The translations under genes were made by a program, and so were the position numbers. A DNA stretch of 64,000 nucleotides from Clostridiaceae bacterium (GTDB taxonomy: Bacteria > Bacillota > Clostridia > DSM-8532): positions 1 to 64,000 of the forward strand of contig JAAYNA010000107.1 of the NCBI GenBank assembly GCA_012521105.1, written 5' to 3'. Positions 1 through 64,000 of this stretch are shown piece after piece (the stretch's first letter is position 1; the number at the start of each line of letters is the position of its first letter). A model generated the notes under the pieces. The model made no database searches, was not told the DNA's origin, and saw nothing but the letters and a program-made list of their open reading frames with translations.

Positions 1-115
1 AGGGTTTGACTTTCTCCCATATCTCCATTGAAATTGTAAATTTTTCATTTGCCTTATCAAAATTTTCTTCTATAATGGCTTTCTCTAAATCAGAAAGAGA
101 TTCTGAAAAACCCAT
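1..115 (-). pseudogene. DUF4363-like protein, partial
   Basis: Reading leftward from an ATG at 115 gives 38 codons that run off the window edge. The peptide (starting MGFSESLSDLEKAI and ending WEKVKP) resembles the DUF4363 family, which has a helical pattern of L..LE.AI...A...W.K.KP. Family members normally carry an N-terminal membrane helix before this stretch. Here an in-frame stop lies at 134-136 and no good ribosome binding site precedes the ATG, so the gene is either N-terminally truncated or broken by a frameshift. The rest lies outside the window. The family match is from memory of the pattern only. Confidence 0.4.
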
Positions 116-261
116 TCTTTTATCTACTGAAAATCAAGTAAACCCCTTGTATAACAGTTAAAATCTAACTACAGGTTGAATCTGTATTTATTCCAAAAAA
201 TATTGTACTAATAGCGGAAATATGGTAATATAATTTTAAAAGTAAACAGAGGTTTATTATT

Positions 262-864
262 GTGCAGGTTTTGAAGGATGAAGTACGCAATAATATTCTT
301 ACAGCCGCGAAAAAGCTATTTTACCAGAAGGGGTATAACAATGCCTCTATTCGCGATATTGCAAAAAATTCAGGCATAACTGTAGGTAATGTATATCGCT
401 ATTTTGAAAACAAGGAAAGTGTTCTTGAAGGGGTTGTTTCTCCTGTATATGAAAAAATTATGGATTACATAGCCCTTTCGGAAAGTTACATAAAGGCAGG
501 CGAGAATAAATCCTTTGAAGATTTCAGAAACGAAATTAACAGCTACATACTGCAAATTACCAAAGAGTTCAGGCTTGAACTGTTAATTCTTTTTAAAGGC
601 ACACAGGGTACCAGGTTTGAAAAAACCCGAAGCGAGTTAATTTCACTGATTGAAAACCGCATTTACGAAGGTTTGTTTAAAAGGCTAAGTATGGAAGATG
701 ACGAGGCAGCTTTCTTTTCAAAAATTGTGGCCCGTTCTTTTTTAGAAAGCCTGATAATGGTTATAGCAGAAACCGAAGACAACAGGAAACTAAAAAAGAT
801 GATTTATCGCTTAAACGATTTTTATTTTAACCACTTAAACAGCAGATTTGATCCAGAGGATTAA
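262..864 (+). CDS. TetR/AcrR family transcriptional regulator
   Basis: 200 residues, the usual TetR size. The N-terminal helix-turn-helix is clear (ASIRDIAKNSGITVGNVYRYF, about residues 28-48), followed by a helical ligand-binding domain without obvious specificity. The start is GTG at 262, with AACAGAGG upstream at a normal distance. It lies 125 bp upstream of an RND adaptor and pump on the same strand, so it most likely represses that pump and itself and responds to a pump substrate. The octamer AGTAAACA at 241-248 occurs again in inverted form before the adaptor gene (900-907), which may mark a shared operator. Family assignment is firm; the ligand is unknown. Confidence 0.9.
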   Translation: MQVLKDEVRNNILTAAKKLFYQKGYNNASIRDIAKNSGITVGNVYRYFENKESVLEGVVSPVYEKIMDYIALSESYIKAGENKSFEDFRNEINSYILQITKEFRLELLILFKGTQGTRFEKTRSELISLIENRIYEGLFKRLSMEDDEAAFFSKIVARSFLESLIMVIAETEDNRKLKKMIYRLNDFYFNHLNSRFDPED

Positions 865-883
865 TTTTTTTACTGCAAAAATG

Positions 884-907
884 AACACTTGTTTATTATT
901 GTTTACT
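884..907. promoter_or_regulatory. candidate TetR operator region before the RND adaptor gene
   Basis: The 124 bp between the regulator and the adaptor contains the palindrome AACACTTGTT (884-893) and TGTTTACT (900-907). The latter is the inverse complement of AGTAAACA found 14 bp before the tetR start. The string GTTTATTATTG also occurs in both intergenic regions (252-262 and 891-901). Shared words in front of a regulator and its neighbour suggest operators, but no long perfect dyad is present. Confidence 0.3.
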
Positions 908-988
908 AATGAAGATAATTGAACGCTGCTTGTATGGCAGATCCTTATTTTTGTAGCTATAAAAACTGAATGAAATGGGGTACTGGTT

Positions 989-2209
989 ATGGGAAGACGC
1001 TTTTTAATGTTCTTTACGGCAAGCTTATTATTCTTCGCTACAGCCTGTTCGGAAAGGGAACCCGAACAGAAAACAGAAAAAGTGATTCCGGTAGGTGTAT
1101 ACCAGGTTTCAGAATTAGAGAGGCAGCATGCTTCCCGGTATATTGGAACGGTGCAGCCCGGCAAAACAGTAAAACTTTCCTTTAAAACAGGGGGAAGGGT
1201 TGAAAGTGTCCGGGTTGATAAAGGCGATAGTGTGAAAAAAGGGGATGTTTTAGTCTCACTGGAAAAGACAGATTTGATATATGCTGAAAATCTTGCGAAA
1301 TCCCAGCTGGAAATGGTACTGGCGCAATATGAAAAGGCTTCTAACGGTGCGACTGAGGAAGATATAGAGCAGGCAAGACTTAATGCTGTAAAGGCTGAAG
1401 ATGCGTATAAATATGCATTGGACAGATTCGATGAAGTAAAAGAATTATATCAAAAAGGCACTGCAACAAAACAGGCTTACGAACAGGCAGAGCTTGAGGT
1501 TAAAATAAGGGAATCCGATCTGAAGCTTGCTAAGGAAATACAGGCCCAGGTGCAGAAAGGAGCAAGATACGAAGAAATAAAGGCACTTTCTGCCCAGGTG
1601 GAAAGTGCAAAGACCGAGTACAATTACAGAAAATCTCAATTAAATGAAGCAACTTTAAAGTCTCCCATTGACGGAATTGTGCTTGATGTTTTATGTGAAG
1701 AAGGAGAAATGGCAGGTGCGGGTTATCCGGTAATGGTTCTTTGTAACGAAGACAGGGTTGTACATGTGGGTGTACCTGAAAAGGAGTTAAAAAACATCAC
1801 ACTGGAAACAGATGTTACAATAGAAAAGGAAGACAGGATGTTTGAGTCCAAAATCAGACATATTTCAGATTTTCCCGATACCGCAACGGGTTTATACAAT
1901 GTTGAAATAGAGTCGGGCGAACTGGATGAACCCTTTGGTGCAACAGTTACAGTGCACTTTTCTTTAGGAAAAATAAAGGGGGTTTTTATTCCCATTTCAG
2001 CAATTCTAAACGATGGTGTTGATTATGTATTTACCGTTTCACAGAACAGGGTGGTCAGAAAAAACATTACAATTGAAGAAATAGACAACTTTAATGCCAG
2101 GGTAACCGGGTTAGTCAGCGGTGATTTGCTGGTTACATCAGGTATAGGGCGGATAAGCGCAGGTGACCGGGTTACCGTAAAAGAGGTGGACTATGGCACG
2201 GATAATTGA
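989..2209 (+). CDS. RND efflux periplasmic adaptor (membrane fusion protein), lipoprotein
   Basis: 406 residues. The N-terminus is a lipoprotein signal with the lipobox LFFATAC, so Cys20 should be lipidated and anchor the protein to the outer face of the membrane. A biotinyl-lipoyl-like half motif (KLSFKTGGRVESVRVDKGDSVKKGDVL), a long coiled-coil hairpin with heptads (about residues 90-200), a second lipoyl half (TLKSPIDGIVLDVLCEEGE) and a C-terminal beta-barrel follow in the order typical of HlyD/AcrA-type adaptors. The ATG at 989 follows AATGGGG. It overlaps the RND pump gene by 17 bp, so the two are translationally coupled. No outer-membrane channel gene is present, consistent with a Gram-positive envelope. 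Confidence 0.93.
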   Translation: MGRRFLMFFTASLLFFATACSEREPEQKTEKVIPVGVYQVSELERQHASRYIGTVQPGKTVKLSFKTGGRVESVRVDKGDSVKKGDVLVSLEKTDLIYAENLAKSQLEMVLAQYEKASNGATEEDIEQARLNAVKAEDAYKYALDRFDEVKELYQKGTATKQAYEQAELEVKIRESDLKLAKEIQAQVQKGARYEEIKALSAQVESAKTEYNYRKSQLNEATLKSPIDGIVLDVLCEEGEMAGAGYPVMVLCNEDRVVHVGVPEKELKNITLETDVTIEKEDRMFESKIRHISDFPDTATGLYNVEIESGELDEPFGATVTVHFSLGKIKGVFIPISAILNDGVDYVFTVSQNRVVRKNITIEEIDNFNARVTGLVSGDLLVTSGIGRISAGDRVTVKEVDYGTDN

Positions 2210-5200
2210 GTTGGTTATAAAAAAGAGGAAAATCACATTATTTGCCATAATTCTGGCTTTAGTTTTCGGATCGTACAGTTATTATATTATTCCAAAACAG
2301 GAATCTCCCGACATTAGCGTTACAGTGGCTTTGATAACAACAGTATATCCGGGGGCGTCATCGGAGGATGTGGAGCGCCTTGTTACGCGTAAAATAGAAG
2401 ACAAGGTAATGGAAGTAACAGGTTTTAAAACGGTGAACTCTACATCGCAGAATAATTTATCTGTGGTTATTCTGGAATTGGAAGCGGGTACCGATACAGA
2501 CAAGGCGTGGAACCAGTTAAGACAGAAAATGGACGAAGTTCAGGCAGAACTTCCCGAGGAATGTGAAGTTATAAATATTAATACCGATTTGTATCAGACT
2601 GCCGGAATGATTATCAGCCTGTCGGGGCCTGATTATTCATACAGCGAACTTGCATCCTTTGCTGAAAAACTGAAAGACAGGCTCATTGATATAGACGGTA
2701 TCACAAGGCTTGAAGTAATTGGAGAACAGGAAAACGAAGTCTGTGTTGAAATTGACACCCGTAAATTAAACACCTTGCCGTTGTCCCTTGAGGACGTGGC
2801 AAATGTAATACAGGCACAAATTATGGAAATTCCGTTAGGCTCCCTTGAGGATGATAAAAGTAAGCTTAATGTTACACTGGGGGGAAATTTATCAACAATA
2901 GCCGATATAGAAAATATTGTTCTGTTAACATCTACCGAAAGCGGAAGTGTTGTCAGGGTTAAGGACATAGCAGATGTCTATTATAAACTTCAGGATTCAA
3001 ACTATAAAATTAAGACGAATGGTGAAAATGCAGTATTATTGACAGGTTATTTTCAGGGAGAACGCAATGTTATTATAATAGGCAGGGAAGTTGAAAAACG
3101 CATTAATACATTCAGGGAAGAGTTGCCCGATGATTTAAATTTCAATAAAGTTTTATATCAGCCCGATGATGTGAAAAATGCAGTTGATGATTTTATAATA
3201 AATTTAATTGAAGGCGTTATTTTCGTTATTATTGTTGTTTTTGTCGGAATGGGTTTTAGAAATGCAATTCTGGTTTCAACCTCAATCCCGCTTTCAATTT
3301 TAATCACTTTTATTGCAATGAGGATAATGGGAATTGATATCCACCAGATTTCAATTGCGGCGCTGATTATTGCTCTGGGTATGCTTGTTGATAATGCAAT
3401 TGTTGTAAGTGATGCCATACAGGTAAGAATTGACAATGGAGAAGAAAGGCTGAAAGCCTGTGTTGAAGGTGCGAAAGAAGTTGCAATTCCGGTTCTTATG
3501 TCAACATTAACAACAGTAGGGGCTTTTCTTCCGCTGTTATTGCTTTCGGGAATGGCAGGGGAGTTCATCCGCAGCGTTCCGCAGATTGTAATCATATCCC
3601 TGTCTGCATCGTATATTGCCGCTGTTTTTATATCCCCTGTAATGGCTTATGTCTTCTTTAAGCCGTCCGGGGACAGGGAGAAAAGGCACAGGGTTAGAAC
3701 ATTTTTTGAAAACCTGTTAAGAAATGCGTTGAGAAGGAAAAAGGTCACCATGTTTTTTACTATGGTTTTACTGGCATTGGCAGTTTGGCTTGTTGGTATT
3801 CTTGGCCTTCAGTTTTTCCCCAAGGCCGACACAAATAAAATCCTTATCGACATTCAGCATGAACATGGGAATGACGTAAATAAAACAGAGCAGTTGGCAG
3901 ATCACGTGGCCAATATCATTACCCAACAGCCCGAGGTTACAGGGTACACAGTTGCAATTGGGGATGGGCTCCCAAAACTATATTATTCAATGCCTCCGGC
4001 AATGCAAGCCCAGGACTATGCCCAGATGGTGTTCACTGTTGATCTGGGTAAGGGTGAAAGGTTTAAAACCAACGAGGAATTTGCATCTTACCTGCAAAAT
4101 ATATTAGACAGCGAGACAGCCATGGGGACTGCTACAATAAAGCTCCTTGAACAGGGTGAACCAATCGGTGCACCTGTAAGAATAAGGGTGTTGGGGCAGA
4201 ATCAGGATGAACTTGTAAGGATTACGGAAGAGGTAAAAAACATATTGAAGTCGGTTAACGGAACCTTTAATATCAGGGACGACCACAGCGATAATGTTTA
4301 TGATTATTATATTGATATAGATTCTGACGAAACTTTAAGGATGGGACTTACAAATTACGACCTTCAAAAGGAACTGAATATAGCACTTATGGGCAGAAAT
4401 ACCGGAAACCTGAACCTGGGTTCCCAGCTTAATAAATATTCAGTTGGTAAACAGATTCCGGTGAAGGTAATATCCGATATAGATAATATTGACGATTTGA
4501 AAAACTTTGTAGTAAAGTCCTCAATAACCGGAAGTAAGACCCTTTTAAAACAGGTATCGGAAATAGGTTTGAAGGCGAAAATTTCAAAAATCAAAAAATA
4601 TGACCGAGTTCCCGCCATAACGGTATACAGTGATGTAATGAAGGGCTACAGTTCTGTTGATATTCAGAAACAGGTTGAAGGAGAACTTGAAAATACTGAT
4701 CTAGGAGAGGCCAGGGTGATTTTTGACGGTGAAAGAGAATCCATATTTAAGTACTTCGGAAATATCGGTGTGTTGGGAATAATGGCTGTTTTCATAATAT
4801 ATCTTCTTTTACTCATAGAATTTGGGAATTTCTCGCAGCCGTTTATAATCATGGTCACCATCCCCCTGTCTTCAATAGGGTCTATAATAGGTTTGTATTT
4901 GTTCGGGCAGCCGCTGTCATTCACATCCTTCCTTGGCATGGTAAGTTTATTTGGGGTTGTTATAAACAATGCGATCGTATTGGTAGATCATATCAATTAT
5001 CTGAGAACTACGGGTAAAGATGTTGAAGATGCATGTATTGACGCTGTTGTACGACGTTTCAGACCCATTATGCTTACAACAATAACTACGCTGGTGGGAC
5101 TGGTTCCGTTAATCATGTCAGGCAGTAACCTGTTTACACCAATGTCCATATCCCTTGCTTCAGGATTGGCAGTATCCACCTTATTAACCCTTGTTATCAT

Positions 5201-5246
5201 TCCTGTTGTTTATGCAATGGTTGAAAACAGGCTACATAGGAAATAA
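2193..5246 (+). CDS. RND family efflux transporter permease (AcrB/HAE1-like)
   Basis: 1017 residues, the normal size for AcrB-type pumps. Architecture: TM1 near the N-terminus (ITLFAIILALVFGSYSYY), a large extracytoplasmic porter loop, a block of TM segments at about 335-490, TM7 at about 525, a second loop, and a final TM block at about 855-1010. The proton-relay region in TM4 reads GMLVDNAIVVSDA. It has one Asp followed by Asn where AcrB has two Asp, a form common in Gram-positive HAE1-like pumps. It starts inside the adaptor gene and ends just before a strong terminator, so TetR, adaptor and pump form one module. Substrates are probably amphiphiles or antibiotics; none can be named. Confidence 0.94.
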   Translation: MARIIELVIKKRKITLFAIILALVFGSYSYYIIPKQESPDISVTVALITTVYPGASSEDVERLVTRKIEDKVMEVTGFKTVNSTSQNNLSVVILELEAGTDTDKAWNQLRQKMDEVQAELPEECEVININTDLYQTAGMIISLSGPDYSYSELASFAEKLKDRLIDIDGITRLEVIGEQENEVCVEIDTRKLNTLPLSLEDVANVIQAQIMEIPLGSLEDDKSKLNVTLGGNLSTIADIENIVLLTSTESGSVVRVKDIADVYYKLQDSNYKIKTNGENAVLLTGYFQGERNVIIIGREVEKRINTFREELPDDLNFNKVLYQPDDVKNAVDDFIINLIEGVIFVIIVVFVGMGFRNAILVSTSIPLSILITFIAMRIMGIDIHQISIAALIIALGMLVDNAIVVSDAIQVRIDNGEERLKACVEGAKEVAIPVLMSTLTTVGAFLPLLLLSGMAGEFIRSVPQIVIISLSASYIAAVFISPVMAYVFFKPSGDREKRHRVRTFFENLLRNALRRKKVTMFFTMVLLALAVWLVGILGLQFFPKADTNKILIDIQHEHGNDVNKTEQLADHVANIITQQPEVTGYTVAIGDGLPKLYYSMPPAMQAQDYAQMVFTVDLGKGERFKTNEEFASYLQNILDSETAMGTATIKLLEQGEPIGAPVRIRVLGQNQDELVRITEEVKNILKSVNGTFNIRDDHSDNVYDYYIDIDSDETLRMGLTNYDLQKELNIALMGRNTGNLNLGSQLNKYSVGKQIPVKVISDIDNIDDLKNFVVKSSITGSKTLLKQVSEIGLKAKISKIKKYDRVPAITVYSDVMKGYSSVDIQKQVEGELENTDLGEARVIFDGERESIFKYFGNIGVLGIMAVFIIYLLLLIEFGNFSQPFIIMVTIPLSSIGSIIGLYLFGQPLSFTSFLGMVSLFGVVINNAIVLVDHINYLRTTGKDVEDACIDAVVRRFRPIMLTTITTLVGLVPLIMSGSNLFTPMSISLASGLAVSTLLTLVIIPVVYAMVENRLHRK

Positions 5247-5278
5247 AAGGCGATGGGGATCACCCCACCGCCTTTTTT
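5247..5278 (+). terminator. Rho-independent terminator of the RND operon
   Basis: A stem of 11 pairs with one mismatch (arms AAGGCGATGGGG and CCCCACCGCCTT, loop ATCA) is followed by TTTTTT. The next gene converges from the other strand and ends at 5288. The A-rich left flank gives a weaker T tract for that strand too, so it may work in both directions. Confidence 0.85.
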
Positions 5279-5287
5279 ATAAAGTAA

Positions 5288-6490
5288 TTATTCGAAATCA
5301 ATAATATCTTTAATTGGATTGGAACCATGTATTTCTCCGAGGACTTCTCCTGTGCCGGTCCCTTCGAACCTTACGACGGTATATGGCCAGGTTATTACCT
5401 GAATTACCATCATATCAGGATCGGGGCTTAGTACAGTTGCATAGATGTAAATATCGCCCGACTCTTCTTTCACTGCCCTATCAACTGTTACAGAATAACC
5501 GCCTGTATTTTTTTGTCCTGCTGCTATTAGGGCATATACATAATCATCTTTATGTTTATAGTGAATACCTGCCTGTTTATAGAGCCTATCTACCCAGGCA
5601 GACAGTTCTTCATCGGCTGCAATTTCTTCAAGGCTTACTGTTTCAAACTGAATTTCTACGGCGTTATTGTCAGGAGAACCAATAATAATACCATCAACAA
5701 TAAGTTTGCCACCACTTTCAATAGCTATCAGCCTGGATGGATAGGTTAATGCCGTTGTGACATCCATATCCGGAGATGGTTTAATTAATTCAGCCACTAT
5801 ATAAACTCTTTCGGGATGAACAAGAGTAACACTGTTGATTTCTATTGAATATCCTCCGGTTGGTTTTTCACCGGCACAGATTAAGATATAGTCAGTATTA
5901 TTCACGGCTTTATGGTAAAATCCTGCGTTGCTTCTGTTTTCCATAACCCATGAATACAGCTCATCTTCTTCTGATAATTCTGAAAGGTTAATTTCTTTGT
6001 AATCTGCCGGCCGTTCAACGGGAATGACCATTATGTCCTCTTCAAAAGTAACCAGGACAGATTTTCTTTCCCCATCCCATTCCACCAGTGCCCCAAGGCC
6101 TTCAGCTGCAAAACGCAATGGAAGATAAACCACATCATCAAGTATGAACGGAGCTACATCCATTTCAACTGTTTCGGGTATCCCTGTTAAATCGTATTTT
6201 CTGTATACAGAGGCACTTTTTTCTCCGATTGTAAATTCCACAGTTGAATATATTCCATCTAATGTTATGGTTTCTGTTTCTTTATCAAATTTTGTTACAG
6301 CACCTGCTTTTGTAAAAAAATCCGAATCCAGAGTTACCATTGTCCTTTGATTTTTAAATACCGGCGGTGAAACCATTTCAACCGTTTCGTTGTTTAAAAA
6401 CAGTGAAACTTCCTGCATGGCAGAAACATTAAATGAAAATGTTGATATAAAAAGCATTAACGAGAAAATTAATAATGTAAATTTTTTCAT
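5288..6490 (-). CDS. secreted protein with copper-amine-oxidase-like N domain and two PrcB-type domains
   Basis: 400 residues with a Sec signal peptide (MKKFTLLIFSLMLFISTFSFNVSA). Residues about 28-150 match the copper amine oxidase-like N-terminal domain common on clostridial surface proteins (LPLRFAAEGLGALVEWD). Two repeats follow at about residues 175-270 and 285-385. Each contains a W-x-x-x-x-x-x-AG-hY start and a TGGYS(I/V) core, the signature of the PrcB C-terminal domain known from spirochaete protease complexes. AAGGAGTT precedes the ATG. It stands alone on the minus strand between two export loci. Role unknown; probably a cell-surface binding protein. Domain calls are by pattern recognition. 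Confidence 0.8.
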   Translation of the reverse strand: MKKFTLLIFSLMLFISTFSFNVSAMQEVSLFLNNETVEMVSPPVFKNQRTMVTLDSDFFTKAGAVTKFDKETETITLDGIYSTVEFTIGEKSASVYRKYDLTGIPETVEMDVAPFILDDVVYLPLRFAAEGLGALVEWDGERKSVLVTFEEDIMVIPVERPADYKEINLSELSEEDELYSWVMENRSNAGFYHKAVNNTDYILICAGEKPTGGYSIEINSVTLVHPERVYIVAELIKPSPDMDVTTALTYPSRLIAIESGGKLIVDGIIIGSPDNNAVEIQFETVSLEEIAADEELSAWVDRLYKQAGIHYKHKDDYVYALIAAGQKNTGGYSVTVDRAVKEESGDIYIYATVLSPDPDMMVIQVITWPYTVVRFEGTGTGEVLGEIHGSNPIKDIIDFE

Positions 6491-6604
6491 GGTATCAACT
6501 CCTTTTTATTTCTCACTGGATTAGACTAATATTAGCAAAAATAGTTCGTTTTTATGCCAACATGTAATTATATTGTAATATTAGATCTATAATCATTCTT
6601 TCTC

Positions 6605-6633
6605 TTTACATTAAATCAAAGTGAGGGTAATAT
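6605..6633 (+). promoter_or_regulatory. sigma-A-type promoter of the exporter leader
   Basis: TTTACA (6605-6610), 17 nt, TAATAT (6628-6633). It sits 34 bp before the leader ORF and 230 bp before the first exporter gene, leaving a long 5' leader. Confidence 0.5.
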
Positions 6634-6666
6634 TATAAAGAGTGGCAATTAAAAGGAGGTCTCACC

Positions 6667-6759
6667 ATGCCAAATTTCTTTCATATCAATAAAGCGTTAT
6701 ATATGGTAGGCCATGATTATGAAATAAACCTGCAATCCGTGAGTGTGCTCTTTCTTTAG
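6667..6759 (+). CDS. putative 30-residue leader peptide of the ABC exporter operon
   Basis: An ATG at 6667 is preceded by AAAAGGAGGT at ideal spacing, and the frame runs 30 codons to TAG at 6757. The peptide begins MPNFFHINKALYMVGHDY and has no known domain. It sits between a promoter and the BmrC/BmrD-like exporter genes. In Bacillus subtilis the small ORF bmrB occupies the same place and controls bmrCD by ribosome-dependent attenuation. The 3' third of this ORF contains one arm (AACCTGCA, 6727-6734) of an RNA stem that competes with a downstream terminator-like hairpin. This is what a leader peptide would need, so I infer a regulatory rather than an enzymatic role. Confidence 0.6.
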   Translation: MPNFFHINKALYMVGHDYEINLQSVSVLFL

Positions 6760-6809
6760 CATTTTTTTTGAGCAAAAGGCTGCAGGTTCATTAAGAATCT
6801 GTGGCCTTT
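6727..6809 (+). promoter_or_regulatory. putative transcription attenuator before the ABC exporter
   Basis: Two exclusive stems share bases 6781-6785. Stem A pairs AACCTGCA (6727-6734) with TGCAGGTT (6781-6788), with an inner TGCTC/GAGCA pair at 6746-6750/6770-6774. Stem B pairs AAAGGCTGCAG (6775-6785) with CTGTGGCCTTT (6799-6809), 11 pairs including two wobbles, followed by ATTAGCTTG. A weak TGCT/AGCA hairpin with eight T (6762-6769) also lies between them. A ribosome stalled early in the leader ORF would leave AACCTGCA free and favour stem A over the terminator-like stem B. The T tract of stem B is only moderate. Confidence 0.5.
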
Positions 6810-6863
6810 ATTAGCTTGTAATTTCTTTTGTTCAAATTTGTTTTGGACAGCAGGGGGATTTTT

Positions 6864-8666
6864 ATGAAAAAATTTAGAATTTTAATGCGGTTTATAAGGA
6901 AAGATTTACTTCGATACATCACAGCCATTATTTTTTCAGGGATAGCAGTTGTGTTTTCAATTATAAGTCCGATGGTAATAAGTTTCACCGTGGATTCGGT
7001 TATAGGTAATGAACCTATGGATCTGCCGGGCTGGCTTATGAAATTGGTTTCAGACTTTGGTGGAAGGGATGCTCTGAGGGAAAATATCTGGGTACTGGGT
7101 TTGATGTTTGTTTTACTCACGTTCTTTACAGGTATTTTTCAATATACAAAAAACCGTTGGTTTGCAATAAGTACTGAAAACGCTACAAAGAATATCCGCG
7201 ACACTTTGTATGATCATCTCCAGCATATGGAATACCATGAGCATGTCAAATCACAAACAGGGGATCTTACGCAAAGGTGTACTGCTGATGTGGAAACAAT
7301 GCGGAAATTTATGGCCAATCAGGTTACACAGGTTGGTGAAATATTATTCACAGTAACAATTACACTTATAGTAATGACCCGATTAAACGGTGAACTGACA
7401 CTATACTCTTTATGCGTAGTACCTTTTATTTTCCTGGCCTCAATCATATTCTTTACAAAAGTAAAGAATACCTTTCTTGAAGTTGAGGAAGCAGATTCAG
7501 AACTTCATGCAACGCTTCAGGAAAACTTAACAGGGGTACGTGTTGTAAGAGCCTTTGGAAGACAATCATATGAGATTGATAAGTTTAAGGTAAAAAATGA
7601 AAACCATAGGGAAAAAATAAGAAAACTTAACGAGTTGTTAGCCTGGTACTGGTCAATGTCTGATCTTTTGTGCATGACCCAGGCAATGCTGGTACTTTTT
7701 ATTTCGGTAAGCTGGGCCGCAAGCGGTAGAATTACCCTTGGAACTGTTATTCTTTTCATAACATACATAAGAAACCTTATATGGCCTATCAGACAGCTAG
7801 GAAGAGTTATTTCAGATATGGGCCAGGCATTTGTGGCTTTTGACAGAATAATTGAAATACTTGATAAATCTGCAGAACCTAAATTTACACAGGGTCTTAC
7901 ACCTGAGATCAAGGGTAATATAGAATTTAAAAATGTAAGCTTCCAGTACCCTGATGGAACAAATCCTTTAAAGGACATTTCCTTTGAAGTTAAGCAGGGT
8001 CAAACTGTTGGGATACTGGGTCCAACGGGATGCGGAAAATCTTCCCTGATGCATTTATTACTAAGGCTTTTTGATTACCAGAAAGGCTCTATAAAGATTG
8101 ATGGATATGAGCTGAAAGATATTGATAAAAAGTGGCTTAGAAGTCACATTGGAATAGTGCTTCAGGAACCGTTCCTTTTTTCAAAGACTGTACTGGATAA
8201 TATCAGACTTGCCAGACCTGATGCCAGTATGAGTGAAATAGAAGGGGCTGCTAAAATTGCTGCCATCCATGATACCATAGTCTCCTTTGAAAAAGGGTAT
8301 GAAACTCTTGTGGGTGAAAGGGGTGTAACTCTTTCGGGTGGGCAGGTTCAACGTGTTGCAATTGCACGCACGGTATTAAAGAATCATCCTGTACTCATCT
8401 TTGACGATTCCTTAAGCGCGGTTGATATGGAAACCGATATAATGATTCGCCAGGCTCTTAAGGAACGTAGTAAGGGAGTTACTACATTTATAATTTCTCA
8501 CAGAATAAACACATTAGCACAGGCTGATTTTATTGTGGTGCTGGACAAAGGCAGGATCATCCAGATGGGTACCCATGAAGAACTGATACGTGAAGAAGGT
8601 TTGTATTCACGGATTTGGGCCATCCAAAGTTCACTTGAAGAGGAACAGGAAGGGGCGAACTGTTAA
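6864..8666 (+). CDS. ABC exporter half-transporter, BmrC/YheI-like (degenerate Walker B)
   Basis: 600 residues: an N-terminal six-helix transmembrane domain and a C-terminal ATPase. The ATPase has Walker A GPTGCGKSS, an intact signature LSGGQ, Walker B VLIFDD and the H-loop SHR. The catalytic Glu after Walker B is replaced by Asp (FDDSLSAVD), which marks the non-hydrolysing site of heterodimeric exporters. The ATG at 6864 is chosen because CAGGGGGAT lies just before it; an upstream in-frame extension to 6828 lacks a ribosome binding site. The stop overlaps the next start by one base (TAATG). Likely a multidrug exporter subunit. Confidence 0.92.
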   Translation: MKKFRILMRFIRKDLLRYITAIIFSGIAVVFSIISPMVISFTVDSVIGNEPMDLPGWLMKLVSDFGGRDALRENIWVLGLMFVLLTFFTGIFQYTKNRWFAISTENATKNIRDTLYDHLQHMEYHEHVKSQTGDLTQRCTADVETMRKFMANQVTQVGEILFTVTITLIVMTRLNGELTLYSLCVVPFIFLASIIFFTKVKNTFLEVEEADSELHATLQENLTGVRVVRAFGRQSYEIDKFKVKNENHREKIRKLNELLAWYWSMSDLLCMTQAMLVLFISVSWAASGRITLGTVILFITYIRNLIWPIRQLGRVISDMGQAFVAFDRIIEILDKSAEPKFTQGLTPEIKGNIEFKNVSFQYPDGTNPLKDISFEVKQGQTVGILGPTGCGKSSLMHLLLRLFDYQKGSIKIDGYELKDIDKKWLRSHIGIVLQEPFLFSKTVLDNIRLARPDASMSEIEGAAKIAAIHDTIVSFEKGYETLVGERGVTLSGGQVQRVAIARTVLKNHPVLIFDDSLSAVDMETDIMIRQALKERSKGVTTFIISHRINTLAQADFIVVLDKGRIIQMGTHEELIREEGLYSRIWAIQSSLEEEQEGANC

Positions 8667-10480
8667 TGAATAATAGCTTTCAGGAAGAAGTCTTTTCAAA
8701 AGGTCTTAATATAGATCTTTGGAGAAAACTTATTCGGTATGCAAAACCTTATAGAAATAAACTGATAATGCTTAGCGTTTTTATGGCAATGTTAGCCGGG
8801 ATTGATGCAGTAATTCCCCTGATGCAAAGGTATGCCATAGATAATTTTATTGTTGTGCATAATACATCGGGCACTGTTTTGTTTTTTGTTATCTATGCTT
8901 TGGTTGTGGTTATTCAGGCAATAATAATAAAAGTTATGATTTCATATGCCGGGTATATTGAAACAGGGATATGTTATGATATAAGAAAGGACGGATTTGA
9001 GCATCTTCAGGAATTGTCCTTTTCATATTATGATACAACTCCTGTGGGATGGATGATGTCAAGGCTTACTTCAGACATATGGAGGCTTGGTCATACATTA
9101 TCGTGGGGGTTGACCGACTTTGCCTGGGGTCTTTGCATGATGGTTATTACAAGTATTGTAATGCTGGTTTTGGAATGGAAGCTTGCATTACTGACCTTCA
9201 TTGTGATCCCGGTACTTTTTCTGGTAAGCATATACTTTCAGAAAAGGATACTTCTACATCACCGCGATATACGTAAAACAAATTCTCTTATTACTGCAGC
9301 ATTTAATGAAGGAATTCAGGGCGTTAAAACAACTAAGACCCTTGTTCGGGAGGAAGGCAATTTAAATGATTTTAAAAAGATCACCCTTGAAATGAACCGC
9401 AAGTCCATAAGTGCTGCAACATTTGCAGCAATATACATGCCAATTGTAGCTCTTTTGGGAAGCACAGCGGCAAGTATTGTAATCTGGCAAGGCGGAAACA
9501 GGTTAATGCTTGAGACATTAAGTTATGGTACTCTTGCAGCATTTATTAACTATGCAATACAATTTTTCTTTCCTATAAGGGATATGGCAAGAATTTTTAC
9601 AGACCTGCAGTCTGCTCAGGCCTCAGCAGAGAGAATAATGTCATTACTTGAGACAAAGCCGGATATAATGGATAACACTGAGGAACTTGCCAAAAACCGG
9701 CTTAATGACAGGAAAAACTGGCCTAAAATAAAAGGAAATATAATCTTCGAGAATGTTTCCTTTGCGTATAAAACCGGTGAAAAGGTGTTGGAGAATTTTA
9801 ACCTGACTGTAAAAGCCGGTGAAAAAATTGCTCTTGTAGGCGATACGGGCTCTGGAAAGAGTACGATTGTGAACCTTGCATGCAGGTTTTACGAGCCAAC
9901 CGGGGGCAGAATTTTAATAGACGGGTATGATTATACCAAAATGCCCATGATGTGGCTGCATTCAAACCTCGGATATGTTCTTCAGACACCGCATCTTTTC
10001 AGTGGAACAATTAAAGAGAACATACTGTACGGGAAACTTGATGCAACAGATGAGGAAATAATCAGGGCCAGCAAGCTTGTAAACCTTCACGATATTGTTA
10101 TGCAAATGGAAAAGGGATACGACACCCCCGTTGGAGAGGGTGGATCACTGTTATCCACCGGGGAAAAGCAGCTGGTATCCTTTGCGCGGGCTGTAATATC
10201 TGATCCTGCAATATTTGTTCTTGATGAGGCAACATCATCTGTGGATACCGAAACCGAACATCTAATCCAGGATGCCATAGCAAATATACTTCAAAACAGA
10301 ACAAGTTTCATGATAGCCCACAGGCTTTCAACAATACGTTCAGCAGACAGGATACTGGTGATAAGGGACGGTAAAATAATCGAGGAAGGAACCCACAATG
10401 ATCTTCTGGCACGTAAAGGACACTATGCAAAGCTCTACACAAGCCAGTATACAATGCAATTGGAGCATAGTAATATTTAG
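8666..10480 (+). CDS. ABC exporter half-transporter, BmrD/YheH-like (degenerate signature)
   Basis: 604 residues: a six-helix transmembrane domain, then an ATPase with Walker A GDTGSGKST, Walker B IFVLDEATSSVD with the catalytic Glu intact, and H-loop AHR. The signature is LSTGE instead of LSGGQ. In a dimer with the preceding gene product, one site would combine that protein's Asp Walker B with this altered signature (degenerate). The other would combine this protein's Glu with LSGGQ (active). This complementary pattern is strong evidence that the two genes encode a heterodimer, as in BmrCD and LmrCD. Translation is coupled to the upstream gene. Confidence 0.92.
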   Translation: MNNSFQEEVFSKGLNIDLWRKLIRYAKPYRNKLIMLSVFMAMLAGIDAVIPLMQRYAIDNFIVVHNTSGTVLFFVIYALVVVIQAIIIKVMISYAGYIETGICYDIRKDGFEHLQELSFSYYDTTPVGWMMSRLTSDIWRLGHTLSWGLTDFAWGLCMMVITSIVMLVLEWKLALLTFIVIPVLFLVSIYFQKRILLHHRDIRKTNSLITAAFNEGIQGVKTTKTLVREEGNLNDFKKITLEMNRKSISAATFAAIYMPIVALLGSTAASIVIWQGGNRLMLETLSYGTLAAFINYAIQFFFPIRDMARIFTDLQSAQASAERIMSLLETKPDIMDNTEELAKNRLNDRKNWPKIKGNIIFENVSFAYKTGEKVLENFNLTVKAGEKIALVGDTGSGKSTIVNLACRFYEPTGGRILIDGYDYTKMPMMWLHSNLGYVLQTPHLFSGTIKENILYGKLDATDEEIIRASKLVNLHDIVMQMEKGYDTPVGEGGSLLSTGEKQLVSFARAVISDPAIFVLDEATSSVDTETEHLIQDAIANILQNRTSFMIAHRLSTIRSADRILVIRDGKIIEEGTHNDLLARKGHYAKLYTSQYTMQLEHSNI

Positions 10481-10631
10481 GAATAATAAAACAGGAATAC
10501 TCTTCCCTGAATTAAAGTTTCATTAGAATTGGATTAACTCTCTTGTAGGGCGGGTTTATTTATGTTACAAATAAAAGGTAATTAGTTCTCAAAATCTGGA
10601 TGCAGTAAAAATTTCAGGGGGGAGTCTTATA

Positions 10632-11762
10632 ATGAATAAAAAAGGTACAAATATCCTTCCGGTGATCGGTTTTATTATTATGATTCTGGTTTTGTTTACC
10701 GGATTTCTTATTTTCAGTAACAACCAAGCAATTACAGATGCTGACGAAAGTATTTTTAAAAGTACAGCTTCCAAAGTCAGAGAAATAGGTGGCTATACGG
10801 TAGATGAAAAGGGTGAACTCATAACCCATGGTAAGGATAAAATTTCAGTAGAAGCCGTTGCTACAAATATAAATATCTATACTCATACACAGGACGGCGT
10901 TAAAGCACATCTTTATGGTGAAGTTAAGACACTTAACAAAGAGGCTGTTCCATATCTGGAATTGGAAGAGGATGGGCAGACAGCTGTTGTAAGGGTTAAG
11001 TACCCACAAACAGTAAATTTCTTTTATTACGATGATCTCAAGCTGGATGTTTTTATACCTGAACTTTGGCTGAATAATTTAGATATCAGCACAGCATCGG
11101 GCAATATTTCAGCACAGAAGCTACCGGGAGCAGATGTTACTTTAATAAACAGTTCGGGGGATATTAAGATACAGAACATAGAGGGAAAATATATCACAGT
11201 AAAAACTGTTTCAGGTAAAGTTGAGTTAGACGCACTTAATGCAGAGAATGGGTTATTAAAGTCATCTTCAGGCGATTTTCTAATTGGAGAAGCTGCTTTT
11301 TCAGATACTTTTGAAGTAACTACTGTTTCGGGAAAGAGCCGGATTGATAAACTTGAATGCATAGAAGGGAAGTTTAAATCAACCTCCGGAGATACCGAAA
11401 TTAAGGATGTTATAGCCGAAACAGTCAAATCTGAGGCAATTTCGGGTAAAATAGCACTAAAAATGAGGAATGGCTCTTGTGAGTTGAAAACAACCTCGGG
11501 TAATGTTAAGGTAGAATTTGAGGAAGGCTTTAACTTAATTAAAATAAAAAGCGTATCAGGAGATGTAAAACTGGCGCTTCCCGAAAGTAGTCAGTTTTCC
11601 CTGAATGTAAAAAGTGTTTCAGGCGATATAAATTATAATGACTTTCCTGTCCAAGCTATTTCCTCCGATGACAGAAGTTTAGTGGGCATTGTGGGAAAAG
11701 GTCACAGCAAAGTAGATATTAGTACAACCTCCGGAAATGTATTGATAGGAGAATCATTTTAA
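10632..11762 (+). CDS. DUF4097 family beta-helix protein with N-terminal membrane anchor
   Basis: 376 residues. One membrane segment near the N-terminus (NILPVIGFIIMILVLFTGFLIF) is followed by an extracytoplasmic domain. That domain is built from about ten short repeats of the form (V/T)SG(D/N/K)h.h..h, typical of DUF4097/putative adhesin beta-strand proteins. GGGGGGAG precedes the ATG. It lies 150 bp after the ABC exporter on the same strand. A possible promoter, TTGTAG-17-TACAAA, falls in the gap at about 10543-10571. In other Firmicutes such proteins sit near envelope-stress or efflux genes; function here is unknown. Confidence 0.8.
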   Translation: MNKKGTNILPVIGFIIMILVLFTGFLIFSNNQAITDADESIFKSTASKVREIGGYTVDEKGELITHGKDKISVEAVATNINIYTHTQDGVKAHLYGEVKTLNKEAVPYLELEEDGQTAVVRVKYPQTVNFFYYDDLKLDVFIPELWLNNLDISTASGNISAQKLPGADVTLINSSGDIKIQNIEGKYITVKTVSGKVELDALNAENGLLKSSSGDFLIGEAAFSDTFEVTTVSGKSRIDKLECIEGKFKSTSGDTEIKDVIAETVKSEAISGKIALKMRNGSCELKTTSGNVKVEFEEGFNLIKIKSVSGDVKLALPESSQFSLNVKSVSGDINYNDFPVQAISSDDRSLVGIVGKGHSKVDISTTSGNVLIGESF

Positions 11763-11844
11763 CCCGCATTACGGGCCGGTGATCATTGCCGGTTTGCTGT
11801 CATATGTTGTTTTCTTTAATTTATATAAATTTTTTTATATATGA

Positions 11845-11873
11845 TTGACAAAGAATTAGTAGTTTAGTATGAT
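11845..11873 (+). promoter_or_regulatory. sigma-A promoter of the LacI regulator (inositol operon)
   Basis: TTGACA (11845-11850), 17 nt, TATGAT (11868-11873), close to consensus. The operator palindrome starts 5 bp downstream, where a bound repressor would block initiation. Confidence 0.8.
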
Positions 11874-11878
11874 AATTT

Positions 11879-11888
11879 TAAACGTTTA
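11879..11888. promoter_or_regulatory. LacI-type operator palindrome before the regulator gene
   Basis: TAAACGTTTA is a perfect 10-bp palindrome with the central CG typical of LacI/CcpA-family sites. It is just downstream of the -10 box and 18 bp before the regulator start, which suggests autorepression. A related palindrome lies before iolM at 12971-12986. Confidence 0.65.
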
Positions 11889-11906
11889 CGAAAAAAGGGT
11901 ATTGAA

Positions 11907-12905
11907 ATGTCTGTAACAATAAAAGACATTGCAAAAGTAGCCGGGGTGTCGTACGCAACGGTTTCAAGGGCTTTAAACGATCACCCTGATATAAATGAAA
12001 AAACCAAGAAAAAAATTAAAAAAATAGCAAAGCAAATGGGCTATACTCCAAACGCTGTTGCAAGAGGGCTGGTTAAAAAGAATACAAATATGATAGCCCT
12101 GTTAATCCCGGACATATCAAATCCGTTTTATCCGGAAGTAGCAAGAGGTGTGGAGGATATTGCCAGGAAGAACGGATATTGTGTTTTTCTGTGCAATACA
12201 AACTGGGATGAGCAAAATGAACATAAATATCTTAACATTCTTAAGGAACGCAGGGTGGACGGGATTATTATCGCGCCTGTAACCATAGACACATATCATT
12301 ATGTTTCCAAAGAAAAGGCCGATGTTCCCGTAGTATACATTGGAAACAGAATAGATGATAGCAGCTCAAGTTTTGTCGTTATCGATGATTTTAAAGCAGG
12401 GTATATTGCAACCGAATATCTTGTTAAACTAGGTCACAGAAACATTGCATTTATTGGAGGGCATGACAGAACAACTTCACATCTGGATCGTATCAATGGT
12501 TACAAACGTGCACTTACCGAACATAAACTGGAAACAGACATAAATATCATAAAGGATTATAGTTTTAAAAAAGAGAGCGGATACCTGATTTTTCTTGAAA
12601 TGGTTAAAAACAGAAGAGTACCAACCGCAATTGTTGCCGAAAATGACATTATTGCTCTTGGGATAATGGAAGCTGCCGAAAAACACGGATATGAGGTGCC
12701 GAGAGATATTTCAATAATTGGCATAGATGACATTGAATTTGGATCGCTGTCGAAAATAAACCTTACAACAGTTGCACAGCCCAAATTTGAAATAGGCCAG
12801 AAGTCAGCCGGTATACTTCTTGACTTGATTTCTGGAAGCATAGAGTCTAAACAGGTTATATTGGAACCATTTTTAATAGTAAGGGGTACATGTAGCAGGA
12901 TATAA
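11907..12905 (+). CDS. LacI family regulator, probable inositol operon repressor
   Basis: 332 residues. The N-terminal LacI helix-turn-helix and hinge are plain (VTIKDIAKVAGVSYATVSRA, then a GYTPNAVARGL hinge), followed by a periplasmic-binding-protein-like effector domain (NTNMIALLIPDISNPFYPEV to the C-terminus). The ATG at 11907 follows AAAAGGG. CG-centred palindromes occur both before this gene and in the promoter of the next gene, which encodes an inositol catabolic enzyme. It is therefore probably the local repressor, with an inositol or a pathway intermediate as inducer. CcpA itself is possible but less likely given the operon linkage. Confidence 0.88.
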   Translation: MSVTIKDIAKVAGVSYATVSRALNDHPDINEKTKKKIKKIAKQMGYTPNAVARGLVKKNTNMIALLIPDISNPFYPEVARGVEDIARKNGYCVFLCNTNWDEQNEHKYLNILKERRVDGIIIAPVTIDTYHYVSKEKADVPVVYIGNRIDDSSSSFVVIDDFKAGYIATEYLVKLGHRNIAFIGGHDRTTSHLDRINGYKRALTEHKLETDINIIKDYSFKKESGYLIFLEMVKNRRVPTAIVAENDIIALGIMEAAEKHGYEVPRDISIIGIDDIEFGSLSKINLTTVAQPKFEIGQKSAGILLDLISGSIESKQVILEPFLIVRGTCSRI

Positions 12906-12970
12906 GCTTGCAATATAGGATTGTGCGCAGTAATCATCCTGATCTGAAATTTAAATTTTTTTGTCTTCTA

Positions 12971-12998
12971 TTGTAAACGTTTGCAATAAAATTATAAA
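12971..12998 (+). promoter_or_regulatory. iolM promoter with overlapping LacI/CcpA-type operator
   Basis: TTGTAAACGTTTGCAA (12971-12986) is a 16-bp palindrome with one mismatched pair. It also contains the presumed -35 box TTGTAA; a 16-nt spacer leads to TATAAA (12993-12998). The operator covers the -35, so binding should repress iolMNOG. The site also fits the catabolite-response (cre) consensus except at one position, so CcpA could bind as well. Confidence 0.6.
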
Positions 12999-13015
12999 GT
13001 AAGGGGGTTTTTATT

Positions 13016-14215
13016 ATGGAAGGTAAAATGAGAGGTGTAACGCTTGTTGCAGACTGGGAACCAAAAGAAGGTTTCAGGTTAGGTCCTAAAGATATCGACA
13101 AAAAACAGACATATCTTGGTAGCCAGGTATGGAAAAATCCGAGGATTGAGATTCGCGAGTACGATATTCCAAAGCCAGGGCCGGGTGAAGTATTGGTTCA
13201 GGTTAAGGCCTGTGGTATTTGTGGAAGTGATGTGCACATGGCACAGCCCGATGAGGATGGATATATCTATTATCCGGGTTTAACAGGTTTTCCGGCAATT
13301 TTGGGCCATGAACTTTCTGGTGTTGTTGTTGAGGCAGGTCCGGGGGCTATCGACAAAGTAACAAACAAGCCGTATAAAGGCGGAGAAATGGTCTGTACCG
13401 AAGAAATGCTGTGGTGTGGAAGCTGCCAGCCCTGTGCCGATGGATTCCCAAATCACTGTGAAAGACTGGACGAGATAGGTTTCAACGTAAACGGTGGTTT
13501 TGCAAAATACATTGTTCTGCCTGCAAAACTATTATGGAGCCTTGAACCGTTAAAACGAGCATATAAGTCGGAAGAAGATATTTTTCTTGCCGGATCTCTG
13601 GTAGAACCTTTTTCAGTAGCGTATAACGCTGTAATTCAGAGAGGTGGAGGGATTAAACCGGGTGACAATGTTGTAATTTGCGGTGGGGGCCCCATTGGAA
13701 TTGCTGCATGTGCAATTCTGAAGCGCCAGGGTGCTGCAAGGGTAATCCTTTCCGAACCACAGCCAGAAAGAGCTGAACTTGGAAAAGTTATGGGCGCAGA
13801 TTATATTATTAATCCACTGGAAGAAGATTTCACCGAAAGAGTTCTTGAAATAACCGATGGAATGGGAGCTAAACTGTATCTGGAGGCGACAGGACTGCCT
13901 ACAGCTGTGTATCCGGGAATTGAAAAAGCAATATGGGAAGGAAGAACACTGGACAGTACAGTAGTTGTTGTTGCCAGAGCAGATGCTAAAATGCCTGTTA
14001 CAGGCGAAGTACTGCAGGTAAGACGGGCTCAGATAGTAGGAGCCCAGGGTCATTCAGGCGATGGCACATTCCCAAGGGTGATTCAGAGCATTGCTTCGGG
14101 AATGGATGTTCTGCCCATGATTACAAAGAAAATTACACTTGACGAAGTACCTGAGAACATTGTTATGCTAAGGACCGACAGAAAAGAATGTAAGATTACC
14201 TGTATTATGGATTAA
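13016..14215 (+). CDS. iolM: zinc-dependent scyllo-inosose 3-dehydrogenase (IolM-like)
   Basis: 399 residues, a medium-chain zinc dehydrogenase. The catalytic zinc region reads CGICGSDVH and GHE; the structural zinc loop has four Cys in WCGSCQPCADGFPNHCE; the NAD site is VVICGGGPIGIAA. The long N-terminus and overall length match the Thermotoga maritima enzyme TM0412, which oxidises scyllo-inosose to a diketo-inositol. The next three genes match the rest of that pathway (hydrolase, epimerase, inositol dehydrogenase), which is the main reason for the substrate call. AAGGGGG precedes the ATG. Without the neighbours it would be called a sorbitol dehydrogenase-like protein. Confidence 0.8.
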   Translation: MEGKMRGVTLVADWEPKEGFRLGPKDIDKKQTYLGSQVWKNPRIEIREYDIPKPGPGEVLVQVKACGICGSDVHMAQPDEDGYIYYPGLTGFPAILGHELSGVVVEAGPGAIDKVTNKPYKGGEMVCTEEMLWCGSCQPCADGFPNHCERLDEIGFNVNGGFAKYIVLPAKLLWSLEPLKRAYKSEEDIFLAGSLVEPFSVAYNAVIQRGGGIKPGDNVVICGGGPIGIAACAILKRQGAARVILSEPQPERAELGKVMGADYIINPLEEDFTERVLEITDGMGAKLYLEATGLPTAVYPGIEKAIWEGRTLDSTVVVVARADAKMPVTGEVLQVRRAQIVGAQGHSGDGTFPRVIQSIASGMDVLPMITKKITLDEVPENIVMLRTDRKECKITCIMD

Positions 14216-14230
14216 TAAAGGGGGATTTAA

Positions 14231-15349
14231 ATGTCTGAAAAGAACAAGAAATGGCTTCTTACAGATAACCCGGCAATTATATTTGAAGATAATACTGTTG
14301 GAAGGCTGAAAAAGCAAATATGGGATGCTTCAAAAGAAGAAATTGATAAAATTCTTGAAGAATACGGGATCCCATCCGAATCTGAGCTGGGGAAAGCCGG
14401 CTGCTACATACAGAATACACCAAGACATAAGGTGATAGAAAAAAGAAGAAAGAATGACATTGTGTTTGTGCCCATTGGGTGTACAGAAAACCATGGTTTA
14501 CATGCCAACAGCGGTCTTGATACCTTTATGGTTACCCAAATACTTGAAGGTGTCAGAAGGTATACCGCCAAAAGAGGTTGTGAAGTAAGTCTGGCTTTTC
14601 CACCACTGAATTACGGAGGTCATCCATATCACCATCTTGGTATGCCCGGTACAGTAGTCATGCCCGAAGAAGTTGTAAAAGAAACCCTTATTTATATGAT
14701 GCTTGGTCTATGGAATGACGGGTTCAGAAAAATTATTATGGTTAATAACCACGGGCACTTATGGATGCTTGAATCAGCAGTACAGGAGTTCATGAAGAGA
14801 TACCATCTTCCGGGGATCTTCCGGGTGCTTGACTGGCACAGGGCTGTACGTGAATTCTTCTATCCGGTTGACAGAGAAGATAGTATGGAAACCCATTTTG
14901 TTCATGCAGACGAAGCTGAAACATCGGTTGCTCTTTTAATGTTTAAGGATATGGTCGATATGTCTGTTGTTCAGGATGCAGAGGGCGAAAGCTTTCTTCC
15001 CGACGGGCATTTTGACAGATCGGTGGAACCTTTCAGAAGACCTCACCGCTGGTCTGAAGGTGAGGGCCATGCTGCAATAGAAAGGGCTGCAACACCCGAA
15101 GGTGTTGTTGGAAAACCTTCACTGGCAACAGCAGAAAAAGCCAAAAGGCCTATAGCCGCAATACTGAAATACCTGACTTTGGTCCATGACCAGATACTTG
15201 AGGCATTTCCTGCCGGAACGGTCCCACCTGTAGAAAAAACAACTCTGCGCACCGAAAAGGAAATGGAACCGTTCCTGAGGGAACCTTTAAGTGAAGGCTG
15301 GAAATCTGTTTATGAGTTACCACCAATGGGAGTATTTACCAAGTTATAG
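14231..15349 (+). CDS. iolN: 3-dehydro-scyllo-inosose hydrolase (IolN-like, creatininase family)
   Basis: 372 residues of the creatininase/formamidase fold. Metal-binding motifs are visible: VPIGCTENHGLHANSGLDT (Glu, His, Asp ligands), NNHGH, and HADEAETS. In the Thermotoga inositol pathway this family (TM0413) opens the diketo-inositol ring hydrolytically to 5-keto-L-gluconate. It lies 15 bp after iolM with GGGGGATTTAA before the ATG, so both are on one transcript. The family assignment is clear; the substrate rests on the operon. Confidence 0.8.
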   Translation: MSEKNKKWLLTDNPAIIFEDNTVGRLKKQIWDASKEEIDKILEEYGIPSESELGKAGCYIQNTPRHKVIEKRRKNDIVFVPIGCTENHGLHANSGLDTFMVTQILEGVRRYTAKRGCEVSLAFPPLNYGGHPYHHLGMPGTVVMPEEVVKETLIYMMLGLWNDGFRKIIMVNNHGHLWMLESAVQEFMKRYHLPGIFRVLDWHRAVREFFYPVDREDSMETHFVHADEAETSVALLMFKDMVDMSVVQDAEGESFLPDGHFDRSVEPFRRPHRWSEGEGHAAIERAATPEGVVGKPSLATAEKAKRPIAAILKYLTLVHDQILEAFPAGTVPPVEKTTLRTEKEMEPFLREPLSEGWKSVYELPPMGVFTKL

Positions 15350-15367
15350 TGGCCACTGGTTTTATTC

Positions 15368-15406
15368 CTTCGTGAGATTCGGATGCTTCACATGAATCTC
15401 ACGAAG
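15368..15406 (+). repeat. 13-bp perfect inverted repeat between iolN and iolO
   Basis: CTTCGTGAGATTC (15368-15380) and GAATCTCACGAAG (15394-15406) flank a 13-nt loop. The run after it is ATTTTACATG, a weak T tract. It may attenuate transcription into iolO and iolG, or stabilise or process the mRNA. A second perfect palindrome, CACAGCTGTG, lies at 15483-15492 just before the iolO ribosome binding site. Confidence 0.6.
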
Positions 15407-15513
15407 ATTTTACATGATTGGTGTTGCAAGTAAAATCTTAACAGGCAGAAGCTTTAATCCTGTCAGGTTATAAACTTTGTTTCACAGCTGTGTAAAAGAA
15501 TTCAGGAGGAGTT

Positions 15514-16341
15514 ATGATAAAGTATAGTGCTACAATAGCAAGTGGTGGTACAGAATCAATGCCTTACCTCTTTAAAGGTAATATTATAGAATCAATTGAA
15601 ACCTGTGCAAAAAACGGTTTTGACGCAGTTGAACTACACCTTAGAAAGGCGCAGGATATAGACAGGGTGTTGGTAAAGGAAATCTGTGATAAAAACAGTA
15701 TTGCGGTATCTACCATCGGAACCGGCATGGGATATACCTTTGATCGGCTTTATCTTACAAATTCCGATGAAAGTAAACGAAAGGATGCGATTGAAAGGCT
15801 TAAAGAGCATATAGATCTTGCATCCTTTTTTAAATGTGCTGTCATAATAGGTTCAATGAGAGGCAGATTGCCCGATGCCGGTGAAACAGAATCAGCTTTA
15901 AAAAATTACAGGGAATCTTTGATGGCATTGGCCCACTATGCTGAGAAAAGAGATGTGACACTTCTTATAGAACCGGTTAACAGGTATGAAAGTAACTTTC
16001 ACAATACTTCAATCGAAATGCGGGATTTTCTTAAATCTTTAGGAAGCAGCAAACTAAAAATGCTGCTCGATACATTTCATATGAATATTGAAGAGTTTGG
16101 GAAAACAGGCATGTACGACAGTATCAGGGAATGCAGGGAAGTGCTTGGGCATATGCATTTTGCAGACAGCAACAGGAAAAGACCTGGCGCCGGGCACATA
16201 GATTTTGCCGGGATATTAAAAACACTAAATGATATAGGTTACGACAAGTACATAGCCTTGGAGTGTTTGCCATGGCCTGAACCGGAACATGCCTCGATTG
16301 ATGGCCTGAGATATATAAAATCCCTTGGTAACGGAGGTTAA
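15514..16341 (+). CDS. iolO: 5-keto-L-gluconate epimerase (IolO-like, AP endonuclease-2 fold)
   Basis: 275 residues, a sugar-phosphate isomerase/epimerase TIM barrel. Conserved metal-site elements appear in order: LLIEPVNRYE, LLDTFHMNIEE, HMHFADSNRKRPG and YIALECLP. The Thermotoga counterpart TM0416 (about 270 residues) epimerises 5-keto-L-gluconate to D-tagaturonate, linking inositol to the uronate pathway. AGGAGGAG precedes the ATG. The gene ends one base before iolG. The tagaturonate-consuming enzymes are not in this window. Confidence 0.75.
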   Translation: MIKYSATIASGGTESMPYLFKGNIIESIETCAKNGFDAVELHLRKAQDIDRVLVKEICDKNSIAVSTIGTGMGYTFDRLYLTNSDESKRKDAIERLKEHIDLASFFKCAVIIGSMRGRLPDAGETESALKNYRESLMALAHYAEKRDVTLLIEPVNRYESNFHNTSIEMRDFLKSLGSSKLKMLLDTFHMNIEEFGKTGMYDSIRECREVLGHMHFADSNRKRPGAGHIDFAGILKTLNDIGYDKYIALECLPWPEPEHASIDGLRYIKSLGNGG

Positions 16342-16342
16342 C

Positions 16343-17356
16343 ATGTCGAAGAAAAGGTTAAATTTAGGTATAATAGGAGCCGGAAGGATAGGCCGGCTGC
16401 ACGCAGAGAATATTGTATCCTGTTACAGAAATGTGAAACTGAAATCTGTCTCAGATCTTTATTATGAAAGCCTTGCCGATTGGGCAGGCAGCCTTGGTAT
16501 TGAAAATATAACAGGGAACTATACGGACATATTAAATGATCCCGGGATTGATGCAGTTTTAATATGCTCTCCAACCGATACCCACGCTCAAATTTCAATT
16601 GAAGCCGCAAAAGCCGGTAAGCATATATTCTGTGAAAAACCTGTAGATATGGATCCTGACATAATAAGGGAAGTACTGAATCACGTTGAACAGGCAGGTG
16701 TGATTTTCCAGGTGGGTTTTAACAGGCGATTTGACAAAAATTTCAGGAAGGCTTTTAATACTGTAAGGGAGGGGAAGGTTGGGGACATACATATTATTAA
16801 GATTACATCAAGAGATCCTGCACCTCCCACCCCCGAGTATATTAAAGTGTCCGGAGGTATTTTTATGGACATGACCATTCATGATTTTGATATGGTGCGA
16901 TATTTGTCAGGCAGCGAAGTAACTGAAGTGTATGCAACAGGATCTGTAATGATTGACAGGTCAATAGGTGAGTTTGGAGACATAGACACAGCTGCGGTAA
17001 TATTAAAATTCAGAAATGGGGCTATTGGAATAATAGACAACAGCAGAAAAGCTGTTTATGGCTATGACCAGCGTATAGAGGTGTTTGGATCCAAGGGCTG
17101 TGTAACCGTTTCAAATGAAACAGAGTCTTTGGCTGTATTAAGCAATGAAACCGGAGTGTGGGCTGAGAAGCCCAAATACTTCTTCCTTGAAAGGTATAAA
17201 GAATCCTTTATTATTGAAATTGGAGAGTTCATTGACAGTATCTTAAATAACAGAAAACCGCCCGTGGACGGTTCGGATGGTCTTAACTCGGTTTTAATCG
17301 CAAAAGCAGCGAAAGAATCATTTATGACAGGAAAACCTGTAAAGGTTGAACTGTAA
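16343..17356 (+). CDS. iolG: myo-inositol 2-dehydrogenase (IolG-like, Gfo/Idh/MocA family)
   Basis: 337 residues. The N-terminal Rossmann motif is GIIGAGRIGRLHAENI, the catalytic Lys lies in CEKPVD, and the Asp/His pair in GGIFMDMTIHDFDMVRY matches inositol dehydrogenases. It should oxidise myo-inositol to scyllo-inosose with NAD, the first step of the pathway, although the gene is last of the four. ATG at 16343 is preferred because ACGGAGGTT lies just before it; a TTG at 16325 has no such site. No inositol transporter is adjacent. Confidence 0.82.
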   Translation: MSKKRLNLGIIGAGRIGRLHAENIVSCYRNVKLKSVSDLYYESLADWAGSLGIENITGNYTDILNDPGIDAVLICSPTDTHAQISIEAAKAGKHIFCEKPVDMDPDIIREVLNHVEQAGVIFQVGFNRRFDKNFRKAFNTVREGKVGDIHIIKITSRDPAPPTPEYIKVSGGIFMDMTIHDFDMVRYLSGSEVTEVYATGSVMIDRSIGEFGDIDTAAVILKFRNGAIGIIDNSRKAVYGYDQRIEVFGSKGCVTVSNETESLAVLSNETGVWAEKPKYFFLERYKESFIIEIGEFIDSILNNRKPPVDGSDGLNSVLIAKAAKESFMTGKPVKVEL

Positions 17357-17365
17357 ATTTTGAAT

Positions 17366-17406
17366 GCCTGCAAATCGTTGTACATATGGTTTCGCAGGTT
17401 TATTTA
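17366..17406 (+). terminator. weak terminator-like hairpin after iolG
   Basis: CCTGC (17366-17370) pairs with GCAGG (17393-17397) with extra AA/TT pairing inside, followed by TTTATTTATT. The loop is large and the stem short, so readthrough into the mannosidase gene is likely. Confidence 0.4.
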
Positions 17407-17438
17407 TTGTATCACTGGCCTTGTAAAGGAGTGAGGGT

Positions 17439-20400
17439 ATGAAAAATAAGAAAATTAACGGCGAAGTCCTTAAGTATTTATTTGGGTCATCGGATTTACC
17501 TTTTAGCAAAGAATGGGGAAGCAGAATAAAGTCATGGATGATTGAGTTGTTGAACCATTTTTATATTGAGCTTGGAATTATTGAGCTATCGGGCTTTACA
17601 ACCATGGATTTTTTAACTTATGACGAGGCTGTAAAAAAAACATTCTCTCCAATGCCATCGGGAACAAAATGGGGAGCAAAATGGGAATATGGATGGTTTA
17701 AAGGGGCTATAACCCTACCCAATGAGGCCCTTGGCAGGCGTATTGTTGTAAAGGTTGATACGGGTGCTGAAGGCATTGTTTTTGTAAATGGTGAAAATGC
17801 GGGTTCAATAGATCATGCCCATGAAGAAATAACTATTACAAAGTCGGGGGTACCGGGAGAAGTATATGACATAGTAATAGAAAGCTACGCAGGCCATGGA
17901 CCGCGCATTGAAAATATTGGCCCCACCCCGCCGGGCAGAATAGCTATTCCCGAGCCCGGTAAAACACAAGCCATGATAGGCGAGAGTACTTTCGGAATAT
18001 GGGACGAAGATGCTTTTCAACTGTTTATAGATGTAAGTACTTTGTACAAGGTTTTAATCAGTATAGACAGTAAATCCTTACGTGCCCAGGAATTATCAAA
18101 GGCACTTCGTGATTTTACATTGATTGTGGACTTTGAGCAGCCTTATGAAAAAAGAGTTCAAAGTTTCAGATTGTGCAGAGAAAGGTTTAAACCGCTTCTT
18201 CAGTGTGTTAACGGAACAACAGCACCCCTTATGTACATTTTCGGTCAATCCCATCTGGATCTTGCATGGCTCTGGACCATAAATGAAACCAAGAGAAAAG
18301 CAGGCAGGACGCTCTCAACCCAGTTGGCATTAATGGATGAATATCCCGATTACAAATTCTTTATATCCCAGCCTCCTATATTTACTATAATAAAAAAGCA
18401 CTACCCGAAATTATATAAACGTATTTTGGAAAAGGTAAGAAATGGCCAGATTATGCCTGAAGGAGGTATGTGGGTTGAAGCCGATACCAACCTGCCTTCG
18501 GGTGAAAGCCTGATACGCCAGTTTGTTTACGGCAAGAGATTTTTTAAGGAAGAGTTTGGTATAGACAGTAAGCTTTTATGGCTTCCTGATACCTTTGGAT
18601 TTTCAGCTGCGCTTCCGCAAATTGCAACAGGTTGCGGGATTAAGTATTTCTCCACTCAAAAGATTGTCAGAAACTATTATGAAGCAGATCCTTTCCCATA
18701 CAATATATTTATCTGGGAAGGAATTGACGGAACACGGATTCTTTCCCACATACATAAGAAAAACAACTCTCATATTGATCCTGAAATGATAATACAGCGT
18801 TGGGAACAGGACAGAAATCAACAGGAAGACATTTCAACTTTTATTTTTCCCTTTGGTTTTGGAGATGGTGGCGGTGGTCCCACAAGATATCATATTGAAT
18901 ATGCGAAGAGACTTAAGGATCTTGAAGGTGTACCAAGAACAAAAATGAGTCACCCAAATGAATTTTTTGAAGACATAGAAAATAATAAGCTGCCTGAAAA
19001 CAGGTATGTCGGTGAATTATATTTCCAGGCACATAGGGGTACCTATACAACACAGGCAAAAACAAAGAAGGGAAACAGGAAATCCGAATTTGCGTTAAGA
19101 GAATGTGAATTTTGGCTGGCAGCAGCAAATAAAATTAAAGGATATGAATATCCATACGATGATCTGGAGTCTTTGTGGGAAACAGTGCTTTTCAACCAGT
19201 TCCATGATATTCTTCCGGGAACGTCTATTAAGAGAGTGCACGAAGAAGCTTGTGCAGATTATGAAATGGTATTAAAAAAAGCTAAAGGCCTAAACAGTAA
19301 GGCCATATCGGTTATATCAGAAAAAAGCAATAAATTGACTGTTTTTAATTCCCTTTCCTGGGACAGGGAAGAATTTATACCCTTACCGGCGCAGGCTAAA
19401 TCGGTAAAATCACAGCAGGGTAATATAATGCCCGTTCAAAATATATCCGGAACCTGTTATACAAATGTAAGAGTTCCTGCATGTGGTTGGACAACCATTG
19501 AACCCGTAAATGAAACCGTTCAAAGTGAGATCAATGTGAAAGCGGGAGAATATTTCCTTGAAAATGAAGTATTGCGTGTAACATTTAATGAAGCAGGACA
19601 AATATGCAGTATTATAGACAAGGAAACAGGTATTGAAGCTGTAAAAGGCTTATGCAATGATTTCAGAATGTACCGGGATATTACTTCCCATTACGATGCA
19701 TGGGATATAGACAGTATGTATGAGAGCCTTCCTGTTCCTTTGGATAATAATGCCGAAATCCAAGTTTTATATCAGGGTAGCCTCCAGGCTGCAATCCGGG
19801 TTCGTAGAAAACTGAATAACTCTGACATGATACAGGAAATAACTTTAAGAAGCAAAAGCAGAAGGGTGGATTTTAAAACAAAGATAGACTGGAGGGAGGA
19901 CCATAAATTACTAAAGGTGAATTTCTCAACAAATATCCACGCCAATGAAGCCCTTCATGAAATTCAGTTTGGATATGTTAAAAGGCCTAATCATAAATCA
20001 AGGCAATATGATGCCGACAGATTTGAAGTATGCAATCATAAATGGACAGCAGTTGCAGAAGGGAAAAGAGGTTTCGCCATATTAAATGATTGTAAATATG
20101 GTGTGAATGTATCGGAGGGCAGCATTAACCTTACACTGTTAAAAGCACCCTTAGTACCTGATATGACTGCCGACAGGGGAATACATGAGTTTACATACTC
20201 ATTTTACTTATGGAACGGAAATTTCCATGACAGTGATGTAATAAGAGAAGCCTACAATTTGAATTCACCTGTTTGTATAATTGAAGGAGATGCAGGTGAA
20301 ATGCGCCTCTTCAGTGTTGATCAGAGGGATATAATAATAGAAACTGTAAAACTTGCAGAAGACAGGTCGGAAGATATTATTCTGAGACTTTATCAAAGCA

Positions 20401-20570
20401 CAGGAGCTACAACAGTTTGTAATTTAAACACAGTTTTTCCGCTTGAAAAAGCCTGGGAAACAAATATGCTGGAGGAAACAGAAAGAGAAATTGATATTGT
20501 CCAAAAATGTATTCAGTTGATTTTCAGACCCTTTGAAATAAAAACTGTAAGGCTTAAAATAAAATCATAA
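17439..20570 (+). CDS. alpha-mannosidase, glycoside hydrolase family 38
   Basis: 1043 residues, full length for bacterial GH38. The metal-binding pair is in GQSHLDLAWLWT (His272, Asp274) and the nucleophile is Asp384 in WLPDTFGFS. The three-helix middle domain (GTYTTQAKTKKGNRKSEFAL) and the C-terminal beta-sandwich domains are present. There is no signal peptide, so it is cytoplasmic and acts on imported mannosides. AAAGGAGTGAGGG precedes the ATG. It follows the inositol operon by 82 bp on the same strand, which raises the possibility that a mannosylated inositol compound is the shared substrate; this is inference only. Confidence 0.92.
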   Translation: MKNKKINGEVLKYLFGSSDLPFSKEWGSRIKSWMIELLNHFYIELGIIELSGFTTMDFLTYDEAVKKTFSPMPSGTKWGAKWEYGWFKGAITLPNEALGRRIVVKVDTGAEGIVFVNGENAGSIDHAHEEITITKSGVPGEVYDIVIESYAGHGPRIENIGPTPPGRIAIPEPGKTQAMIGESTFGIWDEDAFQLFIDVSTLYKVLISIDSKSLRAQELSKALRDFTLIVDFEQPYEKRVQSFRLCRERFKPLLQCVNGTTAPLMYIFGQSHLDLAWLWTINETKRKAGRTLSTQLALMDEYPDYKFFISQPPIFTIIKKHYPKLYKRILEKVRNGQIMPEGGMWVEADTNLPSGESLIRQFVYGKRFFKEEFGIDSKLLWLPDTFGFSAALPQIATGCGIKYFSTQKIVRNYYEADPFPYNIFIWEGIDGTRILSHIHKKNNSHIDPEMIIQRWEQDRNQQEDISTFIFPFGFGDGGGGPTRYHIEYAKRLKDLEGVPRTKMSHPNEFFEDIENNKLPENRYVGELYFQAHRGTYTTQAKTKKGNRKSEFALRECEFWLAAANKIKGYEYPYDDLESLWETVLFNQFHDILPGTSIKRVHEEACADYEMVLKKAKGLNSKAISVISEKSNKLTVFNSLSWDREEFIPLPAQAKSVKSQQGNIMPVQNISGTCYTNVRVPACGWTTIEPVNETVQSEINVKAGEYFLENEVLRVTFNEAGQICSIIDKETGIEAVKGLCNDFRMYRDITSHYDAWDIDSMYESLPVPLDNNAEIQVLYQGSLQAAIRVRRKLNNSDMIQEITLRSKSRRVDFKTKIDWREDHKLLKVNFSTNIHANEALHEIQFGYVKRPNHKSRQYDADRFEVCNHKWTAVAEGKRGFAILNDCKYGVNVSEGSINLTLLKAPLVPDMTADRGIHEFTYSFYLWNGNFHDSDVIREAYNLNSPVCIIEGDAGEMRLFSVDQRDIIIETVKLAEDRSEDIILRLYQSTGATTVCNLNTVFPLEKAWETNMLEETEREIDIVQKCIQLIFRPFEIKTVRLKIKS

Positions 20571-20582
20571 AGTACTTGATTT

Positions 20583-20636
20583 GTGCCGGCCACCGTGAAC
20601 TCGGACAGGTTTTCACAGCTTGTCTGAGTTTGGCAC
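20583..20636. repeat. long hairpin after the mannosidase gene
   Basis: AACTCGGACAGG (20598-20609) pairs with CTTGTCTGAGTT (20619-20630), 12 pairs with two wobbles and a 9-nt loop. It is flanked by GTGCC (20583-20587) and GGCAC (20632-20636). There is no strong T tract on either strand. It also overlaps the 3' end of an AraC remnant on the minus strand. Confidence 0.5.
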
Positions 20637-20796
20637 GGCATTATTGATTTGATTTAAAATGTTTTTTTGCTTTCTGAAACGGTTGGGTGTGTATCCATAT
20701 TTGGCTTTATACTGCTGAATAAAGTATGCCGGTGTATTAAACCAACCGGAAATATACCATGTTTGCTGACTGCTTACGGGCAGGGATTGACATTTT
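20613..20796 (-). pseudogene. remnant of an AraC-family regulator (C-terminal HTH)
   Basis: Reading leftward from about 20796 to a TGA at 20613-20615 gives about 60 codons. They contain ISGWFNTPAYFIQQYKAKYG, then YTPNRFRKQKN. This matches the second helix-turn-helix of AraC proteins, normally VGF.....YF...FKK..G.TP..YR. An in-frame stop lies at the upstream end, and no first HTH or sensor domain is present. I read it as the tail of a decayed or recombined regulator gene. The 268 bp between the mannosidase and the next gene holds little else. Confidence 0.6.
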
Positions 20797-20838
20797 TAAT
20801 GCTGGTTGAGTATCTTATTAGTAGCGGGAAGTGATAAC

Positions 20839-21510
20839 ATGGACATGGAACTAGTTAAAAGGTATGCTCCCAATATTTATTTTGATGAAAGAGAGCCTTT
20901 TTACCCCATAAAAATAGGCTGCACAATATTTACAGAATCCGGGCCATCACCATCTTTTAGAAGAGAAATCTTGCTTAACACCGAGGACATTAAATATGTT
21001 ATTGAATATGCAATATATTGGGATTTTGATATTCAGCATTTATTTGAGCTTGAGCATGTATGGGTATATGTGGATCATACCGACCGGATTGCTGATTGTG
21101 AAGCAAGTTTTCATGGTAAGTACATAAAGGGTTTATTGAAAGATAGAAGCAATCTTGAGGGTAATACCCATGTAAGGTTATACTCTCAACCGGGAAAACA
21201 TGCCTTTTCTCCGATTGCACAGCTGTTTGAACTGATACCGGACTTTGAGAAAGTAACTTATGAAAAGGCGGGTAGTGAGGGGTTATTAATTACGTCCATC
21301 TTAAAAAACCGATGCAATACGAATGAAAATATCAACAAAATGGTGGGGGATTATCTGAAACAGTTCAGATTCAGACCTTCAATGAAATATAGAAAGTATG
21401 AGTTAAGCGATGATATTTTTACCGATTGGGAAACATTATACAATGAAATACCAAGACTAATAGAAGATAAATTAAAAGTAATCATACAAGCATCAGAAAA
21501 TTCTTCATAA
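20839..21510 (+). CDS. conserved hypothetical protein, function unknown
   Basis: 223 residues from ATG 20839; an in-frame TTG at 20806 is possible but lacks a ribosome binding site, and the site before 20839 is also weak (GCGGGAAGTG). The sequence begins MDMELVKRYAPNIYFDEREP and contains the striking stretches IYWDFDIQHLFELEHVWVYVDH and ASFHGKY, rich in Asp, His and aromatic residues, which could form a metal site. No signal peptide or membrane helix is visible. I believe similar hypothetical proteins occur in other Clostridia but cannot name a characterised family. It is monocistronic, ended by a strong terminator. Confidence 0.6.
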   Translation: MDMELVKRYAPNIYFDEREPFYPIKIGCTIFTESGPSPSFRREILLNTEDIKYVIEYAIYWDFDIQHLFELEHVWVYVDHTDRIADCEASFHGKYIKGLLKDRSNLEGNTHVRLYSQPGKHAFSPIAQLFELIPDFEKVTYEKAGSEGLLITSILKNRCNTNENINKMVGDYLKQFRFRPSMKYRKYELSDDIFTDWETLYNEIPRLIEDKLKVIIQASENSS

Positions 21511-21548
21511 AAAATACCCGGTGCAGTAACCGGGTATTTTTTAATTTT
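21511..21548. terminator. bidirectional terminator between convergent genes
   Basis: AAAATACCCGGT (21511-21522) and ACCGGGTATTTT (21529-21540) form a perfect 12-bp stem with a 6-nt loop. It is flanked by A-rich and T-rich runs, so it can end both the upstream plus-strand gene and the minus-strand gene ending at 21557. Confidence 0.9.
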
Positions 21549-21556
21549 ACAGTCTT

Positions 21557-23200
21557 TTATTTTACTTTAATTGTTATTGCATGATCAAAATTTGTGTAAT
21601 CGGTCATGTATAGAATGTAACTCATATCATTGGCCGAGTCTTCAGAATATCCGCCCCTTATAAATTCGTGGGAAGCAAACCCGCCCGATATAATAAGCTC
21701 ATCATTGTCCTTAGTAAAAAGAACCTCACCATCTTTTAATATCATTTGGCCATTCCCTGTTGTTTCGGTTATGAAATTTTCAGAATATAGCTTTCCTCCA
21801 ACCGGAAGGCTTATTTCTACCCTTACAGGAATCCTGTCTATGCCGTTGGTTTTTATACGCACTTCAATTCCATTCGGAATGTCGGTTACTTCCACAACAA
21901 TTTCAGTGAAACTGTTTATATATAATTCCCTGCTTTCATTATCCATTTGCCACCAGTCGGAGGTTTCGGGCTTTTCTTTAAAAGGCATGTAATACCAGCC
22001 ATCGGCTTTAAATTTCATTATATAAGTATTTTCTTTATGTTCAATTTTCTCTGCTATAAAATTTCTGTGCTGAAAGTAACTCACACCAATTTTCATTCCC
22101 AGCCTTGTGGCATTGTTCTGAAAGAACAGAAAGTTTTTTTCTTTTTCAATAAGAGAATAGGTTATATTCTGTTTTCTAACCCTGACCAGCCCGGAGTATG
22201 GAAAATATTTGCTGTATTCTGTGGGAAACTCCATTTTATTCAATTCTATGTCTGCCATCCAATCATAAAGCATTAACAGATGCAGGCAGTCGATAGAATA
22301 ATCCCTGTTTTCAACAGCATCAGCAATTATTTTGTGGGCAGCCGCATTGAATTTGTCGGCGCAATTTTTACTTTTCTGCGACATATAGAGAAACTGGTAA
22401 AAATACTTTGTTGGATATTCTTTTTTTCCCTTATCCTGTCTTAATGAATTTTCGGTGAATATGCTTCCGTCGGCATCAAACATCAATAGCATCATATTTA
22501 GATTACGCTCAACATATTCAAGGAACCTTTTGTCATTCAGTTCCTCACAAAGCATTATCATGGCTGTATTTACAACAGCATTGTAATTCCCGGAGGAGCG
22601 CTCCGAATATTCACCGTCATCGGTACAATCAACAGGTTCAACAAAGTATTCATTCATTCTGTTAATGCAACGCTGTGCAATATTTCCATCTTCTATGATA
22701 TTAGAACATGCCGCAAGACCGGCAGCTATGGCCCAGCGGTGGTTTGGGGTATGGAACCCGCCTGTTATTAACGCATTGGCAGCTGAATAAATAATGTTAT
22801 ATAACTTATTTTTTATTTCTGTTAAGTTCTTTTGCTTGTCGTATTTTTTAATTAAATTATATGTATAGGTTAACCGTTTTATAATGAAGGCGGTGTCGGG
22901 TGCACTTTTAAAATTGCAGCTTGCCAAATCAAAACTGCCGTCTTCCCGCTGATACCTGCGCACAAAGTCATATGCAGCAGAAAGTCTTTTTAGAAGCAAT
23001 TCGTTGTTATAATGTTTACTTTTTGGGTTAAGATAAGCAGCGACGCCTGTACATGCTATATAAACCGTCATTTTTACATCTATAAAGGCACTTTTGATGG
23101 AGCCGTAGTCGGGTCTGTCTTCGTTCATTACCTGGTTATCAGTAAAATAATCAATTTTCCTGTCTGCACTTTCAACGATAAATTTGTAATATCTTTTCAT
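21557..23200 (-). CDS. heparinase/lyase-like (alpha/alpha)-barrel protein, probable polysaccharide lyase
   Basis: 547 residues without a signal peptide. The first 330 residues look like an (alpha/alpha) toroid with HRWAIAAGLAAC and GEYSERSSGNYNAVVNTAMI, patterns seen in heparinase II/III-type lyases and their relatives. The rest is beta-rich, as in their C-terminal sandwich domains. It is divergent from an MFS transporter and shares its operator type, within a rhamnogalacturonan cluster, so a cytoplasmic lyase acting on imported pectic oligosaccharides is likely. ATG 23200 is preferred (GGATGGTGG upstream); ATG 23212 has its purine run too close. No precise CAZy family can be assigned by eye. 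Confidence 0.55.
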   Translation of the reverse strand: MKRYYKFIVESADRKIDYFTDNQVMNEDRPDYGSIKSAFIDVKMTVYIACTGVAAYLNPKSKHYNNELLLKRLSAAYDFVRRYQREDGSFDLASCNFKSAPDTAFIIKRLTYTYNLIKKYDKQKNLTEIKNKLYNIIYSAANALITGGFHTPNHRWAIAAGLAACSNIIEDGNIAQRCINRMNEYFVEPVDCTDDGEYSERSSGNYNAVVNTAMIMLCEELNDKRFLEYVERNLNMMLLMFDADGSIFTENSLRQDKGKKEYPTKYFYQFLYMSQKSKNCADKFNAAAHKIIADAVENRDYSIDCLHLLMLYDWMADIELNKMEFPTEYSKYFPYSGLVRVRKQNITYSLIEKEKNFLFFQNNATRLGMKIGVSYFQHRNFIAEKIEHKENTYIMKFKADGWYYMPFKEKPETSDWWQMDNESRELYINSFTEIVVEVTDIPNGIEVRIKTNGIDRIPVRVEISLPVGGKLYSENFITETTGNGQMILKDGEVLFTKDNDELIISGGFASHEFIRGGYSEDSANDMSYILYMTDYTNFDHAITIKVK

Positions 23201-23227
23201 ATCTGCCACCATCCTCTGGCCGAAATA

Positions 23228-23250
23228 TAATTAATTAATTAAGTTAATAA
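23228..23250. promoter_or_regulatory. palindromic operator copy A (minus-strand promoter)
   Basis: The stretch contains TTAATTAATTAA followed by GTTAATAA and lies right at the -10 box (23247-23252) of the promoter for the lyase-like gene. An inverted relative occurs at 23329-23349 next to the opposite promoter. The TTAGTT/TTAATTAA content fits operators of ROK-family repressors, and a ROK gene lies 1.3 kb away. Confidence 0.55.
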
Positions 23251-23275
23251 TACCCTTGTTTAACTGGTAAGTCAA
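23247..23275 (-). promoter_or_regulatory. sigma-A promoter of the lyase-like gene
   Basis: On the minus strand TTGACT (23275-23270), 17 nt, TATTAT (23252-23247). It faces away from the MFS gene promoter 19 bp further right. Confidence 0.7.
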
Positions 23276-23293
23276 TATATTTAACAAATATGA

Positions 23294-23322
23294 TTGACAT
23301 TATTATTAATATGGTATTATAT
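23294..23322 (+). promoter_or_regulatory. sigma-A promoter of the MFS transporter gene
   Basis: TTGACA (23294-23299), 17 nt, TTATAT (23317-23322). Operator copy B begins 7 bp downstream, consistent with repression. Confidence 0.7.
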
Positions 23323-23328
23323 TATTAC

Positions 23329-23349
23329 TTAAGTTAGTTAATTAATTAA
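23329..23349. promoter_or_regulatory. palindromic operator copy B (plus-strand promoter)
   Basis: TTAAGTTAGTTAATTAATTAA sits between the -10 box and the MFS start. It shares the TTAATTAATTAA core with copy A in roughly mirrored arrangement around the divergent promoters. The probable ligand is the ROK regulator at 24619. Confidence 0.55.
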
Positions 23350-23368
23350 AGATATTGGAGGACAGCTT

Positions 23369-24535
23369 ATGGAGGCGCATAAATTTCCGGCACATTTCTT
23401 CTTACTTTACATTTTGTTTTATTCGGGCCAGGCAATGTATGGTGTATACTTTAATCTTTATTTATCAAATATCGGGTTTTCAAACACAATGATAGGCTTG
23501 CTGACAGCTTTATCGACGCTTTTGTTACTGATGGCCCAGCCTTTCTGGGGAGTTATGAGTGACAGGGCAAAAAAGAAAAATACCATACTTAAACTGTTAT
23601 TTCTGTTGTCGGGTTTATCAGCACTTCTGTATTACCGTTCAACAGATTATTTATATGTAGTAATAATCAGCCTGATTTTTACAATGTTTTATTCCACTCT
23701 TGTCCCGTTGCAGGACAATATAACTTTAGAGTATTTAGCAGGTACAAGATGGGACTTTGGCAAGATAAGAATGGGTGGGACTATAGGCTATGCTATTACT
23801 GCCGTAATAGCAGGAATCCTGATAAAGAACCGGTACTCTCATATATTCTGGGTTGTTTCGCTTTCTATGCTGCTTTGTTTTATTCTGATGTTCATCATTC
23901 CGCCCGTTCTGGGCTTCAGAACCAGAACAGAAAAGGCTCCGTTCAGTGCCATAATAAAGAATAAAATGTTCATGTGCCTGATTGGATTTAACCTTACATA
24001 TTCATTGGGTATAAGTTTCTTTTATACTTATTATCCCATTTATTTTGAGTCAATAGGGGGCAGCAGTTCTTTTATAGGAATGCTGATGTTTACCTGTGCA
24101 ATTGCAGAAGTGCCCTTTTTATTTGTTATAGATAAAATTCTGAAAAAATTTGGTATAATTAAGTTATTGGTTTCAGCAGCAATGGTTTCAAGTTTAAGAT
24201 GGTTTCTGATGTACTTTTTAACCAACCCGGTACTGATTATAATAATTAATTTATTACACGGTTTCAGTTTTTCAAGTTTTACTTATTGCCTTGTTACGTA
24301 CATCAATGAAAGTGTACCAAAAAGTTTAAGGGCAACAGGCCAGACTTTTAACGCGATGGTTTCAACATTCTTTTCAAAAGTTGTATTTGGTTTTCTAGGT
24401 GGTGTGGCAAGTGACATTTTTGGCATTAACAAAATTATGCTTTTATCTTCAGCAATTACTTTTCTGGCATCAATTATATTTGGATTGCTTTTAAGAAAAC
24501 TAAAGGAAAACCGAGAAGTGACTACTGCATCCTGA
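23369..24535 (+). CDS. MFS transporter (LacY/MFS_1-like), probable oligosaccharide importer
   Basis: 388 residues with twelve predicted membrane helices. The loop after TM2 carries the MFS motif variant GVMSDRAKKKN, and the second half starts near residue 200. The fold resembles the LacY/nucleoside-proton symporter branch of MFS. TTGGAGG precedes the ATG. It is divergent from the lyase-like gene and followed by the ROK regulator and GH105 genes, so it probably imports short unsaturated pectic saccharides; the substrate is inferred from context only. Confidence 0.85.
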   Translation: MEAHKFPAHFFLLYILFYSGQAMYGVYFNLYLSNIGFSNTMIGLLTALSTLLLLMAQPFWGVMSDRAKKKNTILKLLFLLSGLSALLYYRSTDYLYVVIISLIFTMFYSTLVPLQDNITLEYLAGTRWDFGKIRMGGTIGYAITAVIAGILIKNRYSHIFWVVSLSMLLCFILMFIIPPVLGFRTRTEKAPFSAIIKNKMFMCLIGFNLTYSLGISFFYTYYPIYFESIGGSSSFIGMLMFTCAIAEVPFLFVIDKILKKFGIIKLLVSAAMVSSLRWFLMYFLTNPVLIIIINLLHGFSFSSFTYCLVTYINESVPKSLRATGQTFNAMVSTFFSKVVFGFLGGVASDIFGINKIMLLSSAITFLASIIFGLLLRKLKENREVTTAS

Positions 24536-24618
24536 TTGGAGAAAAAACAGAGTAATCTCCCTGGTAGTATGATGATTCGGATTTTACAGGTAATAAATAA
24601 TATTATGGAGGTTGCATA

Positions 24619-25758
24619 ATGGAATCATATGATCCAAATTATATTAAAGCGCAAAACAGGAAGCTTGTATTTGATCTGTTTATGGCAGAAGGAGAACTTT
24701 CAAGAGCCGAGATTACAAGAAAAACCACAATGAGTTTTCCCACCGTTCTTAAGGTTGTAAACTTTTTTATATCAAAAAAGCTTGTTTATGAAACCGGAAT
24801 TAATGTACCGAGCAATGACGGGGCAGGAAGAAAGGGAAGGTTACTGAAGTTTAACCCAAATGCATATGGTGCTGTGGGCATTGTCTTTGAAGGAAAGTAT
24901 ATAAATATGGGCTTTGTAAACTTAAACGGTGAAATAATTGACAGCCTTTCGCTGAATACTGACGAAAATATTAAAGAATTTATGTTTTCACTATTGATCG
25001 ACAGAATAGAGGAATTAATAAATAACAATAAACATATCCCCTGCCTTGGAGTAGGAATAGGATTACCCAGAGCTGTTAATCCCGGGAAAAAAACCATTAT
25101 TGAATATACCGATACCATTATAAGAGAAATAAGTTTCGAGGATTATGCCGGTTTTTCTCCTGAAATTTTTCAAGTTCCGCTATTTATAGAAAATGATGTC
25201 AAAATTACAAGTATTGGTGAAATGTTCTTAAGAAAAAACTCTGAAATCGGAAGCCTTGTGTATATTTCCCTTGGAAGCGGGCTTGGCTCGGCCATCATTC
25301 TTGATGGCAAGGTTCACCGGGGTGTAAATTTCCTTGCAGGAGAGATAGGCTCTTTAATAATAAACAACCCTGATTTGGTGGATTATAAAAATCTTTCAAA
25401 GGAAGCAGTAGAGAAAAAAATAAACATAAAAGCCATAAAAGATAAGTTCGGAATTGATATACGTAAGGGTTTAAATGTGTCTGAAGCGCTTAAGCAGGAA
25501 ATAACCGAGTACATTGCAAACTACCTGGCCATTATAATATATAATTATGTTCATATACTTGATGTAGATGAGTTCGTAATAACGGGAATAATCCCGGAAT
25601 TTCTAGGTGATGAGTTTTATCAGTACCTGAGGTTTTTTATACGAAAACTGTTGAAAACGGGTATTAAAATAACACCTTCGGTAAACGCTGATGCAGGCGT
25701 AATAGGAGCAGGTGTAATGGTTTTTAATAATACCATTATGGATTCGGTATTATCGTAA
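24619..25758 (+). CDS. ROK family transcriptional regulator
   Basis: 379 residues. An N-terminal winged helix (LSRAEITRKTTMSFPTVLKV) is followed by a ROK domain with the sugar/ATP-site motifs SLGSGLGSAIILDG and GVNFLAGEIGSL. The usual zinc-binding Cys cluster of ROK kinases is absent, as expected for a regulator. ATGGAGG precedes the ATG. Its neighbours are the transporter and glycoside hydrolases of the rhamnogalacturonan cluster. Twin AT-rich palindromes at 23228 and 23329 are the likely binding sites. Inducer probably a rhamnogalacturonan-derived saccharide. Confidence 0.88.
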   Translation: MESYDPNYIKAQNRKLVFDLFMAEGELSRAEITRKTTMSFPTVLKVVNFFISKKLVYETGINVPSNDGAGRKGRLLKFNPNAYGAVGIVFEGKYINMGFVNLNGEIIDSLSLNTDENIKEFMFSLLIDRIEELINNNKHIPCLGVGIGLPRAVNPGKKTIIEYTDTIIREISFEDYAGFSPEIFQVPLFIENDVKITSIGEMFLRKNSEIGSLVYISLGSGLGSAIILDGKVHRGVNFLAGEIGSLIINNPDLVDYKNLSKEAVEKKINIKAIKDKFGIDIRKGLNVSEALKQEITEYIANYLAIIIYNYVHILDVDEFVITGIIPEFLGDEFYQYLRFFIRKLLKTGIKITPSVNADAGVIGAGVMVFNNTIMDSVLS

Positions 25759-25915
25759 TTATAAAGGAGTGAAAACCCTAAAAAATGGTGTTCATATACC
25801 ATTGATTAACAGAAGATTTTCCTTTAATATCCTACATAATCCGAAAAATTCTTTATCGCTTCTGTGTTTTCGCTTTAGATAATTTACGGTGTTTTCATTA
25901 AGGAGGATATTGTTC

Positions 25916-28096
25916 ATGGGTTATTACTTTCACAACGAGCACGCTGTTTCTGTGAAGACACAGGATATCAATACCGTATTAAAAACCGTTGCAAACCGGT
26001 ATATTGGCCAGAATCCGCCTTTCGGTGTTTCCTATTATGCATACCAGAAAAACGGAATCAGACAGGATAAGCACTACAGGTTTGTTTTTGATTTTCAGGA
26101 TCTGTATCCGCTGGCCGGACTGGAAAGCAGTGTATATGCATGGAGTAAACTGTGGAGTGATGAAGATATGACAATGGCCTTTGAGATAAGTTGTTTTGGA
26201 CCGGTCATAATCTATTGCAACGGAGAGAGGGTATACAAACCCAATGTTTTACTTGAAAGAAGGAGCGATCTTTCTGCAACTTTTTCTGTTCAATTGAAAA
26301 AGGGCTGGAACAATTTTGTTTTAAGGTTTATCCGTACCAATACAGGATGTGGAGGCATTTTAGGTGCAATTTCATCGAGAAACCGGCCACAAAGTTTTAT
26401 TGTTCCGTCGCTTGAAAGGGAAGGGCAGAGAGGATGGTTATATACCCTTCCGCTGAAAGAACCGTTAAATAAACTCCCTGAGCCAGGAATGACCGAAGAA
26501 GAAACCGGGCTTTGCTGGTATCCGTTAAGAGACTGGTTACCCGAAGAAGAGACTATGGGTCAGATGAAAAGGATGTATTCTTTAAGGAAAGGCTGCTATG
26601 CAATTGCATGGACAAGACTTTTTGCAGAAAAAAACGGTGAATATTCTATAAGAGGTAGCAATACCGGAAATGTTCAGTTCTATATCGATGATAAGTTAAT
26701 CTACAGTTCTGAAAAATCAGGTGAGTTTGAATTTAAAATTAATTTAAAGTATGGCCATTACAATGTTTTAGTTATAAATCAATGCGGGAATACCGATTGG
26801 GGCTTCAAAGCTGACTGTTTCTACGAAAATAAGAGCATTTCATTCATAAATCCCTTAAACGTAAAGGGTACTGATGAAAAATGGATATATGCCGGTCCAT
26901 TTTCATTACCTGTTAATATTGAGCCCGGAATAATTTATTCGGCTGACAGACCTCTGGACGGTGCAGGGCGCAAAGTATTTTGGAGGCTTGATAAACCTCA
27001 CACCGTTATAAGACCTTATAACGATAATAAATTATTTGGACACTGGAATTATCCCCTTGGGGTTACGCTGTATGGAATTATCGAAGCGGGAAGATTTACA
27101 GGTGACAATTCTCTTATAGAATATGCAGCTAAGCATGTTGAAATATGTACCCGTTTCTTTGAATATGCATTGTGGGAAAGGGACAGGTATGGGGCAGCAA
27201 GTATGCATAACCTTCTTTCCACGATAAGCACGCTGGATGACTGCGGTTCGTTCGGTTCTGTAATGCTGGAGGCATCCGGTGAGCTTACCGGTGATGATTA
27301 TGCCAGGATAGCCGATTATATAGCAGATTTTATTAAAAATAAACTACACAGGCTGCCCGACGGAACATTTTACCGTGTTAATCCCGAACACCTGTTAATG
27401 GATGAAACAATCTGGGCCGACGACCTTTATATGAGCGTTCCTTTCCTGTGCAGGTATTATAGGCTGACCGGCAGACAGGAATTTATAGATGATGCTGCAA
27501 GGCAATTAATTTTATATCATAAATACCTGTATAGGTCAGATAAGAAAATAATGTCCCATGTTTACGATGTTAAACACAGAAAGGCCACTGAAGTTTCGTG
27601 GGGCCGTGGCAATGGCTGGGTTGCATTTTCATATTCAGAACTGTTAAAATTTCTGCCCGAAGAACATGAGCTAAGAGGTGAGCTTCTGAAGAATTTTAAC
27701 GAACTATGTGAAGGTTACCTTGCCCTTCAGGATGAAAAAGGCTTATGGCACCAGGTTTTAACCGATCACCAATCTTACCCCGAATCATCGTGCACATCAA
27801 TGTTCGCCTGTGCCTTTGCCCGGGGTGTACGCAATTCATGGCTGGAAAATCATGAAAAATACATCGAAGCGGTATTAAGAGCCTGGAGAGGGCTGTGCAA
27901 TGAAGCCATAGATAAAGACGGAAATGTATACGGAATCTGCAGGGGGTCTGGCTTTTCCTTTTCTGAAGATTATTATAAAAACGACCTCGGTTGGCTGTTA
28001 AACGACACCCATGGTACCGGAATTGTTTTACTGGCAGGTGTAGAATACGGAAAACTTTTAGATTGGCTTAGTAACGGAGGCAAACAGTATGTCTGA
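25916..28096 (+). CDS. unsaturated rhamnogalacturonyl hydrolase GH105 with N-terminal beta-sandwich
   Basis: 726 residues. The C-terminal part (about 375-720) is a GH105 (alpha/alpha)6 barrel with the catalytic Asp in DETIWADDLYMSVPFL (residues 496-511) and the conserved WGRGNGW (562-568), as in YteR/YesR. The first 370 residues form one or two beta-sandwich domains not found in YteR, probably for substrate binding. The ATG at 25916 follows AAGGAGGAT at good spacing; an upstream in-frame start at 25889 lacks this. There is no signal peptide, so it acts in the cytoplasm, removing the unsaturated galacturonate from lyase products. It overlaps the esterase gene by 8 bp. Confidence 0.88.
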   Translation: MGYYFHNEHAVSVKTQDINTVLKTVANRYIGQNPPFGVSYYAYQKNGIRQDKHYRFVFDFQDLYPLAGLESSVYAWSKLWSDEDMTMAFEISCFGPVIIYCNGERVYKPNVLLERRSDLSATFSVQLKKGWNNFVLRFIRTNTGCGGILGAISSRNRPQSFIVPSLEREGQRGWLYTLPLKEPLNKLPEPGMTEEETGLCWYPLRDWLPEEETMGQMKRMYSLRKGCYAIAWTRLFAEKNGEYSIRGSNTGNVQFYIDDKLIYSSEKSGEFEFKINLKYGHYNVLVINQCGNTDWGFKADCFYENKSISFINPLNVKGTDEKWIYAGPFSLPVNIEPGIIYSADRPLDGAGRKVFWRLDKPHTVIRPYNDNKLFGHWNYPLGVTLYGIIEAGRFTGDNSLIEYAAKHVEICTRFFEYALWERDRYGAASMHNLLSTISTLDDCGSFGSVMLEASGELTGDDYARIADYIADFIKNKLHRLPDGTFYRVNPEHLLMDETIWADDLYMSVPFLCRYYRLTGRQEFIDDAARQLILYHKYLYRSDKKIMSHVYDVKHRKATEVSWGRGNGWVAFSYSELLKFLPEEHELRGELLKNFNELCEGYLALQDEKGLWHQVLTDHQSYPESSCTSMFACAFARGVRNSWLENHEKYIEAVLRAWRGLCNEAIDKDGNVYGICRGSGFSFSEDYYKNDLGWLLNDTHGTGIVLLAGVEYGKLLDWLSNGGKQYV

Positions 28097-28769
28097 AACA
28101 AGGGTTAAAATTTACATTGCAGGGGATTCAACAGTACAGAACTGCGCAAGTAATTACAGGCCTCAGGAAGGATGGGGCAGGATGCTTTCACGATATTTTA
28201 AAGATCATGTACATGTATACAACTATGCTTTGGGAGGAAGAAGTACCAAAAGCTTTATTGATGAGGGGCTTCTGGAGAAAATACTCAGCCTTATTGAGCC
28301 GGGCGATACACTTCTTGTTCAGTTCGGGCACAATGATGAAAAGCTGGAGGGAGTATACGCAGATCCTTTTGGAACTTATCAGGCCTATTTGAAGCGGTAT
28401 ATTGACGGGGCCAGGGAAAAGGGGGCTTTGCCCGTTCTTCTGTCCCCTGTTAACCGCAGGAGGTTTAATCTTTTTGGTGAGTTCTATCCCACCCATGGTG
28501 CATATCCCAGGGCTGTTAAAGAACTTTGTGAAGAACTGGATGTCCCTTTTATTGATCTTACCGCATTAAGTGAGGAATACTATAAAAAGCTTGGTGAAGA
28601 AGAATCCAAACGGTTATTTCTCTTTTTAAAACCCGGTGAATCAGAAAACTATCCTGATGGCTCTGAAGATAACACACATTTTAATGAAACCGGTGCTTAC
28701 CAAATTGCGGGGCTTGTGGTTCAGGGAATGAAGCAGATAAACTTACCCTTAATAAGGCATTTAAAGTAA
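28089..28769 (+). CDS. rhamnogalacturonan acetylesterase, SGNH/GDSL family (CE12-like)
   Basis: 226 residues with all SGNH blocks: IAGDSTVQN (catalytic Ser), GGRSTKSF (Gly), QFGHND (Asn) and DNTHFNETGA (Asp-His). GDST instead of GDSL is typical of rhamnogalacturonan acetylesterases such as YesT/RhgT. There is no signal peptide, so it deacetylates imported oligosaccharides. It overlaps the GH105 gene by 8 bp, indicating coupled translation and joint action on acetylated rhamnogalacturonan I fragments. Confidence 0.9.
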   Translation: MSETRVKIYIAGDSTVQNCASNYRPQEGWGRMLSRYFKDHVHVYNYALGGRSTKSFIDEGLLEKILSLIEPGDTLLVQFGHNDEKLEGVYADPFGTYQAYLKRYIDGAREKGALPVLLSPVNRRRFNLFGEFYPTHGAYPRAVKELCEELDVPFIDLTALSEEYYKKLGEEESKRLFLFLKPGESENYPDGSEDNTHFNETGAYQIAGLVVQGMKQINLPLIRHLK

Positions 28770-28903
28770 CAGGAATCTGTTTCTCACAGCAGATGGCAGG
28801 TCAAAATCCCCCCGCTTCACTAATTTTACAGTTGTTTAACAAAAATGAACTCCTGGTTTAAATAAAGAATAATTTCAATAAGATGAAGAAAGGTGGATGC
28901 TTA

Positions 28904-29944
28904 ATGTCAGTAAATGTTGAAATGCTTGAGCTTGCTGATAAGGTTGTTGGTATGCTTATAAATAACGAGGAAAGGGAAGGGTTGTATGATCACCTGCATA
29001 TGGATAACTGGGAGTGGCCTACCGGTGTAGCCCTTTACAGCATGTTCAAGGTATACAAAAGAACAGGCGATAAAAAGTATCTTGACTACCTGGTTAACTG
29101 GTATGATATACAACTTTCAAAGCCTGCCCCACACAAAAATGTAAATACCGTTTGTCCTGCCCTTACCATGTTATGTCTTTATGAAGAAACAAAAAATGAA
29201 AAGTATCTCCCATATATAAATATGTGGGCTGAGTGGGCAATGAATGAAATGCCTCGCACGCAGTATGGCGGTATGCAGCATATGACTGTTTTGAACCGCC
29301 ATTATCAGCAGCTTTGGGCCGATACTCTTTTTATGACTGTTTTGTTCCTTTTAAAAGCAGGAAAAGTATTTGGGAAGGAAGAATATGTAGATGAAGCAAA
29401 ATACCAGTTTCTGTTCCATATTAAATATCTGCAGGATAAAAAAACCGGCCTGTTCTACCATGGATGGACTTTTGACGGCAAACACAATTTTGCTGAAGCA
29501 TTCTGGGCAAGGGGAAACAGCTGGTTTACATCGGGCGCTGTAGAATTCCTGGATATATATGGAGTTGATGATGCGGTTTCAAGGCTTATAAAAAATTCAT
29601 GGATTGATCAGGTAAAAGAGTTGGTTAAATATCAGGGCGAGAATGGTCTGTTTAATACCCTTGTCGATATTGAAGAGACTTATTATGAAACATCTGCAAC
29701 TGCCGGTATAGCTTATGGAATATTGAAGGGTGTGCGCCTTGGAATAATTGGCGATGAATATTTAGAGTACGGAAGAAAAGCAGCTCACGCTGTTATTTCT
29801 AAAATAGATGAAAATGGCATGGTTCAGGGTGTATCCTATGGAACTGGCATGGGTAGGGATTTGGAGCACTACAAAAAAATACCCATTGCTCCCACAGCTT
29901 ATGGACAGGGTTTAACCTTTTTAATGCTGACTGAGCTTATATAG
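28904..29944 (+). CDS. unsaturated rhamnogalacturonyl hydrolase GH105 (YteR/YesR-like)
   Basis: 346 residues, a single GH105 barrel. The catalytic Asp is Asp140 in QLWADTLFMTVLFL. The motif FYHGWTFDGKHNFAEAFWARGNSW matches the family, with Ser in place of the usual Gly in WARGNGW. The ATG at 28904 has AAAGGTGGA before it; an ATG at 28883 is in frame but poorly placed. It is the second GH105 of the cluster and lacks the N-terminal beta domain of the first, so the two may differ in chain length preference. Confidence 0.9.
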   Translation: MSVNVEMLELADKVVGMLINNEEREGLYDHLHMDNWEWPTGVALYSMFKVYKRTGDKKYLDYLVNWYDIQLSKPAPHKNVNTVCPALTMLCLYEETKNEKYLPYINMWAEWAMNEMPRTQYGGMQHMTVLNRHYQQLWADTLFMTVLFLLKAGKVFGKEEYVDEAKYQFLFHIKYLQDKKTGLFYHGWTFDGKHNFAEAFWARGNSWFTSGAVEFLDIYGVDDAVSRLIKNSWIDQVKELVKYQGENGLFNTLVDIEETYYETSATAGIAYGILKGVRLGIIGDEYLEYGRKAAHAVISKIDENGMVQGVSYGTGMGRDLEHYKKIPIAPTAYGQGLTFLMLTELI

Positions 29945-30043
29945 TAAGTAATTTATTCTGATATATCTGAGGGACGAACCAAAAATATGCGGCATCATAG
30001 GATAAATAGAGTCCATATTTTTATAAAAGAAAGGATGCTGCAT

Positions 30044-30682
30044 ATGTACGTTTTACCCGGAATGCATAAATTACCGCCGCTGCCATACCCGTATGATGCT
30101 TTGGAACCGGTAATCGGCGCTGAGACATTAAAGATACATCACAACAAGCACCACAAAAGTTATGTGGATGGTTTAAACAGGGCCGAATTGTATCTTGTAG
30201 AGGCACGCAAGACAAATGATATAGAGTATATCAAATACTGGGAAAATGAACTGGCTTTTAATGGTTCAGGACATATCCTTCACAGCCTATACTGGACCAT
30301 AATGGCACCTGTTGGCAGGGGGGGTCAGCCCGGTCCGAGAACTGTTTACCATGTTAATCAATATTTTGGCAGCTTAGAAGCTATGAAAAACCAGTTCATT
30401 CTTGCCAGCGAAAATGTAGAGGGGTCAGGGTGGGGTATTTTAACCTGGCAGCCTACATGGGGAAGGCTGGAGATATTACAGGCAGAAAAACATCAGAATT
30501 TAACCGAATGGAGTGGAATTCCCATTCTGGTATGCGATGTCTGGGAGCACGCATATTATCTGGACTACCAGAACAGGCGCTCAGACTATGTAAATTCATG
30601 GTGGCAACTGATAAACTGGAATGAGGTGGAAAGAAGACTTATAGATGCTATGAATGGCCGGGTTACACTTGTACAGGACTAA
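30044..30682 (+). CDS. iron/manganese superoxide dismutase
   Basis: 212 residues. The four metal ligands are visible: His32 in IHHNKHHKSY, His80 in GHILHSLYW, and Asp165 and His169 in DVWEHAYYLDYQNRR. The middle GGQPG and the C-terminal LINWNEVE also fit the family. It detoxifies superoxide in the cytoplasm. ATG 30044 with AAAGGATG upstream gives a normal length; an in-frame start at 29987 would add an atypical tail. The gene follows the pectin genes on the same strand but has its own strong terminator, and its link to sugar use is probably incidental. Fe or Mn cannot be decided by eye. Confidence 0.92.
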   Translation: MYVLPGMHKLPPLPYPYDALEPVIGAETLKIHHNKHHKSYVDGLNRAELYLVEARKTNDIEYIKYWENELAFNGSGHILHSLYWTIMAPVGRGGQPGPRTVYHVNQYFGSLEAMKNQFILASENVEGSGWGILTWQPTWGRLEILQAEKHQNLTEWSGIPILVCDVWEHAYYLDYQNRRSDYVNSWWQLINWNEVERRLIDAMNGRVTLVQD

Positions 30683-30758
30683 ATTATGATATTTTGTTTT
30701 CTTGTATACTTGCTAGTTTATAACCGGTAATTTCCGGTCCTGTTTCTCAAACATGAAA

Positions 30759-30794
30759 AAGCTTGAAAATCCTTTAGTAGTGGTTTTCAAGCTT
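30759..30794 (+). terminator. terminator after superoxide dismutase
   Basis: AAGCTTGAAAATC (30759-30771) pairs with GGTTTTCAAGCTT (30782-30794), 13 pairs with one wobble and a 10-nt loop, followed by CATTAATTTAATG. A smaller ACCGG/CCGGT hairpin lies at 30723-30738. The rest of the 744-bp gap to 31427 is AT-rich and holds the promoter at 31116. Confidence 0.65.
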
Positions 30795-31115
30795 CATTAA
30801 TTTAATGAGAAGTGTTATCAGTTGTTCGCAGGCAGAAACCAGGTTCAAAATACCAACAGAAAATAGGTGAAATAATGCAGGCAGGCCTTGTTTTTGTGGG
30901 TTACTGAAATGTGCCTGCTAAATAAAAATTTGGGTGCCGCTTAAAACCAGTTTAAATAGTTTAACCTTAAAATTTCCCATCAGTTGAGTAATACGATAAA
31001 TACATAATGTTAAAACTTATAAAATAACTGTTAATCACGTGAGTTGAGAACTAAATGGTCTATTACATTTAATTAAAACATAAGCTGATATTAATTAAAT
31101 TGTTAAGCAGATAAA

Positions 31116-31144
31116 TTGACATATTTAACAATATCAATTACAAT
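31116..31144 (+). promoter_or_regulatory. sigma-A promoter of the GH140 gene
   Basis: TTGACA (31116-31121), 17 nt, TACAAT (31139-31144). The region 31103-31126 is 21/24 identical to 40775-40798 in front of the DUF5060 glycosidase gene, including the -35 box and the bases before it, which suggests a common activator. The transcript would have a leader of about 275 nt. Confidence 0.75.
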
Positions 31145-31426
31145 AAATTTATAAAATTTAGTAAAGAATAAACTGAACTCAAGAATGGATTCGGTGACAC
31201 TTCTTATAGAGGGTCTGCAAGGACAATAATTTTGAATGAATTATTTTGCACTCAGGCAAAAAACACATGCCGGAGGGCATCTGTTTCCCATAACAGGCGG
31301 GGAAATAGTTAGTCATTATGCTTCGACAAGAAAAGGATTTTTATTTCAAATCTTTGAAATTACTAAAAATAACATAAATGGGAAGTTTACCTACGGGTAT
31401 ATGTTAGATCATATGAGGTGAATACT

Positions 31427-32770
31427 ATGGAAAGAATTATATTGTCAGAAAACAAAAGATACCTGATGTATGAAAGCCGAAAACCTTTCTTCTGGTTAGG
31501 AGATACTGCGTGGCTGTTGTTTCAGAAACTTAGTCCTGATGAAGCAGAGAAGTACATAAAAGACAGGCAGAGTAAGGGTTTTAATGTAATTCAGGCAGTA
31601 TTAATACATCAGGAAACCAATACAAATGTATATGGTGAACCGGCATTGTATGATGGAAGCATTACTAAAACATTTGTGAACGGGAAACCGGATTTGAAAA
31701 ATACGAACAGTTACTGGAACCATGTAGACAAAGTTATAGATATGGCCGAAAAAGCGGGTTTATATATGGGGTTACTTCCTGTTTGGGGCAGTATGGTTGA
31801 AAACCGGCACTTAAATAAGGATAATGTTGTTGAATACGGAACATGGCTGGCAGAGCATTTTAAAAACAGGAAAAATATAATCTGGATTCTTGGGGGAGAC
31901 ATCAAGGGTGACAAGCACTATGACATATGGAATACTTTAGGAAACACAATAAAATCCATTGACCCGGATTCTTTAATGACATTCCATCCATTTGGAAGAA
32001 CAAATTCTTCTGATTGGTTTCATAATGCTCCCTGGCTCGACTTTAACATGTTTCAGTCGGGCCACAGACGTTATAATCAAAAAATGAAAGCCGAAGAGGA
32101 AGATGATATCAGATTACAGATAGGGCAGGACAACTGGCGCTATGTAGTGAATTATTATCAAAAAACGCCGGTTAAACCTACTTTGGACGGTGAACCCTCT
32201 TATGAGAGTATTCCCCAGGGGTTGCACGATACGACACAGCCGTACTGGGATGCAAACGATGTGCGCAGATATGCCTATTGGTCTGTTTTTGCAGGTTCAT
32301 GCGGACATACTTATGGCCATAATGCAGTGATGCAGATGCATAGACCTGGTGACGGAGAAGGCAGTTATGGAGTGCGTGAATACTGGTATGATGCTTTGGA
32401 TGCCGAAGGTGCCCGGCAGATGCGTCATTTGAAAGAATTGATGCTGTCAGTTCCTTATTTTGAAAGGATCCCCGATCAGTCTGTAATTGATGGCGATGCA
32501 GGGGAAAAATATGAGCGTTTGCTGGCAACAAGAGGATTAAGTTACATTTTTGTTTATACCTTTACCGGAAGAAGTATTCGTTTAAAGATGGGAAAAATAA
32601 CAGGGGACAAGGTATGTGCCAGGTGGTTTGATCCTAAAACCGGTAAAATACAAAAGGCAGGAGAATATGATAATAAAGGAGTACTGGAATTTACGCCACC
32701 TGAAAACAAGGATTCCTGGCCCGATTATGTATTAATCATTACAGATAGTGAAAAAGATTACTTTGCATAA
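31427..32770 (+). CDS. GH140/DUF4038 apiosidase-like glycoside hydrolase
   Basis: 447 residues. The N-terminus (PFFWLGDTAWLLFQKLSPDE) and the TIM-barrel motifs identify the apiosidase-like DUF4038 catalytic domain of GH140, first described in Bacteroides enzymes acting on rhamnogalacturonan II. Candidate catalytic residues are Asp158 (ILGGDIKGD) and Glu256 (LDGEPSYE). The C-terminal 90 residues resemble the putative collagen-binding domain that usually follows. There is no signal peptide, unlike many homologues, so it may act on imported fragments. ATG 31427 has GAGGTG before it; GTG 31418 is an alternative. Downstream genes fit use of the released branched sugar. Confidence 0.82.
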   Translation: MERIILSENKRYLMYESRKPFFWLGDTAWLLFQKLSPDEAEKYIKDRQSKGFNVIQAVLIHQETNTNVYGEPALYDGSITKTFVNGKPDLKNTNSYWNHVDKVIDMAEKAGLYMGLLPVWGSMVENRHLNKDNVVEYGTWLAEHFKNRKNIIWILGGDIKGDKHYDIWNTLGNTIKSIDPDSLMTFHPFGRTNSSDWFHNAPWLDFNMFQSGHRRYNQKMKAEEEDDIRLQIGQDNWRYVVNYYQKTPVKPTLDGEPSYESIPQGLHDTTQPYWDANDVRRYAYWSVFAGSCGHTYGHNAVMQMHRPGDGEGSYGVREYWYDALDAEGARQMRHLKELMLSVPYFERIPDQSVIDGDAGEKYERLLATRGLSYIFVYTFTGRSIRLKMGKITGDKVCARWFDPKTGKIQKAGEYDNKGVLEFTPPENKDSWPDYVLIITDSEKDYFA

Positions 32771-32822
32771 ATGAGGCTTTATTTATTAGGTTCTTGGGTC
32801 AATGTATGGGGAGATTTGAAAA

Positions 32823-35129
32823 ATGAGAGACAGAAAAGTGTTTATAACAAAACGGATTTTTTTCAGATTTCTATTACAGTTTGTTGCTTTCCTGTTGTTT
32901 CCAATTATTTTTGCATCAAACCTTTATTTATCATCTGCGCAACAGGCAAAGCAGAGTTGCATTGACTCAAGCCTTATTTCCCTGAGGCATGTTAGAAATG
33001 AATTTGATAATTATGTAAATGCGCTGGACCAGATAGCAACTCAATTAATGTTTGAGCCAAAGCTTGATAAAATAGCAACCATTTCAAAACCCGAATATGG
33101 AAGCCGTCAGGTTCACTATATACAGGAATTTGGAGAATCATTGAAGGCTAAGATGAGCTCTTCCAAGCATATAGATTCAAATTTTATATTGCTGCTGAAA
33201 GATGTTTCGGCTGCGTATTATAGAGAAAATGCGGTATTTAATCTTGAGTTTTTTTATGACAAATTTTTAAATTATAATAATTATACATATCAGGAATGGT
33301 CTGATATTATTTTTCAAAGCAGTCGTCCGTTTTTCCTTCCCGAAAGTCAGATTCTTTACGATGGAGTAAATATATCGGCCATGACCTATGTTTTTCCTAT
33401 AACAGCAGGTTATACCGGCAATAAAACCGTGCTTTTCTTTATTAACAGTGCGAAACTGGAGGAGTTTTGCAAAGGAACTGACTCAAACATGAACCGTAAT
33501 TTATTCATATCGGGTTCTGACGGAGAGATGCTGTTCAAAATGGTCAGCTCAGATATTGAATTTGATTCTCTTAACATCACATCCAGAATAGATGGCGGCC
33601 AGGTTGAAGGTTTTTACTTTGATACCGTGGAAAACGAAAAATATATGATTGTGTATGCACGTTCCCAGTTCAAGGATATAATTTTTACAGAAGTTATTCC
33701 CCAATCGGTTGCAATGAATAAAGTTAATAATATAAGGAAAATGACCTGGTATATGGTGATTGCATATTTTATTATCGGGATAATAAGTGCTGTTTCTTTT
33801 GCCCAACGCAACAGTAAGCCTGTAAATGAGGTAGTTAATAAACTGATGCCTTTTCTGCAAAAGTTAAATAATACATCTGACGAAACACATTCAAATGAAC
33901 TTGATTATATAAGAACAGGCGTGGATTATTTGAAAAATACGGTTCAGCAGACTTACGACGAACTTAAAGATATCTTTTTAGACCGGCTTTTCAATGGTAG
34001 TTTTAACAATCTGGAGGATATGAAGCAAGCTGGCGAAAAATTAAACTTAAATATGAATGGTTCATATTATTGTGTTGCTGTAATGGAACTGTTTTTTTCA
34101 AATAGTGAAGATGAGGATACACAGAAAGAAATTATTCAAAACACATACGAACAACTTTTACAGAATTTGCCTGAATTTGTTTTTGGGAGGGTATTAAGAA
34201 AATATAAAATCAGTTTGTTGTTTATGCTTAAAGAAAATGATAAAAATTCATTAGACGGTATTATGAATTTTCTGTTGAAAACCAAGTCTGCAATACGGCA
34301 ATGGGAAGAAATTGATGCTGCTGCCGGTGTCGGACGAGTAGTTTCAACTATAACAGATATTCAGTTCTCTTATGAACAGGCACTTTTTACTTTAAACAAT
34401 GCAGCAAAAGAAAATCAGAAAGTTTTACAATATGATGATTTACCCAGCTCAAGCCTGGAAAATATTTTCTACTATCCCATAGAAATGGAACATAAACTTA
34501 TCAATTCCACCAAAGCAGGAGATCGGGAAAATGTTCGTTTAATTCTTGACACAATATATAAGGAAAACATAATCAAGCGTAAGCTTACCCAACGGGTAGG
34601 AAATTTATTGATGGGGAACCTCCAGTCCACCTTACTGAAAATTTGTGCTGATTCTTCGGTACCACAGGAATATTCCCAGAAAATAAAGAGGCTAAATATA
34701 AACATGCCCCAACCTATAGTTATAGATGAGATTATAAAGATCTTCCTCGAAATTTGTGAAGCATACTCATTGAAAAAAGCTAATCAAAAGGTAAACCTGA
34801 GTAATAAAATAATTAATTTTGTCAAGGAGCACTATAATGATCCAATGATGGGAGTTCCAATGGTAGCGGGTGAATTTAATTTCTCTGAGTCGTATTTCTC
34901 TCAGTTTTTTAAAGAGTGCACCGGTCAGAATTTCAGTGTATACCTTGAAAAATACCGGATTGAAAAAGCAAAAGAGCTTATTTGCGAAGACAAGTATGAT
35001 TTAGAGAGAATCGCAATAATGGTTGGATATAACAGCAGCAATACATTCCGGCGTGCCTTCAAACGCTTGGAAGGGGTATCTCCTTCTACTTATAAGCAAA
35101 GTATATTCTACAAAAAAGCGTTGGAGTGA
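32823..35129 (+). CDS. membrane-bound AraC family regulator (YesN-type)
   Basis: 768 residues. One membrane helix near residues 12-33, an extracytoplasmic sensor domain to about 300, a second helix (TWYMVIAYFIIGIISAVSF, about 303-325), then a cytoplasmic region ending in an AraC double helix-turn-helix (about 661-765; ERIAIMVGYNSSNTFRRAFK). This one-component layout is typical of regulators beside LplA/YtcQ-type sugar importers in Paenibacillus and Clostridia. GGGGAG lies before the ATG. It sits between the GH140 gene and the importer and probably activates both, perhaps through the repeated element at 31103 and 40775. Confidence 0.88.
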   Translation: MRDRKVFITKRIFFRFLLQFVAFLLFPIIFASNLYLSSAQQAKQSCIDSSLISLRHVRNEFDNYVNALDQIATQLMFEPKLDKIATISKPEYGSRQVHYIQEFGESLKAKMSSSKHIDSNFILLLKDVSAAYYRENAVFNLEFFYDKFLNYNNYTYQEWSDIIFQSSRPFFLPESQILYDGVNISAMTYVFPITAGYTGNKTVLFFINSAKLEEFCKGTDSNMNRNLFISGSDGEMLFKMVSSDIEFDSLNITSRIDGGQVEGFYFDTVENEKYMIVYARSQFKDIIFTEVIPQSVAMNKVNNIRKMTWYMVIAYFIIGIISAVSFAQRNSKPVNEVVNKLMPFLQKLNNTSDETHSNELDYIRTGVDYLKNTVQQTYDELKDIFLDRLFNGSFNNLEDMKQAGEKLNLNMNGSYYCVAVMELFFSNSEDEDTQKEIIQNTYEQLLQNLPEFVFGRVLRKYKISLLFMLKENDKNSLDGIMNFLLKTKSAIRQWEEIDAAAGVGRVVSTITDIQFSYEQALFTLNNAAKENQKVLQYDDLPSSSLENIFYYPIEMEHKLINSTKAGDRENVRLILDTIYKENIIKRKLTQRVGNLLMGNLQSTLLKICADSSVPQEYSQKIKRLNINMPQPIVIDEIIKIFLEICEAYSLKKANQKVNLSNKIINFVKEHYNDPMMGVPMVAGEFNFSESYFSQFFKECTGQNFSVYLEKYRIEKAKELICEDKYDLERIAIMVGYNSSNTFRRAFKRLEGVSPSTYKQSIFYKKALE

Positions 35130-35245
35130 AAAGCTAACAAAGTAAATAAACACCAGAAATCTATTGATTTGCACTTCGAAAAATGAATTGCACGGTGAAA
35201 TTCCACAAAAATATAAGAATTTTCACGGTTATATTTAGATGAAAG

Positions 35246-35275
35246 TTGAATTAATATTTGCAGCCTGTCTATAAT
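35246..35275 (+). promoter_or_regulatory. promoter of the first importer operon
   Basis: TTGAAT (35246-35251), 18 nt, TATAAT (35270-35275). It lies 83 bp before the binding-protein start, in the gap after the YesN-type regulator gene. Confidence 0.55.
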
Positions 35276-35357
35276 GGCATTGCTGAACGATATGCTTTCG
35301 CATACTGTTTGGCTCGGAAAATTACCGACACAATTATTATTGTTAAGGAGGATTTGT

Positions 35358-37088
35358 ATGAAAAAAACTCTAATCACTATTCTGACCGTGTTGCTGATAG
35401 CTGCCATGCTAACAGGCTGCGGACAGACATCCGGAGGTTCAACACCTGCAACTCCGGCTCCGGCTTCAAGCCAGGGAACTCAATCAACAGGTGATAGCGA
35501 CAGTATTTACAATCCGGTAGGTACATACCCGATTGTAAAGGAAAGAATCAAACTTACAATTCTTGCACCGGCAGATGGTGAGTATGACAGAAATGAAAAC
35601 TTATTTACCAAGGAACTCGAAGAAAAAATGAATATTGATATCGAGTTTACAGTTGCACAGCCAGGTGCTTTTAAAGAAAAAATGAACTTAATGTTTGCAT
35701 CGGGTGACTTAACAGATATTGTTGCAACAGGTGCAGGCGGTACCGACAGAATGGACAAGGCCACAGAAGCACTATTGGGTTCTCAGGGATTAATTATCCC
35801 GTTGAATGAATACTTTGATACTGTATCAATTGGTTATAAAGAGGCTTTTGAACAGCTGCCCGGTCTGCGTGAGTTTATTACTACTCCTGACGGTAATATT
35901 TACTCGTTGCCTAACGTAGATGGAAGTTTACATGTTCAGTATACAAATAAATTGTGGATTAACACTGTTTGGCTGGATAATCTTGGGCTTGACATGCCAA
36001 CAACAACCGAAGAGTTTTATCAGGTGCTGAAGGCCTTCAAAGAGATGGATGCAAATGGCAATGGTGATCCGAATGATGAAATACCATTGTCTTCAGTTAA
36101 ATCCGGAACTGGAGTTCAATTTGACGGCTTCCTTATGAATCCGTTCATATTGACACCTCATCCCGAAAGAATGTGGGTTGATAACGGTAAGGTTATCTAT
36201 AGTCCAATTGAAGAAGGATACAGGGAAGGTCTTGCTTACCTGCATAGATTATATAAGGAAGGGTTAATCTATCCCGAATCATTCACACAGGACATGAAAG
36301 CTCAGGTAAATCTTAATGAAAATGGTGACGTACCTGTTATCGGTGCTTTCCTGGCATTGCGCCCGGGATATGCTAATGATTTGAGCACATTACCAAACAG
36401 TAAAAAGTGGGAGCAATATCAATCATTACCACCGCTGAAGGGACCTGATGGAGAAGCTATAGCTGCATGGAATCCGTATGCAATGTATCAGACGGGTATT
36501 GCGTCCATAACAAAAGACTGTAAATATCCGGAAGCTGCATTCAGGCTCATTGACTACATTGCTACACCGGAAGGCACATTGCGTACTGCAGAGGGTATAG
36601 AGGGTAATGGCTGGAGAAAAGCAACTGCTGACGAAAAAGGTATGGATGGGCGTCCCGCAGTATTTACTCAGATTACCGAAGGAAAAATAGAAAACTCCGG
36701 ATGGGGTCAGCTCTGCGGTCTTGTAAGAACTCCTGATTTTGTTCTTTCATACGCTTATCCGCAGGATCCTTATGCAGATGATGTTGTACCTTTGATAGGA
36801 AGGCAGATTGTTCTCTACAAGGGTTCACTTGAACATGAAAAAGTTGCACAGCCTTTAGAATCAGTACTTCCCGAGCTTTATTACTCTCAGGAGCAAATTG
36901 ATGAACTGGCGCTGTTGAAAACAACAATTAACGATTATGTTAATTCTTCGGTAGTACGTTTTATTACCGGTGATCTTGATGTTGAAAAGGATTGGGAAAG
37001 CTATCTGAAACAAATGAAGGATCTTGGCGTTGAGCGTTACATTGAAATAGTACAGTCGGCATACGACGTAAGCAGCTTTAAGAAATAA
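35358..37088 (+). CDS. ABC sugar transporter substrate-binding lipoprotein (LplA/YtcQ-like)
   Basis: 576 residues. The lipoprotein signal ends at LLIAAMLTGC, followed by a Ser/Thr/Pro-rich linker and a type I sugar-binding domain. The loop MDANGNGDPNDEIPL is a calcium-binding-like motif common in this binding-protein family. The size and the two downstream permeases match the oligosaccharide importers that carry rhamnogalacturonan products in Bacillus (YtcQ-YteP-YtcP) and relatives. AAGGAGG precedes ATG 35358; an in-frame start at 35274 would spoil the signal peptide. Ligand probably a plant cell-wall oligosaccharide. Confidence 0.9.
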   Translation: MKKTLITILTVLLIAAMLTGCGQTSGGSTPATPAPASSQGTQSTGDSDSIYNPVGTYPIVKERIKLTILAPADGEYDRNENLFTKELEEKMNIDIEFTVAQPGAFKEKMNLMFASGDLTDIVATGAGGTDRMDKATEALLGSQGLIIPLNEYFDTVSIGYKEAFEQLPGLREFITTPDGNIYSLPNVDGSLHVQYTNKLWINTVWLDNLGLDMPTTTEEFYQVLKAFKEMDANGNGDPNDEIPLSSVKSGTGVQFDGFLMNPFILTPHPERMWVDNGKVIYSPIEEGYREGLAYLHRLYKEGLIYPESFTQDMKAQVNLNENGDVPVIGAFLALRPGYANDLSTLPNSKKWEQYQSLPPLKGPDGEAIAAWNPYAMYQTGIASITKDCKYPEAAFRLIDYIATPEGTLRTAEGIEGNGWRKATADEKGMDGRPAVFTQITEGKIENSGWGQLCGLVRTPDFVLSYAYPQDPYADDVVPLIGRQIVLYKGSLEHEKVAQPLESVLPELYYSQEQIDELALLKTTINDYVNSSVVRFITGDLDVEKDWESYLKQMKDLGVERYIEIVQSAYDVSSFKK

Positions 37089-37159
37089 TGATGATTATCA
37101 TTTAGCTGTTGAAAAATATCTTCATTTGAAAATAGTGGACAGATACAAAACTCACTGTT

Positions 37160-37195
37160 ACAGATTGAGTCCACTTTGAAGTGGACTCAATCTGT
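37160..37195 (+). repeat. 17-bp perfect inverted repeat between binding protein and permease genes
   Basis: ACAGATTGAGTCCACTT and its exact complement flank two bases (37177-37178). The tail is ATATTTAAC, so termination would be partial. Such hairpins after binding-protein genes usually keep their mRNA more abundant than that of the permeases, by attenuation or by blocking 3' exonucleases. Confidence 0.7.
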
Positions 37196-37268
37196 ATATT
37201 TAACAAACGAAGTATAACAGGTGATATACCATTTAATTTGAACCAGATAATTTAGGGAGGGCCTCATT

Positions 37269-38204
37269 TTGAAGTTTAGGAAGGCAGAACTAAAAAAAGA
37301 TGTGAATCGTATAAGGAAAGGTATAATCAGACACTGGCAGCTGTATCTTCTTGTATTGGCGCCAATCACATATTTGGTTATTTTTAAGTACATTCCGTTG
37401 ATCGGATCGGTTATAGCCTTTAAGGATTATAGCTTTGTTAAAGGGGTTTTTGGCAGCGATTGGGTGGGATTAAAGCATTTTATAAGATTTTTCAAATCTC
37501 CCCAGTTCAAAACCTTAATGCTTAATACTATAGGATTATCGTTATATCAAATTATAGCAGGAGTCGCTCCACCAATTCTGTTAGCGATTGCGTTAAACTA
37601 TGTACGAAGCAAAATATTTGGGAAAACCGTTCAAATGGTAACGTATATGCCATATTTTATTTCAACGGTTTTAGTAGTGGGAATCCTGTCACAGATCCTG
37701 TCGTTGGGCGGGCCTGTAAACCAGATTATTAAAGCTATGGGAGTAGAGCCTGTTCATTTCATGGGCGACCCGAAGCTATTCAGAACTATTTATGTATTTT
37801 CTGGTATCTGGCAAAATAACGGATATAATGCTGTTATTTATTTGGCAGCATTGGCTGCAATAAGCCCGGAACTGTATGAAGCAGCTATAATTGACGGTGC
37901 ATCCATCTGGAAAAGGATATACTACATTGACATTCCCAGTATACTTCCTACAGCAGTCATATTACTGATTCTTGCCTGTGGAAGAATCCTGTCAATAGGT
38001 TATGAAAAGGTTTTGCTTATGCAGAATAATTTGAATTTGCAGACATCTGATATTATATCGACATATGTATACAGAGTGGGGCTAATTTCAATGCAATACA
38101 GCTATTCCACTGCCATTGGCTTGTTCCAGTCTGTTGTTTCATTTATACTTCTGGTTTTAGTTAATAAAGTATCAAGATCATTAAATGAAACAAGCTTGTG
38201 GTAA
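37269..38204 (+). CDS. ABC sugar transporter permease (LplB/YteP-like)
   Basis: 311 residues, six membrane helices. The EAA-type cytoplasmic loop reads LYEAAIIDGASIWKRIYYIDIPSI and contacts the ATPase. The N-terminus HWQLYLLVLAPITYL matches the LplB/YteP group. The TTG start at 37269 has AGGGAGGG upstream. It overlaps the reading frame region of the next permease gene closely, and both belong to the importer started by the binding protein at 35358. No ATPase gene is present, so a shared MsmX-type ATPase is expected. Confidence 0.9.
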   Translation: MKFRKAELKKDVNRIRKGIIRHWQLYLLVLAPITYLVIFKYIPLIGSVIAFKDYSFVKGVFGSDWVGLKHFIRFFKSPQFKTLMLNTIGLSLYQIIAGVAPPILLAIALNYVRSKIFGKTVQMVTYMPYFISTVLVVGILSQILSLGGPVNQIIKAMGVEPVHFMGDPKLFRTIYVFSGIWQNNGYNAVIYLAALAAISPELYEAAIIDGASIWKRIYYIDIPSILPTAVILLILACGRILSIGYEKVLLMQNNLNLQTSDIISTYVYRVGLISMQYSYSTAIGLFQSVVSFILLVLVNKVSRSLNETSLW

Positions 38205-38217
38205 GGGGGTATGGACG

Positions 38218-39117
38218 ATGGAAAAAGCAAAAACAAAAAAGAGTTTATCAGATAATTTGTTCTTTATTGTAAACGGACTGTTTTTATTAATTTGTTTTAT
38301 TGTTGTGGCTTTTCCAATATTGAATGTGGTTAGCCAGTCGGTAAGTTCACCAAAAGCTGTTATCGCCGGAAAGGTATTCCTGTGGCCCGTTGATTTTAAC
38401 TTAAATGCATATAAACAGATTTTTCAAAACAAACTGTTGATGACAGGATATAAAAATTCCTTTTTGTATACCCTTGTCGGAACATTTTTTAATATAGTAA
38501 TGACGGTGGCAATTGCATATCCGCTTTCACGCAAGGATTTTATAGGACGTAACGTAATTACAGGAATATTTGTGTTTACAATGATTTTTAATGCTCCATT
38601 GATACCAACATATCTGAACATTAAAAATCTTGGACTTTTGGATACATTCTGGGTAATGGTAATACCTGGTGCCATTTCGGTTTACAATATGATTATTGCC
38701 AGGACTTTTTTCCAAAACACTATTCCAACAGAGCTGTTTGAAGCATCAGAACTGGACGGGGCAAGTGATATGCAGGTATTAACAAATGTAGTTTTACCTT
38801 TATCTAAACCTATATTGGCAGTTCTGGTACTATATTATGCTGTTGGGCACTGGAATGCATATTTTGACGGTATGATTTACCTGAACACCGAAATGAAATT
38901 CCCGTTACAGGTTGTTTTGCGTAATATTTTGGCAAGTGTCGAAATGATTGAGCAAATGGTCAGTTCAATAACTGTTCAGGATGCTCAAAGGCTTGCATAC
39001 GTGGAAGTAATGAAATACGCAATTATTGTTTTTGGAAGTATTCCGGTACTGTTATTATATCCCTTTGTACAGAAATATTTTGTAAAAGGTGTTATGATAG
39101 GGTCTGTAAAGGGGTAA
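38218..39117 (+). CDS. ABC sugar transporter permease (LplC/YtcP-like)
   Basis: 299 residues, six membrane helices, with the ATPase-contact loop LFEASELDGASDMQVLTNVVLP. ATG 38218 follows AAGGGGG and is 13 bp after the previous stop; an in-frame ATG at 38185 lies inside the previous gene and lacks spacing. The protein ends with the KG motif typical of this family (MIGSVKG). It completes the first importer. Confidence 0.9.
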   Translation: MEKAKTKKSLSDNLFFIVNGLFLLICFIVVAFPILNVVSQSVSSPKAVIAGKVFLWPVDFNLNAYKQIFQNKLLMTGYKNSFLYTLVGTFFNIVMTVAIAYPLSRKDFIGRNVITGIFVFTMIFNAPLIPTYLNIKNLGLLDTFWVMVIPGAISVYNMIIARTFFQNTIPTELFEASELDGASDMQVLTNVVLPLSKPILAVLVLYYAVGHWNAYFDGMIYLNTEMKFPLQVVLRNILASVEMIEQMVSSITVQDAQRLAYVEVMKYAIIVFGSIPVLLLYPFVQKYFVKGVMIGSVKG

Positions 39118-39236
39118 AATTCTGTATAATGAATAAATTTAAAAATAAGATTTCATAGTGTTATGGAACTTAAAGTAATAAACTGAGAACAGGATAGGAA
39201 TATGCACATAAATAATATCATTCGGGGGGATGAAAA

Positions 39237-40472
39237 ATGTCGGTTCATTCAACTAAAGGAGCTTTGGCAGGAGAACGTTATCGGGTTATTGTTTCTACAG
39301 ATATAGGAGGTAGTGATCCCGACGATTTTCAGTCAATGGTACACTACCTGCTTTATTCCGACGTATTCGATACAGAAAGTCTGATTTCTTCACCATGGGG
39401 TGCGGGTACAGTACAGGATATTCTGGAAGTAATCGATCAGTATGAAATTGATTACCCTAAATTACGCTCTCATTCTTCGGGTTATCCAACCCCTGAATAT
39501 CTGCGCTCCATTACAAAACAGGGTGTCATTGATACGGCTCCATTCAAAGGATACAGTAAAGCAACAGAAGGATCGGACTGGATTATAAAATGTGCCAGAA
39601 AAGATGATCCACGCCCTTTGTACATACTGATTTGGGGGTTGCTGGAGGATCTCGCTCAAGCTCTTCATGATGCACCGGATATCAAAGATAAACTGAGGGT
39701 TTATTATATCGCCGGTCCAAATAAAAAATGGGGTTTGAATGCTTACGAATATATTCGTGAAAACTTTCCCGATTTATGGATTATTGAAAACAATTCAACG
39801 TACAGAGGTTGGTTTGTTGGTGGAAATCAGGAACAGGACTTGGGTAATAAAACCTTCGTAACTAACCATGTCTCAGGACATGGAGCGTTGGGGAATTATT
39901 TTGCGAAGCATCTGGATGGAGTTATTAAAATGGGCGATACACCTTCGGTTGCGTATCTGCTGAAGGGGACTCCCGAATGTCCCGAGAAACAGTCATGGGG
40001 CGGATCCTTTGTTAAAGTTGGAAACCGGCCAAAATCCGTATACCGGGGGCTTACCGATCAAAAAGACACAGTAGAGGTATTTGGTGTACTCGAACTGATT
40101 TTAAACGGTCCGCATATTGAAAAGAGTCCGGATGAACCTGCTTTTTCCTTGATTGTCCAGGAACAGGAGTTTTATGGTTACTACTGCGGGAATGGAGAGT
40201 ACAGGGTTCGTTATATGCCAAAAACAACAGGATTATGGAGTTATACGACGAAAAGTGATATCCCTGAATTGAATGGACTGTCGGGTATGTTCACCTGCAT
40301 AGAAGAAACAGAGGAAGGACGAAAAGGTGATGAGAACCGTTATCCAAACTGGTGGTCCGACATTATTGATGCAAAGTATGCGGAATACGAGCACAAGGGT
40401 GCAAAAACTGTGAGTACATGGCGGGAGGAGTTTTTACGTGATTTTCAGGTCAGGTTGGATCGGTGCTTATAG
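39237..40472 (+). CDS. DUF1593 nucleoside-hydrolase-like protein with inserted DUF5060-like domain
   Basis: 411 residues, no signal peptide. Residues 15-250 show the nucleoside-hydrolase-like DUF1593 fold, with the Asp-rich metal motif STDIGGSDPDD and FVTNHVSGHGALGN. The family's C-terminal ending (WWSDIID, then WREEFLRDFQVRLD) is present at 371-411. Between them, about residues 272-356, lies a stretch that resembles DUF5060 (VEVFGVLELILNGP and GEYRVRYMPKTTGLWSYTT), the beta domain that starts the next gene product. GGGGGGATG precedes the ATG. The protein likely acts on a glycoside; its substrate is unknown. Confidence 0.75.
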   Translation: MSVHSTKGALAGERYRVIVSTDIGGSDPDDFQSMVHYLLYSDVFDTESLISSPWGAGTVQDILEVIDQYEIDYPKLRSHSSGYPTPEYLRSITKQGVIDTAPFKGYSKATEGSDWIIKCARKDDPRPLYILIWGLLEDLAQALHDAPDIKDKLRVYYIAGPNKKWGLNAYEYIRENFPDLWIIENNSTYRGWFVGGNQEQDLGNKTFVTNHVSGHGALGNYFAKHLDGVIKMGDTPSVAYLLKGTPECPEKQSWGGSFVKVGNRPKSVYRGLTDQKDTVEVFGVLELILNGPHIEKSPDEPAFSLIVQEQEFYGYYCGNGEYRVRYMPKTTGLWSYTTKSDIPELNGLSGMFTCIEETEEGRKGDENRYPNWWSDIIDAKYAEYEHKGAKTVSTWREEFLRDFQVRLDRCL

Positions 40473-40603
40473 TTGCCGGCCATAAGGTATCACGAATGTC
40501 ACATAGAAACGGGGAAAGCACCATATATATACACAACCTCTGAATTTGGGAAATTTACAGTTTTTTATTATATTAAAACTTAGTTTAAGATTTTAAGCAA
40601 CGG

Positions 40604-40662
40604 AGATTCCACGTAAAATGAGTAATATCATTTTAATATTAAATTCAAGTGGAATCTTTTCA
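40604..40662 (+). terminator. terminator after the DUF1593 gene
   Basis: AGATTCCAC (40604-40612) pairs with GTGGAATCT (40649-40657), enclosing a second hairpin AAAATGA/TCATTTT at 40615-40634. It is followed by TTTCATTTTC. The remaining 200 bp before the next gene are very AT-rich and hold the promoter at 40788. Confidence 0.6.
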
Positions 40663-40787
40663 TTTTCAACATAAACCGGCAATAATGGGCAACGCCTTGT
40701 TTACAGCCAAAAACGAGCAATTGTATCCAAGCATTGGCAGACAACTAAAATAATATTTAAATCAATTAAAAAACTTAAGTAGATTTA

Positions 40788-40816
40788 TTGACATATTTTA
40801 TAAATAATTATATAAT
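40788..40816 (+). promoter_or_regulatory. consensus sigma-A promoter of the apiose-type operon
   Basis: TTGACA (40788-40793), 17 nt, TATAAT (40811-40816): full consensus. The 24 bp at 40775-40798 match 31103-31126 upstream of the GH140 gene in 21 positions. A perfect promoter in a sugar operon suggests it is controlled by repression or by the shared upstream element. Confidence 0.85.
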
Positions 40817-40873
40817 TTATTTATATTTATTAGTTAAATTATAAAATATCTGTTATTGAGGGGGGTATGGAAA

Positions 40874-42391
40874 TTGAGTTCAACTGTAGAAAAATGGGGA
40901 ATTTTTGAGCTACAACTGAGTACAAAAAGGAACTATGCTAATCCGTTTACAGATGTTAAACTGAAAGCCTGTTTTTATAATTCAAACCATAAAAAAGTTG
41001 TATATGGTTTTTATGATGGAGATGGAATTTACAAGATTCGTTTTATGCCCGAGCTTGAAGGTGAGTACAAATATACTGTCTATTCAAATGATCCGGACAT
41101 GAATAATATTTCAGGAGTATTTTCAGTTACTCCGCCTTCAGAAAATAACCACGGGCCTGTTAAAGTGACAGGCGAACATTTTACATATGCAGATGGCACA
41201 CCGTTTTTTGTTATGGGAACAACTGCATATGTTTGGCATCACCGACCGGCAGAAATACGGGAAAGGACATTACGCAGCTTTTCAAAGTATGGTTTTAATA
41301 AAATAAGAATGCTTTTTTTTCCAAAACATTACACAGGTAAATTTAATGCAGTGGATGTAAGTTATGAACCCCCTTGTTACCCATTTGAAGGAGAACCGAA
41401 AAATTTTGATTTTACTCGTCCGAATCCCGAGTATTTCCGTTTATTTGAAGAAAGAGTTAAAGAATTAGGTGAGCTTGGAATAGAGGCAGATGTGATTCTG
41501 TTTCATCCATATGATTTTGGCCACTGGGATATTGATGTTAAAATGGACGAAGAAGATGCGCTTCTTTATCTCAGATATATCATAAACAGGTTGTCAGCAT
41601 TTCGTAATGTCTGGTGGAGTCTTGCAAATGAGTATGATATAGGCTATGACGAAGATAACCCGGACAGGTTTATACTAAGTAAGACTCGCAGAAATTGGGA
41701 TGTAATTGGTGAATATATAAAAGCAAATGATCCGTATGGTCATCCCAGATCATGTCATAATATTTCTTATGGATGGATATACCCCGATCGTCCATGGATG
41801 ACCCATGTGTCTTATCAGCATCCTGATACTTACACCCTGATGCTGGAACTTAAAAGAGATTATAAAAAACCCGTTATTAATGATGAATATCAATATGAAG
41901 GTAATCTTCCTGACAGTTGGGGCAATTCGTCAGCTGAATTAACTGTATTGCGCCATTGGCTTTCTGTTATGGCAGGAGGGTATGCCAGCCACGGTGAAGC
42001 TTTCATAATAGACCGAAATAACCGCGACATATTCTGGTCTTATGGTGGAGATATGGTTGGAGGCAGTGCACCCTGTCTGAAATTTATGAAGGAAATTGTA
42101 ATGTCTTGTCCATGGCATGAAATGGAAAGAGATTATGTAAATACTGACGGTCATAATTATTTTTCCCTGTCTAAAGGAAATGAGTTTTATTTACTGTTTT
42201 TCAAGAATGGAATGAAAAATAAAAATTTGTGGATTGGTTCAAAAGAAGACCCTCAGGCTGATTATATATACGATGCAGTCTTTTATGATGTAAAAAACTG
42301 TAAGGTTATAAAATCGTGCAGAATAAATACAAATACCGATACGATTGAAATTACCGACTGGACAGCAGTTACGCTTAAGCTTGTTAAATGA
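40874..42391 (+). CDS. DUF5060-DUF4038/DUF5605 glycoside hydrolase
   Basis: 505 residues. An N-terminal DUF5060 beta domain (VEKWGIFELQL to SGVFSV, about 1-95) is followed by a TIM barrel of the DUF4038 (apiosidase-like) superfamily, and then a C-terminal beta domain of the DUF5605 type. Two glutamates sit where clan GH-A enzymes have their acid/base and nucleophile: Glu253 in WWSLANEYD and Glu338 in VINDEYQYEG. The TTG start at 40874 is favoured by GAGGGGGG upstream; there is no signal peptide. It heads the operon that continues with the transketolase genes and probably releases a sugar from imported side-chain fragments. Confidence 0.78.
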   Translation: MSSTVEKWGIFELQLSTKRNYANPFTDVKLKACFYNSNHKKVVYGFYDGDGIYKIRFMPELEGEYKYTVYSNDPDMNNISGVFSVTPPSENNHGPVKVTGEHFTYADGTPFFVMGTTAYVWHHRPAEIRERTLRSFSKYGFNKIRMLFFPKHYTGKFNAVDVSYEPPCYPFEGEPKNFDFTRPNPEYFRLFEERVKELGELGIEADVILFHPYDFGHWDIDVKMDEEDALLYLRYIINRLSAFRNVWWSLANEYDIGYDEDNPDRFILSKTRRNWDVIGEYIKANDPYGHPRSCHNISYGWIYPDRPWMTHVSYQHPDTYTLMLELKRDYKKPVINDEYQYEGNLPDSWGNSSAELTVLRHWLSVMAGGYASHGEAFIIDRNNRDIFWSYGGDMVGGSAPCLKFMKEIVMSCPWHEMERDYVNTDGHNYFSLSKGNEFYLLFFKNGMKNKNLWIGSKEDPQADYIYDAVFYDVKNCKVIKSCRINTNTDTIEITDWTAVTLKLVK

Positions 42392-42473
42392 TACTTTATG
42401 AAGATTGGTGCAAAATTCCAATTTATACTTGTCATTTTTTGTAGGGGGGCAAATATTTTAATGGAGGGGAAAT

Positions 42474-43304
42474 ATGAATACTTGTAAACACCTTATAAAA
42501 AAAGCAGCACAGATTCGCAGAGATATAGTGGACATAGTTTACCGGTCAAGTGCCGGACATATAGGAGGTTCACTTTCTGAAACTGATATTCTTGTTGCAC
42601 TTTACTATAAAGTAATGAATATTGATCCTGAAAATCCCGAGTGGCCTGAGAGGGACAGATTTATACTAAGCAAGGGACATTCAATTGATGCTTATTATTG
42701 TGTGCTTGCAGACAGAGGTTTTTTTGATAAGAAAGAACTTCTGACATACTCTCAATTTGGGTCAAAATTTATTGGTCATCCGAACAGGCAGGTACCGGGG
42801 GTGGAAATGAACACCGGAGCATTAGGGCACGGGTTATCAATTGGGGTTGGAATGGCTCTTGCAGCCAAAATGGATAAAAAGGATTACCGGGTGTTTGTTT
42901 TAATGGGAGACGGAGAATTGGCTGAAGGTTCTGTATGGGAGGCAGCGATGGCTGCATCCAATTACAAGCTGGATAATCTTGTGGCTATTATAGACCGGAA
43001 TGGCTTGCAGATAAGTGGAAAAACAGAAGAGGTAATGGCTATTGAACCTTTGGAGGAAAAATGGAAAAGCTTTGGATGGAATGTTTCTGTGATAGATGGT
43101 CATGATATTCCTTCAATTTGCAGTGCTCTTTCGGAAGACAAAAAAGTGCTGAACGTACCTTCCCTGATAATAGCTGAAACAATAAAGGGAAAAGGAGTAT
43201 CCTTTATGGAAAATGAGCCCGGGTGGCACCATGGGGTTATGAGTCCCGATGAATATAAAAGGGCCTGTGAAGAACTGGACAAAATGCTGGAGGTGCTTTC
43301 ATGA
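42474..43304 (+). CDS. split transketolase, N-terminal (thiamine-diphosphate) subunit
   Basis: 276 residues. It contains the transketolase N-domain motifs: SAGHIGGSLSETDILVALYY, SKGHS, GALGHGLSIGVGMA, and the ThDP/metal motif MGDGELAEGSVWEAAMAASN. TGGAGGGG precedes the ATG. It overlaps the C-terminal subunit gene by 4 bp. Split transketolases of this size occur in dedicated sugar operons. Next to an FGGY kinase, a FucI/AraA-type isomerase and apiosidase-like enzymes, the best fit is apulose-4-phosphate transketolase subunit A (AptA). Classic pentose-phosphate transketolase activity is the alternative. Confidence 0.88.
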   Translation: MNTCKHLIKKAAQIRRDIVDIVYRSSAGHIGGSLSETDILVALYYKVMNIDPENPEWPERDRFILSKGHSIDAYYCVLADRGFFDKKELLTYSQFGSKFIGHPNRQVPGVEMNTGALGHGLSIGVGMALAAKMDKKDYRVFVLMGDGELAEGSVWEAAMAASNYKLDNLVAIIDRNGLQISGKTEEVMAIEPLEEKWKSFGWNVSVIDGHDIPSICSALSEDKKVLNVPSLIIAETIKGKGVSFMENEPGWHHGVMSPDEYKRACEELDKMLEVLS

Positions 43305-44251
43305 ATACAATACATAACAGGCAGGTTGTTTGTGAAACTCTTATGGAAATTGCAAAAGAAGATAGGGATATAGTAGTATTGTGCAGTGATTCAAGAGGGT
43401 CTGCTTCAATGAAACCTTTTGCAGAAAAGTATCCCGAACAGTTTATTGAAACAGGAATAGCTGAACAGAATATTGTTGGGATTGCAGCAGGCCTTGCCGC
43501 ATCCGGAAAGAAACCGTTTATAGCTTCACCGGCCTGTTTTTTGACTACCAGATCTGCAGAACAGATAAAAGTGGATGTATCTTACTCAAACACAAATGTA
43601 AAGCTTCTTGGAATAAGTGCCGGAATCAGTTATGGTGCTCTTGGAATGTCTCACCATTCACTTCAGGATATAGCCCTGTTGAGAGCAATTCCTAATATTT
43701 TGATTGTGGTCCCTGCAGACAGATTTGAAGCTCGGCTTGTAACTGAAGCGATTGTCGGTTACAACGGTCCGGCCTATATGCGCATAGGGCGAAATCCTGT
43801 AGAAGATGTTTACACATCCGGTAATTACGAGTTTCAGCTTGGTAAGGCAATTACCCTTAGAGATGGTGATTCTCTTTCCATAATAACTTTTGGAGAAACA
43901 GTAAAAATTGCACTGGATGCTGCAGAATTGATGTCTAACCAAGGTATAAACTGCAGGGTAATAAATATGCACACCATCAAACCCATTGATAAGGAGTGCA
44001 TTATTAAGGCTGCAAAAGAAACGGGTGCCATAATAACAATTGAAGAACACAGCATTTTAAGTGGTTTTGGTGCAGCAGTTGCAGAAGTGGTTGTCCAGAA
44101 TTATCCTGTACCAATGAAAATAATGGGTATACCAGATGAGCCTGCAATACCTGGTAAATCAAAGGAAGTGTTTGCCCATTATGGAATTAGCCCCGAGAAT
44201 TTGTGCCTGGAAGCTGAAAAATTAATAAATAAGAAAAGAAATGGCTGGTGA
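43301..44251 (+). CDS. split transketolase, C-terminal (pyrimidine-binding) subunit
   Basis: 316 residues. The pyrimidine-binding domain has FIETGIAEQNIVGIAAGLA with the catalytic Glu, plus SPACFLTTRSAEQIKVDVSY. The C-terminal domain (INMHTIKPIDKECI, TIEEHSILSGFG) completes the enzyme. It starts at ATGA overlapping the stop of the N-terminal subunit, which ensures equal synthesis. In this context it may be subunit B of an apulose-4-phosphate transketolase, giving xylulose 5-phosphate and dihydroxyacetone phosphate; that step is inferred from the neighbours. Confidence 0.88.
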   Translation: MNTIHNRQVVCETLMEIAKEDRDIVVLCSDSRGSASMKPFAEKYPEQFIETGIAEQNIVGIAAGLAASGKKPFIASPACFLTTRSAEQIKVDVSYSNTNVKLLGISAGISYGALGMSHHSLQDIALLRAIPNILIVVPADRFEARLVTEAIVGYNGPAYMRIGRNPVEDVYTSGNYEFQLGKAITLRDGDSLSIITFGETVKIALDAAELMSNQGINCRVINMHTIKPIDKECIIKAAKETGAIITIEEHSILSGFGAAVAEVVVQNYPVPMKIMGIPDEPAIPGKSKEVFAHYGISPENLCLEAEKLINKKRNGW

Positions 44252-44257
44252 AACAAA

Positions 44258-45751
44258 ATGGCGGAAAAGTACATTCTTGCTATAGATCAGTCCACATCCG
44301 GAACAAAAGCTATATTATTTACCAGGGATTGCACCGTACATCACCGGGTTACAATTGCTCATACCCAGCATTATCCAAAATCTGAATGGGTTGAGCATGA
44401 TCCTGAAGAAATAAATCAGAATATAAAGATGGCTATATCAAAAGTTATGCAAGAAGGAGATGCATCCTGGAGTGAAATAGCTTCTATAGCAGTTACAAAT
44501 CAGAGAGAAACAGGAATGGTCTGGGACAGTGCAACAGGAAAGCCTGTTTATAATGCTGTTGTTTGGCAATGTCCCAGGGCAAAGGAACAATGTGATTTAT
44601 TAGCACAGGAATCTGAAATTACCGAATATATACATAAAAAGACGGGTCTTCATCTCTCGCCGTATTTTACTGCACCTAAAATTCAATGGATTTTAAATAA
44701 TGTACCGGGTACGAAAGAGAAAGCCTTATCAGGCGGTTTAAAGTTTGGTACGATGGATTCCTGGGTTATATGGAATCTTACCGGCGGAAAAGTACATGCG
44801 ACTGATTTTTCCAATGCCAGCAGAACACTTCTGATGGACTTAGAGGAACTTAAGTGGGATCAGAAATTATTGGATATCTTTGAAATTCCGCATCAAATGA
44901 TGCCCGAAATAAAGCCTTCGGACAGCATATTTGGATTTACCGAAGGAGACTCTGTTATTCCAAAAGGCATACCAATAAGCGGTGTAATGGGTGATTCCCA
45001 TGCTGCTCTTTTCGGGCAAAACTGTTTTAGCATTGGGATGACAAAAGCTACTTACGGAACAGGTTCATCAGTAATGATGAATATAGGTGAAAAACCTGTA
45101 TATTCCGACAGTGGGATTGTTACGTCTGTTGGCTGGATAACTTCTACCAATAAGGTATATGTCCTTGAAGGAAATGTTAATTGCAGTGGAAAAACCATAG
45201 AATGGCTTGTTGACGCAGGGTTTATTCCAAATCCAAAGGAATCAGGAAAGATTGCCTCAAAAATGAGTGATAATGGCGGAGTGTATTTTGTCCCTGCTTT
45301 TACAGGCCTTGGAGCTCCATATTGGGACAATTCGGCAAAAGCAATTGTTACCGGTCTTACATTAGGAGCAAAAATAGAAAATATCGTTCGGGCTGCAGAG
45401 GAATCAATTGTATTTCAGATCACTGATATTTTAGATTTAATGCAAAGCGATTCAGGTATTAATCTTAAAGAATTGCGGGTTGATGGCGGCGCAACAGGAG
45501 ATTCGTTCCTGATGCAATTCCAGTCAGACATTGCAAATACAAAGGTAATAGTTCCCAAAGTCGAAGAATTGTCGGCGTTGGGTAGTGCAAACATGGCAGG
45601 GCTTGCAACAGGATTTTGGAAATGCAGAAGCGAATTGGAACAAAAGCGCTCGGTTTTGGCAGAATTTGTGCCTCAAATGGAAGAAGAAAAAAGAATAATG
45701 CATAAAAAGGGCTGGCATGATGCAATCAAGCGCGCTCTTACTAATAAATAG
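44258..45751 (+). CDS. FGGY family sugar kinase (glycerol kinase-like), candidate apulose kinase
   Basis: 497 residues, full length for FGGY kinases. Motifs are very close to glycerol kinase: LAIDQSTSGTKAILF, TNQRETGMVWD, AVVWQCPRAKEQ, GTMDSWVIWNLTGG, GDSHAALFGQ, GLGAPYW and RVDGGATGDSFLMQFQSD. By similarity alone it would be called GlpK. However, it lies 6 bp after a split transketolase and 23 bp before a sugar isomerase, with no glycerol genes around. Known D-apulose kinases belong to this family, so a ketose kinase role fits better. GGTGA precedes the ATG. Confidence 0.85.
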   Translation: MAEKYILAIDQSTSGTKAILFTRDCTVHHRVTIAHTQHYPKSEWVEHDPEEINQNIKMAISKVMQEGDASWSEIASIAVTNQRETGMVWDSATGKPVYNAVVWQCPRAKEQCDLLAQESEITEYIHKKTGLHLSPYFTAPKIQWILNNVPGTKEKALSGGLKFGTMDSWVIWNLTGGKVHATDFSNASRTLLMDLEELKWDQKLLDIFEIPHQMMPEIKPSDSIFGFTEGDSVIPKGIPISGVMGDSHAALFGQNCFSIGMTKATYGTGSSVMMNIGEKPVYSDSGIVTSVGWITSTNKVYVLEGNVNCSGKTIEWLVDAGFIPNPKESGKIASKMSDNGGVYFVPAFTGLGAPYWDNSAKAIVTGLTLGAKIENIVRAAEESIVFQITDILDLMQSDSGINLKELRVDGGATGDSFLMQFQSDIANTKVIVPKVEELSALGSANMAGLATGFWKCRSELEQKRSVLAEFVPQMEEEKRIMHKKGWHDAIKRALTNK

Positions 45752-45774
45752 CTTGAAAGGTGGTTTAATTAATT

Positions 45775-47178
45775 ATGTCTGTATTTGGTGTGATAGTTTC
45801 AACAAGAGGTTTTTTCCCAGGCTGGCTTGCACAGGAAGCCAGAAAGCAAATTACAAGAAAACTTGAAAGTCTGGGGCACGAATATGTTATTGTTGATGAA
45901 AATTCAATGCCTTATGGTGCGGTACAGACTTATGAACAGGCGAAAGCCTGTGCAGAACTGTTTCAAGAAAACCGTGACAGAATTGAAGGCATAATTGTCA
46001 TCCTTCCAAATTTCGGAGATGAAATCGGTGTTGTCAATGCAATTTATGAGTCGAAGCTAAATGTGCCCGTCCTTATCCAAGCATGTGACGATGATTTGGA
46101 GTTACTTGATGTTGATCACAGACGCGACGCATTTTGCGGTAAATTATCGGTATGTAACAATTTAAGGCAGTATGGTATTCCTTTTACATTAACAAAATTG
46201 CATACCTGCAGTATTGAAAGTGATGAGTTTACAGAGGATATAAAACGTTTTGAAAAATTATGCAATACTGTTAATAACTTAAGAAAAGCGCGTATCCTTG
46301 CAGTTGGCACAAGGCCTGGGCCATTCCAGACTGTTCGTTTTTCAGAGAAACTTCTTCAGAAGTATGGAATATCAGTTTTGGTTGAAGATATAGGAAACGT
46401 AATTTCACGGGCAAATGAGATTAACGATCCGACAGAACTTGAGAAGGCAATTCTGGAAATACGGGAGTATGCAAATGTACCCGAAGACACACCAATGGAA
46501 AAGGTTGAAAAATTAGCCCGGTTTAAGATAGCCCTTGAGGAAGCTGTTAATAATTATGATGCAGACTGTGCTGCAGTTCAATGCTGGAATGTGCTGCAGA
46601 ATCAGTTTGGTTGTGCTGCATGTCTGGCTATGAGTATGTTAGGTGATAAGGGTGTACCTCATGCCTGTGAAATGGATGTTATGGGTGCACTTACAATGTA
46701 TGCGCTCTCATCTGCATCAGGAGCTGCTGCCGGGTATCTGGACTGGAATAACAATTACGGAAATGACAGAAATACCTGTATTAATTTCCATTGTTCAAAT
46801 TATCCTGCTTCCTTTATGGGATGTAAGCCTTCGGTTGGCGTTCTGGATATACTGGGCACACAGCTTGGCTATGAAAACTGTTTTGGTGCGTGTGTGGGTA
46901 AAGTAGAACCCGGACCAATGACATTCTGTAAAATATCTACAGATGATGTCAATGGCAAAATCCGCGCTTATGTCGGGGAAGGAGAGTTTTTAGACAAAGA
47001 GGTTAATACCTTTGGCGGTCCGGCAGTGTGCAGCGTACCAAATCTGCAGGAATTAATGCATGTTTTGTGCGAGGAAGGATATGAACACCATGTATCAATG
47101 GTTCGCGGGCATGTAGCAGATATTATTGAGGAAGCTTTAACTAAATACCTGGGATGGGAAGTATACAGGCATCGTTAA
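45775..47178 (+). CDS. L-fucose/L-arabinose isomerase-fold protein, candidate D-apiose isomerase
   Basis: 467 residues. The two N-terminal Rossmann-like halves and the C-terminal barrel match the FucI/AraA family. Metal-binding candidates are Glu299 in HACEMDVMGAL and Asp323 in AGYLDWNNN, 24 residues apart as in E. coli FucI, with a C-terminal His among 438-446 (EHHVSMVRGH). AAAGGTGG precedes the ATG. It ends the operon glycosidase-transketolase-kinase, so its product should be the ketose that is phosphorylated and split. Given the GH140-type enzymes, D-apiose to D-apulose is my best guess; L-rhamnose/L-fucose-type aldoses are alternatives. Confidence 0.8.
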   Translation: MSVFGVIVSTRGFFPGWLAQEARKQITRKLESLGHEYVIVDENSMPYGAVQTYEQAKACAELFQENRDRIEGIIVILPNFGDEIGVVNAIYESKLNVPVLIQACDDDLELLDVDHRRDAFCGKLSVCNNLRQYGIPFTLTKLHTCSIESDEFTEDIKRFEKLCNTVNNLRKARILAVGTRPGPFQTVRFSEKLLQKYGISVLVEDIGNVISRANEINDPTELEKAILEIREYANVPEDTPMEKVEKLARFKIALEEAVNNYDADCAAVQCWNVLQNQFGCAACLAMSMLGDKGVPHACEMDVMGALTMYALSSASGAAAGYLDWNNNYGNDRNTCINFHCSNYPASFMGCKPSVGVLDILGTQLGYENCFGACVGKVEPGPMTFCKISTDDVNGKIRAYVGEGEFLDKEVNTFGGPAVCSVPNLQELMHVLCEEGYEHHVSMVRGHVADIIEEALTKYLGWEVYRHR

Positions 47179-47354
47179 TACTTTAAACTAATAATTAAGT
47201 AAGATAGTTTAGTGTTAATTACCAAGTAGAAATAATCCTGGTATTTGTGTCTAAATTATTTATATTTAAAATTAAATTATATTTACTAGTTTAGTCAATG
47301 CAATGTTCAAAATGCCCAGTAAAATTGAATTATACAGCGTTTTAATTATTAATA

Positions 47355-47383
47355 TTGACAACTGGGGACTTATATAATATATT
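47355..47383 (+). promoter_or_regulatory. promoter of the second importer operon
   Basis: TTGACA (47355-47360), 17 nt, TATATT (47378-47383). A TATAAT at 47373 is too close to the -35 to be used with it. The leader to the binding-protein gene is about 260 nt and contains the two 30-bp repeats and a hairpin. Confidence 0.5.
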
Positions 47384-47504
47384 ATTATTATAGAAATATA
47401 AACTTAATATTTTACTAAAGTAACGAATATCTTAAATAAAATTAATGTTTTTTTGAAAACTGCTTATCCATTACAAAAGTTCATTGTATTTTATGATGTC
47501 CTGC

Positions 47505-47534
47505 ATTAAAACAGATGTATGTTGGCTATCAATA
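47505..47534 (+). repeat. 30-bp direct repeat, copy 1
   Basis: This 30-bp unit (begins ATTAAAACAGATG, ends GGCTATCAATA) is repeated exactly at 47571-47600 after a 36-bp unique spacer. Repeat and spacer sizes equal those of type I-B CRISPR arrays, but only two units exist and no cas gene is in the window. Confidence 0.75.
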
Positions 47535-47570
47535 GGAAATTTATCAGCATGTTCTTGAAGATATGGACAA

Positions 47571-47600
47571 ATTAAAACAGATGTATGTTGGCTATCAATA
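47571..47600 (+). repeat. 30-bp direct repeat, copy 2
   Basis: Identical to 47505-47534. Unlike copy 1, it is followed within 6 bp by an inverted partial copy (47606-47617), so it forms a hairpin. Confidence 0.75.
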
Positions 47601-47617
47601 CAGCAAACATACATCTG
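47578..47617 (+). promoter_or_regulatory. leader hairpin before the second binding-protein gene
   Basis: CAGATGTATGTT (47578-47589) and AACATACATCTG (47606-47617) form a perfect 12-bp stem with a 16-nt loop, ending 31 bp before the chosen ATG. It could be a protein-binding dyad or an mRNA structure that controls translation. Confidence 0.5.
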
Positions 47618-47648
47618 ATTAATGAAAATAAGGAAAGAGAAAGTTGAA

Positions 47649-48992
47649 ATGAAAAGAAAAGTATTAGTTCTAAGTATGGCACTTCTTCTGATGGTTTCTC
47701 TGCTTACAGGATGTGCTGACACTAAGGGAACACAAACGCCACCTGCATCAAAAGGAAACACTACGGGAACTTCAAGCGATAAGTTTAAATCGCGAACAAT
47801 TAAGTTCTTATCTGTCTGGCCAGAAGACGATAAAAACTCCAATGGCTGGATTATCAGTGAGCTTTCAAAACAATACGGTGAAACAGTTGATGGATTTGAC
47901 CTGGAATACGAATATGTGGCTATTGATCAACTTGATCAGAAAGTAAAAATATTAATGTCAAGTGACGATTTGCCCGAAATATGCACCTATGAGTCAGGAG
48001 TAAGACTGAAACAGGTTATTCAGGCCGACATGATAATTGATGTTGAAAAAACATTCACAGAACTGGGCATCCGCGATTGTCTTGATGAGGGTGCGGTCAG
48101 CCTTTTAAAGAACCTTGTTGATGGGCTTGGTTTGTATTGCGTTCCTCTCGGTATGAACATGGAAGGGTTCTGGTATCATAAAGGCTTATTTGAACAGGCA
48201 GGAATAGAAAAGGTTCCTGAAACCTGGGATGAATTGCTTGAAGCCTGTGAAAAGCTTAAAGCAGCAGGCATAACTCCTATAGTGCAGGGTGGTAGTGACA
48301 ACTGGCCAATGACCAGAGTATTAAATGCATATCTTGTGAGAAGTGTAGGGCTTAATGCAGTACAGGATGCAGTAACAGGCAAAAGAAGCTTTACAGATCC
48401 TGAGTATGTAGCTGCCGCAAAGATGTTTCAGGATATGGCAAAAAAAGGTTATTTTGCTGAAGGTATGAATACTATTGACCCTGGTACAGCAACTTCCATG
48501 TTAATGAATGGACAGGCTGCAATGAACTACGATGGCTCATGGAAAGCCTCCAATCTGAACTCTGAAGACAACGCAGCAGGACCTGAAGGAATTGGTTTCT
48601 TCAATGTACCGGTAGTAAATGATTCCAGCACTTTGCTTGACTATTCAATGAACTGCGGTAATATTTTGATGTTCTCCAAAAAGAAATATGATGACAAGGT
48701 AGCAGACTGGATGAAGTTTGTGTTCCCAAAACTTGGTGACTTTGCAATGCAGGAAACCGGATCATTTAAGGGCTTCGCGATTAGTAAAATGCCGGAAGAT
48801 ACAACATACTACACCCAGTTAGTAGCAGAACACCTTGCTAAAGCACAAAACGCATTCTTATGGTTTGAAGCTAAGATGGACAGTGAAACATCAACAATTG
48901 CTCAAAACAGTATTTCACTGCTATATACCGGAGAAATAACTCCAGAGGATTATATGCGAATGCTTGAAGAAACTGCGGCAAAATCCAGATAA
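47649..48992 (+). CDS. CUT1 ABC transporter sugar-binding lipoprotein
   Basis: 447 residues from ATG 47649. The lipoprotein signal MKRKVLVLSMALLLMVSLLTGC is intact with this start; an in-frame ATG at 47622 would add nine residues and also lacks a ribosome binding site. The mature part is a MalE/UgpB-type binding protein (FWYHKGLFEQAGIEKVPETWDELL; MNGQAAMNYDGSW). Two MalF/MalG-type permeases follow. With the rhamnosidase downstream, a rhamnose-containing oligosaccharide is a plausible ligand. The weak ribosome binding site and the hairpin just upstream suggest post-transcriptional control. Confidence 0.88.
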   Translation: MKRKVLVLSMALLLMVSLLTGCADTKGTQTPPASKGNTTGTSSDKFKSRTIKFLSVWPEDDKNSNGWIISELSKQYGETVDGFDLEYEYVAIDQLDQKVKILMSSDDLPEICTYESGVRLKQVIQADMIIDVEKTFTELGIRDCLDEGAVSLLKNLVDGLGLYCVPLGMNMEGFWYHKGLFEQAGIEKVPETWDELLEACEKLKAAGITPIVQGGSDNWPMTRVLNAYLVRSVGLNAVQDAVTGKRSFTDPEYVAAAKMFQDMAKKGYFAEGMNTIDPGTATSMLMNGQAAMNYDGSWKASNLNSEDNAAGPEGIGFFNVPVVNDSSTLLDYSMNCGNILMFSKKKYDDKVADWMKFVFPKLGDFAMQETGSFKGFAISKMPEDTTYYTQLVAEHLAKAQNAFLWFEAKMDSETSTIAQNSISLLYTGEITPEDYMRMLEETAAKSR

Positions 48993-49008
48993 TTTATTTA
49001 TTGGTGAG

Positions 49009-49034
49009 AGGTGTCCGTAGTGGGCACCTTTCTT
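49009..49034 (+). terminator. partial terminator between binding protein and permease genes
   Basis: AGGTGTCC (49009-49016) pairs with GGGCACCT (49022-49029), one wobble and a 5-nt loop, followed by TTCTT. The short T tract implies partial readthrough into the permeases, mirroring the hairpin at 37160 in the first importer. Confidence 0.55.
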
Positions 49035-49058
49035 AAACTTATATAAGGGGGAAGTTTT

Positions 49059-49940
49059 TTGGAACGTGTATTGGGTGATAAGAAAGCAATTGCATTAATG
49101 GTACTTCCGGCACTTATAATTTTTATAGTCATTATTTTTGTTCCAATAATATGGACATTTGTTTACTCTCTTTTTTCTGGTATGCCCGGCTTTAAGTTTG
49201 AATTTGTTGGCTTTTCAAATTACATTGATATGTGGTCGAATAAGCAGACTGTGGAAGCTATAAAAATGAACTGGAAATATATATTTTTTGTTACTCCTGG
49301 TCAGGTTGGTTTCGGTCTCCTTGTATCATTGATGATGTACTTTAGTATCAAAAAATATAGAACTTTGTCCAGAACCATTGTTTTTATACCAACAATACTA
49401 CCAACAGTAGCAGTTGCACAGATGTTTGCCAAAATGTATGAAATGGTTCCCAACTATGGTCTTATTAATGCATTATTAGATCTGGTAGGACTGGATAAAT
49501 ATATTCAGCCTTTTCTTGGACAGCCTAATACAGCTTTTGGTGCTCTTGTTGTAATGGATATTTGGACAGCTATTGGATTTTATACAGTAATTATTTATGG
49601 TGCTTTGGTGGATATACCCCATGAAATATTGGAAGCTGCACGTATCGACGGAGCAAGCGGCGTAAAGCTTTTTACCAAAATTGTATTTCCTATGATAAGA
49701 ACAATAATGATCACTTGTCTTGTGTTTAGTTTTACCGGAACTATTAAACTCTATGAATCAGCAACAGCTCTAACAAAAGGAGGTCCTGGTTTTGCAACTA
49801 CATCAATGACAATGAATATGTATCAGAATGCCTTTTTGTTTGATCAATATGGTTACGCAAGTGCAGTTGCAATACTGATTTTAATACAATGTCTATTGGT
49901 AACATTTATTATCAATAAGATAAGTCGGGAAAAATATTAA
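49059..49940 (+). CDS. CUT1 ABC transporter permease (MalF-like)
   Basis: 293 residues with six membrane helices and the ATPase-contact loop ILEAARIDGASGVKLFTKIVFP. The TTG start at 49059 follows AAGGGGGAAG. It is 66 bp after the binding protein and 12 bp before the second permease. No ATPase gene accompanies the set. Confidence 0.9.
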   Translation: MERVLGDKKAIALMVLPALIIFIVIIFVPIIWTFVYSLFSGMPGFKFEFVGFSNYIDMWSNKQTVEAIKMNWKYIFFVTPGQVGFGLLVSLMMYFSIKKYRTLSRTIVFIPTILPTVAVAQMFAKMYEMVPNYGLINALLDLVGLDKYIQPFLGQPNTAFGALVVMDIWTAIGFYTVIIYGALVDIPHEILEAARIDGASGVKLFTKIVFPMIRTIMITCLVFSFTGTIKLYESATALTKGGPGFATTSMTMNMYQNAFLFDQYGYASAVAILILIQCLLVTFIINKISREKY

Positions 49941-49952
49941 GGAGTCAGTATT

Positions 49953-50798
49953 ATGGACAGAGAAAAAAGAATGAAAAATGTAATTTCGATAATAGGAAAG
50001 ATACTGATTGTTATATTCCTTTTTGTAGAAATTTACCCTATATTCTGGATACTTATGAGTTCTCTTAAAAATACACAGGAATTCAACCTGTCACCTTCAT
50101 ATGCCCTGCCTAAAGAAATTCATTTGCAGAACTATGTTAAAGCATGGTTCCAGGGAAAAATGAATATTTACTTTAAAAACAGTGCAATTGTTACTATAGT
50201 ATCCCTGTTTTTTATCATTCTGTTCGGAACTACAAGTGCTTTTGCCCTTACAAAAATGCGCTGGAAGCTGAGGGACAAGGTTATGAAAATTTTTCTAAGT
50301 GGTATCATGATCCCAACAGCTGTTGTTTTGATTCCCCTGTACTCGATGTACAAAAGCACTAACCTTTTAAACACAAGAATATGCCTTATATTAACTTATA
50401 TTGCTTTTGGTCTTCCTCTTACTATTTTTCTGTTAAGGGGTTATCTTACTTCTTTGCCTGATGACATGATAGAAGCGGCTATAATTGACGGAGCAAACAT
50501 ATACCAGGTATTTACCAGGATAATGTTTCCACTTATGAAAACAGGAATAGTAACAGTTGGTGTTATACAGTTTTACTTTCGATGGAATGATTTAATTTTT
50601 TCATCCACTTTTATTTCAAATACTAATATGAAAACTGTGCAGACAGGACTTTTATATTTCTCAGATATGTACGGAAATAGAGACTGGGGTGCTATTTTTG
50701 CATGCATTTCTATTAGTGTTCTGCCCACATTGATAATATATATATTTATGAATAAAATGGTTATTGAAGGCATGACGAGTGGAGCCATCAAGGGATAA
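49953..50798 (+). CDS. CUT1 ABC transporter permease (MalG-like)
   Basis: 281 residues, six membrane helices, contact loop MIEAAIIDGANIYQVFTRIMFP and the family ending GMTSGAIKG. AAGGAGT precedes the ATG. It closes the second importer and is 30 bp before the GH78 gene, so uptake and hydrolysis are co-expressed. Confidence 0.9.
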   Translation: MDREKRMKNVISIIGKILIVIFLFVEIYPIFWILMSSLKNTQEFNLSPSYALPKEIHLQNYVKAWFQGKMNIYFKNSAIVTIVSLFFIILFGTTSAFALTKMRWKLRDKVMKIFLSGIMIPTAVVLIPLYSMYKSTNLLNTRICLILTYIAFGLPLTIFLLRGYLTSLPDDMIEAAIIDGANIYQVFTRIMFPLMKTGIVTVGVIQFYFRWNDLIFSSTFISNTNMKTVQTGLLYFSDMYGNRDWGAIFACISISVLPTLIIYIFMNKMVIEGMTSGAIKG

Positions 50799-50828
50799 AA
50801 TAAATTCACAATTAAGGGGGTAGTGTGA

Positions 50829-53612
50829 ATGATGAGAATTTTAAATTTAAAAACGAACCGGTTAAAGAATCCTCTCGGTTTTGCTATAAACAATAAACCG
50901 AGATTATCCTGGATTGTTGAATCCGAAAGTGCAAGACGCCAGGAAGCAGCCCAAATTGAGGTTTCCACAGATATGGAATTCAGCAATATCATATTTGACA
51001 GTGGGAAAAGAACAGATATTGACAGTATCTCCTATCCGCTGGATATAGAGCTTAAGCCACGAACAAGGTATTATTGGAGGGTTAGGGTGTGGGGGGATGA
51101 CCGAACCGAAGCTGTAAGTGAGCCGGCCTGGTTTGAAACATCCAAAATGGACGAGCCATGGCAAGCCAAATGGATTACACCTGACTTTGATCCTTCATTT
51201 CACCCTGTTATTTTCTCGGATTTTAATGTGGAAAAGAAGGTAGTCAATGCACGAGCTTACGTTTGCGGACTGGGCTTATACGAGATGACAATAAACGGTG
51301 AAAAAACCGGTGAAGAGTGTTTATCACCGGGGCTTGTAGCATACGATAAGTGGATACCCTACCAAACATATGATATAACAGGCCAGCTTAAAAAGGGGAC
51401 AAACAGTATTGAAGTTCTTCTTGGCAATGGTTGGTACAAAGGCCGTTATGGGCTGAACAGAAGAGTTCTTTTCCAATACGGCGACAAATTTGCTTTAATC
51501 TGCGAAATCCACATAACCTATGATGATGGCAGTACCGAGATCTTTTGCACCGACACAAACTGGAAGTCGCGAAAATCAAAAGTTAAAGACAGCAGTATTT
51601 TTGACGGCGAAATTTATGATGACACTTTTTGTGATGATACCGTTTATCCGGTTAACATTATAGATTTGGATATTAATAAGCTTGAAGCAAGAAGAAGCCC
51701 TGCAATAAAAATCAAAGAACGTATAAAGCCTGTGGAAATTATTCATACCCCTGCAGGTGAAACAGTTATTGATATGGGGCAGAACATGGTGGGATGGCTT
51801 GAGTTTACAAACCGGGCACCAAAAGGCTCTGAGATAATGCTTCAGTTTGGAGAGGTTTTACAGGATGGGAATTTCTACAGAGATAATTTAAGAACGGCTA
51901 AATGTGAGTATCGTTATATTTCAGATGGAAAAGAGAAAAAAGTACGCCCCCATTTTACCTTTTATGGATTCAGGTATGTAAAACTGACAAAATGGGAAGG
52001 GGACGTAAATATAGATGACTTTACAGGCCTTGTTTTATACTCGGATATGGAGCAGACCGGGAATATTACAACCGACAATCCCCTGGTAAACAGACTGTTC
52101 TTAAATGCTCTGTGGGGTCAAAAGGGTAATTTCCTTGATGTTCCAACAGATTGTCCCCAGCGTGATGAAAGAATGGGATGGACCGGAGATGCCCAGGTGT
52201 TTTCAGGAACTGCGGCGTTTAATATGGACGTTTTCGCTTTCTTCAATAAGTACCTGTACGACCTGAAGCAGGAACAAAAGGCCCGTGGCGGGAACGTACC
52301 TGTAGTTGTTCCTGCCCATGATGTAAAGTGGAACGGAGCGTGCGGATGGGGTGACGCTGCAGTTATAATTCCGTGGAACATGTACCTGTATTATGGTGAT
52401 ATTTCTATATTAGAACAACAGTATGAAAGCATGAAGGGCTGGGTTGACTATATTAAAAGCAGGGATGAAGCCGCAGGGGGAAAAAGATTGTGGATAAATG
52501 ATTACCACCACGGAGACTGGCTCTCTCTTGATGTTGAAGAGCCGCTTGACCGTTTTGGCGGAACAGAACATGCATACCTTGCCAGTGCATTTTACAGTTA
52601 TTCAGCGGGTATAGTTTCAAAAGCAGCGCGAGTCTTAAGCAAAAATGAAGATGCAGAGTATTACCATAAGCTTTCCGAAGAGGTAAAAAGTGCCATACGT
52701 AAAGAGTATTTTACACCAACAGGCCGTTTGGCTGTAAATACACAAACTGCTCATGTGATTGCGCTATATATGGATCTTGTTCCTGATGAGTGGAAGGAAC
52801 GAGTTGCTTTTGACTTAAGGAAGAAATTTAAGGAAACTAAATATCATCTACGTACAGGTTTTCTTGGTACACCGTATTTATGCCGTGTTTTATCTGAGTA
52901 CGGAAGCAATGATATTTCATACCGCCTTCTTACAAACCTTGAATATCCAAGCTGGCTGTATCCCATTACAATGGGAGCAACAACAATATGGGAAAGATGG
53001 AATTCCATACTTCCCGACGGAAAAATCAGTGACACCGGCATGAATTCCTTAAATCACTATGCTTATGGCTCAATTGTGGAATGGATGTACAGAAATGCGG
53101 CAGGTATACAGCCAATGGAAAGCGCACCCGGGTTTAGGCGATTCAAGCTTCAACCGCAGCCAAATTACCTGCTGAAATCAGTGAATGCCGAATTTATGTC
53201 GCCAGCTGGTAAAATCATAAGCAGGTGGGATATTAAAGAGGATGGGTCTGTTTCCTTTTACTTTAAGATTCCGTTCAACACAACAGCCGAATTGATTTTA
53301 CCCGATACCGAAGGAACAGAGTTACATGGAGTTCATGAACTTGAATGTGGTGAGTATACTTTTTCGTACAAACCACAAAAGCCATACAGAAAAATGTTTG
53401 ACATTGATACGTCCATGAGGGAAATATATGAAAATAAAAGAGCTACCGAAATTGTGCAATCCTGTTTGCCCGAAATCACAAACTGGATGCTGTCGGCGAT
53501 GTTTGTTGGCGAGCGGAGCATTTGTGATTTAATAAGAGAAGGCCTTTTAAAGGTTGATGATGACTTACTGAAAGAAATTGATGAAAAATTAAAACAGGTT
53601 ACGGTGGAATAA
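50829..53612 (+). CDS. alpha-L-rhamnosidase, glycoside hydrolase family 78
   Basis: 927 residues, full length for bacterial GH78. N-terminal fibronectin-like and beta-sandwich domains (about 1-330) precede an (alpha/alpha)6 barrel. The active-site segment DCPQRDERMGWTGDAQ starts at Asp441 and contains Asp446, Glu447 and Asp454, as in characterised rhamnosidases; ITMGATTIWERWNS supplies the distal Glu region. There is no signal peptide, so it works on imported rhamnosides. GGGGGGTAG lies before the ATG at 50829; 50832 is an equivalent start. The last 100 residues after the beta domain form an unusual helical extension. Confidence 0.93.
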   Translation: MMRILNLKTNRLKNPLGFAINNKPRLSWIVESESARRQEAAQIEVSTDMEFSNIIFDSGKRTDIDSISYPLDIELKPRTRYYWRVRVWGDDRTEAVSEPAWFETSKMDEPWQAKWITPDFDPSFHPVIFSDFNVEKKVVNARAYVCGLGLYEMTINGEKTGEECLSPGLVAYDKWIPYQTYDITGQLKKGTNSIEVLLGNGWYKGRYGLNRRVLFQYGDKFALICEIHITYDDGSTEIFCTDTNWKSRKSKVKDSSIFDGEIYDDTFCDDTVYPVNIIDLDINKLEARRSPAIKIKERIKPVEIIHTPAGETVIDMGQNMVGWLEFTNRAPKGSEIMLQFGEVLQDGNFYRDNLRTAKCEYRYISDGKEKKVRPHFTFYGFRYVKLTKWEGDVNIDDFTGLVLYSDMEQTGNITTDNPLVNRLFLNALWGQKGNFLDVPTDCPQRDERMGWTGDAQVFSGTAAFNMDVFAFFNKYLYDLKQEQKARGGNVPVVVPAHDVKWNGACGWGDAAVIIPWNMYLYYGDISILEQQYESMKGWVDYIKSRDEAAGGKRLWINDYHHGDWLSLDVEEPLDRFGGTEHAYLASAFYSYSAGIVSKAARVLSKNEDAEYYHKLSEEVKSAIRKEYFTPTGRLAVNTQTAHVIALYMDLVPDEWKERVAFDLRKKFKETKYHLRTGFLGTPYLCRVLSEYGSNDISYRLLTNLEYPSWLYPITMGATTIWERWNSILPDGKISDTGMNSLNHYAYGSIVEWMYRNAAGIQPMESAPGFRRFKLQPQPNYLLKSVNAEFMSPAGKIISRWDIKEDGSVSFYFKIPFNTTAELILPDTEGTELHGVHELECGEYTFSYKPQKPYRKMFDIDTSMREIYENKRATEIVQSCLPEITNWMLSAMFVGERSICDLIREGLLKVDDDLLKEIDEKLKQVTVE

Positions 53613-53632
53613 TTCTTTTAAAGCATTGTAAT

Positions 53633-53653
53633 GGCGGTGAACCTTTCACCGCC
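53633..53653 (+). repeat. intercistronic hairpin after the rhamnosidase gene
   Basis: GGCGGTGAA and TTCACCGCC form a perfect 9-bp stem around CCT. No T tract follows (CCATATAAT), so it is more likely an mRNA stabiliser or processing site than a terminator. Confidence 0.5.
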
Positions 53654-53721
53654 CCATATAATACAGGCAAAGCCGGACATTACATTTTATTAATACAATA
53701 AAAGTTGAAGGAGGGTTAAAC

Positions 53722-55002
53722 TTGAACAGGGAATATTATGAGAATATTAAAGAGTATATATCCAAAAGTGTTGACAGGGTATTTAAGTCACCAAACGATC
53801 TTTTTAAATATCCGTTTATAGATCCGGGTTCTGTTTATGACGGAAACCTTTGGGATTGGGATTCATTCTGGACTGTTTATGCACTGGCAGCCTATGAAAA
53901 GACTCTTAATGACGGCGGAGCATTTAAGGAAAAACTAATAGAAGGTGCCATGGGTAATGTTTTAAACTTTTTTAGCTTCCAACTTGAAGATGGGTATATT
54001 CCTATGATGGTCAGCAAATTTAATCAGGGTGAGAACGAGGAACCTTATTTAATACAAAAGCACAAGGATGGCGTAATTCTGAATATGCATAAGCCTTTTC
54101 TTTGCCAGCAGGCATGTCTTGTAAGCGGTTTGGTTGGTTCCTTTTCATGGCTTGAAAAATATATTGATAACCTTGAAAAATATTTTGAATGCTATGACAG
54201 GTATTACTACAATGAAAACTGCGGCTTATATGTATGGGCTGATGACGTTATGATCGGTATGGATAACGATCCTGCAGTTTTTGGTCGTCCTCGTTTTTCT
54301 ACAGCAAGCATTTATCTTAATTCATTTATGGTAAAGGAAATGCATTCAATGGCTAAGATACTCAAAAATACAGGCCGGAATGACAGAACGGATTATTATA
54401 CAGAGAAAGCGAATAAATTAGCTATGTCAATACAGAACGAATGCTACGATCCTAAAGATAAGTTTTTCTATTCTGTGGATGTGGACATTAAAACCCGCAG
54501 TTATGACTGGTTCCATAAAGGGTTAGGTGTTTTCTGGAAGACACTTCCTATTAAAGTTCAGGCATGGACAGGCTTTATACCAATGTATTCGGAGATTGCA
54601 AACAAAGAACAGGCAGAAGACCTTGTGCGGATGCATATGGAAAACCCGAATACATTTTGTTCAGATTTTGGTATTCGTGCACTGGCGAAAGATGAGAAAA
54701 TGTACAACCTGGAGGCTACCATTAATCCGTCAAACTGGCTTGGACCAATATGGCTTGTAGTTAATTACGTTGTTTTTCGGGGGCTGTTGAATTACGGCTA
54801 TCAAAAAGAAGCATCAGAACTTTGTAATAAAACACTGCTGCTCCTCGGTGAGGACTATAAGAAAAAAGGTTCACTTCATGAATACTATAATCCTGAAACA
54901 GGTGAGCCCATTATGAACCCCGGTTTCCTTAATTGGAATATGCTTGCGGTAAATATGGTTTTAGAGCTTACAGAAGGTTTCAGTGTATTTGATTATCTGT
55001 AG
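53722..55002 (+). CDS. GH63/GH37-like (alpha/alpha)6 glycoside hydrolase
   Basis: 426 residues, no signal peptide. The sequence has trehalase/GH63-like hallmarks: YDGNLWDWDSFW near the N-terminus, NPSNWLGPIWLVVNYVVFRG, and LHEYYNPETGEPIMNPGFLNWNM near the C-terminus. The compact length suggests the catalytic barrel alone, like MGH1-type enzymes (mannosylglycerate or glucosylglycerate hydrolases). The TTG start at 53722 follows GAAGGAGGG. It follows the rhamnosidase on the same strand and precedes a good terminator. The exact glycosidic linkage cannot be told. Confidence 0.78.
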   Translation: MNREYYENIKEYISKSVDRVFKSPNDLFKYPFIDPGSVYDGNLWDWDSFWTVYALAAYEKTLNDGGAFKEKLIEGAMGNVLNFFSFQLEDGYIPMMVSKFNQGENEEPYLIQKHKDGVILNMHKPFLCQQACLVSGLVGSFSWLEKYIDNLEKYFECYDRYYYNENCGLYVWADDVMIGMDNDPAVFGRPRFSTASIYLNSFMVKEMHSMAKILKNTGRNDRTDYYTEKANKLAMSIQNECYDPKDKFFYSVDVDIKTRSYDWFHKGLGVFWKTLPIKVQAWTGFIPMYSEIANKEQAEDLVRMHMENPNTFCSDFGIRALAKDEKMYNLEATINPSNWLGPIWLVVNYVVFRGLLNYGYQKEASELCNKTLLLLGEDYKKKGSLHEYYNPETGEPIMNPGFLNWNMLAVNMVLELTEGFSVFDYL

Positions 55003-55021
55003 TCGAATTACAGGAAAATCT

Positions 55022-55048
55022 ACGCGGCGCTTTAGCGCCGTGTTTTCG
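55022..55048 (+). terminator. terminator of the rhamnosidase operon
   Basis: A 10-pair GC-rich stem (ACGCGGCGCT with AGCGCCGTGT, one wobble, loop TT) is followed by TTTTCG. Confidence 0.75.
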
Positions 55049-55079
55049 TGCACATTAGTGCAAGTAAGAGCCCATTGAA

Positions 55080-55107
55080 TTGTTTTTGCAGATAGTTGAA
55101 ATATAAT
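55080..55107 (+). promoter_or_regulatory. promoter of the LacI regulator at 55191
   Basis: TTGTTT (55080-55085), 16 nt, TATAAT (55102-55107). Between it and the gene lie GTAAA and TTTAC half-sites (55152-55174) that could form an autoregulatory LacI-type operator. Confidence 0.5.
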
Positions 55108-55190
55108 GTCAACATAAGCTACCTCTTTATTGAAAAAAATGAGTTTATATGGTAAACTTACTACGAGTATTTACGAAAGGGTGTAAATTT

Positions 55191-56210
55191 TTGGGTATTA
55201 CAATCAACGAAATTGCGCAGAAAGCAAATGTATCAACAGCAACAGTTTCAATGGTTTTAAACAATAAACCCGGTATTAGCGACGCAACAAGGGAAAAAGT
55301 ATTTAAAATAGCAAAAGAGCTTGGCTATTCTCTTTCACCGCTGAAAAGAGCAAATTATAGAAATCAAGGAAAGCTTCAACTTGCAATATATAGAAAGCAC
55401 TCGAAGGTGGTCAGCGATACGCCGTTTTTTCATGCATTAATAGAAGGGATAGAGTCAAAATCCAGGCATTACTCATATCAGCTGATCATAAAATATCTGT
55501 CCGATTCTTCGGATATTGATGCAATTCAAAAAGAAATAAAAGAGAATTCAATCGACGGAATGCTCCTTTTGGGTACCGAGATGGAAGAGCAGGATTTTAT
55601 AAAGTTTACAGAAATGGAAATACCCTTTCTTTTACTTGACAGCTATTTTATGAATATAAATGCCAATTATGTCGTTATTGACAATGTCAGCGGTCTTTAC
55701 AGAGCCACAAAATACCTTTTGGACAGAGGTCACAGGGAAATTGGCTATTTAAAAAGTTCAATACCTATCCAAAATTTCAAGGAAAGGTATGAAGGGTATT
55801 TGAAAGCTATGAATGAAGCAAGTTTAGTACCAAACAGCAGGCATACTATATCTTTGCTGCCAACAATGGATGGAGCCTACGAGGATATGGTTAAGGCTTT
55901 GTCCAGAAAAACCCATTTACCTACAGCCTTTGTTGCCGATAATGATATAATTGCTTTTGGAGCAATGAAAGCGTTAAAGGAAAGTAATATTAAAATCCCC
56001 GAAGAAGTTTCTATTGTAGGTTTTGACGATATGCCCTTTTGTACAATAACAGATCCAAAACTTACTACAATAAATGTGGATAAAAATGCTCTGGGTCAAC
56101 TTGCTGTTGAAAACCTTGTTTATATGATGGAAAGGGAAAAAATGATCTTTTGTAAAACTACCCTTGGTGTAACACTTGTTGAAAGAGATAGTGTCAGTTC
56201 AATTATATAA
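55191..56210 (+). CDS. LacI family transcriptional regulator
   Basis: 339 residues from a TTG at 55191. The start is chosen because AAAGGGTG lies just before it and the helix-turn-helix then begins at residue 2 (GITINEIAQKANVSTATVSM), as is normal for LacI proteins. An in-frame ATG at 55149 would add 14 atypical residues. The effector domain is complete (LLDSYFMNINANYVVIDNVSG; FVADNDIIAFGAMKAL). It lies directly after the rhamnosidase operon, which it likely controls. The SPLKRANYRNQ hinge replaces the usual Ala-rich hinge helix. Confidence 0.87.
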   Translation: MGITINEIAQKANVSTATVSMVLNNKPGISDATREKVFKIAKELGYSLSPLKRANYRNQGKLQLAIYRKHSKVVSDTPFFHALIEGIESKSRHYSYQLIIKYLSDSSDIDAIQKEIKENSIDGMLLLGTEMEEQDFIKFTEMEIPFLLLDSYFMNINANYVVIDNVSGLYRATKYLLDRGHREIGYLKSSIPIQNFKERYEGYLKAMNEASLVPNSRHTISLLPTMDGAYEDMVKALSRKTHLPTAFVADNDIIAFGAMKALKESNIKIPEEVSIVGFDDMPFCTITDPKLTTINVDKNALGQLAVENLVYMMEREKMIFCKTTLGVTLVERDSVSSII

Positions 56211-56229
56211 TAAAAGTATCTATAAAGTT

Positions 56230-56262
56230 AAAGCACCTATATTACCAGCAGGTGCTTTTTCA
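56230..56262. terminator. bidirectional terminator between LacI and helicase genes
   Basis: AAAGCACCT (56230-56238) and AGGTGCTTT (56250-56258) with an 11-nt loop, then TT. The minus-strand helicase stop overlaps its edge at 56260, and AAAGT/ACTTT flanks give T tracts both ways. Confidence 0.75.
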
Positions 56263-58650
56263 TTTGGGGCTGTCCTTTTCCCAGAATTTTTTTAAGTCAC
56301 CTGCTAAATCATTATTTTCTTTCGGAGTTTTCAGCGGAAACCATTCTGAAGGCATAATACTTTTATAACGCGGTGTAGTAAACCGATCGTCGATCAGCAC
56401 AACAAACCCTCTGTCATGTTCTGAACGGATTACGCGCCCCGCAGCCTGTTGTACCTTATTAAATCCGGGAAAAGTATATGCAAAGTCAAAACCTTTGCCA
56501 TTCTTTTTCTGATAATACCTTTTAATAATATCTCTTTCGTCACATATTTTTGGAAGGCCAACCCCCACAATTACCACTCCTGACAAACATTCTCCCTTAA
56601 GGTCAATCCCTTCGGAAAAAATTCCACCCATGACAGCAAAAGCTATAAGTGTATTCTTTCCGTATTCTGAAAAATGTGCCAGGTATTCCGAGCGCTGGTT
56701 TTCGTCCATGTTCAGTTCCTGAATCAGCAGCGTGTCGCCAGGGTACTTATACAGGTATTCCCTTGCAGCTTTCTGCATATATTCAAAAGAAGGAAAGAAA
56801 ACCATATAATTGCCGGTTTTAACGCTGACGCATTTGTGAATTAATTCAGTCAGGTATGAAAGCGCACCTTCACGATGTTTGTACCTTGTTGATACGGTGT
56901 TCTCAATGTAAATAAATATGTTTTCCCGGGGAAACGGGGAAGGGAGTATTAAAAAACCGTCGCCTTCGTTTCCTCCTAAAACTTCCCTGAAATATGAAGG
57001 CGGTGACAGTGTGGCCGAGAAGAATACCGAGCTTTTTGAATTGTCAATACGCTTCCTTAGCATTGGTGCAGGATCAATGCAAAAAAGCTTAATGGTAAAA
57101 TCACCCTTATCACGACGGTAGATAGTGGCATAGTTATCTCCATATAAATCATAGATTCTTAAAAAATGGACTAGTTCAAAAAATAATGTTGCCAGTTCGT
57201 CCTTAAAGGGGTATGGGGTTTCGTCATTTAATACACCTTCTGCCAGGTATAAAAAATTTTCTATTGGTTTTATTAATTCAAAAGGCCGATCGGTATCATT
57301 TAATACCCATGGTAAGGGTGTGCTTGTGAACTTTGCTGGTATTTTACCAATATATGAAAGCAGTGCTTTACGCACCTTTTTCAAGGCTTTTGCAACGCGA
57401 GGCAGGGTTTTCTTTATTACCTGATAAACCTTTCTTATCATCGAGCGCTTTAACCCGGCAGAATACATTTCTCTGGCTCTGTCGGGAAGATTGTGGGCTT
57501 CATCTACCAGAAGACACATATTTTCTGCAGGCCTATCCTGGAAGAAGCGTTTTAAATATACCCGCGGGTCAAAAACGTAATTATAGTCGCATATTATAAG
57601 ATCGGCCGAAGTGCTTAAATCAAGGGATAATTCAAAAGGACAAATACCATTCTCTTTAGCTGTTTGTCCTATAAAATCCCTGTTAAAAAAATCGGTTTCA
57701 TTTAAAAGACTGGAAATAATTCTTCTGGATTTCTGCTGGTAATCAACCAGATATGGGCATTCATCTTCTGTGCATTGCGTATCGGGCGAAAAGCATACTT
57801 TCTCTTTTGCTGTAATTTGCAGTGTTTTAAGGCGAAGCCCCTTTTCAGCCATCATTTCATAAGTCCTTAAAGCAACAGCCTGAGTTGTATTCCTTGCTGT
57901 CAGATAAAAAATTTTATCTGCGTAACCTTCACCCATTGCTTTTACTGCCGAAAACATTGCGCCAAGGGTTTTGCCAATTCCGGTTGGTGCCTGAATAAAC
58001 TGCCTGTTACCGTCCCTGATAGCCCTGTACACTGCTGCGCTCATAATCCGTTGCCCTTTTCTGAACTCAGGAAAGGGGAAGGACAATTCTTTAATAGAGC
58101 TGTTACGCAAATTCTGCCATTCGTAATGCTTTTTCAGACCGTTGATATACGGGAAAACAAGGGCATGAAAGAATTTCTCAAGCTCTGGAAAGGTGAGGGT
58201 TTCTTCAAAAGTACGGATTTCTTTATCTTTACGGTGGAGATATAACAGGTTAATATTGATTTTGTCGAGGCCCTTTTCTTTGGCCACAATATAGGCGTAA
58301 CAACGCCCCTGGGCCCAATAAGCCTGGTTTGATGATTCATCCAGCAGGTCTAAAGGCCTGTCGGTGGTTTTAATCTCGCACAGTGTGAAATTACCATCTC
58401 TTTCAATAAGCCCGTCAAGTCTGCCTGATATCTGTAACAGAAAAATCTCATGGAAAAAAGTGGTGGTCACAGATACTTCCTGCTGGTATGTACCCAATGG
58501 TTCAATCTGCTGTTTCAAAAGCCCGTGTATGAACACATGGCCTTCAATGCCTTCCATTGCAGAAGTCAAAGAAAAAGTGCGTGATTCTTCACCGGGAATT
58601 GAGAAAGAAACCAGATCGCGCACAGATACATTTATTTTTACAGGTTCCAT
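56260..58650 (-). CDS. PD-(D/E)XK nuclease-XPD/DinG helicase fusion
   Basis: 796 residues. The N-terminal 200 residues show a RecB/Cas4-type nuclease core: His38, Asp79 in GRLDGL, Glu92 and Lys94 in CEIKTT, and the Q-x-x-x-Y region near 109-120. A superfamily 2 helicase follows: Walker A APTGIGKTLGAMF, an iron-sulphur cluster with four Cys (CFSPDTQC, DECPY, GICPFE), DEAH box LLVDEAHNLPD, and C-terminal motifs GIDLKGECLSGVVIVG and QAAGRVIRS. It is therefore a DNA helicase-nuclease probably used in repair. The gene stands alone with its own promoter. Confidence 0.88.
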   Translation of the reverse strand: MEPVKINVSVRDLVSFSIPGEESRTFSLTSAMEGIEGHVFIHGLLKQQIEPLGTYQQEVSVTTTFFHEIFLLQISGRLDGLIERDGNFTLCEIKTTDRPLDLLDESSNQAYWAQGRCYAYIVAKEKGLDKININLLYLHRKDKEIRTFEETLTFPELEKFFHALVFPYINGLKKHYEWQNLRNSSIKELSFPFPEFRKGQRIMSAAVYRAIRDGNRQFIQAPTGIGKTLGAMFSAVKAMGEGYADKIFYLTARNTTQAVALRTYEMMAEKGLRLKTLQITAKEKVCFSPDTQCTEDECPYLVDYQQKSRRIISSLLNETDFFNRDFIGQTAKENGICPFELSLDLSTSADLIICDYNYVFDPRVYLKRFFQDRPAENMCLLVDEAHNLPDRAREMYSAGLKRSMIRKVYQVIKKTLPRVAKALKKVRKALLSYIGKIPAKFTSTPLPWVLNDTDRPFELIKPIENFLYLAEGVLNDETPYPFKDELATLFFELVHFLRIYDLYGDNYATIYRRDKGDFTIKLFCIDPAPMLRKRIDNSKSSVFFSATLSPPSYFREVLGGNEGDGFLILPSPFPRENIFIYIENTVSTRYKHREGALSYLTELIHKCVSVKTGNYMVFFPSFEYMQKAAREYLYKYPGDTLLIQELNMDENQRSEYLAHFSEYGKNTLIAFAVMGGIFSEGIDLKGECLSGVVIVGVGLPKICDERDIIKRYYQKKNGKGFDFAYTFPGFNKVQQAAGRVIRSEHDRGFVVLIDDRFTTPRYKSIMPSEWFPLKTPKENNDLAGDLKKFWEKDSPK

Positions 58651-58697
58651 TATGCCTCCAAAAACTTCTTAACATTCAGAACAAACGTTCCTTTTAT

Positions 58698-58726
58698 ATT
58701 GTACCTTATTATCTTTAAGATATCAA
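58698..58726 (-). promoter_or_regulatory. sigma-A promoter of the helicase gene
   Basis: On the minus strand TTGATA (58726-58721), 17 nt, TACAAT (58703-58698), 48 bp before the start codon. Confidence 0.7.
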
Positions 58727-58754
58727 TTACATCAGGCATGTAAAATAGCGTCAT

Positions 58755-58930
58755 TTTATTGCTGGGTCTCCATATCCCGGGTGGTTCAGCTTTACGCTAT
58801 CAACTGCCGATATGCAGCATGGCTTCGAAGTGTGTTGCTCTGCGTCGTCGAAAACACCCGAATCACCCGCTTCTTAGAAGTCCTGGAAGGCACTAAAGGT
58901 TTACTGCATTGCACTATATCTATAGATTGT
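58755..58930. other. unexplained GC-richer structured block
   Basis: This part of the 350-bp gap is visibly richer in G and C than its surroundings. CGGGTGGTTC (58778-58787) can pair with GAATCACCCG (58860-58869), ten pairs with one wobble, enclosing smaller hairpins such as GTGTT/AACAC. A 69-codon plus-strand frame (58781-58990) and a minus-strand frame rich in basic residues cross it, but neither has a ribosome binding site or a recognisable family. A structured RNA or the relic of a mobile or coding sequence are both possible. Confidence 0.35.
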
Positions 58931-58998
58931 ATGTCATATGCAAGCAATACTCTATCGGTATGTATATTTCAAGGGATTAAACGGGAGTAAAATTAAAA

Positions 58999-59017
58999 GG
59001 AGAGCATTTTGCTCTCC
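58999..59017 (-). terminator. terminator of the zinc-ribbon gene
   Basis: GGAGAGCA and TGCTCTCC form a perfect 8-bp stem with a 3-nt loop; on the minus strand it is followed by TTTTAATTTTA. On the plus strand the tail TGTTGTTT could also end a transcript from the 58755 block. Confidence 0.8.
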
Positions 59018-59023
59018 TGTTGT

Positions 59024-59209
59024 TTACCATCTGCTTCCGCCCTGTCCATAATTGGCTCTGTTGTTTCTTTGAGCTTTTCTTGCCCTTCTGCAATCAGGAC
59101 ATCTTTGAGGTTCGTTCTCGAAACCTTTCTCTTTGTAGAACGCTTGTTCCCCTTCGGTAAAAACAAATTCAGTTCCACAATCTTTACAAGTAATGTTTTT
59201 ATCAGCCAT
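59024..59209 (-). CDS. small zinc-ribbon protein (zinc-binding CxxC domain)
   Basis: 61 residues. Two CxxC pairs, CKDC and CPDC, separated by a family-typical FVFTEGEQAFYKEKGF segment, define the probable zinc-binding domain seen in many small Firmicute proteins. The C-terminus is basic and Gly-rich (RRARKAQRNNRANYGQGGSRW), which suggests nucleic-acid contact. AAGGAGGT precedes the ATG at good spacing. It is monocistronic and ends at a terminator 7 bp after the stop. The precise function is unknown. Confidence 0.88.
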   Translation of the reverse strand: MADKNITCKDCGTEFVFTEGEQAFYKEKGFENEPQRCPDCRRARKAQRNNRANYGQGGSRW

Positions 59210-59526
59210 TTTACATACCTCCTTAATTATTTTGGATTAAATATTTCTTGACACTACGCTCCAAAATAATTTAAAGAGGCTGGTACAGGGGAATATATTT
59301 AATCCAATTTTATTATATCTAAAATGACTTTAGCAAATAAACTATAACATGGAAATTAAAAAAAAACAAGTAGATAAATGAAAAAATATTATCCACGACA
59401 ATAACCCTGATAATCAGCTGCTATTTACACTTTACAAGGCCAGTTTGTATTATTGTTTACTTATCTGCATGAAACACAGTAGAGGAATACCTAATAAATT
59501 ACCGCAATTAATTAAGCAAAATGTAG

Positions 59527-59549
59527 TTTTACCATTTAAATGGGTAAAA
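59527..59549. promoter_or_regulatory. near-perfect palindrome before the DUF438 gene
   Basis: TTTTACC, ATTTAAAT and GGGTAAAA form a 22-bp dyad with one extra G, 50-70 bp before the gene. The remaining 390-bp gap (59210-59597) is AT-rich with no other clear element. It may be the binding site of a stress regulator, perhaps the Crp/Fnr protein at 62609. Confidence 0.4.
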
Positions 59550-59597
59550 TAATAAAAGGTTAGGGAAGTCCAGGATTGGGTAAAAAAATAATAAATA

Positions 59598-60839
59598 TTG
59601 GATGAAGGTGATTTTATAAGCGAAGTAATTAATAATCGTGAATACAGGCGTGAGACACTGAAAGAATTAATTATGCGGCTTCATGATGGGGAGTCGGTGG
59701 ATGTAGTTAAAAGAGATTTTGAGAAATTGCTTAAAGGTATTACCACAGAAGAAATAGTTGAACTTGAGAATTCGCTGGTTGCAGAGGGTATGCCTGTTGA
59801 GGAAGTTCAAAGGCTGTGCGATGTGCACGCAGCAGTCTTTGGCGGTTCTGTAGAGGAGATCCATGATTTAAAAAAACCAACCGAAGAAGATGGGCATCCA
59901 ATTGAAGTTTTCAAGCTGGAAAACCGCGGTATAGAGGCCTTTATTGAAGATTCACTTAAGCCTGCCATGGAAGAGTTCCGAAAAGATAGTACCGATGAAA
60001 ATGCAGAAAAACTGTTAGAAGAAGTTAAAAAGCTCCTTGACATTGATAAGCACTACAGCCGCAAGGAAAACTTGTTGTTTCCGTACATGGAGAAGTACGA
60101 AATGACAACCCCGCCAAAGGTAATGTGGGGAGTGGATGATGAAATCAGGGCAGCCATAAAAGAAGCTATTAATGATTTAAAAAACAAAAATGACATGGTA
60201 AATATTTTGAATAGGATTGAAAATGTAATAACCAGAGTAAATGATATGATTTTTAAAGAGGAAAACATTTTATTCCCAATGGTTGCCGAAGTTTTAACCG
60301 AGGATGAATGGCTTACAATACAAAAGGAAAGTAAGGAAATAGGTTTCTGCTTTATTGATGACAAAATAGAGGAATGGAAACCCGAAAGAGTGGATGTGGA
60401 AAAGGAAGAACAGAAAAAAGGCGAAAAGGAAGCAGACGGGTATATACGTTTTGAAACCGGTTTTCTGGAAATTGAAGAATTAACATATATGCTTAATACA
60501 CTGCCTATCGATATAACCTTTGTTGACAGGAATGACACAGTAAAATACTTTTCAGACTCAAAGGAAAGGATTTTTGCCAGACCCAAAACTGTTATCGGGC
60601 GCAATGTGCAAAATTGCCATCCCCCCGCCAGTGTTCATATTGTAGAGGACATTGTGAATGACTTTAAATCCAGGAAAAAAGACAGTGAAGAATTCTGGAT
60701 TAAAATGGGCCCGAAATATGTTTATATCCGCTATTTCGCTGTTAGAGACAAGGAAGGGAAGTATCTTGGAACTGTAGAGGTAACTCAGGATATAAAACCC
60801 ATACAGGAGATTACGGGTGAAAAACGTTTAGTTGAATAG
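59598..60839 (+). CDS. DUF438-hemerythrin-PAS protein
   Basis: 413 residues if started at TTG 59598. The DUF438 domain (SEVINNREYRRETLKEL to about residue 80) is followed by a hemerythrin HHE domain with HYSRKENLLFPYMEK and FKEENILFPMV iron-ligand helices (about 100-240), then a C-terminal PAS domain (ITFVDRNDTVKYFS to VTQDIKPIQEI). The layout suggests sensing of oxygen, nitric oxide or redox state. The start is uncertain: no ribosome binding site precedes the TTG, while GAAGGTG is correctly placed for an ATA codon at 59616, exactly where the conserved family N-terminus begins. Its stress theme fits the neighbouring hcp and crp genes. Confidence 0.88.
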   Translation: MDEGDFISEVINNREYRRETLKELIMRLHDGESVDVVKRDFEKLLKGITTEEIVELENSLVAEGMPVEEVQRLCDVHAAVFGGSVEEIHDLKKPTEEDGHPIEVFKLENRGIEAFIEDSLKPAMEEFRKDSTDENAEKLLEEVKKLLDIDKHYSRKENLLFPYMEKYEMTTPPKVMWGVDDEIRAAIKEAINDLKNKNDMVNILNRIENVITRVNDMIFKEENILFPMVAEVLTEDEWLTIQKESKEIGFCFIDDKIEEWKPERVDVEKEEQKKGEKEADGYIRFETGFLEIEELTYMLNTLPIDITFVDRNDTVKYFSDSKERIFARPKTVIGRNVQNCHPPASVHIVEDIVNDFKSRKKDSEEFWIKMGPKYVYIRYFAVRDKEGKYLGTVEVTQDIKPIQEITGEKRLVE

Positions 60840-60848
60840 CTCAGTAGA

Positions 60849-60893
60849 AAAGTCCTGACTTGGCGATAGAACCAAATCAGGACTTTCTTTTAT
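60849..60893. terminator. bidirectional terminator between DUF438 and hcp genes
   Basis: AAAGTCCTGA (60849-60858) and TCAGGACTTT (60877-60886) pair perfectly, with further TTGG/CCAA pairing inside, followed by CTTTTATT. It serves the plus-strand gene and, through the AAA flank, the convergent hcp gene. Confidence 0.85.
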
Positions 60894-62455
60894 TAGCCAA
60901 GTATTGCCTTAAGATCCTGTTCGGGCGTTGTGATTGGTTTGATACCAAACTTGTCCACAAGAACCTTAAGAACGTTTGAAGACAGGAAGGCCGGCAATGT
61001 AGGACCTAAATAGATGTTTTTAATACCGAGGGACAGTAATGTCAGCAGTATACATACTGCTTTCTGTTCATACCAGGACAGAACCAGTGTTAAAGGCAAA
61101 TCATTTACGCCGCAATCAAAAGCTTTTGCCAGTGCTAATGCAACCTGTATTGCTGAATAAGCGTCATTACACTGTCCCATATCCATGATTCTTGGAAGTC
61201 CGCCAATAGTACCTAAATCAAGATCATTAAAACGGTATTTCCCACAAGCTAATGTAAGGATAATGGTATCCTTCGGTGATTTTTTTACAAACTCGGTATA
61301 ATAGTTTCTACCCGGCTTTGCACCGTCACATCCTCCAACCAGGAAGAAATGCTTAATATCTCCTGATTTTACTGCTTCAATTACCTTATCTGCTACACTT
61401 AAAACGGTATTTCGTGCAAACCCTGTGGTAAGTTCAGAACCTCCGTTAATACCGGTAAAAGTCATGTCCTCGGAGTATCCGCCCAGCTCAAGGGCCTTTT
61501 CAATTACAGGTGTGAAATCCTTAACGCCATTGTCACCATCAGGGATGTGCCTGATACCATGAAATGCCACAACTGCAGTTGTGAATACCCTGTCGGCATA
61601 GGAAGCTCTGGGGGGCATTAAGCAGTTTGTTGTAAACAAAAACGCACCCGGTATTCCGTCAAATTCTTTCTGCTGATTTTGCCATGCAGTTCCGAAGTTT
61701 CCCTTTAAATGCGGATACTTTTTCAGCTCGGGATATCCATGTGCCGGCAGCATTTCACCATGAGTGTAGATATTAACGCCTTTGCCTTCTGTTTGCTCCA
61801 AAAGATGTTTAAGATCAAGCAAATCATGGCCTGATACAACAATAAAAGGACCTTTTTCAACATTGGTTGTAACCTTTGTTGGAACAGGGTGACCGTAGGC
61901 AGTTGTATTGGCTTCATCAAGAAGTGCCATACATTTTAAATTCATTTCGCCAAATTCCATAAGAAGATCCAGCCACTGTTCAACAGTGTGCTCTTCTCCC
62001 AGAGCTTTCATTCCTTTAAAGAACCAGTCGGTTACATCGATATCCTCTTTACCCAATACATGAGCATGGTAAGCATAAGCAGCCATACCGCGGATTCCTA
62101 AAAGCAATGTTGAACGGAGAGATACAATGTCAACGTTTCCGTTCCAAAGTTCTGCCATATTAAAATCTTCAGCGCCACCCAGAGCATTCTTCTCTTTATC
62201 AACCTGTTCCTTAAGTTCAAAAATTCTTGTTTCGTCAAAATTCACATTTGTTACCGTTGCAAAAAGTGATTTAATCATAAGAACAGCAGCATTACTGTTA
62301 GGACTTTTCCCGCCTGCTGCACGTGCAAGACCTATCAACGCACAGGTTAATTCGTCCTGAGCGTTTGATACTACAGGTTTCTTACCGCATACACCTGCTT
62401 TTGTACATCCTTTACCTCCTGCAGTTTGCTCACATTGAAAACAAAACATTGACAT
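60893..62455 (-). CDS. hcp: hydroxylamine reductase / hybrid-cluster protein
   Basis: 520 residues, the size of the Clostridium-type hybrid-cluster protein. The N-terminal Cys motif CFQCEQTAGGKGCTKAGVCG binds the first iron-sulphur cluster. Hybrid-cluster ligands appear in LFTTNCLMPP, FLVGGCDGAKPGR and LTLACGKYRF, with the distal Glu and His residues of the family also present. The enzyme reduces hydroxylamine and handles nitric oxide or S-nitrosylation stress. AAAGGAGGA precedes the ATG. A Crp/Fnr regulator is divergent from it, the usual arrangement for HcpR-type control. Confidence 0.95.
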   Translation of the reverse strand: MSMFCFQCEQTAGGKGCTKAGVCGKKPVVSNAQDELTCALIGLARAAGGKSPNSNAAVLMIKSLFATVTNVNFDETRIFELKEQVDKEKNALGGAEDFNMAELWNGNVDIVSLRSTLLLGIRGMAAYAYHAHVLGKEDIDVTDWFFKGMKALGEEHTVEQWLDLLMEFGEMNLKCMALLDEANTTAYGHPVPTKVTTNVEKGPFIVVSGHDLLDLKHLLEQTEGKGVNIYTHGEMLPAHGYPELKKYPHLKGNFGTAWQNQQKEFDGIPGAFLFTTNCLMPPRASYADRVFTTAVVAFHGIRHIPDGDNGVKDFTPVIEKALELGGYSEDMTFTGINGGSELTTGFARNTVLSVADKVIEAVKSGDIKHFFLVGGCDGAKPGRNYYTEFVKKSPKDTIILTLACGKYRFNDLDLGTIGGLPRIMDMGQCNDAYSAIQVALALAKAFDCGVNDLPLTLVLSWYEQKAVCILLTLLSLGIKNIYLGPTLPAFLSSNVLKVLVDKFGIKPITTPEQDLKAILG

Positions 62456-62546
62456 AGATATAATCCTCCTTTTTATAAAAATGGTCTTTCCGACCTGTGA
62501 GTCGACATTTAAATTCTGTTTTAGCTAAAAAATAATCCTTTATTGA

Positions 62547-62566
62547 ATTACACTGATAATTGTAAT
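62547..62566. promoter_or_regulatory. palindromic operator candidate in the hcp-crp intergenic region
   Basis: ATTACA, 8 nt, TGTAAT: a perfect 6+6 dyad between the divergent hcp and Crp/Fnr genes, next to TAATATAT. Its place suits a Crp/Fnr-family regulator acting on both genes, though the half-sites differ from the TTGTGA form typical of HcpR. Confidence 0.45.
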
Positions 62567-62608
62567 ATATTTAAAAGAGCAAATCGGTAGCTGAGGCTAC
62601 AAAAAGAG

Positions 62609-63310
62609 GTGGTTATTATTAAAAATAAATGGGAAGAAATATTAGTAAACTCATTACTGTTTTCAGATATTGACAGGAAAGATATTATCCACATGCTGAA
62701 CTGTCTTAGCCCAAAGGAAGAATCTTTCGGAAAGGGAGAATTTATAGCCCGGGCAGGACAGCCAATGAAGGGTCTTGGTTTGCTGTTGGACGGAAGTGTT
62801 TCGGTTTTGAAGGAAAATGTAGACGGTAATCGGATAATAATAAATATACTGAAACCTGGTGAATTATTTGGTGAAATGGCGGTTTTTTCAGATGAGAGGG
62901 TTTGGCCTGCAAGTATTTCAGCGTTGACCGGCTCAACTGTTTTGTTTATTTCTCCTGATAAAATAGTTGGAAGATGTGCAAATGCTTGTTCCTTCCACCG
63001 CCAGCTTACTGTAAATATGCTGAAGTTATTGTCTGATAAAGCCATGAAGTTAAATAAGAAAGTGGAATATATGTCTATCCGCGGAATGAGGGAAAAGCTT
63101 TGCACCTTCTTCTGGGAACAATACAAAAAACAGCAAAGCAATATAATTCACCTGCCAATGAAGCGTAATGAAATGGCAGATTTTTTGAATGTATCAAGAC
63201 CGTCAATGTCGAGAGAAATGAGTAGGATGCGTGAAGAGGGACTGATTGATTTTTACCTTTCAACGGTTAAAATTTTAAAGCCTGATAAAATAACAGAATA
63301 TGTACAATAA
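62609..63310 (+). CDS. Crp/Fnr family transcriptional regulator (probable hcp regulator)
   Basis: 233 residues from GTG 62609. The cyclic-nucleotide-binding-like domain (GLLLDGSVSVLKE, PGELFGEMAVFSDE) is followed by a Crp-type winged helix (KRNEMADFLNVSRPSMSREM). No Fnr-type Cys cluster is present, so it is not a classical oxygen sensor; a haem or other ligand as in HcpR/DNR proteins is possible. The start is uncertain: AGAGGTGG overlaps the GTG and is better placed for an ATT codon at 62618. It is divergent from hcp, which it probably activates under nitrosative stress. Confidence 0.87.
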   Translation: MVIIKNKWEEILVNSLLFSDIDRKDIIHMLNCLSPKEESFGKGEFIARAGQPMKGLGLLLDGSVSVLKENVDGNRIIINILKPGELFGEMAVFSDERVWPASISALTGSTVLFISPDKIVGRCANACSFHRQLTVNMLKLLSDKAMKLNKKVEYMSIRGMREKLCTFFWEQYKKQQSNIIHLPMKRNEMADFLNVSRPSMSREMSRMREEGLIDFYLSTVKILKPDKITEYVQ

Positions 63311-63372
63311 AAGCAATGTAAGCACCTCTTTTTAAAGGGACGGGGATTTTTGTGGAAATCTTTTCATAACAT

Positions 63373-63381
63373 TGGTATAAT
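63373..63381 (+). promoter_or_regulatory. extended -10 promoter of the acyl-CoA synthetase gene
   Basis: TGGTATAAT is an extended -10 element (TG-n-TATAAT); the -35 region is poor. It lies 61 bp before the ATG. Confidence 0.5.
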
Positions 63382-63442
63382 AAGTTCATTAAATCAAAGG
63401 GATTGGCCTCTTGATGAAAACATGAAACAGAGAGGGTTGTAT

Positions 63443-64000
63443 ATGAAAAACATACCATTATATGAAGTCAGACAAATTAGCACACTGAAAGATATGCTTG
63501 AAAGCAGTGCCAGATTATATGCTGATGAAGTGGCTTTTTTAGTAAAAACAGAAGAGGGTGGCCCATATAAATCAATAACGTACAGGCAATTCTTTGATGA
63601 AGTGAATGCTTTGGGAACAGCCCTAATTAATCTCGGGCTTTCCGGGAAAAGAGTGGCAATTATCAGTGAAAACCGCTATGAATGGACAGTGGCGTATCTG
63701 GCGGTAGTAAATGGTACCGGAGTAGTGGTGCCTTTAGATAAAGAATTGCCCGTTGCTGAAATTAAGAGTTTGCTTCTCCGTTCAAAGGCCGATGCAGTGT
63801 TTTATTCAAGCAGTAAGAAAAGCGAAATAGAATCTATTGCCAATGAATTGTCAGACCTGAAACATCTTATTTCAATGGACGATGATAAATCGGAAGACAG
63901 TGTTCTTTCATATAAAGCTTTGCTGAATAAAGGCTTTGAACTGATGAAAAATGGGGACAGAAATTTTCTCGATGCTGAAATTGATAAAGAGGCAATGAAT
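63443..64000 (+). CDS. long-chain acyl-CoA synthetase (AMP-forming), N-terminal part
   Basis: 186 codons are visible before the window ends. The N-terminus (IPLYEVRQISTLKDMLESSA), SITYRQFFDEVNALGTALINLG and KRVAIISENRYEWTVAYLAV match the AMP-forming ligase family, with VVVPLDKELPVAEIKSLL typical of the long-chain fatty acid branch. The enzyme would activate fatty acids with ATP and CoA. AGAGGGTT precedes the ATG. The AMP-binding motif and the C-terminal domain lie outside the window. Confidence 0.88.
   Translation, partial: MKNIPLYEVRQISTLKDMLESSARLYADEVAFLVKTEEGGPYKSITYRQFFDEVNALGTALINLGLSGKRVAIISENRYEWTVAYLAVVNGTGVVVPLDKELPVAEIKSLLLRSKADAVFYSSSKKSEIESIANELSDLKHLISMDDDKSEDSVLSYKALLNKGFELMKNGDRNFLDAEIDKEAMN

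Follow-up and report, generated by a model that had tools for sequence, protein, structure and literature searches.

Sde_0182 of Saccharophagus degradans (2yhg) consists of a nucleoside hydrolase (NH)-like core with a terminal helix and an extra β-sandwich in the same chain, and it has a carbohydrate context. Sde_0182 is reported to be inactive on nucleosides and presumed to bind furanose, and the surface through which nucleoside hydrolases dimerise is covered in it by the β-sandwich (PMC8910321). The same paper describes nucleoside hydrolases as having a DxDxxxDD fingerprint and, preceding the last Asp, a His, Trp or Cys that acts as the proton donor in several of these enzymes, and it describes XopQ/XOO4466, inactive NH-like proteins that carry no DUF5060, as ADP-ribose-binding effector. 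RihA, YeiK and IU-NH use nucleoside substrates and have no insert in this fold. DUF5060 itself is seen in BVU_0362 of Bacteroides vulgatus (4n0r), where it is the N-terminal domain on an apiosidase-like TIM barrel.

We analyzed a 64,000-nucleotide stretch of a Clostridiaceae contig (hereafter, the window) in which these two families meet in one protein. The gene at 39237..40472, on the forward strand like the other window features given below with two-dot coordinates, encodes P0001, a DUF1593 (PF07632) protein of 411 aa with no evident signal peptide. The PF07632 profile (Sde182_NH-like) matched residues 16–258 over its whole length (1–268; 214.9 bits, cut-off 26.8), which corresponds to an NH-like core at 39282..40010. 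Inserted behind it is a DUF5060 β-sandwich at about residues 267–370 (40035..40346). The DUF5060 profile PF16586 matched residues 279–340 (E = 1.9e-12) with 47.7 bits, well over the cut-off of 27.2, so the likeness is far past chance, and the first-pass annotation was right to call a DUF5060-like domain in a DUF1593 protein. The 2yhg superposition and conservation place the resumed end of the NH-like fold at residues 372–411 (40350..40469), with the terminal helix WREEFLRDF. Unlike RihA, YeiK and IU-NH, P0001 scored only 13 bits against the nucleoside hydrolase profile PF01156, under the gathering cut-off of 34.2. Pfam found no PF21027 (Sde0182_C) match in P0001, whose chain stops at the terminal helix; it thus differs from Sde_0182 in having no C-terminal domain, which is common in PF07632 proteins but not required. 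The GC content of the insert (about 0.44) was inside the range of its own gene (0.40–0.46), and no tandem repeats were found in window 39000–42500.

When solved structures were searched with phmmer, P0001 matched 2yhg over residues 11–260 and weakly again over 380–409, and the spacer between the two matching parts was about 20 residues in 2yhg vs about 120 in P0001. Residues 309–357 matched 4n0r, a DUF5060 glycosidase. Matches of CFA/I fimbrial chains to residues 229–260 were set aside because their score adds up three weak hits to the repeated units of a trimeric fusion. An AlphaFold2 model of P0001, built from an 81-sequence alignment, had a mean pLDDT of 94.7 and a pTM of 0.93; for this model, Foldseek ranked 2yhg first and 4n0r second (over 89 columns). 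With VIA-align 2, model residues 13..411 were superposed on residues 523..819 of 2yhg (265 aligned, rmsd 2.3, Z 32.0). Many nucleoside hydrolases aligned at Z of about 18–22 with ranges reaching residues 408–411: RihA, YeiK and IU-NH shared the overall fold, including the terminal helix, at about 20–22, and XopQ/XOO4466 shared the NH-like fold at about 18. Because the 2yhg superposition covers both flanks of the insert, the DUF1593 fold does resume in the last helix, as the annotation had proposed. Modelled alone, the insert (residues 263–360, 98 residues; pLDDT 95.6) superposed on 4n0r 23..110 with a Z of 11.3 (rmsd 2.2, 84 aligned, 32% identity), followed by the next chain at Z 7.3, so that the predicted structure of the segment is indeed that of DUF5060. 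The models thus put a DUF5060 β-sandwich inside the DUF1593 fold, ahead of its last helix. Its limits, given earlier as residues 272–356, have to be moved: set from insertless relatives, they are about 267–370 (about 104 residues), and the empty site reads GNRP-insert-NWWSD in the window protein vs EGR-PDWYVD in the insertless sister L113. In Sde_0182, by contrast, the sandwich comes after the terminal helix and belongs to another family (Sde0182_C), and there is no DUF5060 insert.

We investigated the distribution of this architecture with an insert-bearing query, and the best 80 of 344 relatives were kept. Other DUF1593 proteins with the insert were found in these 80 fetched loci across many phyla, including Clostridia, Omnitrophota, Latescibacterota, Planctomycetota, Verrucomicrobia, Bacteroidota, Acidobacteria, Massilia and others. 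The aligned ranges of the relatives spanned the insert, with the exception of L052, whose reading frame stops early and which was omitted from alignment A1. PF07632 was matched by 81/81 aligned members; at E 1e-3, Pfam saw DUF5060 in only 20/81, and the remaining members carry a putative DUF5060 called from alignment in the same columns. Further DUF5060 Pfam scores were 38.2 bits in L149 and 34.0 bits in L148. The column spacing from the WGG motif to the terminal Trp was 132–142 residues in 88/88 insert-bearing sequences, a count that is partly by construction because the gathering query carried the insert, vs 33–41 in 8 insertless sisters and 22–64 in 13 other paralogues. In DUF1593 paralogues from the same loci, the WGG motif lies within a few tens of residues of the terminal helix. 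Two pattern matches occurred in viral contigs, neither encoding a relative.

Phylum samples, in which up to 6 candidates were scored per genome and which include a centre genome chosen for having the insert, gave a less biased count: 5/45 A1 matches were insert-bearing in Bacteroidota (296 genomes; the phylum of L068) and 1/25 in Planctomycetota (294 genomes; the phylum of L043). The insert is not a normal part of all DUF1593 proteins, and the insert-bearing form is a minority of them. An insertless sister group was found among relatives of the L017 genome (L113, which equals L116, and L117 to L122); the six others share 57–66% identity with L113 across almost the entire query, and one more sister, L146, came from the Planctomycetota sample.

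The core tree (107 sequences) placed the insertless clade, itself supported at bootstrap 100, among insert-bearing sequences, with supports of 92, 63 and 95 along the path. This topology favors a history in which the whole subfamily descends from an insert-bearing ancestor and the insertless sister clade dropped the insert, so that this clade would not represent the pre-insertion state. However, monophyly of the insert-bearing sequences was not rejected when a full tree search was used (AU p = 0.34), and adding five deeper members in a second tree gave an unstable result, with supports of 17–67 at the branches that matter; the paralogue L149 12771–13868 was placed inside the insertless clade in that tree. 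A first AU rejection (p = 0.021) was discarded, as the constrained tree in that test had been built by fast searching. Given the full-search AU result, we do not claim loss of the insert and hold an ancestral insert to be slightly short of an even bet. It concerns history only and is compatible with the functional explanation preferred below.

The genes around and fused to the insert-bearing ones were linked to pectin. Six insert-bearing proteins were fused to domains of pectin or furanoside breakdown: to pectic acid lyase PL10 (L041, L058 and L033), to GH127 (L062 and L070) and, in L031, to the end of a pectinesterase (partial CE8). Beside the Pfam names we use CAZy-type labels that we take to be equivalent (GH140-like, GH105, GH78, PL10 and CE8). 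L041 and L076 were also fused to a canonical DUF1593 + Sde0182_C protein, so that insert-bearing DUF1593, insertless DUF1593 and Sde0182_C stand in one chain (L041:3016-6657 and L076:7926-10562); these single-chain fusions suggest that insert-bearing and insertless proteins function together as partners. In the fetched stretches, 36/80 loci had one or more insertless paralogues (37 with the fused L076). Among 101 directly adjacent same-strand ORFs, 24 matched PF07632, 21 Sde0182_C, 6 PL10 and 4 GH127, vs 1 PF07632, 1 GH127 and at most 1 PL10 among 101 distant ORFs (>5 kb; random draws of ≥150 aa from 204), PL10 not being among the 25 families listed for the distant set. This comparison omits L012, L035, L047, L049, L053 and L073 (6/80), which had no main ORF after the overlap filter, and both paralogues and neighbours were counted per locus, with contig ends limiting the neighbours that are visible. 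The gene for the insertless sister L113 is flanked by genes for an acetyl esterase and a rhamnogalacturonan lyase. Taken together, the fusions, the enrichment among adjacent ORFs and the surroundings of L113 indicate a pectin context in several phyla. We conclude that insert-bearing DUF1593 proteins form an old, widespread subfamily of pectin-consuming bacteria.

Two further gene groups were observed. In an Opitutaceae locus (L064:7278-16857), a row of genes encodes two insert-bearing DUF1593 proteins, one insertless DUF1593 protein and three DUF5060 proteins. In the window itself, an upstream pectin island at 25889–32770 encodes two proteins of the Glyco_hydro_88 family, a GDSL esterase resembling pectin acetylesterase PaeY, and an apiosidase-like protein that carries Collagen_bind_2.

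Directly upstream of P0001, a sugar ABC importer is encoded by genes for a binding protein and two permeases (35274..39117). The next gene downstream (40856..42391) starts with TTG at 40856 in the ORF list and encodes DUF5060, from near its first residues, followed by an apiosidase-like TIM barrel; its product is a close relative of BVU_0362. The gap between the two genes (40473–40855) is low in GC (down to 0.24–0.27) and is perhaps a separate promoter. Relatives of this glycosidase are common on Rhizobium plasmids (81/100 plasmid records with a match), and in at least one record the relative adjoins a sugar permease. Further downstream are a split transketolase of two subunits (42474..44251; 49% and 36% identical to AptA and AptB of E. 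coli SE15), an FGGY kinase resembling glycerol kinase (44258..45751; 37% identical to AplK of E. coli SE15) and a sugar isomerase of the fucose-isomerase C-domain family (45775..47178). In E. coli SE15, an apiose-growing strain, the AptA/AptB/AplK genes belong to a D-apiose use cluster (PMC13001218); the D-apiose transketolase pathway also includes an isomerase, ApsI.

The split transketolase, kinase and isomerase would fit a pentose freed from pectin, with D-apiose as one candidate; this fits rather than proves, and at 36–49% identity to the E. coli genes the D-apiose link of the window cluster is a weak one. The kinase also passed the cut-off of the NCBIfam glycerol kinase model, and a genome search found no second close homologue of full length, so that it could be the glycerol kinase of the cell. 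The first transketolase subunit has two further copies in the genome, which are 54% and 43% identical. Near insert-bearing genes, relatives of the isomerase were present in 8/80 loci, of either transketolase subunit in 8/80 and of the kinase in 5/80. Such loci include Opitutaceae, Bryobacteraceae, Planctomycetales and Bacteroidota; most loci were without pathway genes.

The putative active site was compared among 34 insert-bearing, 8 insertless and 12 canonical sequences (L149 12771–13868 was omitted). Asp22, Asp29, Asp30 and Asp234 were kept in all three groups and are expected to hold a metal, a likeness to the acidic metal-site residues of RihA, YeiK and IU-NH; a profile comparison with RihA/B/C was weak (probability 7.6) and was used just for the correspondence of Asp22 and Asp234. 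P0001 reads STDIGGSDPDD, a longer spacing than in the DxDxxxDD fingerprint. Unlike RihA, YeiK and IU-NH, it has no His before the last Asp: this residue is Gly233 in 81/81 members. Since Gly233 replaces the His/Trp of nucleoside hydrolases, nucleosides are unlikely substrates, and the protein either relies on a different acid for catalysis or may have no catalytic activity. Gly160, Pro161, Lys163, Trp165, Glu184, Asn186, Tyr189 and Phe193 were an invariant signature of the insert-bearing form, including a stretch that reads Gly160-Pro-Asn-Lys. Judged by position in the fold family, these residues probably line the pocket, and because most of the signature is altered in the insertless sisters, the insert and one specific putative pocket occur together. 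Conservation was lower in the insert than in the core (2.07 vs 1.01 bits of mean column entropy); its nearly fixed residues are D277, F282, E286, R325, P328, S340, G347 and G350. Judged by eye, P0001 and most other Clostridia-type and Latescibacterota members begin directly with the domain, whereas many Bacteroidota, Verrucomicrobia and Planctomycetota members have hydrophobic or lipobox-like N-termini. This suggests that the former work inside the cell and the latter outside.

Based on these results, we read the insert-bearing DUF1593 proteins as pectin-side-chain furanosidases or furanose binders with a built-in β-sandwich; their substrate and role are what we infer from fold, residues and gene context. 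In this explanation, the NH-like pocket would bind a metal and a furanose, and the subfamily would act on a furanosyl side chain of pectin, with D-apiose or L-arabinose as the likeliest sugar. By analogy, the inserted sandwich would play a role like that of the separate sandwich of Sde_0182, covering the NH dimerisation face, and it perhaps forms part of the substrate cleft. Along the chain, one helix separates the insertion point from the position of the Sde_0182 sandwich, and we propose this equivalent role. P0001 would act intracellularly, on small pectic glycosides that the ABC importer takes up, and the pentose released would pass to the isomerase, the kinase and the split transketolase. 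For this explanation as a whole, including a sandwich that does not derive from the adjacent gene, we put the probability at roughly 0.6.

The proteins might instead not be enzymes but binders or helpers for pectin oligosaccharides, holding sugar with both the NH-like pocket and DUF5060 and handing it over to lyases and glycosidases that are fused to them or encoded nearby. The fusions to active-enzyme families and the presence of neither His nor Trp before the last Asp speak for such a role, as does the NH-like domain of Sde_0182, which is reported to be inactive on nucleosides and presumed to bind furanose (PMC8910321). However, the strict conservation of the acidic pocket and the polar signature of the subfamily exceed what a binding protein needs, and the window protein is probably cytosolic and stands alone. 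We regard a pure helper as somewhat unlikely. The furanosidase reading can also be extended: these proteins could be undescribed pectin furanosidases on the NH fold that cleave O-linked apiofuranose or arabinofuranose, in which the DUF5060 sandwich replaced oligomerisation and which have an adjacent or fused insertless DUF1593 partner in many bacteria. In this extended form we consider it unlikely and offer it as speculation.

The origin of the insert was investigated with a maximum likelihood tree of 81 inserts and 17 glycosidase copies of DUF5060, in which 4n0r was absent and from which weak-scoring glycosidase candidates (L035, L079 and L102) and duplicates from the window genus (L001, L003, L004, L087 and L088) were omitted. 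One branch with a bootstrap of 100 parted all 17 glycosidase DUF5060s from all 81 inserts, placing the window insert and the neighbour's copy on opposite sides. The glycosidase copies, the type to which BVU_0362 belongs, are thus a separate clade. The window insert was 30% identical to the neighbour's DUF5060, which ranked 12/17 among the glycosidase copies: 11/16 other glycosidase DUF5060s, all from other genomes, were closer to it. In fact, it was 83% identical to the insert of L005, 60% to that of L006 and 47–51% to those of several other insert-bearing proteins. Its median identity was 30% to other inserts vs 32% to glycosidase copies; as these medians are alike, the argument against copying rests on the clade support and the close insert relatives.

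The first-pass annotation had proposed that the neighbouring glycosidase gene was the source of a copy now inside the DUF1593 gene, and although the genome's only two DUF5060 domains found lie in these adjacent genes and, in the unrelated Opitutaceae lineage of L064, insert-bearing DUF1593 genes are also near DUF5060 glycosidases, the identity ranks, the bootstrap of 100 and the same architecture in 80 loci of many phyla contradict recent copying between the two window genes and make the proposal highly improbable. As the sole copies of the genome adjoin, and the arrangement is seen again in L064, there is possibly a common reason for one pathway to use the same module. The inserts may stem from an ancient transfer from some DUF5060 glycosidase.

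No description of the combined architecture of DUF1593 and a DUF5060 insert was found in the available portions of the open-licence literature, and nothing on DUF1593 was found among the listed matches for nucleoside hydrolase-like proteins and pectin. New here is a DUF1593 subfamily linked to pectin and of predicted function, which is marked by an old insertion of DUF5060. Neither DUF1593 nor DUF5060 has an assigned function, and the fusions and neighbour enrichment point to a concrete candidate substrate class. Additionally, the insertless sister clade offers a natural deletion for gauging what the inserted domain contributes. Should the proteins prove active, the nucleoside hydrolase fold would gain an O-glycosidase activity on plant cell-wall sugars.
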